Assembly (NCBI RefSeq): GCF_005887635.2
Contig: NZ_CP040819.1
Span: 545,001-586,520 of the forward strand
Direction of reading: 5' to 3'
Source of the DNA: Paroceanicella profunda
GTDB lineage: Bacteria > Pseudomonadota > Alphaproteobacteria > Rhodobacterales > Rhodobacteraceae
DNA length: 41,520 bases
A model generated the notes under the pieces. The model saw nothing but the letters and a program-made list of their open reading frames with translations, was not told the origin of the DNA and searched no databases. Positions 1 through 41,520 of the stretch are shown here, in pieces. How positions within the stretch are numbered: the stretch's first letter is position 1; each line of letters opens with the position of its first letter. Position numbers and translations under genes: made by a program.

Positions 1-252
1 GCCGCCCAGGCGGTGGAAAAGTTTCAGCCGGGGGTCGCGGGCCTTCAGGATCCGGGCGCGCAGGCGCAGCGCGCCGGGCGCGTCATGTGCGAGGATCAGC
101 CCCTTGTTGGCGCTGATGAACAGGCCCAGGGCCACCCTGCGGCGCAGCGGCCCGGCCAGCAGCCGGGCCAGGGCCAGCGTGGCGCAGAAGCCGCTGAGGA
201 TCAGCCCGTCGCGCAGGGCGTAGGCGGCCAGGCGAAACGGCCCTGCAGTCAT
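1..252 (-). CDS. hypothetical protein, N-terminal 84 residues, cut by window edge
   Basis: An open frame begins at the ATG at 252 and runs off the window start without a stop. A good Shine-Dalgarno (GGAGGGCAGG) sits just upstream of that ATG, which is why this start was chosen. The visible protein begins MTAGPFRLAAYALRDG, is rich in Ala, Leu and Arg, and has a moderately hydrophobic stretch around residues 17-33 that could be a membrane or buried helix. No family was recognised. It follows the binding-protein gene on the same strand after a gap of about 127 bases, so it may be the last gene of the GntR-led leftward operon. Function unknown. Confidence 0.5.
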   Translation of the reverse strand, partial: MTAGPFRLAAYALRDGLILSGFCATLALARLLAGPLRRRVALGLFISANKGLILAHDAPGALRLRARILKARDPRLKLFHRLGG

Positions 253-379
253 GTCCTGCCCTCCGGGAAGCCGCAGCGGGCGCGGCCAGACACGCCGCCG
301 GCGGCGGCCGGCCAGATGTAGAGCCCGCGCCCGGGCGTGGCAAGGGCCGGGCGCGCAGGCCCCGGCTCCTGCCGGGAGG

Positions 380-1660
380 TCACTTCACGCCGGCTTCGGC
401 CTTGATGGCGGCCACGTCGTCGGCCGACATCTCGCCCAGGGTCTCGATCTCGCCGCCGGTGATCTTCCACAGGCGGAAGGGGCCGGTGATGTCGCCGTTG
501 GCATCGAAGGTCACCGGGCCGATCACGCCTTCATAGCGGATGGGCTTGCCCTGCTTGATGAGGTCGAGCGCATGGGCGAACTGCTCCGGCCCGGCGTAGA
601 TCGGCTCTCCGCCCTCGGCGACAACCTGCGGAATCGCGGCCTTGATCGCCTGCGGATCGGCGGAGCCGGCCTGCGCGATGGCGAGGCCGACGATGGCGCC
701 GGCGTCGTAGGAGCGGTCGGCCGCGGGCGCGCTCGGCTCGATGCCGCCGGAGAAATCCTTGTAGGTCGCGTAGAAATACTCTGTGGATTCGGTGGGGCTG
801 GTGCCCGAGGAGGTGCCGTAGGCATTCTCGAGGTATTTCGCGCCCACGGCCTCGATGAAATCGGAGGAGTTCATGCCGTCGTTGAGCAGGAAGGTCTGCG
901 GCCCGCCCTGCGAGATCCAGGCCCGGGCGATGGTCGCACCGTCCACCGGGTAGGAGATGAGGTAGAGCGCCTCGGGGTCTCCGGCCATGGCGGCGGAGGC
1001 CTCGGCGGTATAGCTCGCCTGCTTCTCGTTATAGGGGGTGACGGAGGTGATGGTGCCGCCGAGCGCCTTGTAGGTCGCGGCGAATTCCTGCGCCATGTTC
1101 ACGCCGAAATCATTGTTCACGTTGATGATGGCGAGTTTGGTGAGGCCGCGGTCCATCGCGTATTTCGCCGCCGCGGTGCCCTGCAGGGCGTCGGAGGTGA
1201 TGGTGCGGAAGAACAGCCCGTTGGTCTTGCCCTGGCGGGCGAGCGCGGTGAGCGTGGGCGAGGAGGAGGCGGGCGAGACCTGCACCACGCCGGCAGGCGC
1301 GGTGACGGAGGTGAGGATCGGCAGCGACACCGAGGAGATGATGCCGCCGATGATCACCGGCACCTTCTTGATGTTCACCAGCTGGGTGGCCTGGTCCACG
1401 GCCACGTTGCCCTGGCTCTGGCTGTCGCGGGTGTCGGCGAGCAGGGTGCAGCCGTTCACGCCGCCGGCCTCGTTGAGGTCGCGGAACGCCATCTCCACGG
1501 ATTTCGCACCTGCCTGGCCGTACTGGCCGGCCGGGCCGGTGAGCTCGAGCACGAGGCCCACGGTCACGTCGCAGGCCCGCGCGGCCGAAACGCCGGTGAG
1601 GCTCATCGCGGTGGCGAGGGCACAGGCCGCGACGGAGGCGGCCGCTGAGGTTCTGATCAT
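380..1660 (-). CDS. branched-chain-amino-acid-type ABC transporter, periplasmic substrate-binding protein
   Basis: A 426-residue protein. Residues 1-29 form a Sec signal peptide ending SAARA before CDVTVGLVLELTGPAGQYG, the typical start of a Peripla_BP_6 (LivK-like) domain. The fold continues with the expected motifs: a QVSPASSSPTL segment after a Val/Gly-rich strand, the hinge segment LAIINVNNDFGVNMAQ, and a C-terminal FDANGDITGPFRLWKI strand. Longer upstream in-frame sequence was rejected because it lies inside the next gene; the ATG at 1660 has the ribosome site AAGGGAA. It overlaps the stop of the SnoaL-like gene (ATGA), so the two are translationally coupled. It should deliver ligand to the LivGFHM proteins encoded divergently at 4.5-7.9 kb. 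The ligand is not evident; this family also binds amides, aromatic acids and urea. Confidence 0.9.
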   Translation of the reverse strand: MIRTSAAASVAACALATAMSLTGVSAARACDVTVGLVLELTGPAGQYGQAGAKSVEMAFRDLNEAGGVNGCTLLADTRDSQSQGNVAVDQATQLVNIKKVPVIIGGIISSVSLPILTSVTAPAGVVQVSPASSSPTLTALARQGKTNGLFFRTITSDALQGTAAAKYAMDRGLTKLAIINVNNDFGVNMAQEFAATYKALGGTITSVTPYNEKQASYTAEASAAMAGDPEALYLISYPVDGATIARAWISQGGPQTFLLNDGMNSSDFIEAVGAKYLENAYGTSSGTSPTESTEYFYATYKDFSGGIEPSAPAADRSYDAGAIVGLAIAQAGSADPQAIKAAIPQVVAEGGEPIYAGPEQFAHALDLIKQGKPIRYEGVIGPVTFDANGDITGPFRLWKITGGEIETLGEMSADDVAAIKAEAGVK

Positions 1661-2223
1661 CGTCGTTCCCTTTTCCACTGGGGCGGGGTGTCTGCGCACC
1701 CCCTTGCGGAGGGCGCGGCTGCGCCTCCCTGTTGAGACTGTCCGGTCAGGCCGGTTTCTGCGGGCGCTTGCGCTGCGCCCTTGAGCGGAGGGGCCACGGG
1801 GGCCGCCCCCTCCCCGATCCAGGTTTCCCGGACGAAGAGCCAGGCCGCGCCGCAGGGGGCGTCGGCGCAAGGTGCGAGAACCGCGGAGGCACGGCGCGGG
1901 CCCGGCGCGCCCGGCCCCTCCTGCCGTTCCAGGTATGTCAGCAGCGCCACCTTCGGGCCGTTCCACACCAGCGCGATGTCCTCCGCCCGGATGGCATATC
2001 CCGCCGGCCGGCACCCCCGCGCGGCGGCGAGGCTGGCGCGCAGGGCCGCGTGGTCCTGCACCCCGCCATCCGGCGCGATGCGGCGGAAGTCCGGCGCGAA
2101 GGCGGCGAGGGCCCGGGCGAGATCCGCCTGCGGCGCGCGGCCGGTGAACCATTCCGCGAAGAAGGCATGGCGGGCGGCGATCTCCGCCCGCGCGCAATCC
2201 GGGAAGGGCGCGGCCGCGGTCAT
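1657..2223 (-). CDS. SnoaL/NTF2-like (DUF4440-type) small protein
   Basis: A 188-residue protein starting at the ATG at 2223, which shares a base with the aldo/keto reductase stop (TGATG). Residues 1-145 look like an NTF2/SnoaL fold: an N-terminal helix (HAFFAEWFTGR), FAPDFRRIAPDG, a central PAGYAIRAEDIALVWNGPKVALLTYLE and a final strand GAAWLFVRETWIG. Family members are nonspecific isomerase, cyclase or hydrolase scaffolds, or binding proteins. The last 40 or so residues are a Pro/Ala/Gln/Arg-rich tail that also holds the ribosome site of the next gene, so the tail may be little constrained. Its tight placement between a reductase and a binding protein argues for a role in the same catabolic pathway. 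The reaction is unknown. Confidence 0.7.
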   Translation of the reverse strand: MTAAAPFPDCARAEIAARHAFFAEWFTGRAPQADLARALAAFAPDFRRIAPDGGVQDHAALRASLAAARGCRPAGYAIRAEDIALVWNGPKVALLTYLERQEGPGAPGPRRASAVLAPCADAPCGAAWLFVRETWIGEGAAPVAPPLKGAAQAPAETGLTGQSQQGGAAAPSARGCADTPPQWKRERR

Positions 2224-3296
2224 CAGTGCGGCGCGTCGTTGAGGTTGTATTTCATGATGCTGCCGTGGCGGCCGTGGCGGTCCCGCTCCAGCGAGTAGAC
2301 GTCGCCCTGCAGCGGCCTGCGCCGGCCCAGCACGGCGGCGATGGCGGCGCGTTCCGCCGCGCTCAGCCGCAGCGACATCACCGCGAGGTTCCCCGCCAGA
2401 TGCGCCCGGTTGCGCGCCCCCACGATCACCGCCGCCACGCCCGGCAGGTCCAGCATGTACGCGCTCGCCACGGTGGCGATGTCGGTGCCATGCGCCTGCG
2501 CCACGGATTTCAGCACGCGCAGGATGTCCTGGAACAGCTCCCAGCCGCCGATGTCCTCGATGATGAGCTTGTACTTGGTGAGCGAGCGGTTCTCCAGCGG
2601 CTCCGCCGGTTCCGCCACGCCCAGCCAGCGCTCGGAGAGGAAGCCCCCCGCCACCGTGCCGTAGCACAGCAGCGAGAAGCCGTGCTCTGCCGCCAGCGCG
2701 GTGAGGCGCTTCTCCGGCCGCGCGTCCAGCACCGAGTACTGCACTTGCGCGGAGGCGACGGGCACGCCGGCCAGGCACATGGCGCGCAGGTGGTCGGTGT
2801 CGAAATTGGTCACGCCGAGGGTGCGGATCTTGCCCTCCGCGCGCAGCTCGGCCAGCCAGCAGGCGATCTCCAGCCAGCCCGGGGCGTTGTAATCCCACCA
2901 GTGGAACTGCACCAGGTCCAGCCGCTCCATGCCCAGCCGCTCCAGCGAGCGCTCGATCAGCCCGGCGATATAGGCCCGGTCGGCGGAGAACAGGCGCGAG
3001 AGGTCCGGCACCATCTTGGTGTGCACCCGGATGCGCGCCAGCGCCTCCGCGCCGCGGCGGTTCGCGTATTCGGTGCGGAAGCGGCCGATCAGCTCCTCCA
3101 CGCCGGTGTAGATGTCCGCGCAGTCGAAGGTGGTGATGCCGGCATCGGCGAAGGCGATCATGTCCTCCACCGCCCGGGCCCCGTCGATGGCGCCGTGCCC
3201 GCCCGCCAGCTGCCAGCCGCCGCGGATGACGCGGGAGATCTCGTGCCCGGGCGCGAGCCGGAAGCGGGTGTCGGGCAACAGGTCGGGCAGGGTCAT
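2223..3296 (-). CDS. aldo/keto reductase
   Basis: A 357-residue NAD(P)H-dependent aldo/keto reductase. The catalytic tetrad is visible: Asp58 and Tyr63 in FDCADIY, Lys94 in VHTKMVP and His132 in LVQFHWW. The barrel continues with LGVTNFDTDHLR, CYGTVAGGFLSERWLG and the cofactor region VIVGARNRAHLAGN near residue 285. It belongs to the same branch as the reductase half of the fusion at 7960-9420: both carry the unusual FHWW motif and a GGFLSERWLG block, so they look like diverged copies facing each other across the operator. The start at 3296 overlaps the preceding gene's stop. It probably oxidises a sugar or polyol, or reduces an aldehyde/ketone, derived from the transported compound. Confidence 0.92.
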   Translation of the reverse strand: MTLPDLLPDTRFRLAPGHEISRVIRGGWQLAGGHGAIDGARAVEDMIAFADAGITTFDCADIYTGVEELIGRFRTEYANRRGAEALARIRVHTKMVPDLSRLFSADRAYIAGLIERSLERLGMERLDLVQFHWWDYNAPGWLEIACWLAELRAEGKIRTLGVTNFDTDHLRAMCLAGVPVASAQVQYSVLDARPEKRLTALAAEHGFSLLCYGTVAGGFLSERWLGVAEPAEPLENRSLTKYKLIIEDIGGWELFQDILRVLKSVAQAHGTDIATVASAYMLDLPGVAAVIVGARNRAHLAGNLAVMSLRLSAAERAAIAAVLGRRRPLQGDVYSLERDRHGRHGSIMKYNLNDAPH

Positions 3297-3643
3297 GTGT
3301 CGGACTTCTCGGCAAGGGGAACGGCGGTGGTCTCGGCATGGCTGAAGCGCCGGATGCCGGTGCGGGTGATGCGCAGGTGCGAGGGGCAGTTCGGGTCCGG
3401 GCAGGCCACCTCGGCGTCCGTGGACATCCAGTCGTGCGGATGGGTCACGCGTTGCTTGGCCGCCAGCAGCGGCAGCACCGCGGCCAGCGAGTAGATGGAA
3501 AAGCCCTGCCCCGGCGGCAGGTGCAGCATCTCGCCGCGCAGCTCGAAATGGTCTCCCGGCGTCGCGCCGCAGTAGAGATGCGCGCTCTCCGGGGCCACCA
3601 CCTCCACGCGCAGGTCGTAGAGCTCGAAACTGTCGTCGCTCAT
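3293..3643 (-). CDS. TIGR04076-like family protein
   Basis: A 116-residue protein starting at the ATG at 3643, overlapping the GntR stop by ATGA. It begins with a strand (FELYDLRVEVV), has a YCGATPGDHFELRGEML segment and a SIYSLAAVLPLLAAKQR helix, then a Cys-containing turn CPDPNC followed by SHLRITRTGIRRF. This pattern resembles the TIGR04076 family of uncharacterised proteins with the conserved PGQGFSIYSLAAVLPLL core; the assignment is from memory of the family, without a search. The two cysteines in CPDPNC might bind a metal, but no full four-ligand site is visible. Its position directly after the regulator and before the reductase suggests a pathway-specific accessory protein. No biochemical function is known. 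Confidence 0.65.
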   Translation of the reverse strand: MSDDSFELYDLRVEVVAPESAHLYCGATPGDHFELRGEMLHLPPGQGFSIYSLAAVLPLLAAKQRVTHPHDWMSTDAEVACPDPNCPSHLRITRTGIRRFSHAETTAVPLAEKSDT

Positions 3644-4371
3644 GCGGTTTCCTCCGTGAGATGCCGGCGCATGATGGTGAAGGCGCGGCCGATGTCCGCG
3701 CGCAGCGCCGCGCGGGCGGCCACGGCGTCGCGCGCGGCGATGGCCTCGGTGATCTCGCGGTGGAAATGCGTGGCGGAACCGTCCACCTCCGGCGCGTAGT
3801 GGCGCGCGGAGACGCGCAGGTAGGGGCCGGACTGCAGCCACAGGCTTTCGATGATCGGCAGCAGCACCTCGGAACCGGCGGCGCGGTAGATGGTGAAATG
3901 GAAGGCGTGGTTGAGGTCCGCCGCCTCGCCGGACACCTCCTGGTCCCGGATCGCGAGCACGGCGTCGCAGGCATCCGTCAGCTCGCGCAGCCTGTCGATC
4001 TCCTGCGCGCCGATGCGGCTCATGGCCAGCCCCAGCACCTCCGCCTCGATCAGCGCGCGGGCGCGGGCCAGGTCCTCCAGCCGCGCGCGGGTGATGAGCG
4101 GCACGCGCACCGAGCGGTTCGCCATCGGCTCCAGCGCCTGCTCGGAAATCAGCCGCGCCAGCGCCTCGCGCACCGGCATGGTCGAGGTGCCCAGCCGTTC
4201 CGAGAGATCGACGATGCGCAGCACCTCGCCGGGGTCGAACAGCCCCTGGATGAGCGAGCGGCGCAGCTCCGTGTACACCCCGTCCTGCACCGTGCGCCGC
4301 CCCACCGGGCTGAGCGGCTCCCGCCCCGGTGCGGGCGGCGCGTCGCCCGGCAGATCCTTCCTGCGTGGCAT
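3640..4371 (-). CDS. GntR-family transcriptional regulator with FCD domain
   Basis: A 243-residue FadR/FCD-type regulator. A winged helix-turn-helix occupies residues 25-85 (VQDGVYTELRRSLIQGLFDPGE, then LSERLGTSTMPVREALARL). The C-terminal all-helical FCD domain carries the usual metal/ligand positions, with Asp-Leu-Asn-His in DLNHAFHFTIYRAAGS and a later His in THFHREITEAI. It is the first gene of the leftward operon and its start lies about 75 bases from the inverted repeat centred near 4464, the obvious candidate operator. Such proteins normally repress their own operon and the divergent one until a small organic acid or intermediate binds the FCD pocket. It probably controls both arms of the 1-9.4 kb island. 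Confidence 0.92.
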   Translation of the reverse strand: MPRRKDLPGDAPPAPGREPLSPVGRRTVQDGVYTELRRSLIQGLFDPGEVLRIVDLSERLGTSTMPVREALARLISEQALEPMANRSVRVPLITRARLEDLARARALIEAEVLGLAMSRIGAQEIDRLRELTDACDAVLAIRDQEVSGEAADLNHAFHFTIYRAAGSEVLLPIIESLWLQSGPYLRVSARHYAPEVDGSATHFHREITEAIAARDAVAARAALRADIGRAFTIMRRHLTEETA

Positions 4372-4444
4372 GGTTCGGCTGGCCTCCCTCTCCAGGTGCG
4401 GCGCCGCCCCGGGGCCCCGCTTCAGGAAAGACTTTACATACCGG

Positions 4445-4483
4445 TTTGATTTGTGATCAAGATTATTTTGATCAAACATCAAA
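4445..4483. promoter_or_regulatory. AT-rich nested inverted repeat, likely GntR operator in divergent promoter
   Basis: In an otherwise very GC-rich gap lies TGATCAA (4454-4460), a 7-base spacer, and TTGATCA (4468-4474), flanked by TTTGAT (4445-4450) and ATCAAA (4478-4483). The two 16-base halves are reverse complements with only two mismatches. FCD-type GntR regulators commonly bind short AT-rich palindromes of this style. The site lies between gntR (minus) and livG (plus) and could control both. Confidence 0.7.
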
Positions 4484-4498
4484 CAAAGTAAAAGCCAG

Positions 4499-4546
4499 AT
4501 GACACAGGGATCCGACACCCCGCGCCCCGGGCGCCGCCCGACATGA
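4499..4546 (+). CDS. possible 15-residue leader peptide coupled to livG
   Basis: A short frame reads MTQGSDTPRPGRRPT and its TGA (4544-4546) overlaps the livG ATG (4543-4545). The livG start has no clear Shine-Dalgarno of its own, so translation could arrive by coupling from this leader. Its own ribosome site is weak (AAGTAAAAG). This may be chance; confidence is low. Confidence 0.25.
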   Translation: MTQGSDTPRPGRRPT

Positions 4547-5313
4547 CCGCGCCCGTGCTGGAGGCCCGGGACGTGGTGCGGCATTTCGGCGGCAACCGGG
4601 CGGTGGACGGCATGTCCCTCACCCTGGGCGCGGGAGAGATCGTCGGGCTGATCGGGCCGAACGGGGCGGGCAAGACCACGCTGTTCAACCTGATCGCCGG
4701 CAGCCTGAAGCCCGACAGTGGCGAGATCCTGCTCGGCGCCACGCCCCTGCACCGGCTGCCGGCCACGGCGCGCATCGGGGCCGGGCTGGGGCGGACCTTC
4801 CAGATCCCCCGCCCCTTCGCCGGAATGACCGTGCTGGAAAACGTGCTCGCCGCCGTGCAGGGCCAGAGCGGCGAGACCGTCGCGATGAACTTCCTGCGCC
4901 CCGGCCGGGTGCGGGCGGAGGAGCGCCGGGCCACCGCGCGGGCGCTGGAGCTGATCGAGTTCGTCACCCTCTCGCATCTCGCGCATGAGCCGGCGCGGGT
5001 GCTCTCGGGCGGGCAGCGCAAGCTCCTGGAGCTCGCGCGCGCCATGATCGCCGAGCCCTCCGTGCTGCTGCTCGACGAGCCCGCCGCCGGCGTGAACCCC
5101 GCCCTGCTGGAGGTGATCATCGAGCGCATCCTCGAGATCAACCGCCGCGGCGTCACCGTGCTGCTCATCGAGCACAACATGGACATGATCGCCCGGCTCT
5201 GCGGGCGCATCGTGGTGATGGCGGCGGGCCGCGAGCTGGCCGCCGGCACGCCGGCCCAGATCCTCGCCAACCGCGAGGTGATCGAGGCCTATCTGGGCGA
5301 GGTGGGCGCATGA
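4543..5313 (+). CDS. livG: branched-chain-amino-acid-type ABC transporter ATP-binding protein LivG
   Basis: A 256-residue cytoplasmic ATPase. Walker A is GPNGAGKT (38-45), the signature LSGGQ is at 154-158 and Walker B VLLLDEP at 174-180, followed by the switch histidine in IEHNMDMI. The stretch GRTFQIPRPFAGMTVLENV is typical of the LivG half rather than LivF. It is the first full gene of the rightward operon; its stop overlaps the livF start. With LivF it powers uptake through LivHM of the ligand held by the binding protein at 380-1660. Substrate specificity cannot be read from the ATPase. Confidence 0.95.
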   Translation: MTAPVLEARDVVRHFGGNRAVDGMSLTLGAGEIVGLIGPNGAGKTTLFNLIAGSLKPDSGEILLGATPLHRLPATARIGAGLGRTFQIPRPFAGMTVLENVLAAVQGQSGETVAMNFLRPGRVRAEERRATARALELIEFVTLSHLAHEPARVLSGGQRKLLELARAMIAEPSVLLLDEPAAGVNPALLEVIIERILEINRRGVTVLLIEHNMDMIARLCGRIVVMAAGRELAAGTPAQILANREVIEAYLGEVGA

Positions 5314-6044
5314 CCCCGCTCTCCACCGCCGCCCTCGTCGCCGGATACGAGCGCGACCTGCCGATCATCAAGGGCATCGACTTCACCCTCGCCCCGGGCG
5401 GTTTCGTGGCCGTGCTGGGGCCGAACGGCGCCGGCAAGTCCACCTTCGTGAAGGCGATCGCCGGGCTGGTTCCGGTGCACTCCGGCGCGCTGGCGCTGCG
5501 CGGCGCGAACGTGACCGGCCTTCCCCCGCACGCGCTGCTGCGCCGCGGCCTCGCCTTCGTGCCGCAGACCGAGAACATCTTCGCCACCATGACCATCCGG
5601 GAGAACCTGCAGCTCGCCGCCGCCGTGCTGCCCCGCCCCGCCCGGGCCGGGCGCATCGGAGCGATGCTGGAGATGTTCCCGGACCTCGGCCACCGACCCG
5701 GCGCGCTCGCGGGCGGGCTCTCGGGCGGGCAGCGGCAAATGCTTGCCATCGCCCGCGCCCTGCTGGTGGAGCCGCAGGTGCTGATCCTCGACGAGCCTTC
5801 CGCCGGCCTCTCGCCCAAGGCGGTCTCGGAGGTGTTCGAGACGCTGGTGCGCATCAACGCCGCCGGCACGCCCATCCTGCTGGTGGAGCAGAACGTGCGC
5901 GCGGCGCTGAAGGTGGCCGCGCGCGCGGTGATCCTTGTCGACGGCAGGCTGCGCCATGATGCGCCGGCGGCCGAACTGGCGGCAGACCCCGAGATCGGCG
6001 CGCTGTTCCTCGGCGCGGGGCATGGCGGGAGAGCACGCGCATGA
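5310..6044 (+). CDS. livF: branched-chain-amino-acid-type ABC transporter ATP-binding protein LivF
   Basis: A 244-residue ATPase with Walker A GPNGAGKS (37-44), the Q-loop region FVPQTENIFATMTIRENL, signature LSGGQRQ (137-143) and Walker B VLILDEPSAGLSP. The FVPQTENIF and GLSP features are LivF-like. The start overlaps livG by four bases (ATGA) and the stop overlaps livH in the same way, so all are one transcript and coupled in translation. It pairs with LivG as a heterodimer. Confidence 0.95.
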   Translation: MTPLSTAALVAGYERDLPIIKGIDFTLAPGGFVAVLGPNGAGKSTFVKAIAGLVPVHSGALALRGANVTGLPPHALLRRGLAFVPQTENIFATMTIRENLQLAAAVLPRPARAGRIGAMLEMFPDLGHRPGALAGGLSGGQRQMLAIARALLVEPQVLILDEPSAGLSPKAVSEVFETLVRINAAGTPILLVEQNVRAALKVAARAVILVDGRLRHDAPAAELAADPEIGALFLGAGHGGRARA

Positions 6045-6955
6045 TGATACCGCAGATCCTGCTCGAGGGCGCGCTCACCGGGGCGCTGATCGGGCTCGGG
6101 GCCATCGGCCTCACCCTCACCTATTCCATCCTGCGCTTCGCGAATTTCGCCCATGGCGAGCTGCTCACCTGGGGGGCCTATCTCTCGCTCAGCGTGGCGG
6201 GGCTGATCGGGGCGGCCACGGGCGCGCACCTGCCGCCGCTCGATCCGTTCAGCTTCACCTGGGCGCTGCCGGTGGCCGGGCTCATCGCCATGCTGCTCAC
6301 CGCGGCCCTGGCGCTGGCGGTGGACGCGGTGCTGTTCGGCCGGCTGCGCGGGCGCGGCGCGAGCACGATCATCGTGGTGATGGCGAGCTTCGGCGCCTCC
6401 ATGGCGCTGCGCTCGGGGCTCGAATTCCTCTACACTTCGAAGCCGGCCTATTACACCACCGAGCTGCAGATCGCGATGCGCCTGCCCGCCGGCATGCGCG
6501 CCACGCCCGACCAGCTCCTGATGCTCGGGCTCACCGCGCTGGTGGTGCTGGCGGTGCACCTGATGCTCACCCGCACCGGCATCGGCCGGGCCATGCGCGC
6601 GGTGAGCGAGAACCCGGCCCTCGCCGGCCTGGTGGGCATCGACACGCGCAAGGTCATCCGGGTGGTGTGGATCCTGGGCGGCGCCCTCGCCTGCGCGGCC
6701 GGCACCATGTCGGGCCTGCTGGTGCAGATCCGGCCCTACATGGGGTTCGACCTGCTGCTGCCGCTCTTCGCCGCCGCCATCCTGGGCGGCATCGGCTCGG
6801 TGCCCGGCGCCATGCTGGGCGGGCTGATCGTGGGCATCTGCGAGGCTTTCGCCGTGCATCTCATCGGCGCGGAATGGCGCGCGGCGGTGGGCTTCGTGCT
6901 GATCATCCTCGTGCTGCTCGCCCGGCCGAGCGGGTTGTTCGGGAGGGCCGCGTGA
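6041..6955 (+). CDS. livH: branched-chain-amino-acid-type ABC transporter permease LivH
   Basis: A 304-residue inner-membrane protein with about eight hydrophobic helices. Diagnostic segments are TYSILRFANFAHGELLTWGAY near the N-terminus, the cytoplasmic EAA-like loop RTGIGRAMRAVSENPALAGL around residues 185-205, and AAILGGIGSVPGAMLGGL near the C-terminus. These are the standard LivH landmarks. It forms the translocation pore with LivM. The stop (6953-6955) overlaps the livM ATG. Confidence 0.95.
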   Translation: MMIPQILLEGALTGALIGLGAIGLTLTYSILRFANFAHGELLTWGAYLSLSVAGLIGAATGAHLPPLDPFSFTWALPVAGLIAMLLTAALALAVDAVLFGRLRGRGASTIIVVMASFGASMALRSGLEFLYTSKPAYYTTELQIAMRLPAGMRATPDQLLMLGLTALVVLAVHLMLTRTGIGRAMRAVSENPALAGLVGIDTRKVIRVVWILGGALACAAGTMSGLLVQIRPYMGFDLLLPLFAAAILGGIGSVPGAMLGGLIVGICEAFAVHLIGAEWRAAVGFVLIILVLLARPSGLFGRAA

Positions 6956-7944
6956 TGCTGGAACTGGCAAGCTACGGCGCCTTCTTCCTCACCGTCGCCC
7001 TCACCTACGCGGTGATCGTGATGGGGCTGAACGTGCAATGGGGCCAGACCGGGCTCTTCAACGTGGGCGTGGCGGGCTTCGTGGCCGTGGGCGCCTATGT
7101 CTCGGCCTTCCTCACCGCGGCGCCGGCCACGGGCTGGCTGGGCGGCTACGGCCTGCCGATCTGGGCGGGCTGGGGCGCGGCCTTCCTCGCCGGGGGCCTA
7201 GTGGCCGCGGCCGTGGGCCGGCTCACCATCCGCCTGCGGGCGGATTACCTCGCCATCACCACCTTCGGCGTCTCCGTCACCGTGCAGCTCGCGGCGCTGA
7301 ACCTGCAGCCGCTCACCGGCGGGCCCTTCGGGGTGAGCCAGATCCCCCGGCCCTTCGGCGCCCTTGCGGGCCAGGCGCTTTCCTTCGGGCTGGCGAACCT
7401 CGCGCTGCTCGCCGCCTCCGTGCTGGTGCTCTGCCTCGTGCTCGAACACCTCGCCCGCTCCCCCTGGGGCCGCGTGCTGCGCGCCATCCGCGAGGACGAG
7501 ACCGCCGCCGAGGCCCTCGGCAAGAGCCCGCGCCGCTTCCGGGTGGAGGCCTTCGCCCTCGGCGGGGCCATCATGGGCCTGGGCGGCGCGATGCAGGCGC
7601 ATTTCATCGGCTTCATCGCGCCGGAGAACTACCTGCCCATGGTCACCTTCCAGGTCTGGGCGATGCTGATCGTCGGCGGCTCGGGCAACACCCGGGGCGC
7701 CATCCTCGGCGCGGTGCTGGTCTGGGCGATCTGGGCCGCCTCCTCCGCCGTCGTGGAGGCACTGGCACCCGCCGGCGAACAGGCCCGCGCCGCCGCCCTG
7801 CAGACCGTGATCATCGGCGTGGCGCTCTGCGCCATCCTGCTCCTGCGCCCGCAAGGCATCCTGCGCGAGATGCGCACGGTCTCGCGGCGCATCCGCCCCT
7901 CCGCCACCGAAACCGGCCCCTCCTCCCCGCCCGACGCGCCCTAA
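6955..7944 (+). CDS. livM: branched-chain-amino-acid-type ABC transporter permease LivM
   Basis: A 329-residue inner-membrane permease with about nine to ten hydrophobic segments. LNVQWGQTGLFNVGVAGFVAVGAY, the loop RSPWGRVLRAIREDETAAEALGKSP and AMLIVGGSGNTRGAILGAVLVW are the typical LivM markers. The ATG at 6955 was preferred over an adjacent in-frame GTG at 6952 because it gives the usual stop/start overlap with livH. A short Pro/Ser-rich tail follows LRPQGILREMR. The next gene begins 15 bases downstream, so the fusion reductase is in the same operon. Confidence 0.95.
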   Translation: MLELASYGAFFLTVALTYAVIVMGLNVQWGQTGLFNVGVAGFVAVGAYVSAFLTAAPATGWLGGYGLPIWAGWGAAFLAGGLVAAAVGRLTIRLRADYLAITTFGVSVTVQLAALNLQPLTGGPFGVSQIPRPFGALAGQALSFGLANLALLAASVLVLCLVLEHLARSPWGRVLRAIREDETAAEALGKSPRRFRVEAFALGGAIMGLGGAMQAHFIGFIAPENYLPMVTFQVWAMLIVGGSGNTRGAILGAVLVWAIWAASSAVVEALAPAGEQARAAALQTVIIGVALCAILLLRPQGILREMRTVSRRIRPSATETGPSSPPDAP

Positions 7945-7959
7945 GATCCGGATACCGAC

Positions 7960-9420
7960 ATGCCGCAGACACCTGACACCACCCGCCTCGGCGGCAGCCT
8001 CACCATCAGCCGCGCCCTCACCGGCCTGTGGCAGGTGGCCGACATCGAGCGGGACGGCACGGCCCTCGAGCTCGACACCGCCGCCGACCACCTCGACGCC
8101 TATGCCGCCGCCGGGTTCACCACCTTCGACATGGCCGATCACTACGGCTCGGCCGAGCTGATCACCGGGCGCATGCTGGCGCGCCACCCCGCCGGCGCCC
8201 GCCCGCTGGCCTTCACCAAGTGGTGCCCGGAACCGGGCCCGATGACCCCGGAGATCGTGCGCGCCGGCGTGCAGGAGCGGCTTGACCGGCTGGGCGTGGC
8301 GAAGGTGGACCTGCTGCAGTTCCACTGGTGGACCTTCGAGCACCCGGCCTGGCTCGACGCCCTGCACGAGATGGCGAAACTGCGCGCGGAGGGGCTGATC
8401 GGCGAGATCGGCGTGACCAACTTCGACGCCGCCCACCTCGCCCTGGCCCTGGCGGACGGCATCCCGATCGTCTCCAACCAGGTGTCCTTCTCGGCGGTGG
8501 ACCGGCGCGCGGCCGGCGCGCTCTCCGAGCTCTGCGCCCGCCGCGGGGTGAAGCTGCTCGCCTACGGCACGCTGTGCGGCGGCTTCCTCTCCGAGCGCTG
8601 GCTGGGCCGGCCGGAGCCGGCGGAGATCGCCGATTGGAGCCGGATGAAATACAAGCGCTTCATCGACACCGCCGGCGGCTGGGAGCCCTTCCAGGCCCTG
8701 CTGCGCGCGCTCGACACGGTGGCGAAGCGCCACGGCGTGTCGCTCTCCAACGTCGCCACCCGCTGGATCCTCGAACACCCGGCGGTGGCGGGGGTGATCA
8801 TCGGCGCGCGCCTGGGCGAGAGCGAACACCGCGCCGACAACCTGCGCCTGTTCGGCTTCGCGCTGGACGACGCGGACCGCCTCACCCTCGGCGCGGCCTT
8901 CGCCGGTCTCTCCCCCATCCCCGGCGATTGCGGCGACGAGTACCGCAAGCCGCCCTTCCTCACCGCCTCCGGCGACCTCTCGCACCACCTGGAGGCCATC
9001 CCCGGCGTGTTCACCGCCGAGGAGGTGCCCGGCCGCCCGGGCCGCCGCCGCGTGTCCTCGGGCAGCATCTGGGAGCCGCTGGCCGGCTTCTCGCGCGCGG
9101 TGCAGGTGGGCAACCGGGTGCTGGTCTCCGGCACCACCGCCACCCATGGCACGGACCGCTGCGTGGCCCCGGGCGACGCGGAAGCCCAGACCACCTACAT
9201 CCTCGACAAGATCGCCGCGAGCCTCTCCGCCCTCGGCGCCTCGATGGCCGACGTGGTGCGCACCCGGGTCTACCTGCGCGACGTGGCGGCCTGGGAAGGC
9301 CCGTCGCGCGCCCACGGCCGGGTGTTCGGCGACACCCGCCCGGCCAACACCCTGCTCGCGGCCGGAAACCTCGTGGGGGATTACGAGGTGGAGATCGAAC
9401 TCGAAGCCGTCGTCGACTGA
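7960..9420 (+). CDS. aldo/keto reductase fused to a RidA/YjgF-type domain
   Basis: A 486-residue two-domain protein. Residues 1-330 are an aldo/keto reductase with tetrad Asp57 and Tyr62 (FDMADHY), Lys87 (FTKW) and His122 (QFHWW), and the cofactor block VIIGARLGESEHRADN. Residues about 362-486 are a Rid-family domain: VQVGNRVLVSGTTA, ILDKIAASLSALGASMADVVRTRVYLRD and a terminal YEVEIELEAVVD. The strand that holds the catalytic Arg105 of E. coli RidA has no Arg here, so it is not expected to be a classical imine deaminase; Rid4-7-like groups also lack it. There is no stop or frameshift between the halves. It ends the LivGFHM operon and mirrors the separate reductase at 2223-3296. Confidence 0.9.
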   Translation: MPQTPDTTRLGGSLTISRALTGLWQVADIERDGTALELDTAADHLDAYAAAGFTTFDMADHYGSAELITGRMLARHPAGARPLAFTKWCPEPGPMTPEIVRAGVQERLDRLGVAKVDLLQFHWWTFEHPAWLDALHEMAKLRAEGLIGEIGVTNFDAAHLALALADGIPIVSNQVSFSAVDRRAAGALSELCARRGVKLLAYGTLCGGFLSERWLGRPEPAEIADWSRMKYKRFIDTAGGWEPFQALLRALDTVAKRHGVSLSNVATRWILEHPAVAGVIIGARLGESEHRADNLRLFGFALDDADRLTLGAAFAGLSPIPGDCGDEYRKPPFLTASGDLSHHLEAIPGVFTAEEVPGRPGRRRVSSGSIWEPLAGFSRAVQVGNRVLVSGTTATHGTDRCVAPGDAEAQTTYILDKIAASLSALGASMADVVRTRVYLRDVAAWEGPSRAHGRVFGDTRPANTLLAAGNLVGDYEVEIELEAVVD

Positions 9421-9908
9421 CGCGGCAGGCCCGCCGGCCCGCCGCGCCGGCCTGACGACCACCCGCCCGCTCAGGCTCCACGCCCGGGCGGGCGCCCGAC
9501 GGACCGCGGCACGTCACCCCGCCCGGCCACACGTCCTCCTCCTCCGGCACGCAGCCGGACAGCCGGCACCGGGCCGCCGGCGGCGCGCGCCACATCGCCC
9601 CGCTGCGCCACGCGCCCTCCTCCTCCCGCGCGCAGCCCGACCGCCGGTTCCGGGCCACCGGCGGCCCGCGACACCCCTGCCACAACACCGCCGAGGCTCC
9701 GCGCGCGCCCGTGGGGAGGCAACGTCCCCCGGGTCGCGCCGCCCGTACCGGCGCGGGGCCGCGCCGGCACAGCAGTTGACACGCCCGTCCGCCTCGCGCA
9801 CTTAGCGCAGGTGCAGGGCTCGCATTGTGCACGCTCTGGTTACATGTTTTTATCTCGCCGGATTCAGACAGTCTTTGAAAGGCCGTTCCGCGCCAGGGCA
9901 TTCGCACC
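9421..9908. other. 488-base intergenic region, no gene seen
   Basis: It lies between the fusion reductase and the GGDEF gene. The first 350 bases are GC-rich and full of small self-complementary segments that could end the liv transcript, but there is no T-run. The last 130 bases become less GC-rich and hold a promoter-like pair (9776-9804). No convincing coding frame on either strand. Confidence 0.6.
9776..9804 (+). promoter_or_regulatory. possible sigma70-type promoter of the GGDEF gene
   Basis: A perfect TTGACA (9776-9781) is followed after 17 bases by CACTTA (9799-9804). The -35 is consensus while the -10 is weak. It lies about 105 bases upstream of the GGDEF start at 9909. Confidence 0.4.
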
Positions 9909-11210
9909 ATGGATCTGCAGTTCAACGTCGCAATGCTTCTGCTGGAGGCAGTGCTCTATTTCGGCGTCATGGCCTTCCTGTTCCGCGTGCGCCACTGGCT
10001 GGGAAGCGGCATCTTCTTCTGCACTCTGGGCTCCATGCATTTCCTGGAGACCTACCTCGCCGCCACCTTCTACGTCAGTGTGCCCGGCGGCTTCATGCTG
10101 TCGCCCGGCTCCACGGTGCTGTTCTCCGGCAAGCTGGTGCTGCTGCTGCTCGTCTACCTGCGCGAGAACGCCGCCGTGGTGCGCCAGCCGATCTACGGGC
10201 TGCTGGTGGGCAACCTGTTCCTCGTCGGCCTCGTGTTCGTGCTGCGGCTGCACGCGGCGCTGAACGCGGACGCGGGCACGAGCCTGCCCGATCTCCCCTT
10301 CCTGGACACGATGGGCTGGTTGATGATCTGGGGTTCCACCCTGCTCTACATCGACTGCCTGATGATCATCCTGCTCTACAACCACCTGGCCAGGCTGGTC
10401 TCGCGGCCGGTGCTGCGCATCTGGCTGGCCTCCAGCGTGGTGCTGACCTTCGATCAGATCGGCTTCTTCGCCGCCCTGCACGTGATCATGGACATGCCCT
10501 ATCCGGTGCTCTTCGGCGGCTGGATGGCCAAGATGGTCGCGGCGGCCCTGTTCTCCGGCCTCTCCGGGGTCTACCTGCGCTGGATCGAGCCGGCGACGAG
10601 CGTGCCCACGCCCCTGCGCCTGGGCGAGGTGTTCGAGGTGCTCACCTACCAGCAGCGCTACCTCGCGCTGGTCGAACAGGCCGGGCGCGACCCGCTCACC
10701 GGGCTGCAGAACCGCACCCGGCTGGAGACGCTGGGCGCGGAAACCGTGGCGCGTCTCGCCCGGGACGGGCGCAGCTTCGGGCTGCTCATCGCCGATGTCG
10801 ACCGCTTCAAGCAGGTGAATGACAGCTACGGCCACGCCGCCGGCGACCAGACGCTGCAGGCCGTCGCCGCCGCGCTGCAAAGCTGCCTTGGCGAGGGCGA
10901 TCTCGCCTTCCGCTACGGCGGCGAGGAATTCGTGGTGCTGTTCGCGGACCACACCGCCGCCGAGGTCGCGGAAGTGGCGGATCAGATCCTGCGCGCCATC
11001 CGCGCCGGCCATTGCCACCCGGCGGACAGCGACCTCACCGCCAGCATCGGCTTCGCGATGAGCCCGGCGGACGGGAGCGACCTCAACGCCCTGTTCCAGC
11101 GCGCGGACGAGCGGCTCTACGAGGCCAAGCGCGCCGGGCGCGACCGCGCGGTGGGGCCGCGCCTCCATGCGGCCACCCGGCACGCGACACCGGGCCTGCA
11201 GCAGCCCTGA
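9909..11210 (+). CDS. membrane-anchored diguanylate cyclase (GGDEF protein)
   Basis: A 433-residue protein. Residues 1-225 hold about six or seven hydrophobic helices forming a membrane sensor not confidently matched to a named family. Residues 255-415 are a GGDEF domain: RDPLTGLQNRTRLE, the metal-binding IADVDRFKQVND (Asp296), YGHAAGDQTL and an intact active loop GGEEF (337-341). The inhibitory I-site RxxD, expected at 328-331, reads GEGD, so the first Arg is missing and product inhibition is unlikely. It should make c-di-GMP at the inner membrane. Together with the EAL protein at 31717-32907 it gives this window both a maker and a destroyer of the messenger. It stands alone and its stop lies inside a palindrome shared with the convergent gene. 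Confidence 0.9.
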   Translation: MDLQFNVAMLLLEAVLYFGVMAFLFRVRHWLGSGIFFCTLGSMHFLETYLAATFYVSVPGGFMLSPGSTVLFSGKLVLLLLVYLRENAAVVRQPIYGLLVGNLFLVGLVFVLRLHAALNADAGTSLPDLPFLDTMGWLMIWGSTLLYIDCLMIILLYNHLARLVSRPVLRIWLASSVVLTFDQIGFFAALHVIMDMPYPVLFGGWMAKMVAAALFSGLSGVYLRWIEPATSVPTPLRLGEVFEVLTYQQRYLALVEQAGRDPLTGLQNRTRLETLGAETVARLARDGRSFGLLIADVDRFKQVNDSYGHAAGDQTLQAVAAALQSCLGEGDLAFRYGGEEFVVLFADHTAAEVAEVADQILRAIRAGHCHPADSDLTASIGFAMSPADGSDLNALFQRADERLYEAKRAGRDRAVGPRLHAATRHATPGLQQP

Positions 11211-11222
11211 CCCCGGGGTCAG
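11207..11222. terminator. palindrome enclosing both stop codons of convergent genes
   Basis: CTGACCCCGGGGTCAG is a perfect 16-base palindrome. Its left arm contains the TGA of the GGDEF gene (11208-11210) and its right arm the TGA of the minus-strand glycosyltransferase (11219-11221). With only eight bases between the genes it could act as a compact bidirectional terminator, although it has no U-tract. Confidence 0.45.
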
Positions 11223-12244
11223 CCCGCCTCGGCCAGCATCCGGCGCCACTGCTGCACGACGCTCACGCGCGACCATTCCGGCCGTGGGGCCGGCACCGGG
11301 CGGCCCTCGCGCCACCAGTCCTCCAGCCGCTCAGCCACCGCCGCGCGATCGGTCACGTCCAGCAGCTGCCGGGGGTCGGCCAGCACCTCGTCATTCGCGC
11401 CGAGCCCGGCATGGGCGATGGCCGGCACGCCCAGCACCGCCGCCTCGGCGAGCGAGAGGCTGAAGGCGCGCGGCAGCCGCGCCTCGGCGTGGAACAGGCA
11501 GAAGCTCTCGCGCATGCAGCGCACCATCTCGCCATGCGGCAGGGCGCCGAGGCTGCGGATGGCGGGGTTGTCCCCGTAGGCGTAGGAATGGGCGAGATCG
11601 GGATGCGCCAGCACCAGCCGCGCGGAAGGCCGGCGCGCCTGAACCGCGGCGAAGGCGCGGATCACGTCGTCCAGCCCTTCATGCGGGCCGCCGGCGAACA
11701 GCAGCCGGTCCGGGTTCACCTCCGGCCGCGGGCCGCGCAGGGGCGGCACGATCACCGGCGGCGGAATCACCCGGATCCGCGCGGTGAGGTCGATGCCCTC
11801 CTCTGCGCGGACATGCGCGGCCACCGCGGCGCCCTGGCGTTCCGACAGCACGATCACCCCGGCATCCGCCGCGATCACCGAGGCCCCGAGCCCTGCCGCC
11901 CCGCGCCGCGCCGGCATGAGATGCAGCCAGAGCCACAGCTTTCCGCCGCGGAACCGACGGGCGGCCTGGGCCAGCGTATGCGGCGCGTTCAGCACCACGA
12001 GGTGATCGCAGGTGAGCCGGCCGGCGAGGCTGGGCACATCGTCCACCCCCGAATAGGCGACGGCGGTGTCGAGCCCGGTGCGCTCGGTCCAGCAATGCTG
12101 GTGCACGGTCACCGAATGATGGCGCGCCAGCGCCTCGGCCACCCGCACCACGGTGGTTTCCACCGGGCCGAGCGCGCGGCGCTGCGCCGTGGCGGCGTCG
12201 TAGGGAAACGGGCAGAGCGTGTCGAGAAAGACCACCGAGCTCAT
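11219..12244 (-). CDS. GT4-type glycosyltransferase
   Basis: A 341-residue cytoplasmic enzyme starting MSSVVFLDTLCPFPYD (ATG at 12244, with GGAG upstream); farther in-frame starts were judged less likely. The N-terminal Rossmann half has GPVETTVVRVAEALARHHSVTVHQH, the usual acceptor-side motif. The C-terminal half has LLFAGGPHEGLDDVIRAFAAVQ and HAEARLPRAFSLSLAEAAVLGVPAIAHAG, the nucleotide-sugar region of GT-B family 4. In the usual E-x7-E motif the second Glu is present but the first appears replaced by Arg, which may alter donor handling. No polysaccharide genes are adjacent, so its acceptor is unknown; a cell-surface glycan or glycolipid is an inference only. Confidence 0.75.
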   Translation of the reverse strand: MSSVVFLDTLCPFPYDAATAQRRALGPVETTVVRVAEALARHHSVTVHQHCWTERTGLDTAVAYSGVDDVPSLAGRLTCDHLVVLNAPHTLAQAARRFRGGKLWLWLHLMPARRGAAGLGASVIAADAGVIVLSERQGAAVAAHVRAEEGIDLTARIRVIPPPVIVPPLRGPRPEVNPDRLLFAGGPHEGLDDVIRAFAAVQARRPSARLVLAHPDLAHSYAYGDNPAIRSLGALPHGEMVRCMRESFCLFHAEARLPRAFSLSLAEAAVLGVPAIAHAGLGANDEVLADPRQLLDVTDRAAVAERLEDWWREGRPVPAPRPEWSRVSVVQQWRRMLAEAG

Positions 12245-12556
12245 CGGGCGGCGCTCCACCCGGCAGGGCATGGGACGGCAAGGCGATGCCTGCCGTCGTT
12301 CGCAAGGCGGGACGGAATCATGGATACCTTCCTGTACGGAGGGACCGCCGCACGGCGGCCGGTCGGGCAGTACCACGGACAGACTCCCCCCATCCGCGGA
12401 ACCGCGATAGTGTCTCCCCGCGCAGGACGGCGCATTAATCTAGATTAACCGACCCCCCGATTGTTTCCCTGCCGGAACGGTCCGCCCGTGCAGGCCCGGC
12501 ATGCGCCGGGGCCGGACGGCCCGCCAGGGCGGCAGGCCGGTGAGGCCGCGGCCCGC
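12245..12556. other. 312-base intergenic region with a perfect AT palindrome
   Basis: It lies between two minus-strand genes, the hfq-like gene and the glycosyltransferase. The notable element is TTAATCTAGATTAA at 12435-12448, a perfect 14-base palindrome in a GC-rich setting, suited to a regulator upstream of the glycosyltransferase. Nearer the hfq-like stop is a short hairpin, CCCGGC ATGC GCCGGG (12495-12510), possibly the terminator of that gene. No gene was seen. Confidence 0.5.
12435..12448. promoter_or_regulatory. 14-base perfect palindrome TTAATCTAGATTAA, possible operator
   Basis: The sequence is completely self-complementary, AT-rich and isolated in GC-rich DNA about 190 bases upstream of the glycosyltransferase start. 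This is typical of a dimeric regulator site, but no cognate regulator is adjacent. Confidence 0.4.
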
Positions 12557-13033
12557 TCAGCGGTGGCCGCGGCCCTTGCGCTCCACGATCACCGTGCGCG
12601 CCGGGGCGCCGTGCCGGCCCGCGGGGCCGCTGCGGCGCGGGCCACCGTGATGGTCGTCGCTGCGCGGGCTGTGCCCCCCGCCGCCCCCGGTGCCGGAGAT
12701 CGGCACGATGGTGGCGATGGCGCCCTTGTACACGGCCTGGGTGGTGCCACGGCCGGTCACGAACACCTGGAAGCGGTCGAAATCGGCGATCGTGCCTTCC
12801 AGCCGGGCGCCGGCGATCAGGAAGAGCGAGACCGGCGTGCCGTTGTCGCGCAGCTCGGAGAGGAAAGCTTCCTGCAACGGCTTGTCCGGCCACTCGGGCT
12901 TCTCGGCCACGGGCTCGCCCGCAGCCTGCGGCGCCGTGGCCTGGGGCTCGGCGGTGGCGTCCGCAGCCTCCTCGACCGGTGTGGTTCGCAGGCGCAGCTT
13001 TTCGGAGGCGGGTTTGTCGGAGGCGGATGTCAT
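12557..13033 (-). CDS. divergent Hfq-like Sm protein with long N- and C-terminal tails
   Basis: A 158-residue protein. Residues 53-113 align along their length with the Hfq Sm core: LQEAFLSELRD, TPVSLFLIAGARLEGTIADFDRF, then VYKGAIATIVPIS. Gln54, Phe88, Tyr102 and Lys103 match key RNA-contact positions, but the hallmark His of the YKH motif is Gly104 and the rim arginine patch is mostly lost (LRDNG). A 50-residue Ala/Glu/Pro-rich acidic head and a 45-residue Gly/His/Arg-rich tail flank the core; normal Hfq is 70-100 residues. The ATG at 13033 was preferred to an upstream GTG at 13078. It is probably a hexameric RNA-binding protein, but it may be a second Hfq-type paralogue with a changed RNA preference. 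It is not beside hflX or miaA, the usual hfq neighbours. Confidence 0.75.
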   Translation of the reverse strand: MTSASDKPASEKLRLRTTPVEEAADATAEPQATAPQAAGEPVAEKPEWPDKPLQEAFLSELRDNGTPVSLFLIAGARLEGTIADFDRFQVFVTGRGTTQAVYKGAIATIVPISGTGGGGGHSPRSDDHHGGPRRSGPAGRHGAPARTVIVERKGRGHR

Positions 13034-13086
13034 GCGGCCTGGCGTCTTTCTCACTGTTCGCGCCGGGGTATCCGGCACCCCGGCTG

Positions 13087-13095
13087 TCTATACCA
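13087..13095 (-). promoter_or_regulatory. possible extended -10 promoter of the hfq-like gene
   Basis: Read on the minus strand this is TGGTATAGA, an extended -10 element about 54 bases upstream of the chosen start. No good -35 is visible, which fits an extended -10 promoter. The next 60 bases upstream are locally AT-richer than the surroundings. Confidence 0.35.
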
Positions 13096-13508
13096 ATCTA
13101 GCGGAGAATCCACCGGCTGTTGTTGCATTGCAGCATCACCTTGCCGCAAAATTCGCAAAACAGCGCCGGAGCGGCTGTCTCTCCGCAGTCGAACGCTTCA
13201 AAGCCCCGCACAACGCCCGGTTTGCAGGTGCGAACCGGTTGCGGGGACGGCTGGCGCGGCCCTGCCGGGCCACGTTGGCGAGGGCGCTTCGGGCTGTCCG
13301 GGCGGCACGACTCACCGCCTCGACACCGCCCGTCGCCCGGATCCTTCGGGCCGTCGGATCCTCCACATGCGCGAGGACGCTCCGCGCCCCTGCCCCGGTG
13401 TCCGCATCGGCCGCCCTCGCGGCGGCCACACCGGCTCCGCATCCGCCCGGGCCTCCGATTCCCCGCATCGTCCTGCCGGGATCGGCCCTCCGAGTATCCC
13501 CGAAGGAC

Positions 13509-13658
13509 ATGAACTTCGAGACGCGGGACATTGCCGCTCACGGAAATGTGATGTCCCGGGAAATCCCCGGCGGTCCACCGTCTTGCCCCGAGCCGGAGAG
13601 CGACGGACGCCGGCACCTCTGCCCGCGCTGCATTGACGATTCGCCTTGCGGAGCCTGA
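13509..13658 (+). CDS. possible 49-residue small protein
   Basis: The frame starts MNFETRDIAAHGNVMSREI and ends with a CPRC motif and a further Cys near the C-terminus. Its composition is less Arg/Ala-dominated than the shadow frames around it. The purine-rich GAAGGA lies too close to the ATG for a good ribosome site. No family was recognised and it may be chance. Confidence 0.2.
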   Translation: MNFETRDIAAHGNVMSREIPGGPPSCPEPESDGRRHLCPRCIDDSPCGA

Positions 13659-13877
13659 GACGGCGGCCCCGTGTCACGTCGAAGAGCCCGGGGCGCCGGC
13701 GCGGGTCGCCCCTGCCGCACCCCTCGGGCCAAGGCCGCCGGTTCGCGGCGGCTTTCAGTTTCACGCCGCGCCGAAAAGGCCGCGGAGGGCCGACAGGACG
13801 GGCCCTGCACGCCGGTATCTTCGAAGACGAACGATCCGGGCGGCGACATCGTTCCACGCCACCGCCCGCAATGCCTC

Positions 13878-14756
13878 TCAGCGGTCCAGCAGGGCCACCA
13901 GCTCGGGCATCATGCGCGCGCCGTTCCCGGCCTCGATCTCGGCGTCGAGCAGGGCGCGCACCGCCCGGGCCACGCCGTCCGACGCCCCCTCGCCCTCGGC
14001 CAGCGCCGCGTAATAGCCCAGGTCCTTCGCGCCGTTCGACAGGCTGAAGCGGAAGTTCGCCACCTCGCCGGTGGTGATGAACGGCAGCAGCCGCTCCAGC
14101 GTGGCGCCGCGGCCGCCGCCCTCCTGCAGCACCTCGCAGAACACCTCCGCGTCCAGCCCGCACTTGCGCGCGCAGGCGGCGGCTTCGGCCATCAGCACCG
14201 CCGAGCCGATGGAGACGTAATTGTGCAGCAGCTTCATCTGGTGCCCGCTGCCCACGGGGCCGACGTGCTTGGCCACCTCCGAAAAGCTCTGCAGCAGCGG
14301 CAGGACGGTGGCGAAATCCGCGTCGCTGGCGCCCACCAGCAGGTTCAGCCGGCCCTCCGCCGCCTCCTTCGGCGTGCGCGTCATCGGGGCGTCCACGAAG
14401 GCGCAGCCGGTGGCGCGCACCGCCTCGGCCACCTCGATGGTGGAGCGCGGCCGGGCGGTGGAACAGTCGATCAGCACCTGGCCCGCGCCCAGATGCGGCA
14501 GCAACCCGTCCTCCCCCAGCACGATCGCCTCCACCTGCGGGCTGCCGGTGACGCAGAGTATGATCGCGTCGCTCGCCGCCGCCAGGCCGGCGAGATCGGA
14601 GACCTTCCGCGCGCCGAGGGCCGCCAGGTCCTCCGTGGGCTGGTTGCCCGGATGGTCGAGCCAGCTCAGCTGCCGCCCGCCCTTCGCCACGTTGAGACCG
14701 ATGCCATGGCCCATCAGGCCGACGCCGATCAGGCCGATTTTCTCCAGTGCGGGCAT
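13878..14756 (-). CDS. 3-hydroxyisobutyrate dehydrogenase-family oxidoreductase
   Basis: A 292-residue beta-hydroxyacid dehydrogenase. The NAD(P) fingerprint is GLIGVGLMG (8-16). The substrate loop, normally DAPVSGG, reads DAPMTRTP (122-129), and the catalytic Lys is Lys175 in GSGHQMKLLHN. The C-terminal helical domain is typical, though it ends early in an acidic Ala-rich helix. It would oxidise or reduce a 2- or 3-hydroxy acid such as a tartronate-semialdehyde-type substrate. The altered substrate loop sets it apart from the second family member at 16958-17854, so the two probably act on different acids. It lies 155 bases downstream of the isomerase on the same strand and probably shares its LacI-controlled promoter. 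Confidence 0.85.
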   Translation of the reverse strand: MPALEKIGLIGVGLMGHGIGLNVAKGGRQLSWLDHPGNQPTEDLAALGARKVSDLAGLAAASDAIILCVTGSPQVEAIVLGEDGLLPHLGAGQVLIDCSTARPRSTIEVAEAVRATGCAFVDAPMTRTPKEAAEGRLNLLVGASDADFATVLPLLQSFSEVAKHVGPVGSGHQMKLLHNYVSIGSAVLMAEAAACARKCGLDAEVFCEVLQEGGGRGATLERLLPFITTGEVANFRFSLSNGAKDLGYYAALAEGEGASDGVARAVRALLDAEIEAGNGARMMPELVALLDR

Positions 14757-14911
14757 TGCCGCTCCTCCCCTCGATGATCTTGTCCGCGCAGGGCCCGCCG
14801 GGCCCTGCCACCCCGGGTGGTGCCCCGCTCCGGACGCCGCGTCAAGCGCGGCTCCCGGGCGGATGCGCCTCCCGGCTCACGCGTTTCCCGCCCGCGCACC
14901 GGCGGCGCGGC

Positions 14912-15697
14912 TCAGGCCCGCACCGGCGCGCGCCAGGGGTGGAACCAGCCGAGCCCGGCCTCCGTCTCGCCGGCGGGGCGGTATTCGCAGCCCACCGCGC
15001 CGCGATAATCCAGCCGGTCGAGCAGCGCGAACACCGTGTCGTAGCGGATCTCGCCCACGTCCGGCTCATGCCGGCCCGGAACCCCGGCAATTTGCACATG
15101 GCCGGTGATGGCGGCCATCTCCCCGAAGCGCCGGCACAGGTCGCCGTGGATGCGCTGGCAATGGTAGAAATCGAACTGCAGGGCGACGTTGGGCGCCCCC
15201 ACCTCGGCGATGATCGCGGCCGCGAGGTCGAAATCGTTCAGGAAATAGCCCGGCATGTCGATCGGGTTGATCGGCTCCAGCACCAGTTGCAGGCCGGCCG
15301 CGTCCAGCCGCTCGGCGGCCCGGGCCACGGAGCGCAGGTAGGTGGCGCGCTGCTCCGGGTCCGCCGCGGAGCCGAGCCCCGCCATCAGGTGCAGCCGGGG
15401 CACGCCGATGATCTCGGCATAGGCCAGCGCGGTGTCGAGGCTGGCCTCGAACTCCGCCTCCCGCCCGGGCAGGCAGGCCAGACCCCGCTCGCCGGCCTCC
15501 CAGTCTCCCGGCGGGCAGTTGAACAGGGCCTGGCGCAGCCCGTTCACCTCCAGCGCCGCGGCGATGGCCTCGGCAGAATGGTCATAGGGGAACAGGTACT
15601 CCACCTCCCGGAAGCCGGCCGCGGCCGCGGCCGCGAAGCGCTCCATGAACGGCTTTTCAGTGAACATCATGGTCAGATTTGCAGCAAAAAGGGGCAT
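14912..15697 (-). CDS. hydroxypyruvate / 2-oxo-tetronate isomerase
   Basis: A 261-residue xylose-isomerase-like TIM barrel. It starts MPLFAANLTMMFTEKPF, the classic Hyi/OtnI opening; a longer in-frame start was rejected because it would run through the operator. The probable metal ligands are Glu141 (LVLEPIN), Asp176 (QFDFYH), Gln202 (HVQIAG) and Glu238 (GCEYRP). The family interconverts hydroxypyruvate with tartronate semialdehyde, or 2-oxo- with 3-oxo-tetronate. Nearby L-threonate-dehydrogenase-like and TRAP genes favour the tetronate role (OtnI), but the kinase OtnK and aldolase OtnC are not in the window, so the Hyi role remains possible. Confidence 0.88.
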   Translation of the reverse strand: MPLFAANLTMMFTEKPFMERFAAAAAAGFREVEYLFPYDHSAEAIAAALEVNGLRQALFNCPPGDWEAGERGLACLPGREAEFEASLDTALAYAEIIGVPRLHLMAGLGSAADPEQRATYLRSVARAAERLDAAGLQLVLEPINPIDMPGYFLNDFDLAAAIIAEVGAPNVALQFDFYHCQRIHGDLCRRFGEMAAITGHVQIAGVPGRHEPDVGEIRYDTVFALLDRLDYRGAVGCEYRPAGETEAGLGWFHPWRAPVRA

Positions 15698-15740
15698 GGG
15701 TCGACGATTCCACTTGGCTTGGGGGGGCGGTGTCCGGGGC

Positions 15741-15782
15741 AGGATAAACCATGGTGACAGCGCTGTCATCCTGCGATAGCCT
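15741..15782. promoter_or_regulatory. LacI operator inside a divergent promoter pair
   Basis: TGACAGCGCTGTCA (15755-15768) is a perfect 14-base palindrome. On the minus strand it overlaps a -35 (ATGACA, 15769-15764) placed 17 bases from TATCCT (15746-15741), serving the isomerase. On the plus strand it overlaps GTGACA (15754-15759), 17 bases from TAGCCT (15777-15782), serving lacI. An identical palindrome lies at 17881-17894. Repressor binding here would block both directions. Confidence 0.85.
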
Positions 15783-15864
15783 CCGTTCCGGTCGCCGGGA
15801 ACGGCGCGCCGGCCCGGCCCGGAAACAGCCCGGAAGGGCCCCCGGAACCCAACCTCGGAACGAG

Positions 15865-16926
15865 ATGACAGGACCCGACCCCCAGCCGGACGACCAGCCC
15901 GCGCCCCGCCGGCGCAGGCTGCGCCCCGACGCCTCCGCCGGCCCCACCCTGGCCGAGGTCGCGGCGCGCGCCGGCGTGTCGGAGATCACCGTCTCGCGGG
16001 TGATGCGCGGGGCGGGCAACGTCTCGGCCGCCACCGAGGCGCGGGTGCGCGAGGCGGTGCGGGAGACCGGCTACGTGCGCAACCGGCTGGCGGGGTCGCT
16101 GGCCGGGCACCGCTCGAACCAGATCGGCGTGCTGCTGCCCTCGCTGGGAAACATCGTCTTCCCCGACGTGCTCAACGGCATCGAGGACAGCCTGGAGGCG
16201 CGCGGCTTCCACCCGGTGCTCGGCATCACCCATTACCAGCCGGAGCGCGAGGAGCACCTGCTCGCCAGCCTCCTGGCCTGGCGCCCGGCGGGGCTGATCG
16301 TCACCGGCACCCGTCACAGCGCGGCCACGCGGGCGATGCTCGGCGCAGGCGGCGTGCCCGTGGTGGAGGTGATGGACGTGGACACGCCCCCGGTGGACAT
16401 GGCGGTGGGCATCTCGCACCGCGCGGCGGGGGCGGCGATGGCCCGGCACCTGATCGGCCGGGGCTACCGGCGCTTCGGCTATGTCGGGCATGACCTCGGC
16501 GCGGACGAGCGCGCCGCGCAGCGCCGCGACGGCTTTCGCCACGCCCTTGCCACCGCCGGGCTGCCGGAGGCGCAGGAATGCCTCTCCGGCACGCCCTCCT
16601 CCGTGGGGGCCGGGCGCGCGGCGCTGGCGCAGCTCCTGGAGCGCGCGCGCCCCGAGGCGGTGTTCTTCTCCAATGACGACATGGCCACAGGCGGGGTGTT
16701 CCACTGCCTCGCCGCCGGCATCTCCCTGCCCGGGGACCTGGCGATCGCCGGGTTCAACGGGCTGGAGATCGGCCAGCAGCTTCCCCAGCCGCTCACCACC
16801 ATCGGCTCGCGCCGGCGCGACATCGGCCGCCGCGCGGCGGACATGATCCTCGCCCGCCTCGCGGGGGAGACGCCGGACCCGGTGGCCGACGTGGGATTCA
16901 CCCTCATACCGGGGGCGACGGCCTGA
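15865..16926 (+). CDS. LacI-family transcriptional repressor
   Basis: A 353-residue regulator. After a Pro/Arg-rich N-terminal arm of about 25 residues, the helix-turn-helix is TLAEVAARAGVSEITVSRVMR (28-48, first twenty-one residues of the DNA-binding domain), followed by the hinge GYVRNRLAGSLAGHRSNQIGVL. The effector domain is of periplasmic-binding type and ends AIAGFNGLEIGQQLPQPLTTI. It resembles GntR/IdnR-like gluconate repressors. The ATG at 15865 was chosen because the upstream in-frame ATG at 15751 lies in the operator itself. It probably represses itself, the isomerase/dehydrogenase pair and the TRAP operon through the two identical palindromes. The inducer is likely a sugar acid or its first metabolite. 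Confidence 0.92.
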   Translation: MTGPDPQPDDQPAPRRRRLRPDASAGPTLAEVAARAGVSEITVSRVMRGAGNVSAATEARVREAVRETGYVRNRLAGSLAGHRSNQIGVLLPSLGNIVFPDVLNGIEDSLEARGFHPVLGITHYQPEREEHLLASLLAWRPAGLIVTGTRHSAATRAMLGAGGVPVVEVMDVDTPPVDMAVGISHRAAGAAMARHLIGRGYRRFGYVGHDLGADERAAQRRDGFRHALATAGLPEAQECLSGTPSSVGAGRAALAQLLERARPEAVFFSNDDMATGGVFHCLAAGISLPGDLAIAGFNGLEIGQQLPQPLTTIGSRRRDIGRRAADMILARLAGETPDPVADVGFTLIPGATA

Positions 16927-16957
16927 CGCCGCGCCGCCACACCCAAGGAGACCAGCA

Positions 16958-17854
16958 ATGAAAGTCACGGTAATCGGCCTCGGGGCCATGGGCATGGGCA
17001 TGGCCCTCTCCGCCCTGCGCGGCGGCCACGAGACCACCGGCTTCGACATCGCGGAGGCCGCGCGCACCCGCTTCACCGAGGCCGGGGGCAAGACTGCCGC
17101 CAGCCCGGCGGAAGCCGTCGCGGAGGCGGAGGTGGTGTTCTGCGTCGTGGTGAACGCGGCCCAGATGGAGAGCGTGCTCTTCGGCGAAGGCGGCGTGGCC
17201 GCGGCGCTGCGCCCCGGCACCGTCTTCGCCGCCTGCCCCACGGTGGACCCCGCGGTGGCCCGCGCCACCGCCGCGCGCATCGAGGAGGCCGGCGCACTCT
17301 ACCTCGACGCGCCGATCTCCGGCGGCGCGGTGAAGGCGGCCGAGGGCAAGCTCACCATCATGGCCTCCGGCTCCGCCGCGGCCTTCGAGGCGGCGCAGCC
17401 CGCGCTCGGTTCCGTGGCCGAGACCGTGTTCCGGCTGGGGGACACGGCCGGCCCCGGCTCGGCGATGAAGATGATCAACCAGCTTCTCGCCGGCGTGCAC
17501 ATCGCCGCGGCGGCCGAGGCGATGGCCCTGGCCGCCCGCTCGGGCCTCGACCTGAAGCAGACCTACGAGGTGATCACCAAGGCCGCCGGCAATTCCTGGA
17601 TGTTCGAGAACCGGGTGCCGCACATCATCGAGGGCGATTACTCCCCGCGCTCGGCGGTGGAGATCTTCGTGAAGGATCTCGGCATCGTGCTGGGCGCGGG
17701 CCACGCGGAGCGATTCCCGCTGCCGCTCTCGGCCGCGGCGCACCAGCTCTACCTCGCCGCCGCCGGCGCCGGCCACGGGCGCGAGGACGATTCCGCCGTC
17801 ATCAAGGTCTACCAGAAGCTCTCCGGCATCTCCCTGCCCGGCGACAGGGCCTGA
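16958..17854 (+). CDS. ltnD: L-threonate dehydrogenase-like beta-hydroxyacid dehydrogenase (LtnD type)
   Basis: A 298-residue NAD(P)-dependent enzyme. The nucleotide fold starts VTVIGLGAMGMGMA; the substrate loop DAPISGGAVKAAEG (118-131) and catalytic Lys171 (GSAMKMINQ) are intact. The segments GNSWMFENRVPHI, VEIFVKDLGIVL and the ending GREDDSAVIKVYQ are those expected of LtnD, which oxidises L-threonate to 2-oxo-tetronate. It has a strong ribosome site (AAGGAG) and follows lacI by 31 bases, so both are probably co-transcribed. Its product would be the substrate of the isomerase at 14912-15697. Specificity is inferred from family resemblance; related enzymes use glycerate or D-erythronate. 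Confidence 0.87.
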   Translation: MKVTVIGLGAMGMGMALSALRGGHETTGFDIAEAARTRFTEAGGKTAASPAEAVAEAEVVFCVVVNAAQMESVLFGEGGVAAALRPGTVFAACPTVDPAVARATAARIEEAGALYLDAPISGGAVKAAEGKLTIMASGSAAAFEAAQPALGSVAETVFRLGDTAGPGSAMKMINQLLAGVHIAAAAEAMALAARSGLDLKQTYEVITKAAGNSWMFENRVPHIIEGDYSPRSAVEIFVKDLGIVLGAGHAERFPLPLSAAAHQLYLAAAGAGHGREDDSAVIKVYQKLSGISLPGDRA

Positions 17855-17879
17855 GGGGCGCCGCGCGCGAGAACGGGGT

Positions 17880-17909
17880 TTGACAGCGCTGTCATCGCCG
17901 GGCTAGTCT
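17880..17909 (+). promoter_or_regulatory. LacI-controlled promoter of the TRAP operon
   Basis: A second copy of TGACAGCGCTGTCA (17881-17894) overlaps a consensus -35 TTGACA (17880-17885), followed after 18 bases by TAGTCT (17904-17909). This is a classic steric-block arrangement. The remaining roughly 310 bases to dctP form a long GC-rich untranslated leader in which no gene was seen. Confidence 0.85.
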
Positions 17910-18228
17910 CGGCCCCACATCCGGCTGAACCGGAGACAGACGCACAGCAGACGCCGCAGGGGAGGCATCGCAATCCAGTGACACGGGCCAGGTCCGGGGC
18001 CGGTTTCGGGCCCGGGGAAAGGCCCGCCGGCCGGGCGCCGCGGGTCTCTCGCGCCGCAGGCATGTCACCGGATCTCCCCCTCCTCGCCTGACCTGACCGC
18101 CGGCCCGCCCCGGGCCGGCCTTCGCAGTCCGGCCCTCCGGGGCCGGGCACGAGACCCAGAACCAGAACGGCCGCGACAGGCGCCGCAGACCACCCAAGAA
18201 TCAAGAAACCCTTTCCGGGAGGAACATC

Positions 18229-19194
18229 ATGAAACACCTTTTCGCGGGCCTCGCGGCCGCCGCGCTCATGGCCGGTGCAGCCTCGGCCCAGCAGAGCATC
18301 ACCATCGGCCACTCGCTCTCGCCGGAGTCCCACTACGGCGTGGGTGCACAGGCCTTCATCGACACGCTCACCGAGCTTTCCGGCGGCGCATGGACCGGCG
18401 AGCAGGCGCCCGCCGGCGTGCTGGGCGGCGAGCGTGACATGATCGAGGGCCTGCAGATCGGCTCGCTGGACGTGGTCATCACCTCCACCGGCCCGCTCGG
18501 CAACTTCGTGCCGGAGGTCTACGCCCTCGACCTGCCCTTCCTGTTCCGCGACTACGCCCACGCCCGCAAGGTGCTGGACGGGGAGATCGGGGACGAGCTG
18601 CTGGCCAAGATCGACGAGAACAACCTCGTCGGCCTCGCCTGGTCGGAGAACGGCTTCCGCCACATCACCAACTCGCGCCACGCCATCGCCACGCCGGAGG
18701 ACCTCCAGGGCCTGAAGCTGCGCACCATGGAGAACAAGGTCCACATGGCCGCCTTCACCGACATGGGCGCCTCGCCCACGCCGATGGCCTTCCCCGAGCT
18801 GTTCACCGCCCTCCAGCAAGGCGTGGTGGACGGGCAGGAGAACCCGATCACCGTGATCACCGCGACGAAGTTCTGGGAAGTGCAGGATTACCTCAGCCTC
18901 ACCGGGCACGTGTATTCGCCGGTGGCGATCCTCGCCTCGCCGGTCCTCTGGGACGGGCTCTCGGACGAGGAGAAGGGCTGGTTCCACGAGGCCGCGAAGG
19001 CCTCCGCCGCCGCCACCCGCGCCGAGGTGAACCGGCTGGAGGACGCCGGTGTCGCCCTGCTGCGCGAGAAGGGCATGACCGTGACCACGGACATCGACAA
19101 GGCCCCGTTCGCCGCCCTCGCCGAGAAGGCCTACTCGGTCTACACCGACCAGTACGGCACCGAGATGATCGAGCGCATCAAGGCCGTGCAGTAA
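18229..19194 (+). CDS. dctP: TRAP transporter substrate-binding protein DctP
   Basis: A 321-residue periplasmic receptor. A signal peptide ends AASAQQ (residues 15-22). The TRAP DctP landmarks are present: ITIGHSLSPESHYGVGA, the carboxylate-binding Arg165 in LKLRTMEN, MGASPTPMAFPELFTALQQG and VDGQENP. The ribosome site GGGAGGAAC is strong. This family binds organic acids through the conserved Arg. The LacI operator in its promoter and the nearby threonate-type enzymes suggest a four- to six-carbon sugar acid. A perfect long palindrome directly downstream separates it from dctQ, which probably keeps the receptor message more abundant than that of the membrane parts. Confidence 0.95.
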   Translation: MKHLFAGLAAAALMAGAASAQQSITIGHSLSPESHYGVGAQAFIDTLTELSGGAWTGEQAPAGVLGGERDMIEGLQIGSLDVVITSTGPLGNFVPEVYALDLPFLFRDYAHARKVLDGEIGDELLAKIDENNLVGLAWSENGFRHITNSRHAIATPEDLQGLKLRTMENKVHMAAFTDMGASPTPMAFPELFTALQQGVVDGQENPITVITATKFWEVQDYLSLTGHVYSPVAILASPVLWDGLSDEEKGWFHEAAKASAAATRAEVNRLEDAGVALLREKGMTVTTDIDKAPFAALAEKAYSVYTDQYGTEMIERIKAVQ

Positions 19195-19239
19195 CCCCGG
19201 AGCGGCCAGCCGGCCCCCAGGCCCGGACCCGGCCCGATC

Positions 19240-19271
19240 CGCCTGCCGGCGGAGGCCTCCGCCGGCAGGCG
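19240..19271. terminator. 32-base perfect palindrome between dctP and dctQ
   Basis: The sequence is a perfect inverted repeat with no mismatch, centred between 19255 and 19256 (arms GCCTGCCGGCGGAGG and its complement). In RNA it would make a very stable hairpin 46 bases after the dctP stop. With no T-run it is more likely a 3-prime-end stabiliser or partial attenuator than a full terminator. Confidence 0.65.
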
Positions 19272-19334
19272 CCGCTCCCCGCCGCAGGGCAAGGGGGCGG
19301 GACGCAGGGCCCGCCATCCCGGCGCTCCGCCGGA

Positions 19335-19455
19335 GGGCGTCTCGCCCGAAGGTGCCCCGCCGAGGGTGCTCCGCTGCCGGAAGGCGTCTCGCCCGAAGGC
19401 GTTTCGCCGGAAGGTACCCCACAGGTGGGTGCTCCGCTGCCGGAAGGCGCTTCGC
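19335..19455. repeat. degenerate 15-17 base repeats in the dctP-dctQ gap
   Basis: About eight related units of the pattern GAAGGYGYYYCGCC follow one another. Within them a 23-base segment occurs twice without change, at 19364-19386 and 19427-19449. Many units contain a mini-hairpin such as GGCG TTT CGCC. In one minus frame the units read as Phe/Ala-containing five-residue steps (NAFGRDAF), but no start, domain or gene context supports a protein. The rest of the 530-base gap (19195-19724) shows no gene. Confidence 0.6.
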
Positions 19456-19724
19456 CGGTCCCCCTGGCGGGGCCTCTCCGCCGGAGGGACCGGCAGGCGC
19501 CGTGCGGGGCGACCACCCCCGGCTCCGGCCCGCGGGTTTCGCACGCGAAACGACGGGGTCGGCGGCGGCGCGCCGCCGGTCCCATGCCACCGGCGGTCCG
19601 CCTCCGGCCAGCCTGCCGGCCGGCCGCCCGGGCCAGCCGCCTCCGCCTCCCGGCCCCGCTGTCCGCCCGTCTTCCGTCCGCCCGCTTCTCCGCCCGTCTC
19701 TTCCTCCGTCACCCAGGCTTGCAC

Positions 19725-20231
19725 ATGCGCATCTTCCGATCCTTCGAACGCTGGACCACCGGGCTCGCCATGACCGGCGCCATCGCCTTTCTCATCCTCG
19801 CCGCCTGCCTCGCCTTCTACCAGGTCGTCACCCGCTTCGTGTTCGACCAGCCCTCCACCTGGTCCGAGGTCGTCACTCGTTCGGCGATGATCTGGGCGGT
19901 GTTCCTCGGGGTCGCGCCCGCCTTCCGGCAGGGCAGCATGATCGCGGTGGAGATGGTCCAGGCCGCGCTGCCGCCGCGCCCCGCGCGCGCGCTCTTCTGC
20001 CTTGCCTACGGGCTGTCCATCCTGTTCTTCCTCGTGCTGCTGTGGCAGGGCATCGGGATGACCGGCCGCGTGGCCCGCCAGACACTGGCCGGCGTGGAGG
20101 TCTCCATCGCCTGGGTCTACGTGGCGCTGCCCGTGGGCGCGGTGTTCACCCTGATCGCGCTCGCCGGCTGCCTGGTGCGCGAACTTTCGGGCGAGGAGCA
20201 CCGCTCCGACCCCGCGCCGGAGGCCTACTGA
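19725..20231 (+). CDS. dctQ: TRAP transporter small permease DctQ
   Basis: A 168-residue inner-membrane protein with four hydrophobic helices. The ATG at 19725 was chosen because it is followed by the usual short N-terminal arm MRIFRSFERWTTG and the first helix; longer upstream frames run through the repeats. FYQVVTRFVFDQPSTWSEVVTRSAMIWAVFLGVA is the DctQ signature region (residues about 28-61). Its stop overlaps the dctM start (TGATG). It pairs with DctM to form the sodium-coupled membrane part. Confidence 0.92.
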   Translation: MRIFRSFERWTTGLAMTGAIAFLILAACLAFYQVVTRFVFDQPSTWSEVVTRSAMIWAVFLGVAPAFRQGSMIAVEMVQAALPPRPARALFCLAYGLSILFFLVLLWQGIGMTGRVARQTLAGVEVSIAWVYVALPVGAVFTLIALAGCLVRELSGEEHRSDPAPEAY

Positions 20232-21517
20232 TGAATGCTGCCATCGCCGTCTCGCTGGTCATCTTCTTCCTGCTCGGGGTGCCGATCGCGGTGTCCATCG
20301 GGCTGGCCAGCATCGTGGGCATCGAGGTGCACGGCCGCCTGCCGCTGCTGCTGATCCCGCAGCGCATGTTCGCGGGCATCGACAGTTTCCCGCTCATGGC
20401 CATCCCGCTGTTCATCCTGGCCGGCAACCTGATGTCGGCGGGCGGCATCTCGGCCCGGCTGGTGGACCTCGCGAAATCCATCGTGGGCGGCGTGCAGGGC
20501 GGGCTGGCCTGTACCTGCGTGCTCACCTGCATGATCTTCGCCTCGGTCTCCGGCTCCAGCGTGGCGACCACCTTCGCCATCGGCTCCATCCTGATCCCGG
20601 CCATGGTGAAGCACAATTACCCCACCGCGATGGCCGCCTCCATCCAGGCCAGCTCGGCGGAGCTGGGGGTGCTGATCCCGCCCTCCATCCCGCTCATCCT
20701 CTACGGTGTCTCCACCGAAACCTCGATCGGCCAGCTGTTCCTCGCCGGCATCGGGCCGGGCCTGCTGGTGGCCGGCGCGCTGATGCTCACCGTGCTGGTG
20801 ATCTGCCGCATCAAGGGGCTGGGGCGCGACGACGGGGACGACCGGCCGGGCATCGGCCCCGCCGTCACCCGCGCGCTGCCCGCGCTCATGGTGCCGGTGG
20901 CGATCATCGGGGGCATCTACTCGGGCATCTTCACGCCCACCGAGGCCTCCGCCGTGGCGGTGTTCGTCGCCCTGCTGGTGGGGATCGTGATCTACCGCGA
21001 GCTGCCGCTCTCCAGCCTGCCGGGCATCCTGCGGCGCACGGTGGTCTCCACCTCCGCCATCATGCTGATCATCTCGGCGGCGGCGCTGTTCTCCTTCCTC
21101 ATCTCGCGCTCGGGGCTGCCGCGCGAGGTGGCGGCCTGGGTCTCCGGCGTGTTCGAGAGCAAGCTCTCCTTCCTGCTGGCGGTGAACGTGCTGCTGCTGC
21201 TGATCGGGATGTTCATCGAAACCTCCGCCGCCATCCTGGTGCTCGCGCCCATCTTCACGCCCATCGCCGTGCATTACGGAGTGGACCCGGTGCATTTCGG
21301 GGTGATCGTGGTGGTGAACCTCGCGCTGGGAATGTTCACGCCGCCCCTGGGGGTGAACCTGTTCGCCGCCTGCGCCGTGGCGCGCATTCCCATGGAGAAG
21401 ATCGTGCCGCAGCTGCTGTGGTTTGTGCTCGTGGTGTTTGCCTGCCTGATGCTGGTGACGTACATCCCCGATATCGCCCTCTGGCCGGTGCGCCTGCTCA
21501 GCGGCAGCCCGGGCTGA
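20231..21517 (+). CDS. dctM: TRAP transporter large permease DctM
   Basis: A 428-residue membrane protein with about twelve hydrophobic segments. Diagnostic parts are SFPLMAIPLFILAGNLMSAGGI, the SVSGSSVATTFAIGSILIPAM loop, ELGVLIPPSIPLILYGVSTETSIGQLFLAGIGPG and the late GMFTPPLGVNLF. Length and motifs match DctM/SiaM of the tripartite sodium-dependent uptake systems. Two strong hairpins follow the stop. Translation is coupled to dctQ by a one-base overlap. Confidence 0.95.
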   Translation: MNAAIAVSLVIFFLLGVPIAVSIGLASIVGIEVHGRLPLLLIPQRMFAGIDSFPLMAIPLFILAGNLMSAGGISARLVDLAKSIVGGVQGGLACTCVLTCMIFASVSGSSVATTFAIGSILIPAMVKHNYPTAMAASIQASSAELGVLIPPSIPLILYGVSTETSIGQLFLAGIGPGLLVAGALMLTVLVICRIKGLGRDDGDDRPGIGPAVTRALPALMVPVAIIGGIYSGIFTPTEASAVAVFVALLVGIVIYRELPLSSLPGILRRTVVSTSAIMLIISAAALFSFLISRSGLPREVAAWVSGVFESKLSFLLAVNVLLLLIGMFIETSAAILVLAPIFTPIAVHYGVDPVHFGVIVVVNLALGMFTPPLGVNLFAACAVARIPMEKIVPQLLWFVLVVFACLMLVTYIPDIALWPVRLLSGSPG

Positions 21518-21523
21518 CCGCGC

Positions 21524-21576
21524 GGCCCGCCCGAAGGCGGGCCCGATGACCCTGCGGCCCGCCGTCCGGCGGGCCG
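21524..21576 (+). terminator. pair of GC hairpins between dctM and the aldehyde dehydrogenase
   Basis: The first hairpin is GGCCCGCC CGAA GGCGGGCC (21524-21543), with a stable CGAA tetraloop; the second is CGGCCCGCC GTCC GGCGGGCCG (21555-21576). Neither is followed by a T-run, so they may attenuate or stabilise the mRNA rather than end it. Confidence 0.45.
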
Positions 21577-21724
21577 GACGACCGACCCTGCGCCGGCCCC
21601 CCGGCGCCCGACCTGCCTTCCCCCGGCGGGGCCGTCCGCCGGACCGCCCCGCCGGGCTGCCGCCCACGACGCCCTGCCCTGCCGCGCGCTCTTCCCGACC
21701 CGTCTGCTCCAAGGACCCGAACCG

Positions 21725-23203
21725 ATGCCAACATTCGCCTCCGACCTGCTCGCCACCATCATCTCCGGCCAGTCCTGCCTCGTGAACGGCAGCTGGCGGA
21801 GGGCGGCGTCCGACGCCACCTTCGAGGCGCTCAGCCCCTCGGACGGCACCCGGGTCGCCCGGCTGGCGGCGGGGTCCGCTGCCGATATCGACGCGGCCGT
21901 GGCCTCCGCCCGCGCCGCCTTCGAGACCGGCCCCTGGGGGCGGATGCCCGGCTTCGAGCGCGGCCGCCGGCTGATGGCGCTGCGCGGGCTGATGCTGGAC
22001 AACCGCCAGCTTCTGGCCGAGCTGGAGGCCCGCGACATCGGCAAGCCGATGGCCCAGGCGCTGGCCGACATCGACGTGGCCGCCCGCTACTTCGAGTTCT
22101 ACGCCGGCGCGGCGGACAAGATCGGCGGCGAGACCATTCCCCTGCCGCCCGAGTTCCTGGCCTTCACCCTGCGCGAGCCGCATGGCGTGGTGGGCCAGAT
22201 CATCCCGTGGAACTACCCCGCGCAGATGGGCGCGCGCTCGATCGCCGCCAATCTCGCCGCCGGCAACACGCTGGTGGTCAAGCCCGCGGAGGACGGCTGC
22301 CTCTCGGTGCTGCTGCTCTGTGCGCTCGCCGTCCGCGCCGGGGTGCCGGACGGGGTGATCAACCTGGTGACCGGCTATGGCCACGAGGCCGGCGCGGCCC
22401 TCGCCCAGCACCCCGGGCTGGACCACATCGCCTTCACCGGCTCGCCGGAGACCGGCACGGTGGTGCAGGTGGCCGCGGCGCGCACCTATACCAGCTGCAC
22501 GATGGAGCTGGGCGGCAAGTCTCCGCAGATCGTCTTCGCCGACGCGGACATGGAGCGCGCGCTGCCCATCCTGGTGAAGGCCATCGTGCAGAACGCGGGG
22601 CAGACCTGTTCGGCCGGCGCGCGGGTGCTGGTGGAGGCCGCCGCCTGGGAGCGGGTGTCCGCCGCGCTGGGGGCCGCCTTCGAGGCGCTCACCGCCGGGC
22701 CCTACTGGCTGGAGTGCGACCTGGGGCCGCTGGTGAATGCCCGCCAGAAGACCCGGGTGGAGGGCTTCCTCGCCCGCGCCGAGGCGGATGGCGTGCCGCT
22801 CGTGGGGCGCGGGCAGGTCTCTCCCAAGGCACCGGCAACGGGGCATTACGTGGCCCCGCATGTCTTCGGGCCCGTGCCGCCGGAGCATGAGCTGGCGCGC
22901 GAGGAGGTGTTCGGCCCGGTGCTGGCGCTGATCCCGTTCGAAACCGAGGCCGAGGCCATCGCCATCGCCAACGGCACCGCCTACGGGCTGGTCTCCTCGG
23001 TGTGGACCCGGGACGGCGCGCGCCAGATGCGCGTCGCCCGCGCGCTGCGCTCGGGGCAGGTGTTCGTGAACACCTACGGTGCCGGCGGCGGCGTGGAACT
23101 GCCGTTCGGCGGGGTGGGCAAGTCCGGACACGGGCGGGAGAAGGGGCTGGCCGCGCTGGAGGATCTCACCCGCCTCAAGACGGTGATGATCGACCACGGC
23201 TGA
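21725..23203 (+). CDS. aldehyde dehydrogenase (NAD(P)-dependent)
   Basis: A 492-residue ALDH-superfamily enzyme of normal length. The visible catalytic set is Asn163 in IIPWNYP, Lys186 in VVKPAED, Glu261 in MELGGKSP and the nucleophile Cys295 in NAGQTCSAG. The cofactor turn FTGSPETG (237-244) and the C-terminal LPFGGVGKSGHGREKG are typical. A good ribosome site (AAGGA) precedes the ATG. It lies 207 bases after dctM and may be transcribed with the TRAP genes through the weak hairpins. It would oxidise an aldehyde such as a hydroxy-aldehyde or semialdehyde made from the imported sugar acid; the exact substrate is not readable. Confidence 0.93.
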   Translation: MPTFASDLLATIISGQSCLVNGSWRRAASDATFEALSPSDGTRVARLAAGSAADIDAAVASARAAFETGPWGRMPGFERGRRLMALRGLMLDNRQLLAELEARDIGKPMAQALADIDVAARYFEFYAGAADKIGGETIPLPPEFLAFTLREPHGVVGQIIPWNYPAQMGARSIAANLAAGNTLVVKPAEDGCLSVLLLCALAVRAGVPDGVINLVTGYGHEAGAALAQHPGLDHIAFTGSPETGTVVQVAAARTYTSCTMELGGKSPQIVFADADMERALPILVKAIVQNAGQTCSAGARVLVEAAAWERVSAALGAAFEALTAGPYWLECDLGPLVNARQKTRVEGFLARAEADGVPLVGRGQVSPKAPATGHYVAPHVFGPVPPEHELAREEVFGPVLALIPFETEAEAIAIANGTAYGLVSSVWTRDGARQMRVARALRSGQVFVNTYGAGGGVELPFGGVGKSGHGREKGLAALEDLTRLKTVMIDHG

Positions 23204-23242
23204 CCGGCGCCGCGGCCCGGAGTGAACGACCGGATTCTTCAA

Positions 23243-23272
23243 CTGACAGATGCAATCACCTGATGCTAAACT
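23243..23272 (+). promoter_or_regulatory. promoter-like sequence before the sensor operon
   Basis: CTGACA (23243-23248) and TAAACT (23267-23272) are 18 bases apart in a locally AT-rich stretch, the only such stretch in this gap. The next gene starts 40 bases beyond the -10. Confidence 0.5.
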
Positions 23273-23311
23273 ACTATCGTCTCAGGTTTCGTATGGAGTT
23301 GAGGAACGGAT

Positions 23312-26300
23312 TTGTACATCTCCGGCACCGGGCCCCGGATGTTCGCCCTGTTTTCTGCACGGGGACCTGCGCGGGGATCACACGGTCCCCGGACCGTCGG
23401 CCTGACCGGGTGGCAGCGGGGTGTCCGGGACGATGATTGCGCCCCGGCGGGCCGGTCAGCGGAGGGTCCGGCCGGTGGCAGGCCCGGATTCGCCCCTGAC
23501 CAGGCGGGGAGCGCGGAGCCCGGCGGGGGACCGGTCTGCGCCCCTCCGGCCGGCGCATCCCGGCCCGCGCGGAGGGCCCCGGACCGCGCCGCGCGGCCCG
23601 TCCGGCTGCGCCCTGCCCGCGCGGCGCGCCGGGCCTGTCACGCAACCCTGCTCATCTGCGCCGCGCTCCTGCTCGCCGCCCTGCAGGGCGCGCTGCCGGC
23701 CAGCGCCCAGATGCAGCCGCTGCCCGGCGGCGTGGTGGCCCTGAGCGAGCAGGAACGGGCCTGGGTGGCGGCGCATCCGGTGATCAGTGTCGCCAACACG
23801 ATGGACTGGGCGCCGTTCAACGCCACCATCTCCGGGCGGCCGGAGGGGATGAGCGTCGAGCTCATGTCGCTGATCGCAAGCCGGCTGGGCGTGCGCCTGC
23901 GCTTCGTGAACGGCCTGCCGTGGGGCGAGATGATGACCGGCTTCCTGCGCGGCGAGATCGACGTGATGCCGGCGGTCTACCGCACGCCGGAGCGCGACGC
24001 GCTCATGGACTTCACCTCCGCCTATGTCTACAATCCGCCGGCGCTGGCGCTGCGGGCGGAGGATTCCGCCATCCGCCGGCTGGACCAGCTTGCCGGGCGC
24101 AGGGTGGGGGTCGTGTCCGGCTCCGCCCTGCTGGACCTGGTGCGCCGCACCCGGCCGGGCCTCGAGATCGTGCCGCTGCAATCGGTGACTTCCGGGTTCG
24201 AGGAGCTGGTGGACGGGACGATCGACGCGCTGCTCGACACCGCCGGCACCATCGGCCACCTGCTGGACACCGGGCCGGCCAACGGCCTCGTCATGCATCT
24301 CGACGACACCCTGCGCGGCGTGGCGGACATGCACCTGCGCATCGGCGTGCTGCGCGGCAACCCGGTGCTGCTGGGCCTGCTGCAGAAGGGGCTCGACACC
24401 GTCACCCCGCAGGAGCGCTTCGCGCTGGTGCGGCGCTGGCTGCCGGATCTGGGCATGCGGGAGGAGAGCTACCTGGGCGCGCTGGACCTCACCCCCGCAG
24501 AGCGCGCCTTCGTCCAGGCGCATCCGCGGCTGCGCTTCAGCGCCCGCTTCAACCTCATACCGGTGGAATTCACCGATGCCGACGGCACCCATGCCGGCAT
24601 CGTCTCCGACATTCTCTCCCGGGTGTCCGCCAGCACCGGGCTGATGCTGGAGATGACGCCGGACCGCAACTTCGCCGAGCAGGTGGCCGCGCTCACCGCC
24701 GGGGAGACCGATTTCATCTCCGCCGCCCAGCCCGGGCCGGAAACCGACCGGCTGCTGGATTTCACCCGGCCCTACCTGACGGCGCCCGTGGTGCTGCTCA
24801 CCCGCACGAACGCGCCCTTCCTGCGCGACATCGACGGGTTGCAGGGGCTGCGGGTCGGGGTGGTCTACGGCTCCCCGGTGCATGACCAGGTGGAGCGCAG
24901 CCATCCGGGGCTGGCGCTGGAGAGCGCGCCGGACATGACCACCCTGCTCACCGCGCTCTCGGACGGCGGGATCGACGTGGCCATCGCGAACCTGATGATG
25001 GCGGGCCACGCGCTCGACGAACTGGACCTGGGCAACGTGAAGGTGGCCTCCAGCACCGGGTTCACCACCAGCTACGCCATGGCGGTGCGCAAGGGCGACA
25101 CCGTGCTGCGCGACGTGCTGCAGACGGCGATCGACGCGATCGACCCGCGGGACATGGACAGTTTCCGCAACCGCTGGGCGGCGCTGCGCCTCGAGACCGG
25201 GCCGGACATCCGGACCGTGCTGGCCTGGGGCGTGCCGGTGACGGGCGCGGTGGTGGCGCTGCTCATCGTCGTGGTGCTGTGGAACCGCCGGCTGCGCCGC
25301 GAGATGCGCGAGCGCCGGGTGGCGGAGCTGCGCATCACCGAGCAGGCGCTGGAGCTGGAGCGCCAGCGCAACCTGCTGCAGGTGGTGATGGACGCGATGA
25401 CGGTCGGCGTGGTGGCCTTCGACCGCGGGCTGCGGCTGATCACCTGGAACCGCAAATTCGTCGAGATCCGCGGCTACCCGGAGGACATGCTGCGCGAGGG
25501 CATGCCCTTCGAGGCGCTGCTGCGCTACGATGTCGAGCATGACGAGTTCGGCCCCGGAGACCCAGAGCGCCTGTTCGCCGAGCGGCTGGAGCGCATGCGC
25601 AGCTTCAAGATCTCCGCCATGGAACGCCCGCGCCCGGACGGCCGCTTCATCGAGATCCGCGGCAGCCCGCTGGCCGGCGGCGGCGTGGTGACCATCGTGA
25701 CCGACACGACCGAGCGCAAGCGCTCCGAGCAGAGCCTGGGCCGGGCGCTGGAGGAGAACCGCCGCCAGAGCGAGCGCCTGCGCGGCCTGGCCGACAACCT
25801 GCCGGCCATGGTGTTCCAGTTCGGCGCCGGCCCGCGCGGCGAGGTGGTGTTCACCTATTGCAGCGCCAACATGCGCCGGATGTTCGCGATGGACCGCCCC
25901 GGCGAGGCGCCGAGCACCGCGGCCTTCTTCGAGCGCGTGCTGCCCGGAGACAACGCGCGCGTGCGCGCCGCCCTGCAGGGCGCGCTGGACACGCGGCAGG
26001 GCGCGCTCGCCCTCGCCTTCGGCATCCGCGCGCCGGACGGCACGGAGCGCTGGCTGGACGCGAGCATGCGCGCCTATGAGCTGCCCGGCGGCGGGCGGCA
26101 CTGGGACGGGCTGATCCTCGACGTGACGGACAGGCGCCGGGCCGAGGACACGCTGCGCTCCAGCGAGGCGATGCTGAAGACCATCCTCGCCGCCAGCCCG
26201 CTGGGCGCCACGATGATGCGCCCGGACGGACGGCTGGAGTATTTCAACCCGCGCCTGGCGGAGATGCTCGGCGTGGCGCCGGACCGGCTGGAGCAGGCCT

Positions 26301-26653
26301 CGCTGGGCGCGTTCTTCCTCGATGACGCCCGGCGGCAGGACCTCTTCGCCCGGCTGGCGCGGCACGGGCGCACCGACGCCCTGCACCTCGCGCTGCGCCA
26401 TGCGCGCGGCACCCGGGTGGACACGCTGTTCACCTGCCGGGAGAACCCCTCCGGCGAGGGGTTCATCGGCTGGCTGGACGACATCACGGAGCGGCTGGCC
26501 ACGGAGGCCCGCCTCGGCGAGAAGATGGAGGAGCTGGAGCGCTTCTCGCGCATGGCCGTGGGGCGCGAGATGCGGATGATCGCGCTCAAGGCCGAGGTGA
26601 ACGCGCTGCGCGCGGAGCTGGCCCGCCCGGCGGCCTACGAGATCGCGGAATGA
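23312..26653 (+). CDS. kinase-less membrane sensor: two SBP_bac_3 domains plus three PAS-like regions
   Basis: A 1113-residue protein. The TTG at 23312 is preceded by a fine ribosome site (GAGGAA, 23301-23306). Residues 1-108 are an odd Arg/Pro/Gly-rich head; a signal-peptide-like helix follows (110-132, ending ASAQ). Two periplasmic SBP_bac_3 domains span about 155-380 and 405-625, each with a GVVSG/GVVYG hinge motif. A membrane helix is at 636-656. PAS-like regions follow at about 685-800, 825-940 and 950-1060, and a final coiled helix is ELERFSRMAVGREMRMIALK. There is no HisKA, HATPase, GGDEF or EAL domain. It overlaps the start of the hybrid kinase gene by four bases and probably passes ligand signals to it. 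The true start could be farther in if the Arg-rich head is not translated. Confidence 0.85.
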   Translation: MYISGTGPRMFALFSARGPARGSHGPRTVGLTGWQRGVRDDDCAPAGRSAEGPAGGRPGFAPDQAGSAEPGGGPVCAPPAGASRPARRAPDRAARPVRLRPARAARRACHATLLICAALLLAALQGALPASAQMQPLPGGVVALSEQERAWVAAHPVISVANTMDWAPFNATISGRPEGMSVELMSLIASRLGVRLRFVNGLPWGEMMTGFLRGEIDVMPAVYRTPERDALMDFTSAYVYNPPALALRAEDSAIRRLDQLAGRRVGVVSGSALLDLVRRTRPGLEIVPLQSVTSGFEELVDGTIDALLDTAGTIGHLLDTGPANGLVMHLDDTLRGVADMHLRIGVLRGNPVLLGLLQKGLDTVTPQERFALVRRWLPDLGMREESYLGALDLTPAERAFVQAHPRLRFSARFNLIPVEFTDADGTHAGIVSDILSRVSASTGLMLEMTPDRNFAEQVAALTAGETDFISAAQPGPETDRLLDFTRPYLTAPVVLLTRTNAPFLRDIDGLQGLRVGVVYGSPVHDQVERSHPGLALESAPDMTTLLTALSDGGIDVAIANLMMAGHALDELDLGNVKVASSTGFTTSYAMAVRKGDTVLRDVLQTAIDAIDPRDMDSFRNRWAALRLETGPDIRTVLAWGVPVTGAVVALLIVVVLWNRRLRREMRERRVAELRITEQALELERQRNLLQVVMDAMTVGVVAFDRGLRLITWNRKFVEIRGYPEDMLREGMPFEALLRYDVEHDEFGPGDPERLFAERLERMRSFKISAMERPRPDGRFIEIRGSPLAGGGVVTIVTDTTERKRSEQSLGRALEENRRQSERLRGLADNLPAMVFQFGAGPRGEVVFTYCSANMRRMFAMDRPGEAPSTAAFFERVLPGDNARVRAALQGALDTRQGALALAFGIRAPDGTERWLDASMRAYELPGGGRHWDGLILDVTDRRRAEDTLRSSEAMLKTILAASPLGATMMRPDGRLEYFNPRLAEMLGVAPDRLEQASLGAFFLDDARRQDLFARLARHGRTDALHLALRHARGTRVDTLFTCRENPSGEGFIGWLDDITERLATEARLGEKMEELERFSRMAVGREMRMIALKAEVNALRAELARPAAYEIAE

Positions 26654-29600
26654 TGCTGGCGCGCCTGTCCCGCTGGCTGGACCCGCGCGCCAGCCTGGGC
26701 GGGCGGCTGACCTTCTTCGCCCTGCTGCCGGCCACGGTGCTGATCTCCCTCGCCCTCGCCTTCGGCAACTGGCACGTGAGCCGGGAGGCCGCCCGGCAGG
26801 AGCGGGAGCACCTGGTGGGCGTCGCCGCGCAGGTTGCCCGGCAGATCGAACTCGGCAACGCGCGGGCGATGACCGCGGCGCAGATGATGGCGGACGTGCA
26901 GGCCTCCGGCCTCTACGGCAACCTGCCCGGGTCCGTCGCCTTCCTGCGCCGGGTGATGGAGCATGCGCCGGATTTCACCTCCGCCTATGTCGCCTACGAC
27001 GCCGCCCCCGGCCCGCCCGTGCCGCCCCGCGCCGCTCCCGGAGACACTGGCCTCCCGGGCAGCGCACCCGGCGGGCAGGCCCCCGCCGGCCCCGGCGCAT
27101 CCGGCCCGCAGGCCGCTCCCGGTGCGGCCCCCGGGGAGGACGTGCCCGCCACCGACGCGCAGACGCCCGACGGACAGGCTCCCGGCACGTCTCAGGAGGG
27201 GACCCGCGGGCAGACATCCGGCGACACCGCAGCGGACGCACCCGGCGGGCAACCCCCTGGCGACACCGCAGCGGGCGCATCCGGCGGGCAGGCCCCTGGA
27301 GAGACCTCCGCGGAAGCGCCCGGCGGGCAGGCCAGTCCCGGTGCTGCCCCGGGGGCGCCGGGCGACGGCGCGCTTGCCGACGCGGCACAGCCGGGCATCG
27401 CCCGGGCCTTCGACGCGCGGGGCCGCTTCCTGCCCCGGTGGGAGCGCGACCCGCTGAGCGGCACCCTGCATCTCGAAGCGCTCGACGACCTGGATACCAG
27501 CCTCCCCTACACCGGGGTGCGCAACGCCTTCCTGGCCACCGGCATGCGCGGCCCCACGGTGAGCGAGCCCCATGCTCATGCCGATCAGGTGCATGTGGAC
27601 ACGCTGGCCCCCGTGGTGGTCGACGGGGTGTTCCGCGGCGTGGCCGGGGTGGGGCAGTCCCTGCCCACGATCGCCGCGAGCCTGGGCGTCGCGGCCCGGG
27701 ACCATGGGGTCGACATCCTGCTCCTGAGCCAGCAGAACCGGCTGATCGCCGACACCATGCCCGACGGCGCCACGCACCGCACCCAGCCGATCAGCGACCT
27801 CCCGCTCGGCGCCACGCTCGCGCCCCTGCTGCTGCGCGACAGCGACGGCCGGTTCCTGACGGCGCGGGACCCGGAGACGGGCCGGGCCATCGGTTTCGCC
27901 AGCTTCCCTGTGGCGGCCGGAAACTGGCTCGTGGTGGTGCGCAGCGCCGAGGGCATGGCAACCGGGCCGCTGGTGCGCGCGATGGCCCACACCGGCTGGC
28001 TGGTGCTGGGTGCGCAGGCCATCGCGATCCTGCTGCTGGTGCTCGGCACCCGCCACATCAGCCGCAGCATCGGCTCGGCGGTGCAGGGCGCGCGCAGCAT
28101 CGCGCGCGGCGCCACGGACTGGACGCCCGCGCATGCCCCCGGCGCCGACGAACCGGGCCAGCTGCAGCGCAGCTTCGCCGAGCTCTGCGACAGCTACCGC
28201 GAGATGACCGCGATCTGCGAGGCCATCGCCAAGGGGGATTTCAGCCGCCGGCTGGACCCGCGCTCGACGGAGGACCGGCTGGCCCGGGCGATCAACGACA
28301 TCATCCGCACCCGCTCCGCCGCCGAGGACGCCCTGCGCGCCGCCGAAGCGCGCAGCAGCCTGATCCTCGCCTCGGTGGAGGACGGCATCATCGGGCTGGA
28401 CCCGGAGGGCGTGGCCACCTTCGTGAACCGCGCCGCGGCCGCGATGCTGGGCTACGAGGCCGCGGACCTCATCGGCGCACCGGTGGCCGAGACCATGCGC
28501 CGCCCTCCGGGCAGCGCCGCGCATCCCGATGCCGAACTGCTCTGGCGCGCGGACGGCACCTCCTTCCCGGTGGAATATTCCACCACGCCGATCCTGCGTG
28601 CCGGCACGACGATCGGCAGCGTGATCGTGTTCCGCGACATCACCGCCCGGCGCGCCGCCGAGGGGGAGATCCGCGCCGCGCACCGGCGCCTGCAGGAGAT
28701 CCTCGACAATTCCAACATGCTCGTGGTGATCAAGGACCCGGACGGGCGCTACCAGCTCACCAACGCGGAGTTCGACCGCAAGTTCGGCCGCACCTGCGAG
28801 GGGCTGGACGACGAGGCGCTGTTCCCGCCGGAGGTGGTGAGCGAGCTGCGCGCGCACGAGGCGCAGGTGCTGGCCGGCGGCATGCCGATGCAGTTCGAGG
28901 AAGCCATGCCCGTGGACGGGGTGGTGCACACCTTCATCACCACGCGCTTCCCCCTGAAGGACGAGACCGGCGCGCCCTATGCGGTGGTGGCGGTGGCCAC
29001 GGACATCTCGGCGCGCAAGGCGATGGAACGCGAGCTCTCCGCCCGGGTGGAGGAGCTGGGCGAGGCCCGCCGCGCGGCCCTCAACATGATGTCCGACCTC
29101 TCGGAGGAGCGCAAGCTGGCCGACGGCCTGCGCGCCCGTGCCGAGGCGGCGAGCGCCGCGAAGTCAAGCTTCCTCGCCATGATGAGCCACGAGATCCGCA
29201 CGCCGATGAACGGGGTGATCGGCATGATCGACCTGCTGCGCGACACCGGGATGGATGCCGACCAGTCCGCCATGCTGGAAACCGCGCGGGATTCCGCCTT
29301 CGCCCTGCTGCAGATCATCAACGACATCCTCGACATCTCCAAGATCGAGGCCGGCAAGATGACCATGGAGGTCGTCGGGGTGGAGGTGCAGGAGGTCGTG
29401 GAGGGCGTGGCGGAGACCCTCGCGCTCTCCGCCGCTCAGCGCGGCGTGCGGCTGAGCGTGCATGTCGCCCCCGACCTGCCCGGCCAGGTGCTTTCCGACC
29501 CGGTGCGCCTGCGCCAGATCCTGTTCAACCTGGTGGGCAACGCGATCAAGTTCACCGCCGGGGTGGAGGGCCGCCCCCGCACCGTCTCCCTGCGCGCGGA

Positions 29601-31428
29601 GGCAACCGGCACCCCACGCCCCGACGGCCGGCAGATGGTGCGCTTCACGGTCCGCGACACCGGCATAGGCATTTCCGCCGAGGCGATCGGGCGGCTGTTC
29701 CAGCCGTTCTCGCAGAGCGATTCCAGCACCGCGCGGCGCTTCGGCGGCACCGGGCTGGGCCTGTCGATCTGCAAGACGCTGAGCGAGCTGATGGGCGGCA
29801 CCATCACCGTGACCAGCACCCCGGAGGAGGGCTCCTGCTTCACCGTGGACCTGCCGCTCATGCCCGATGCGGCGGCGGCCGGGGCGCCCTCCGCCCTGCC
29901 CGATCTCACTGGCCTCACCCTGGGGGTGATGACCCTCTACGCCGACACGGCCGACACCGTGACCGCCTATTGCACCCGCCAGGGCGCGGAGACCCTGCGC
30001 CTCGCGGATCTCGCCGCCCTGCGCGCCGCCGCCCCCGGCCTCGACGTGCTGCTGATCTCCGGCGCGCTGGGGCCGGACATCGTGACCCCGGCCCTGACGC
30101 AGTACCGCGTCGCCCGCCCGGGCGGGCCCTGCGTGCTGCTGAGCACAGACCCGGTGGGCCGGCGCGGCCCGGCCGTCCCCGGCACCGTGGTGACGGATGC
30201 GCGCCCGGTGCGCCGGGCCCGGCTGCTGCGCGCCGTGGCCGTGGCCGCCGGCCGGCTCGACCCGGCCGCGCGGGAGGAGACCCGCGCCGCCCCCGCGCCG
30301 CGCGCGCCCTCGCCGGAGGCGGCACGGACCGCCGGGCGCATGGTGCTGGTCGCCGAGGACAACCCCTCGAACCGCGACGTGCTGCGCCGCCAGCTCGAAC
30401 GGCTGGGCCATGCCTGCGAGATCACCTCCAACGGGGTGGAGGCGCTGGCCGCCTTCCGCGCCGCGCCGGGGGCCTATGGCGCGCTGCTCACCGATTGCCA
30501 CATGGCGCGCATGGACGGGTTCGCACTCGCCAGCGCCATCCGCGCGATCGAGGCCGGCGGGCCGGACCGGCTGCCGATCATCGCCGTCACCGCGAACGCG
30601 CTGCAGGGCGAGGGCCCGCGCTGCGTGGCCGCCGGCATGGACGATTTCCTGCCCAAGCCGGTGGACATGGCCCGGCTGCGCGACGTGCTGGGCCGCTGGC
30701 TCGGCGCGCCCGCCGTGGCCCTGCCGGAGCCCCGCCCGCGCGACGAGGCCCTGCGCCTGCGGGCCGGAACCCTGCACAGCTCGATCACCGCCGGCATCGC
30801 GCGGCGCGACGCGGAGGCCGTGCGCCTCGCCGCCGCCACCCTCGCGACCACCGCCGCGGAGGCCGGCGCGCGGGAGATCGCCCGCCTGGCCCGCGCGCTG
30901 GAGGGCGCCGCCGCCGCGCTGCCGCCCGAGGCCGGCCTCGCCCCGCTGCACGGTTTCGCACGCGACATCGGCCGGGCCGTCTCCGCCCTGGACGGGGAGA
31001 CCGCCCCCCGCCCGGGCGGGCGCGTGGCCCCCGCGCCCGGCGGCATGCTGCACGCCCCGCCGCCGCCCGCCCCGCTGCGATCGCTCGACCCCAGCGGCCT
31101 GATGACGATGTTCAGCGACGAGACCACGGTGCGCGACATCCTGCGCGACTTCGTGCACCCCGCGCGCGGCATCGCCGGGGAGATCGAGGCCGGGCTGCGC
31201 GGCCAGTCCGCCGATGCGATCTGCAAGGCCGCGCACAAGTTGCGCTCCTCCTCGCGCGCGGTGGGCGCGCATGTGCTGGCCGACCTCTGCGAGGCCTTCG
31301 AGGAGGCCGGACTGCGCGGCGACTGGCCCACCCTGCACGACCTGCATCCGAAGCTGGAGCCGACCCTGCACGCCGCCTTCCGCCAGATCGACGCCCTCGT
31401 GGCCGACATCCCGGACAGACCGGCGTGA
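26650..31428 (+). CDS. hybrid histidine kinase with Cache-like sensor, HAMP, PAS, receiver and Hpt domains
   Basis: A 1592-residue inner-membrane protein. A membrane helix lies at 21-39 and another at about 448-467, enclosing a Cache-like periplasmic sensor interrupted by a Gly/Pro/Ala-rich insert (118-248). A HAMP-like segment follows (about 468-550), then PAS regions at 565-670 and 680-790. HisKA has His847 in MMSHEIRTPMNG. HATPase boxes are NLVGNAIKFT (960-969), DTGIGI (1003-1008) and GGTGLGL (1032-1038). A pseudo-receiver (1086-1200) lacks the acceptor Asp. The true receiver has Glu1236-Asp1237, acceptor Asp1282 and Lys1336. A degenerate Hpt-like bundle (1372-1420) lacks His, while the terminal Hpt carries His1529 in AAHKLRSSSRAVGA. 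It is probably the kinase of the preceding sensor and phosphorylates the receiver-EAL protein downstream. Confidence 0.93.
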   Translation: MMLARLSRWLDPRASLGGRLTFFALLPATVLISLALAFGNWHVSREAARQEREHLVGVAAQVARQIELGNARAMTAAQMMADVQASGLYGNLPGSVAFLRRVMEHAPDFTSAYVAYDAAPGPPVPPRAAPGDTGLPGSAPGGQAPAGPGASGPQAAPGAAPGEDVPATDAQTPDGQAPGTSQEGTRGQTSGDTAADAPGGQPPGDTAAGASGGQAPGETSAEAPGGQASPGAAPGAPGDGALADAAQPGIARAFDARGRFLPRWERDPLSGTLHLEALDDLDTSLPYTGVRNAFLATGMRGPTVSEPHAHADQVHVDTLAPVVVDGVFRGVAGVGQSLPTIAASLGVAARDHGVDILLLSQQNRLIADTMPDGATHRTQPISDLPLGATLAPLLLRDSDGRFLTARDPETGRAIGFASFPVAAGNWLVVVRSAEGMATGPLVRAMAHTGWLVLGAQAIAILLLVLGTRHISRSIGSAVQGARSIARGATDWTPAHAPGADEPGQLQRSFAELCDSYREMTAICEAIAKGDFSRRLDPRSTEDRLARAINDIIRTRSAAEDALRAAEARSSLILASVEDGIIGLDPEGVATFVNRAAAAMLGYEAADLIGAPVAETMRRPPGSAAHPDAELLWRADGTSFPVEYSTTPILRAGTTIGSVIVFRDITARRAAEGEIRAAHRRLQEILDNSNMLVVIKDPDGRYQLTNAEFDRKFGRTCEGLDDEALFPPEVVSELRAHEAQVLAGGMPMQFEEAMPVDGVVHTFITTRFPLKDETGAPYAVVAVATDISARKAMERELSARVEELGEARRAALNMMSDLSEERKLADGLRARAEAASAAKSSFLAMMSHEIRTPMNGVIGMIDLLRDTGMDADQSAMLETARDSAFALLQIINDILDISKIEAGKMTMEVVGVEVQEVVEGVAETLALSAAQRGVRLSVHVAPDLPGQVLSDPVRLRQILFNLVGNAIKFTAGVEGRPRTVSLRAEATGTPRPDGRQMVRFTVRDTGIGISAEAIGRLFQPFSQSDSSTARRFGGTGLGLSICKTLSELMGGTITVTSTPEEGSCFTVDLPLMPDAAAAGAPSALPDLTGLTLGVMTLYADTADTVTAYCTRQGAETLRLADLAALRAAAPGLDVLLISGALGPDIVTPALTQYRVARPGGPCVLLSTDPVGRRGPAVPGTVVTDARPVRRARLLRAVAVAAGRLDPAAREETRAAPAPRAPSPEAARTAGRMVLVAEDNPSNRDVLRRQLERLGHACEITSNGVEALAAFRAAPGAYGALLTDCHMARMDGFALASAIRAIEAGGPDRLPIIAVTANALQGEGPRCVAAGMDDFLPKPVDMARLRDVLGRWLGAPAVALPEPRPRDEALRLRAGTLHSSITAGIARRDAEAVRLAAATLATTAAEAGAREIARLARALEGAAAALPPEAGLAPLHGFARDIGRAVSALDGETAPRPGGRVAPAPGGMLHAPPPPAPLRSLDPSGLMTMFSDETTVRDILRDFVHPARGIAGEIEAGLRGQSADAICKAAHKLRSSSRAVGAHVLADLCEAFEEAGLRGDWPTLHDLHPKLEPTLHAAFRQIDALVADIPDRPA
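27220..27336 (+). repeat. three 39-base coding repeats in the kinase sensor insert
   Basis: Residues 191-229 consist of three 13-residue units, GDTAADAPGGQPP, GDTAAGASGGQAP and GETSAEAPGGQAS. They are the most regular part of a longer disordered, low-complexity insert (residues 118-248) in the periplasmic domain. Confidence 0.8.
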
Positions 31429-31716
31429 CCCCTCCGCCGCCGCGCCCGGGCAGCGCGGGTGCCGCCGGCGCGCGCCCCGGGGCCTGCCCCGCCGAGGCGC
31501 CCGCGTCCCCGGCCCGGACCCGGGCAGGCGCCGGTGCGCCTTGCCCCCCGCGTGCCGCGAACCGGGCTATGCCTTGCCCGCGTTGCGGATTATGCTGAGC
31601 GCCCGGCCGCGGCACGGGCCACGATCCGGCCGGCCGCCGGGCCCGCTCCCGGCGCGCACGGCCTGCGCCGGGCGCCGCACTGGTCCGGCCGCCGGCCCCG
31701 GCCGAGGGAGACGTGA

Positions 31717-32907
31717 ATGCCCGTGATGTGCGGCCTCAATGTCCTCGTCATCGACGACGAGCCCTTCATGCGGTCGCTGGTGAGCCGGCTGCTGAGCGTG
31801 ATGGGCGCCGCCTCGGTGACCGCCTGCGCCGAGGGGCGCGCCGCGCTCGACACCGGCGTGTCCGGCATCGACCTGGTGCTGTGCGACCTCAACATGCCGG
31901 GCATGGACGGGCTGGAGTTCCTGCGCCTGCTGGCGGAGACCCGCTACCAGGGCGCCGTGGTGCTGATGAGCGGCGAGAACCCGCGCATTCTGGAGACCGC
32001 GCTGTCGCTGGCGCGCGCGCATGGGCTGGACGTGCGTGGCGCGCTGGCCAAGCCGATCACGCCGGATGCGCTGCGCGCGGTCCTGCCCCGTGCGCTTCCC
32101 GCGCGCGCAGAGGCTCCCGCACCCGGCCCCGGCCCGGAGCCGGACTGCGACGTGCCCTTCACCCCGGAAGACCTCGCGCGGGCCATCACCGCCCGGGCGG
32201 TGGAGGTGCATTTCCAGCCCAAGGTGCGGGTGAGCGACGGGAAGGTGATCGGGGCGGAGGCGCTGGCGCGATGGCGGCTGGACGGCCGGCCCGTGCCCCC
32301 CGCGCGGTTCATCCTGTGCGCCGAGGAAAACGGGCTGATCGACGCGCTGACCGACGTGGTGTTCAGCAAGGCGGTGCGGCAGGCCGGCCGCTGGCAGGCC
32401 GCCGGCCGGAACCTGAAGGTGTCGGTGAACATCTCCGTGCTGTCGCTGGACCGGCTGGACCTGCCGGATTACATCGTCGACACCGCCGCCGCGGCCGGGG
32501 TGGACCCCACCGCGCTGGTGATCGAGCTGACCGAGAGCCGCCTGATGACCGACCTGCGCCGGCCTCTCGAAGTGCTCACCCGGCTGCGGCTGAAGGGCGT
32601 GGGCCTCGCGATCGACGATTTCGGCACCGGCTATTCCACCCTGGAACAACTGCGCCGCATTCCCTTCACCGAGCTGAAGGTGGACCGGCTGTTCGTGGCC
32701 GGTGCGGCGCAGGATGCCACCGCCCGGGCGATCCTGGAATCGAGCGTCGCCCTGGCGCGCGCGCTCGGCCTGGAGACGGTGGCCGAGGGCACGGAGACCC
32801 GGGAGGACTGGGACCTGATGAGCGCCCTCGGCGTGGACATGGTGCAGGGCTTTTTCGTGGCACGCCCGATGCCGGCGGAGGAATTCGACGCCTGGCACGC
32901 CCTCTGA
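31717..32907 (+). CDS. response regulator with receiver and EAL (c-di-GMP phosphodiesterase) domains
   Basis: A 396-residue cytoplasmic protein. The receiver has acidic Asp13 and Asp14, acceptor Asp57 in LVLCDLNMPGMDG and Lys112 in LAKPIT. After a Pro/Ala-rich linker (125-145), the EAL domain has EAL itself (181-183, GAEALARW) and the usual catalytic set: VNIS, ELTES, IDDFGTGYS, LKVDRLF, VAEGTET and QGFFVARP. All metal-binding positions look intact, so it should hydrolyse c-di-GMP. The ribosome site is GGGAGA. It follows the hybrid kinase by 288 bases, which hold no gene but are rich in self-complementary GC segments. It is the obvious output of the sensor and kinase pair. Confidence 0.94.
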   Translation: MPVMCGLNVLVIDDEPFMRSLVSRLLSVMGAASVTACAEGRAALDTGVSGIDLVLCDLNMPGMDGLEFLRLLAETRYQGAVVLMSGENPRILETALSLARAHGLDVRGALAKPITPDALRAVLPRALPARAEAPAPGPGPEPDCDVPFTPEDLARAITARAVEVHFQPKVRVSDGKVIGAEALARWRLDGRPVPPARFILCAEENGLIDALTDVVFSKAVRQAGRWQAAGRNLKVSVNISVLSLDRLDLPDYIVDTAAAAGVDPTALVIELTESRLMTDLRRPLEVLTRLRLKGVGLAIDDFGTGYSTLEQLRRIPFTELKVDRLFVAGAAQDATARAILESSVALARALGLETVAEGTETREDWDLMSALGVDMVQGFFVARPMPAEEFDAWHAL

Positions 32908-33608
32908 CCGGGCCTGCCCGGCCGCGGCACCCGCCTCTGCAACCCGGGCAACCATCTCCCCGGTGGCCGCGCCGGACAGCGGGGCGGCCGCCGGCGCGCC
33001 TTCCCCTGTCCGCCCTCACTCCCGCCCCCCGTCGCCCCTCGCCCGGATGCAGCGGGCAGCGGGCAGCGGGCAGCGGGCAGCGGGCAGCGGGCAGCGGGCA
33101 GCGGGCAGCGGGCAGCGGGCAGCGGGCAGCGGGCAGCGGGCAGCGGGCAGCGGGCAGCGGGCAGCGGGCAGCGGGCAGCGGGCAGCGGGCAGCGGGCAGC
33201 GGGCAGCGGGCAGCGGGCAGCGGGCAGCGGGCAGCGGGCAGCGGGCAGCGAACCTGCTCTGCCCCGGGCCCCGGCGCAAGTCCCGCGGCGTTCTGCGTTG
33301 CGGGTGAACCGGCGCGGTCTGCCGCGCCCACGGGCGCTGACCGGCGGAGGGGGGCGGAGGCCCGCCGTTCAACGACCGGGGGAGGCAGCGAACGCCTGCC
33401 GTTCAACGCCGCGCCCTCGCGCTGTCCCCCCCGGGGCGCCCGGGGCACCGGGGGCGATGTTTCCCGGGGCCGGTCGCGCGCCGTTGACGCCATCGCCCTG
33501 CCGGTGAAGGCGGCCGGGGCTCCCCGGCAAGGCGCCTCGCCACCCTGCGGGGGTGGGCAGCATCGGGGAACCGGCGCCTCCGCGAGCCCTTCCGCAGGGG
33601 CGCGGGTG
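32908..33608. other. 701-base gap between convergent genes, dominated by a heptamer array
   Basis: No gene was seen. The first 140 bases are ordinary GC-rich DNA, then comes the perfect heptanucleotide array (33049-33250), and then about 360 bases in which only a short direct repeat, GCCGTTCAACG (33364-33374 and 33398-33408), was noticed. The reading frames that cross the array are open only because the repeat contains no stop in any frame. Confidence 0.6.
33049..33250 (+). repeat. perfect heptanucleotide tandem array, GCAGCGG x 28.9
   Basis: The unit GCAGCGG (equivalently GGCAGCG) repeats 28 full times plus six bases with no visible variation over 202 bases. It lies 141 bases after the receiver-EAL stop, before the convergent amidohydrolase. 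The unit length is not a multiple of three, and all six frames stay open. Perfect identity suggests recent slippage and a likely length-variable locus. Confidence 0.97.
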
Positions 33609-34838
33609 TCAGGCCTTGGGGCCGGCCAGCCGCTCCGCGCGCGGGCGGCGGAAGGTCTGGCGGCCGGCCTTCCAGCCCGCCAGCACCGGCGCCGGGCCGC
33701 GCAGGGCCGTCACCGGGTCCGGCGCGTCGAGGAGCACGATGTCTGCCGGACCGCCCGCGCGCAGGCCATGCGGCGCGCCCAGCTGTCGGGCGGCGGCGGC
33801 GGCCACCATGTCGAACAGCGCCGCGATGCCGTCATCCGTCGCCACCTGGCCGGCGATGGCATAGAGGTTCGCGATGCGCGCCAGCGACGCGTCCCCGAAC
33901 GGGGTGAACGGGTTGAGGATGTTGTTGCTGGCGAGCGAAACCGTCACCCCCGCCGCGCGCAGGGCCATGGCCGGCGCGAGGCCGCGCGGCACCAGCCGGT
34001 CCACGCCCCGCCCCCCGAGGAAAAGGTCCGTCGCCGGCAGGATGCTCACCGCCACGCCCGCGCGCGCCAGCCCCTCGGCCAGCCGCGCCACCGCCTCCGG
34101 CGCCATGGCCGAGAGCTTGGTGACATGGCCCACGGACACCCGGCCGCCGAGGCCGCGCGCCGCGGTCTGCGCGATGATCTCCGGCAGGATGGAGCCCTGC
34201 GGGTCGAGGTCGAAATCGGCGTGGAAATCCGCCGGCACGCCGAAGCGCTCCGCGAGGTCGAGGATGGCGGTGACATGCGCCACCGGGTCCGGATCGGTAT
34301 AGGGGCAGCCGCCCACGGAACCGGCACCGCCCGCCAGCGCCGCGACGAGGAGCTCCGCGGTCTCCCGCTCGTTGGTGAGGCCTTCCTGCGCAAAGGCGCA
34401 GAGGTCGATGTCGATGGCCTCCGCCCAGGCCGAGCGCCGCTCCAGCAGCGCCGCGAAGGAGCGCAGGCCGGCGCGCGGGTCCACCTCCACGAAGGAGCGC
34501 AGGCGCGTGGTGCCCTGCAGCACGGCCATCTCCAGCACCCGGTCGGCGCGGGCGGAGACGTCCGCCTCGGTGAAGGCGGCCTTGGCCTTCGCGCTGCCGG
34601 TAATCGCCTCGGCCAGCGTGCCCTCGCAGATCGGGCACCGCTCCAGGATGCAGGCCTTGTCGAGGTGGATATGGCTTTCCACGAAGCCGGCAAAGGCGAA
34701 GGCGCCGCCCGCCTCCACCCGCCGCGCGCCGCCGGGCAGGCCCCGCGCCATGGCGGCGATACGCCCGTCGCGCACCCCGATGTCCAGAGGCGCCCCGGGC
34801 CCGACGCGCGCCCCGGCGATGACGAGATCGAATTCCAT
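33609..34838 (-). CDS. cytosine-deaminase-like amidohydrolase
   Basis: A 409-residue metal-dependent hydrolase starting at the ATG at 34838 with a good GGGGGAG ribosome site. It begins MEFDLVIAGARVG and has the metal motif ESHIHLDKA (His56, His58), His206 in DFHADFDLD and His238 in VSVGHVTKL. In CodA the catalytic Asp313 sits in GHDD; here the matching segment is ASNNILNPFTPFGD, so Asn305 replaces it. This suggests a subgroup with a different reaction, or a non-deaminating hydrolase. Other hallmarks such as GPADIVLLDAPDP near the C-terminus are typical. It lies downstream of the iclR gene after 475 empty bases, possibly under its own promoter. Substrate unknown. Confidence 0.85.
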   Translation of the reverse strand: MEFDLVIAGARVGPGAPLDIGVRDGRIAAMARGLPGGARRVEAGGAFAFAGFVESHIHLDKACILERCPICEGTLAEAITGSAKAKAAFTEADVSARADRVLEMAVLQGTTRLRSFVEVDPRAGLRSFAALLERRSAWAEAIDIDLCAFAQEGLTNERETAELLVAALAGGAGSVGGCPYTDPDPVAHVTAILDLAERFGVPADFHADFDLDPQGSILPEIIAQTAARGLGGRVSVGHVTKLSAMAPEAVARLAEGLARAGVAVSILPATDLFLGGRGVDRLVPRGLAPAMALRAAGVTVSLASNNILNPFTPFGDASLARIANLYAIAGQVATDDGIAALFDMVAAAAARQLGAPHGLRAGGPADIVLLDAPDPVTALRGPAPVLAGWKAGRQTFRRPRAERLAGPKA

Positions 34839-35313
34839 GCGGCTCCCCCTGCTGCCCCGCCCCCTTGATGGCACGGCCGCGCGCGGTGAGAAAGCCCCGG
34901 CCGCGCAGGCAGGTCCCCGCCCGACGGAGAGCGGAGCGCATCGGTCTTCCAGCCTGCACCCCAGCAACAGTGCGGGAGGGGATACGCGCGGGCAGCGGGA
35001 CGTCAGGCCGCGCCGACGGACCGCGGGGCGTGGTGCGCCGGACGGCGGGCGCATCGGGCCCCGCGTGCATCGCCGTCGCACTGCGGGAGGGGCGCCGGGG
35101 ACAGGGCGATGCACCGCCCGGCGGCGGGGCGCGCTGGTGCGTCGCCGGTGGGGGCGGAGGCAGTGGCGGGCTCTGCTGCGGCGGGGCGCTCGATACAGAG
35201 GGCGCGCTGCGCGGGCGCAGGATGCCGGGAGCAGGAGCGCCCGGCGGCCGGGCCGGGACACCGGATCGCGCGGATGCGGGAGGCGCCGGGGCGGCGCCGC
35301 GGAGCCGGATCGT
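34839..35313. other. 475-base gap, nothing recognised
   Basis: It lies between two minus-strand genes. GC-rich throughout, with open shadow frames on both strands but no domain-like sequence, clear promoter or strong repeat. It may hold the amidohydrolase promoter. Confidence 0.5.
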
Positions 35314-36113
35314 TCAGGCGCGGGGGCCGAGGCGGGCGCGCAGTTCCTCGGTCACCTCGGTGGCGGCCTCGCGCACCAGGCGGGCCCAGAGCTGCATGCG
35401 GCCCTCGTCGGCGCGGAAGATCGGCCCGGTGACGGAGAGGCCCGCCGCCCGGCTGCGCCCCGAGGAGGGGATGGGCGCGGCCACGCAGCGGATGCCGGGG
35501 CCATGTTCCTCGCGGTCGAAGGCCACGCCCTCCGCCCGCACGCGGGCCAGTTCCTCCAGCAGCGGGCCGGGCCCGGTGTGGGTGTTGCCGGTGAAGCGCT
35601 CGAAGTCGAGGCGCGCGACCACGGCCGCGACCTCCTCCGCGTCGAGGGTGGAGAGCGCGGCCTTGCCCACGCCGGTGCAATGCAGGGGGCGGTGTTGCCG
35701 ATCTGGGAATGCATCCGCACCGCCTTCCGGCTCTCGACCTTGTCGAGATAGACCATCGAATCGCCGCTGAGCACCGCGAGATGCACGGTCTCGCCGGTGG
35801 CGTCGTGAAGGCGGCGCAGGTAGGGCTCGGCCACGGCGCGGAAGGCGTTCTCCGCCCAGGCGCGCGAGGCGAATTTCAGCAGCCGCAGCCCCAGGGAGTA
35901 GGAGTGCCCGCGGTCGATGGTCACCAGCCCCTCGGCGGCGAGATTGGTCAGCTGCCGGTGCAGGGTGCCGCGCGGCTGGCCGGAGACGTTCAGAATGTCG
36001 GTGAAGCGCATCGGCCCTTCGGCCGAGGCAATGATCTCGAGCACGTCGACGGCCTTGCCGAGGGTTCCGGTCTGCCTCTCCGAGCCGAATTCGCCCGGTA
36101 TGCGTCGTCCCAT
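35314..36113 (-). pseudogene. IclR-family regulator, reading frame broken by one missing base
   Basis: The N-terminal part starts MGRRIPGEFGSERQTGTL (ATG at 36113) and contains the winged helix LGKAVDVLEIIASAEGPMRFTDILNVSGQPRGTLHRQLTNL and the start of the ligand domain. At a run of five G at 35685-35689 the frame is lost; adding one base restores NTAPLHCTGVGKAALSTLD and the full IclR effector domain to RLGPRA. The repaired protein would be 266 residues, normal for the family. Because nothing else is damaged, a base missed in the G-run during sequencing is as likely as true inactivation. It is divergent from dgoK-dgoA, with overlapping promoters, so it is probably their repressor, like KdgR-type regulators of 2-keto-3-deoxy sugar acid genes. 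Confidence 0.85.
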
Positions 36114-36276
36114 CGTCGCCCCACCCCCGTTTGCGGACCGCCCGGTCCAGCAGCCCCCACCACCTGCCCGTGCGCCCCGCCGAAACGCGTCCTCGCAGAC
36201 CGCGCCTCCCGGGCGGAGCCAGGCTGCGCGGACATCGCGCGCCCCCGGGCCAGGGCCCCGACACGCGCCCGGTCGC

Positions 36277-36341
36277 TTGACAGGCACCACACGGGCTTTC
36301 TATCGTTCCGGATAACAGAAGTCAATTCCGGATAGTGGAAC
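36277..36341. promoter_or_regulatory. overlapping divergent promoters and IclR operator of the dgo genes
   Basis: Plus strand: TTGACA (36277-36282) and TATCGT (36301-36306), 18 bases apart, serve dgoK. Minus strand: TTGACT (36325-36320) and TAGAAA (36302-36297), 17 apart, serve iclR. Between and after them TTCCGGATA occurs twice (36306-36314, 36326-36334), exactly 20 bases apart, and GTTCC (36305) pairs with GGAAC (36337-36341). The remainder of the 318-base gap from 36114 shows no gene. Confidence 0.7.
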
Positions 36342-36431
36342 TCCCCGACGGGCGATTCCTCCGGGCGAAGGGACAGCGACCATGGTGAGGGCAGGCAGCG
36401 GGCTGACGCAAGCGGCACGGGGCGAGACGGC

Positions 36432-37358
36432 ATGAGCGGGGCGTTCTGCGCCGCGGTGGACTGGGGCACCTCGAGCTTCCGGCTCTGGCTGCTGGACGCG
36501 TCCGGCGCGCCGCTGGCCGAGCGCCGCAGCGACCAGGGCATGTCCGGGCTCACCGGCGGCGGCTTCGGCACGGTGCTGGAGAGCCACCTCGCGGCGCTCT
36601 CCGCGCCCGCGGACCTGCCGGTGGTGGTCTGCGGCATGGCCGGGGCACGGCAGGGCTGGATCGAGGCACCCTATGTCGACACGCCGGCCGCGCTGGACAG
36701 GGTGGCGGACCACTGCGTGCGCCCGGAGCACGCGGCGCGCGAGGTGCGCATCCTGCCCGGCGTCGCGCAGCGCGACCCGGCCGCGCCGGACGTGATGCGC
36801 GGTGAGGAGACCCAGCTTCTGGGCGCCTTCGCCGGGCAGGACGGCGCCGGGCTCGCCTGCATGCCCGGCACGCATTCCAAGTGGGTACGGCTGTCGGGCA
36901 CCCGGATCGACGGTTTCTCCACCGTGATGACCGGCGAGATGTTCGCCGCCCTGGGGCATCACACCATCCTCTCGCATTCGCTCGCGGAGCCCGAGGGCGA
37001 GGCGGCCGCGGCGGCCTTCGCGGCGGCGGTCCGGCGGGCGCTGGCCCGCCCGGAGGCCCTGGTGTCGGAGTTCTTCCGCATCCGCGCCGGCGGCCTGCTG
37101 GGCTTCGCCGCGCCGGGCACGGGCGGTGGCACGCTTTCCGGCCTGCTGATCGGCGCGGAGATCGCCGCCGCCCGGGCACTGGCCGGCCTGCCGGAGGAGG
37201 TGACGCTGATCGCCTCCGGCGCGATCGCGGAGCGTTATGGCACGGCACTTGCCCTTGCCGGCTGCACCACCCGGCGCATAGATGCAGACGGGGCCGCGCG
37301 GGCGGGGCTCTTTGCCGCCGCCACGCGCCTGTGGCCCACCCGGAACCGGAGAGACTGA
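36432..37358 (+). CDS. dgoK: 2-dehydro-3-deoxygalactonokinase
   Basis: A 308-residue sugar kinase of the DgoK family. The N-terminal phosphate motif is AVDWGTSSFRLWLLD (8-22), followed by GMSGLTGGGFGTVL. CGMAGARQGWIEAPYVDTPA, CMPGTHSKWVRL and FSTVMTGEMFAAL are the standard DgoK blocks, and LIASGAIAERYGTAL is in the C-terminal ATP region. It phosphorylates 2-keto-3-deoxygalactonate to the 6-phosphate in the DeLey-Doudoroff route of galactonate use. It is first in a two-gene operon with dgoA, three bases apart, and divergent from iclR. No galactonate dehydratase is present in the window. Confidence 0.94.
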   Translation: MSGAFCAAVDWGTSSFRLWLLDASGAPLAERRSDQGMSGLTGGGFGTVLESHLAALSAPADLPVVVCGMAGARQGWIEAPYVDTPAALDRVADHCVRPEHAAREVRILPGVAQRDPAAPDVMRGEETQLLGAFAGQDGAGLACMPGTHSKWVRLSGTRIDGFSTVMTGEMFAALGHHTILSHSLAEPEGEAAAAAFAAAVRRALARPEALVSEFFRIRAGGLLGFAAPGTGGGTLSGLLIGAEIAAARALAGLPEEVTLIASGAIAERYGTALALAGCTTRRIDADGAARAGLFAAATRLWPTRNRRD

Positions 37359-37361
37359 AGC

Positions 37362-37997
37362 ATGACCCAGAGCACCCCCTGGCCCGCGCCCCGGCGCCCG
37401 CTTGTCGCCATCCTGCGCGGCGTCGGCCCGCAGGAGATCGAGGGCATCGCCGCCGCGCTGATCGAGGCCGGGTTCGAGGCGCTGGAAGTGCCGCTGAATT
37501 CGCCGGACCCGTTCCGCTCCATCGAGCTGGCCCGGCGTCTCGCGCCCGACACTTGCCTCGTCGGCGCGGGCACGGTGCTGGAGCCGGCGCAGGTGGACCG
37601 GCTGCACGGCGCCGGCGGCACCCTGGTGGTGAGCCCGAACGTGGAGCCGGCGGTGATCCGCCGCGCCACCACGCTGGGCATGGTCACCATGCCCGGGGTG
37701 TTCACCATCACCGAGGCCTTCACGGCACTGAAGGCCGGGGCCTCGGCGCTGAAGTTCTTCCCCGCCAGCGTGCTGGGGCCCTCGGGCATCCGGGCGCTGC
37801 GCGCGGTGCTGCCGGCCGATGCGGTGGTGGGCGCGGTGGGCGGCGTGTCGGAGACCGATTTCGCGGCCTATGTGGCGGCCGGAACCGGCGCCTTCGGCCT
37901 CGGCTCCAGCCTCTACAAGCCGGGCTTCACCGCCGAGGAGGTGGGCGTGCGCGCCCGTGCCGCCGTGGCCGCCTGGGACGCCCTCTCCGAGGGCTGA
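37362..37997 (+). CDS. dgoA: 2-dehydro-3-deoxy-6-phosphogalactonate aldolase
   Basis: A 211-residue class I aldolase of the KDPG/KDPGal family. Glu42 in LEVPLNSP is the general acid/base and Lys131 in LKFFPAS the Schiff-base lysine. VAILRGVGPQEIEGIAAAL opens the barrel and FGLGSSLYKPGFTAEEV closes it; the LYKPG ending is typical of DgoA. It splits the DgoK product to pyruvate and glyceraldehyde 3-phosphate. It starts three bases after dgoK with GGAGA as ribosome site. Regulation is expected from the IclR site upstream. Confidence 0.94.
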   Translation: MTQSTPWPAPRRPLVAILRGVGPQEIEGIAAALIEAGFEALEVPLNSPDPFRSIELARRLAPDTCLVGAGTVLEPAQVDRLHGAGGTLVVSPNVEPAVIRRATTLGMVTMPGVFTITEAFTALKAGASALKFFPASVLGPSGIRALRAVLPADAVVGAVGGVSETDFAAYVAAGTGAFGLGSSLYKPGFTAEEVGVRARAAVAAWDALSEG

Positions 37998-38655
37998 GCC
38001 ATCGGCGCGCCGGCCGGGTGCGCCTGCGCCGGCGGGCCGTGCGCCGGGAATGACGGCCAAGGCAAGGCCACGGACGGATTCGGCCCCCCGCCGGGTTCGC
38101 GCGCTCGGGAGCCCGCGCGCCCGGGCGGAGGGCCGTGCGCCAGGCATGACAGCCGAAGGCGGGGCACGGACGGCTTCGGCCCGCCCGGGCCGGGTTCGCG
38201 CGTTCGGGAGCCCGCGCCCGGGCGGAGGGCTGTGCGCCAGGCATGACAGCCGAAGGCGGAACACGGACGGCTTCGGCCCGCCCCGCGCACCGGCCGGGTA
38301 CGCTCGCCCGGGCGGAGTGCCCCGCTGGCGCTGTCGGATCGACGGGACCTTCCGGACGCAACCGGGCAGGCGGCCCGCCCGGGCATGGCCAGGGAGACCT
38401 GCTCCGGCCTCTCGTCAGCCTCCGTCCGTGGTGCAGGCTGCACCGCTGCACGCGCCGGCCGCGTGACGGGCCCGCTTCGGAGCCGCGACACTTTCGGGTC
38501 TGGATTGGATACGATCTTGACATCGTTTTGCATACACAGCACAAGCGGGTGGACAGAAACGCCCTCCGGCGCGCCCCTAGCGCCGCTCCGGGCGCGGCCG
38601 GTCTTCCGCAGTCCCGCGGCAGGTCGCCGCGTCGGGACAGACAGAAGGACCCGCC
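37998..38655. other. 658-base gap with long tandem repeats and an AT-richer promoter area
   Basis: The first half holds three imperfect 90-97 base repeats (38034-38316). At 38490-38550 the base content drops in GC; TTGGAT (38505-38510) and TGCATA (38529-38534) are 18 bases apart, and an inverted repeat ACGAT N6 ATCGT (38511-38526) lies between them. These could form the flavin reductase promoter and operator. No gene was seen. Confidence 0.5.
38034..38316. repeat. three imperfect tandem repeats of about 96 bases
   Basis: Units begin at 38034, 38130 and 38227 and end at 38316 (96, 97 and 90 bases). Shared words are GTGCGCC, ATGAC, CACGGACGG, TTCGGCC and CCCGGGCGGA. The second and third share the strongest block, GCGCCAGGCATGACAGCC. 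On the minus strand the block reads like the GTCATGCC-type dispersed repeats known from alphaproteobacteria, so it may be a member of a genome-wide family. Confidence 0.8.
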
Positions 38656-39318
38656 ATGAGTGCAGACGCCCCGCGCCGCCGCTTCGACTTCGACACGCTG
38701 AGCCCGCTCGAGCGCTACAAGCTGCTCATCGGCTCGGTCGTGCCGCGCCCCATCGCCTGGGTGACCACGGTGGACCCGGAGGGCCGGGTGAACGCCGCGC
38801 CCTACAGTTTCTTCAACGTGCTGTCGCATGACCCGGCACTGCTGGCGCTCGGGGTGGAGAACCACGCCGACATGCGCCGCAAGGACACAAGCAACAACAT
38901 CCGCCTCACCCAGGAATTCACCGTGAACATAGTGGACCACGCGCTGGTGGAGGCGATGAACGTCACCGCGGTGCCCTTCCCGCCGGAGGTGGACGAACTG
39001 GCCGCGGCCGGGCTCACCGCCGTTCCGGGCGCGCGCGTGGGCTGCCCCTACATCGCCGAGGCGCCGGTGGCGCTGGAGTGCCGCAACTACACCACGCTGT
39101 CCATCGGCCGCTCACGCGAGATCGTGCTGGGCGAGGTGCTGGCGATGCACATCCGCGCGGACCTGGTGAACGAGCGCCTGCACGTGGACCCGGCCGGGCT
39201 GGACGCGGTGGGCCGCCTGGGCGGACAGGGCTATTCCACCCTGCGTGACCGGTTCGACCTGCCCTCGATGAGCCTCGCGCGGTGGCAGGAAAGCCTCGCC
39301 GCGACCGAGGAGAGCTGA
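38656..39318 (+). CDS. flavin reductase family protein (FMN-binding split barrel)
   Basis: A 220-residue protein. The motif VVPRPIAWVTTVDPEGRVNAAPYSFFNVLSHDPAL (28-63) is the FMN-binding core of the flavin-reductase-like split-barrel family. NYTTLSIGRSREIVLGEVLAMHI follows, and the C-terminus has RLGGQGYSTLRDRFDLP, as in many stand-alone members. It likely binds FMN and may reduce it with NAD(P)H or act on a small molecule; no partner monooxygenase is visible nearby. The ribosome site AAGGA is good. It ends 89 bases before the second heptamer array. Confidence 0.9.
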   Translation: MSADAPRRRFDFDTLSPLERYKLLIGSVVPRPIAWVTTVDPEGRVNAAPYSFFNVLSHDPALLALGVENHADMRRKDTSNNIRLTQEFTVNIVDHALVEAMNVTAVPFPPEVDELAAAGLTAVPGARVGCPYIAEAPVALECRNYTTLSIGRSREIVLGEVLAMHIRADLVNERLHVDPAGLDAVGRLGGQGYSTLRDRFDLPSMSLARWQESLAATEES

Positions 39319-39407
39319 GCCCGGGGGCCTGCCATCTGTGGCGCTCAGCCGGGGGCAGCCACTGGCCACCTGCCGCAGGCGGCACTCGCCCGATAGGGGT
39401 CGCCTTC

Positions 39408-39528
39408 CGTCTGCCGTCTGCCGTCTGCCGTCTGCCGTCTGCCGTCTGCCGTCTGCCGTCTGCCGTCTGCCGTCTGCCGTCTGCCGTCTGCCGTCTGCCG
39501 TCTGCCGTCTGCCGTCTGCCGTCTGCCG
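39408..39528 (-). repeat. perfect heptanucleotide tandem array, CGTCTGC x 17.3
   Basis: On the plus strand CGTCTGC repeats 17 times plus two bases without variation; on the minus strand the unit is GGCAGAC. It starts 89 bases after the flavin reductase stop and ends six bases before the stop of the minus-strand binding protein gene. The unit shares the GGCAG core and unit length with the 33049-33250 array but lies on the opposite strand. Confidence 0.97.
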
Positions 39529-39534
39529 GGAGGA

Positions 39535-41079
39535 TCATTCCGTGCGCAGGTTGGCGCGCCAGCGTTCGGTGAACAGGGCCTTCTTCTGCCGGTCGGTGGC
39601 GGCGAGCAGGGCGGCGGAGAGCGGGATCAGCCGCAGGATGGAGGCGGCGCCGTCCGGCATGTCCAGATCCGCCTCCTCCGGGTCTCCGAAGCGCACGATC
39701 AGCCGGGAGCGGATGAGCGCGGCGCGCCCCGCGTCCGACAGCATGAAGTCCAGCAGGGCCGCCGCCGCGCGGCCATGCGGGGCCTGCCGCGGATGAAGGC
39801 GGCGCGCGACAGCACCAGCGTATAGTCCTGCGGGCGACCACCGCGAGGTCCGGGTTCTCCTCCGCGCGGGCCAGCGCGTAGGAGCCGAGGATGTTGTAGC
39901 CGATCAGCAGCCGCCCGGAGGCCACCGCGTCGGCGATCTCCAGCGAGCAGCAGGTGGCGATGGCCCCGGTGCGCCCGAAGGCCTCCAGCAGGCTGCCGAA
40001 GGTGGTGGCCTGCTGCGCATCGGCGAAGGCGAAGAGATAGCCCAGCCCGGAGGCCTCGATGTCATAGGTGCCCACCCGCCCGGCGAAGCGGGTGTTCGCC
40101 GGGCGCAGGAGGTCGATGAGGTCGAATCGCGAGCGCGGCGCCTCCTCGGGGGAGACCAGCCGGCGGTTGTAGATGATCACCGCCGGCTCACGCGTGACAC
40201 CGAAGAGCTCGTTGCGCCAATTCTCCGCCAGCGGCAGGGCGGTGGTGGCCTCGGAGAGATGCGGTTGCGCGCAGCCGTCGTTCACCAGCTTCACCTGCTG
40301 GTCCACCGCCGAGCTGATGACGAGATCCGCCACCGGCGCCCGGCCGGCGCAGCCCGCCGCCGTCTCCGCCCCCAGCGGGTTCGAGCCCCATTGCTCATAG
40401 CGCACGCCCAGGTCGGCGCGGGTGGCGAGGAAGGCGCGCAGCAACGGCGCGAAGGCGCCGATGTCCGCCGCCCCGCGCACCACCAGCCAGCCCTCCGGCG
40501 GCGCCACGCCGAACTCGGCCACCGCCTCGGGCACCGAGGGCGTCGGCGCGCCCCGCCCGATCGGCCCGCGCGCCGCCTCCGGCACGGCGGCGTCCCGCGC
40601 CCCTCCGGCGTGCGGGCCATCAGGGGACGGGGCGGTGCCCCCCTCCGTGCATCCTGCGGCGCTGCCGGACCCTGCTTGCCGCTTGGCGAGCCTTCCTCCC
40701 CTGCGTCTCGCGGCGCCACCGGGCTTGCGTGCCGCGCGGGGCGGCGGCCTCACCCGCGCTTCGCGGCGCCGCCAAACCCTGCGTGCGGTTCGGCGAGCCC
40801 TCCTCCCGCGCGCCCTGCGGCGTTGCCGGGCCTTGCGTGCCGCTTGGCGAGCCTTCCTCCCCGGCGTCCCGCAGCGCCGCCGGGCCTTGCGCGGCGCGCG
40901 GCGCGGCGGCCTCACGCGCGCCGGTGGGGGGCGAGGCGCCCTGCCCTGCGGCGGGAGTGACGGGGGCCGCGACGCCCCGGGCCGGCAAAGCCGTCTCCTG
41001 CGCGGGACCCGGGCGCGGCAGGGCCAGAGCAGGGCGGCGAGGCGAGCGAGCAGGCGCGGAGTGTCCGGCCGAAAGTCAT
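39535..41079 (-). pseudogene. ABC-type periplasmic substrate-binding protein, interrupted by about six apparent single-base losses
   Basis: The ATG at 41079 has a good ribosome site (GGAAACAGG). A signal peptide (MTFGRTLR, an Ala/Leu helix, then PRPGPAQE) can be read only by adding two bases between about 41040 and 41065. A repeat-rich linker follows, broken near 40721-40723 and at the C-run 40638-40643. The binding domain is continuous from PEGWLVVRGAADIGAFAPLLRAF to PDLAVVA; two more missing bases, at G-runs near 39832-39834 and 39790-39792, restore PQDYTLVLSRAAFI and the C-terminus ending RWRANLRTE. The domain resembles iron/phosphonate-type extracellular solute-binding proteins. It follows a sensor kinase gene, an arrangement seen in TctDE-like operons. 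All breaks are deletions, so sequence error should be excluded before calling it dead. Confidence 0.75.
40630..40900 (-). repeat. degenerate 54-57 base coding repeats in the binding-protein linker
   Basis: Read across the frame breaks, about five 18-19-residue units of the form RDAGEEGSPSGTQGPAAP lie between signal peptide and binding domain (variants QGAREEGSPNRTQGLAAP and RSAGEAAAPRGTQ). They are rich in Gly, Ala, Glu, Pro and Ser and would make a flexible spacer. Confidence 0.65.
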
Positions 41080-41185
41080 CCTGTTTCCCTTCGAAGGAGG
41101 CCAGGGGCCGCGCGCGCGCTCCCGTCGCGTGCCGCGGGGGCCACGGGCCGCCGCGTTCCGGACACGCCGTCCGGACGGCGCGCGG

Positions 41186-41520
41186 TCATGCTCCGGCCTC
41201 CGGCGGGCCGGGCACGGCGGGCAGCACGAGCGCGGCTTCGAAACCGCCTTCGGCGCCCGGGCGAAGGCCAGCCGGCCGGAATGCGCCCGCGCCACGGCAT
41301 GCACGATGGCAAGGCCCAGGCCGGCGCCGTCCGGCGTGACACCGGCGGCGCGAGAAGCGGGCGCCGGCATCGCGCCAATGGTCCTCGGGCGGGCCGGCGC
41401 CACGATCTCGCACCCGATGGTCGCGGTGCCGGGCGCCGCCGCGCTCACACGCAGGGTCACCGGCAGGATGCGTGGCGGAAGGCGTTGTTCACCAGGTTCT
41501 TGCAGGCCTCGGTGAGCGAG
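41186..41520 (-). pseudogene. sensor histidine kinase, C-terminal ATPase domain only, with several apparent lost bases
   Basis: The gene runs in from beyond the window end. SLTEACKNLVNNAFRHA is the N-box of a HATPase domain. Across four frame changes one can then read VTLRVSAAAPGTATI, VRDRGAGPPEDHWRDAGARFS, GVTPDGAGLGLAIVHAVARAHSGRL (the G2 box) and EGGFEAALVLPAVPGPPEAGA before the TGA at 41188-41186. Every shift fits one or two missing bases, near 41475, 41408, 41357 and 41254. The domain resembles TctE-type tricarboxylate sensor kinases, and the following gene encodes a binding protein. A response regulator is probably just outside the window. Confidence 0.7.

Follow-up and report, generated by a model that had tools for sequence, protein, structure and literature searches.

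Background

How bacteria give rise to long perfect arrays of 7-8 bp units, and what favours this period, is unsettled; an idea that invokes polymerase contacts for the favoured period is quoted in two of the papers closest to the subject (PMC4692102, PMC4679880; here and below, statements on published work follow excerpts of the papers cited). Of the VNTRs of Burkholderia pseudomallei, 85 lie no more than 40 bp 3' of a CDS as against 19 no more than 40 bp 5' of one, and their copy numbers mutate at rates above 1e-5 per locus per generation (PMC1853098). The tandem repeats of Borgs are recently formed, and one intergenic example is missing from the matching place in a close relative (PMC9879509). 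In the case of the TAACTGA repeats, some Bacteroidetes carry long arrays that are missing from their relatives (PMC4679880). The arrays described here belong with the known bacterial 6-9-bp VNTR/SSR arrays, and the two with which we begin are probably ordinary examples of a process that runs through the Paroceanicella/Oceanicella lineage.

Two perfect heptanucleotide arrays on plasmid pD4M1A

The window, a stretch of 41,520 nucleotides, comes from plasmid pD4M1A of Paroceanicella profunda D4M1T. As the original prediction had stated, it contains two perfect heptanucleotide arrays, each in the gap between convergent genes; both were detected by TRF and again by a separate script. Array 1 (33049..33250, plus strand) spans 202 bp and consists of 28.9 copies of GGCAGCG (equivalently GCAGCGG) at 100% match. 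It begins 141 bp downstream of a receiver-EAL gene (31717..32907, plus strand; Pfam PF00072 and PF00563) and faces the 3' end of an amidohydrolase gene on the minus strand (33609..34838, the extent being that of the gene call; Pfam PF07969 matched the ORF 33609-35261). Array 2 (39407..39528, minus strand) spans 122 bp and consists of 17.4 copies of GGCAGAC, read as CCGTCTG on the plus strand, again at 100% match. It lies 88 bp downstream of a flavin reductase-like gene (38656..39318, plus strand; Pfam PF01613) and 6 bp from the 3' end of a solute-binding-protein gene region on the minus strand (39535..40650), of which 39535-39744 alone is called in the pD4M1A record and whose high end is estimated from the length of the congener gene. 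The congener counterpart (L061:12773-13882) encodes a solute-binding protein in a frame that is open throughout. A Pfam query with a second protein, from a region of unchecked frame, gave no match.

The assembly has a second copy of array 2 (pD4M1A:4630-4751), since the last 6,748 bp of the plasmid record recur as its first 6,755 bp. The window gave no Rfam match at gathering score, neither array carries an intrinsic terminator in the form of a G+C-rich hairpin followed by a T run, and a search of a plasmid collection returned weak gene-level matches alone, in 4 records. A chance origin of the arrays is not credible, since control DNA from other alphaproteobacteria (99 stretches, 2.02 Mb) contained no perfect array of 5-12 bp period and at least 45 bp.

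A lineage-wide population of unrelated arrays

By the same definition (perfect, period 5-12 bp, length at least 45 bp), an unselected sample of the P. profunda genome comprising 95 stretches and 1.898 Mb contained 24 arrays with a median of 17 copies, which, scaled to 5.47 Mb, gives an estimate of about 70 such loci genome-wide. C6, C7 and the grid point C1:1900001-1920000, which holds a known array and is overlapped by a selected stretch, lie outside this sample. Unit lengths run from 6 to 9 bp, with 7 or 8 the commonest. These are head-to-tail units within the 5-11 bp range of long-unit SSRs and VNTRs, perfect or nearly so, and they are mainly intergenic: none of the 24 is genic, 21 lie between genes and three are unplaced. 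The share of intergenic bp taken up by tandem repeats is 8.5% in P. profunda, 3.8% in the congener Oceanicella sp. SM1341 (contigs below 1 kb, L209-L212, excluded), and 0.18% and 0.15% in two control sets, where the percentages are diluted by the smaller number of genes that the gene caller detects. Unselected congener stretches (11, totalling 0.22 Mb) had no perfect array, against 2.8 expected.

All 24 units are distinct up to rotation and strand, which leaves no place for an array family copied around the genome. The GGCAG core that had been proposed to unite the arrays is no common feature: it occurs on either strand in two of the 24 units (random intergenic heptamer rate 0.034), and a GGCAG-core family can be rejected. 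The related proposal, that the word follows the sense strand of the nearer gene, is true of both window arrays; scored over the 21 placed arrays as the G-rich strand against the sense of the nearer 3' end, it breaks down (8 for, 8 against, 5 ties). G-quadruplex potential is likewise not general, a GGG or CCC run being present in 15 of the 24 units, and none of the 24, read by eye, belongs to the GGGNATC heptamer family, from which both window units differ too. Nor are the arrays hairpin-forming as a class, given that 70-nt arrays fold on average no more strongly (-23.9 kcal/mol) than random local heptamers (-33.0 kcal/mol, sd 22). In the 80-bp flanks CCGGGGGC is among the most over-represented 7- and 8-mers (11 of 29 loci against 2.8 expected, uncorrected for the number of words).

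Position relative to genes

After exclusion of the three arrays at stretch edges, 14 of the 21 placed arrays lie in convergent gaps, which constitute 22% of intergenic bp (P=1.6e-5 against intergenic bp), and seven in tandem gaps, with none in divergent gaps or within genes; arrays of G049 were seen and are absent from these counts. The layout between convergent genes that had been called repeatable thus recurs genome-wide, and an even spread into genes and promoters is not what was found. The seven tandem-gap arrays are at least 113 bp from the nearest start codon. At the other end of genes, the distances to stop codons shrink to 1, 20 and 24 bp, and in one case the array runs 5 bp into a called 3' end. 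The avoidance of divergent gaps has exceptions: an 8-mer array of 8 copies outside the sample occupies a divergent gap (L145:4159-4222), and when imperfect repeats are admitted by TRF, 4 of 31 short-period repeats do so. A weaker bias of the same sign is seen in longer-period tandem repeats: 35 of 119 are convergent at period 13-30 (P=0.024) and 25 of 81 at periods above 30 (P=0.029), both against 21% of bp. Phase-variable contingency loci were considered and rejected, no placed array (n=21) being genic or divergent or closer than 113 bp to a start codon, with the single divergent case outside the sample.

Probable turnover within the genus

Orthologous gaps in Oceanicella sp. SM1341 could be read as sequence at nine sites, after removal of rows whose two flanks failed to map to a single location (the GACTGCCG array of L145, window array 1 and the L143 array). 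Eight of the nine are without a perfect array; the ninth has an unrelated 8-mer, CTCGGCCA, in 11.9 copies where P. profunda has GCTGAGG in 22.1. The one reverse case agrees: the gap of L227 that corresponds to the array-bearing gap in congener stretch L202 is without an array. A compound array (L144:13270-13639) passes from CTTCACG to CTTCACT, then to nine copies of CTCCACT and nine of CTCCGCT, with one substitution at each step; such stepwise units are the signature of mutation and block amplification in place. L156 has one single-substitution unit step of the same type.

Origin of the arrays

Taken together, these observations suggest that the arrays probably represent lineage-specific tandem-repeat amplification of local origin, with turnover within the genus and tolerance at 3' ends. 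A local 6-9 bp word would be amplified head to tail into tens of perfect copies, the likely chemistry being strand slippage or tandem duplication as DNA is replicated or gaps are repaired. Loss or replacement would follow quickly, leaving sister species without common arrays at the sites read, and arrays would persist chiefly in DNA free of promoter, leader and coding constraint, which means 3' of genes and most of all in convergent gaps. We infer that selection against arrays in 5' regions is the main cause of the layout, and most arrays may have no function; they look like fast-appearing and fast-disappearing repeats in tolerant DNA rather than a shared switch. Loss of repair as the cause was rejected for the three functions covered: the PolA 5'-nuclease domain, RecJ and MutS each score above the family cut-offs, so that simple repair loss does not explain the genus. 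The copy-number spectrum counts against stepwise slippage, which predicts many short precursors: period-7 runs number 13 at 2.2-2.5 copies, none at 2.5-4, six at 4-10 and 11 at 10 or more. Runs of 2.5-4 copies do exist for period 6 (96) and period 9 (7), where codon-sized repeats in genes are probably the source.

The same spectrum, with its 11 long runs and its missing intermediate class, is accommodated by a second explanation, which we regard as unlikely: that convergent transcription itself drives amplification, head-on polymerases leaving supercoils, R-loops or stalled forks whose gap repair re-copies 7-8 bp in one burst. Convergent transcription would then be a birthplace of tandem repeats in the genus: one or a few events would suffice to create tens of perfect copies of a locally random word, the replication or repair polymerase would set the period, and arrays would be born long and in convergent gaps. 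Hard promoter exclusion does not account for the convergent excess, which survives when the count is restricted to positions 113 bp or more from a start codon (P=9e-4; P=0.005 against tandem gaps alone), and it is more pronounced in the short perfect arrays than in longer-period repeats (60 of 200 convergent). However, tandem gaps hold a third of the placed arrays, a divergent gap holds one from outside the sample, and soft selection against regulatory DNA could yield the same bias.

A function at 3' ends, with the arrays acting as terminators, insulators or polymerase barriers as first proposed, is improbable. The position bias is in keeping with such a role, and so is the scarcity of terminator-like sites at 32800-39700 of the window (one, against 1.5 expected from shuffling), which would make other means of termination useful. 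However, every orthologous gap read either lacks an array or holds another unit, so that neither action on RNA 3' ends nor a polymerase-blocking role finds support there, and the arrays have neither a word, nor a strand rule, nor a strong fold in common.

Synthesis by a dedicated enzyme, such as a templated, telomerase-like reverse transcriptase, is very improbable. The long perfect arrays with few intermediates and a Drt8-type reverse transcriptase encoded at L175:7524-9161 would fit it, but the diversity of the units leaves no room for a single template, and 12 of the 21 genomes examined have RVT_1 matches, P. profunda and the congener among them, the other 10 of these being without a GGCAGNN array (a partial test, of GGCAGNN alone). 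An artefact of assembly or basecalling is scarcely credible: the plasmid record is untrimmed, its end copies differing by 18 gaps of 1-2 bases with no substitutions, but array 2 has 17.4 units in both, perfect 7-8-mer arrays are also present in the separately made congener assembly, and the P. profunda assembly drew on PacBio and Illumina reads (PMC7002103).

Comparison with known repeat systems

By its estimated 70 loci, its measurable bias towards convergent gaps and the empty orthologous sites of its sister species, this genome opens the birth, position and turnover of bacterial tandem repeats to direct tests, and the arrays are candidate typing markers for a deep-sea lineage. They resemble the B. 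pseudomallei VNTRs in their high-GC genome, units mostly of 6-9 bp, mostly intergenic location and preference for the 3' over the 5' side, but differ in copy number and uniqueness, those VNTRs having mostly 4-10 units with 36.3% duplicated elsewhere, as against a median of 17 copies and no repeated unit among 24 (PMC1853098). Like the GGGNATC repeats of Xanthomonas and Nostoc, they are intergenic heptamer arrays of particular lineages; those, however, are built on one G4-forming motif, usually in four units, whereas many unrelated units occur here. Moreover, 16% of the GGGNATC repeats are convergent, as against two-thirds of the arrays placed here, and most of their sites retain the same flanking genes in sister species, whereas no unit is kept at the nine sites read (PMC4692102). 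Borg repeats are similarly perfect and nearly all unique in unit, but they belong to giant archaeal elements, have A-rich units (examples of 18-36 nt) and lie in genes in about half of cases, as against none of our 21 placed arrays (PMC9879509). The TAACTGA repeats of Beggiatoaceae are also intergenic heptamer direct repeats; they consist of one fixed word placed mostly just before start codons, whereas the arrays of P. profunda favour the opposite end of the gene (PMC4679880).

Repeat arrays of the window and its host replicon

The original prediction described two perfect heptamer arrays lying between convergent genes, and both are present. Array 1 (GGCAGCG x28.9, perfect, 33049-33250) is flanked by a receiver-EAL gene (plus strand, end 32907) and an amidohydrolase gene (minus strand, end 33609). 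Array 2 (GGCAGAC x17.4, perfect, minus strand, 39407-39528) is flanked by genes for a flavin reductase (plus strand, end 39318) and a solute-binding protein (minus strand, end about 39535). Imperfect tandem repeats of 97 bp (x2.6, 38030-38283) and 54 bp (x4.6, 40656-40903) in the window belong to the general tandem-repeat load. The host, Paroceanicella profunda D4M1T, is described in the available text of its report as a piezophile of Mariana Trench origin (PMC7002103). The window forms the final 41,520 bases of the 586,520-base plasmid pD4M1A in a genome of 5,468,583 bases. About 0.5 arrays are expected in a stretch of this size at the density of the survey described below, so the two observed represent a mild cluster.

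Positions 1-6755 and 579773-586520 of pD4M1A (the latter being window 34773-41520) are copies of a single 6.7-kb segment; they are 99.7% identical and differ by 18 gaps, each of one or two bases. This is an untrimmed terminal overlap of the published circular record, which doubles several genes along with array 2. On the minus strand, the genes for an IclR-type regulator (window 35314-36264) and the solute-binding protein (window 39535-40650) were called only in part in one frame, whereas the frame of the latter is open in the congener, Oceanicella sp. SM1341. As the two plasmid end copies differ by small gaps, residual long-read indel errors are likely in these genes.

Placement and sequence of perfect arrays in the host genome

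The survey covered 95 host stretches not chosen for repeats (1.898 Mb), spaced at about 50 kb over contigs C1 and C2, with six further stretches from C3-C5. Genes were called with our own codon-usage script, which gave 79% coding, whereas the published table has 83-90%; some of the intergenic sequence therefore represents missed genes. In this sample we found 24 perfect arrays (5-12-bp units, at least 45 bp), with periods of 7 bp (12 arrays), 8 bp (seven), 6 bp (three) and 9 bp (two), 6.4 to 50.1 copies (median 17), and a distinct unit in every one of the 24. Three lie at stretch edges and could not be placed; the remaining 21 comprise 14 in convergent gaps, 7 in tandem gaps, and none in divergent gaps or genes. 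Convergent gaps make up 22.2% of intergenic bp; the convergent excess over this share has P=1.6e-5, and the divergent deficit has P=0.005. The convergent excess is retained when the null is confined to positions at least 113 bp (P=9e-4) or at least 200 bp (P=0.006) from a start codon. Away from start codons, arrays favour convergent gaps over tandem ones (P=0.005), a bias that selection against arrays in 5' regions does not fully explain.

A wider list of 29 loci with both flanks, combining the survey with the arrays of five selected stretches and one 13-mer, contains 18 convergent, 10 tandem and one divergent locus (L145:4159-4222). When imperfect repeats were admitted using TRF (periods up to 12 bp, n=31), the counts were 17, 10 and 4, respectively. 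In the congener 4 of the 5 array loci read are convergent, 4 of the 5 having been picked up via the GGCAG pattern.

The arrays do not form the GGCAG-core family originally proposed, as this core is found in 2 of the 24 survey units, the rate for random local heptamers being 0.034. Nor is there a sense rule: the G-rich strand runs with the nearer 3' end as often as against it (8 cases each), with 5 ties (n=21). A genome search for (GGCAGNN)4 did return 143 matches, but all are attributable, by arithmetic from 100 listed matches and the array lengths, to seven arrays: both window arrays, the duplicate of array 2 in the assembly, GGCAGGT at C1:1676862, GGCAGAG at C1:1893067 and C1:1900505, and GGCAGGC at C2:273256. 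The common GGCAG and common sense of the window arrays are most simply a coincidence.

Turnover between the host and its congener

The orthologous congener gap was read for nine host arrays, and 8 of the 9 contain no perfect array, in a non-random set with six gaps from already available stretches and three picked for a short gap, a choice that favours empty sites. The eight host arrays are AGCCAAG, CCTCAG, CCTGCCA, the CTTCACG compound, AGGGCAG, window array 2 (gap of 216 bp in the host versus 16 bp in the congener), CACGGCAG (whose congener gap carries an imperfect 15-mer at 3.3 copies) and CGTCGGG. The ninth gap carries CTCGGCCA x11.9 in the congener versus GCTGAGG x22.1 in the host. We interpret the CTCGGCCA array as most probably an independent birth at this site, which agrees with the frequency of arrays in host convergent gaps (14 in 170).

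Of 13 arrays queried, 12 have both flanks on a single congener contig; this set comprises three of the nine gaps read and nine sites that were located only. At one of the latter, that of CCGCCTCT x15.5, a single match covers both flanks and allows no more than about 60 bp between them. In the one reverse comparison, the gap in L227 that corresponds to the congener array of stretch L202 is free of arrays. The intergenic sequence around arrays largely failed to align, with some alignments misplaced at their left ends; promoter-like stretches directly before the downstream gene are recognisable by eye in two cases.

Array growth and its possible causes

Most arrays end sharply: at 17 of 29 loci the period stops with the perfect core on both sides. 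One 8-mer (L145:4159-4310) and one 6-mer (L164:17635-17790) fade on one side into degenerate units, which suggests that these arrays may have grown from one side. The compound array of L144 consists of a ladder of units, each one base apart, amplified in blocks. Period-7 runs have a two-humped copy spectrum (2.2-2.5 copies, n=13; 2.5-4, n=0; 4-10, n=6, some adjoining long arrays; at least 10, n=11), and period-8 runs are similar (4, 2, 1 and 6). We infer that fast, multi-unit growth suits this spectrum better than slow slippage, as the latter should leave more short precursors.

We consider it probable that the arrays arise by local amplification: slippage or tandem duplication would amplify a local word, and the product would persist in DNA free from promoter and coding constraint. 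The main rival, that convergent transcription promotes the amplification event itself, is rather unlikely. A shared function at 3' ends, as originally envisaged, is improbable given that the arrays have no common word, strand or fold and are missing from the orthologous gaps read. Still less credible is a dedicated enzyme that writes the arrays, as the units have no common template. An artefact is highly improbable in view of the separate congener assembly. As a separate observation, a chromosomal reverse transcriptase (L175 7524-9161) matches Drt8 (PADLOC, E=2e-148).

Distribution and relationship to known repeats

The GGCAGNN pattern occurs in 3 of 101 genomes, namely the host, the congener and G049, a genome from another alphaproteobacterial family. 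Perfect arrays of any 5-12-bp unit of at least 45 bp are absent from both control sets, which consist of 20 stretches of ten family genomes (0.40 Mb) and, for other alphaproteobacteria, 79 loci (1.62 Mb). Among the genomes tested the arrays are nearly restricted to the genus. G049 (1.9 Mb) contains TCTGCCC x13.3 and TCTGACT x7.7 arrays (L205 10218-10310 and 12288-12341). In 11 unselected congener stretches (0.22 Mb) no perfect array was found, with 2.8 expected at host density; among their repeats, one of short period is divergent and 6 of 11 with periods of 13-30 are convergent. TRF repeats number 329 per Mb in the host and 308 in the congener, as against 85 and 38 in the two control sets. 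Taking only the 12 control stretches whose G+C is 67% or higher gives 125 per Mb, indicating that base composition explains part of the repeat load, though not the arrays.

The words 'tandem' and 'repeat' do not occur in the main text of PMC7002103, and no publication among the literature matches listed concerns such repeats in Paroceanicella or Oceanicella. In the available portions of the sources, Mrazek and colleagues (2014) report a strong excess of 6-11-bp intergenic repeats in a few genomes (PMC4060949), and the VNTRs of B. pseudomallei (6-9 bp) likewise favour the 3' over the 5' side of genes (85 versus 19 within 40 bp; PMC1853098). Together with these VNTRs, the nearest known kinds are the GGGNATC heptamers found in Xanthomonas and Nostoc (PMC4692102), the TAACTGA arrays (PMC4679880) and the Borg repeats, which are perfect and have unique units (PMC9879509). 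What sets the Paroceanicella arrays apart is the diversity of their units, their high copy number and their placement in convergent gaps.
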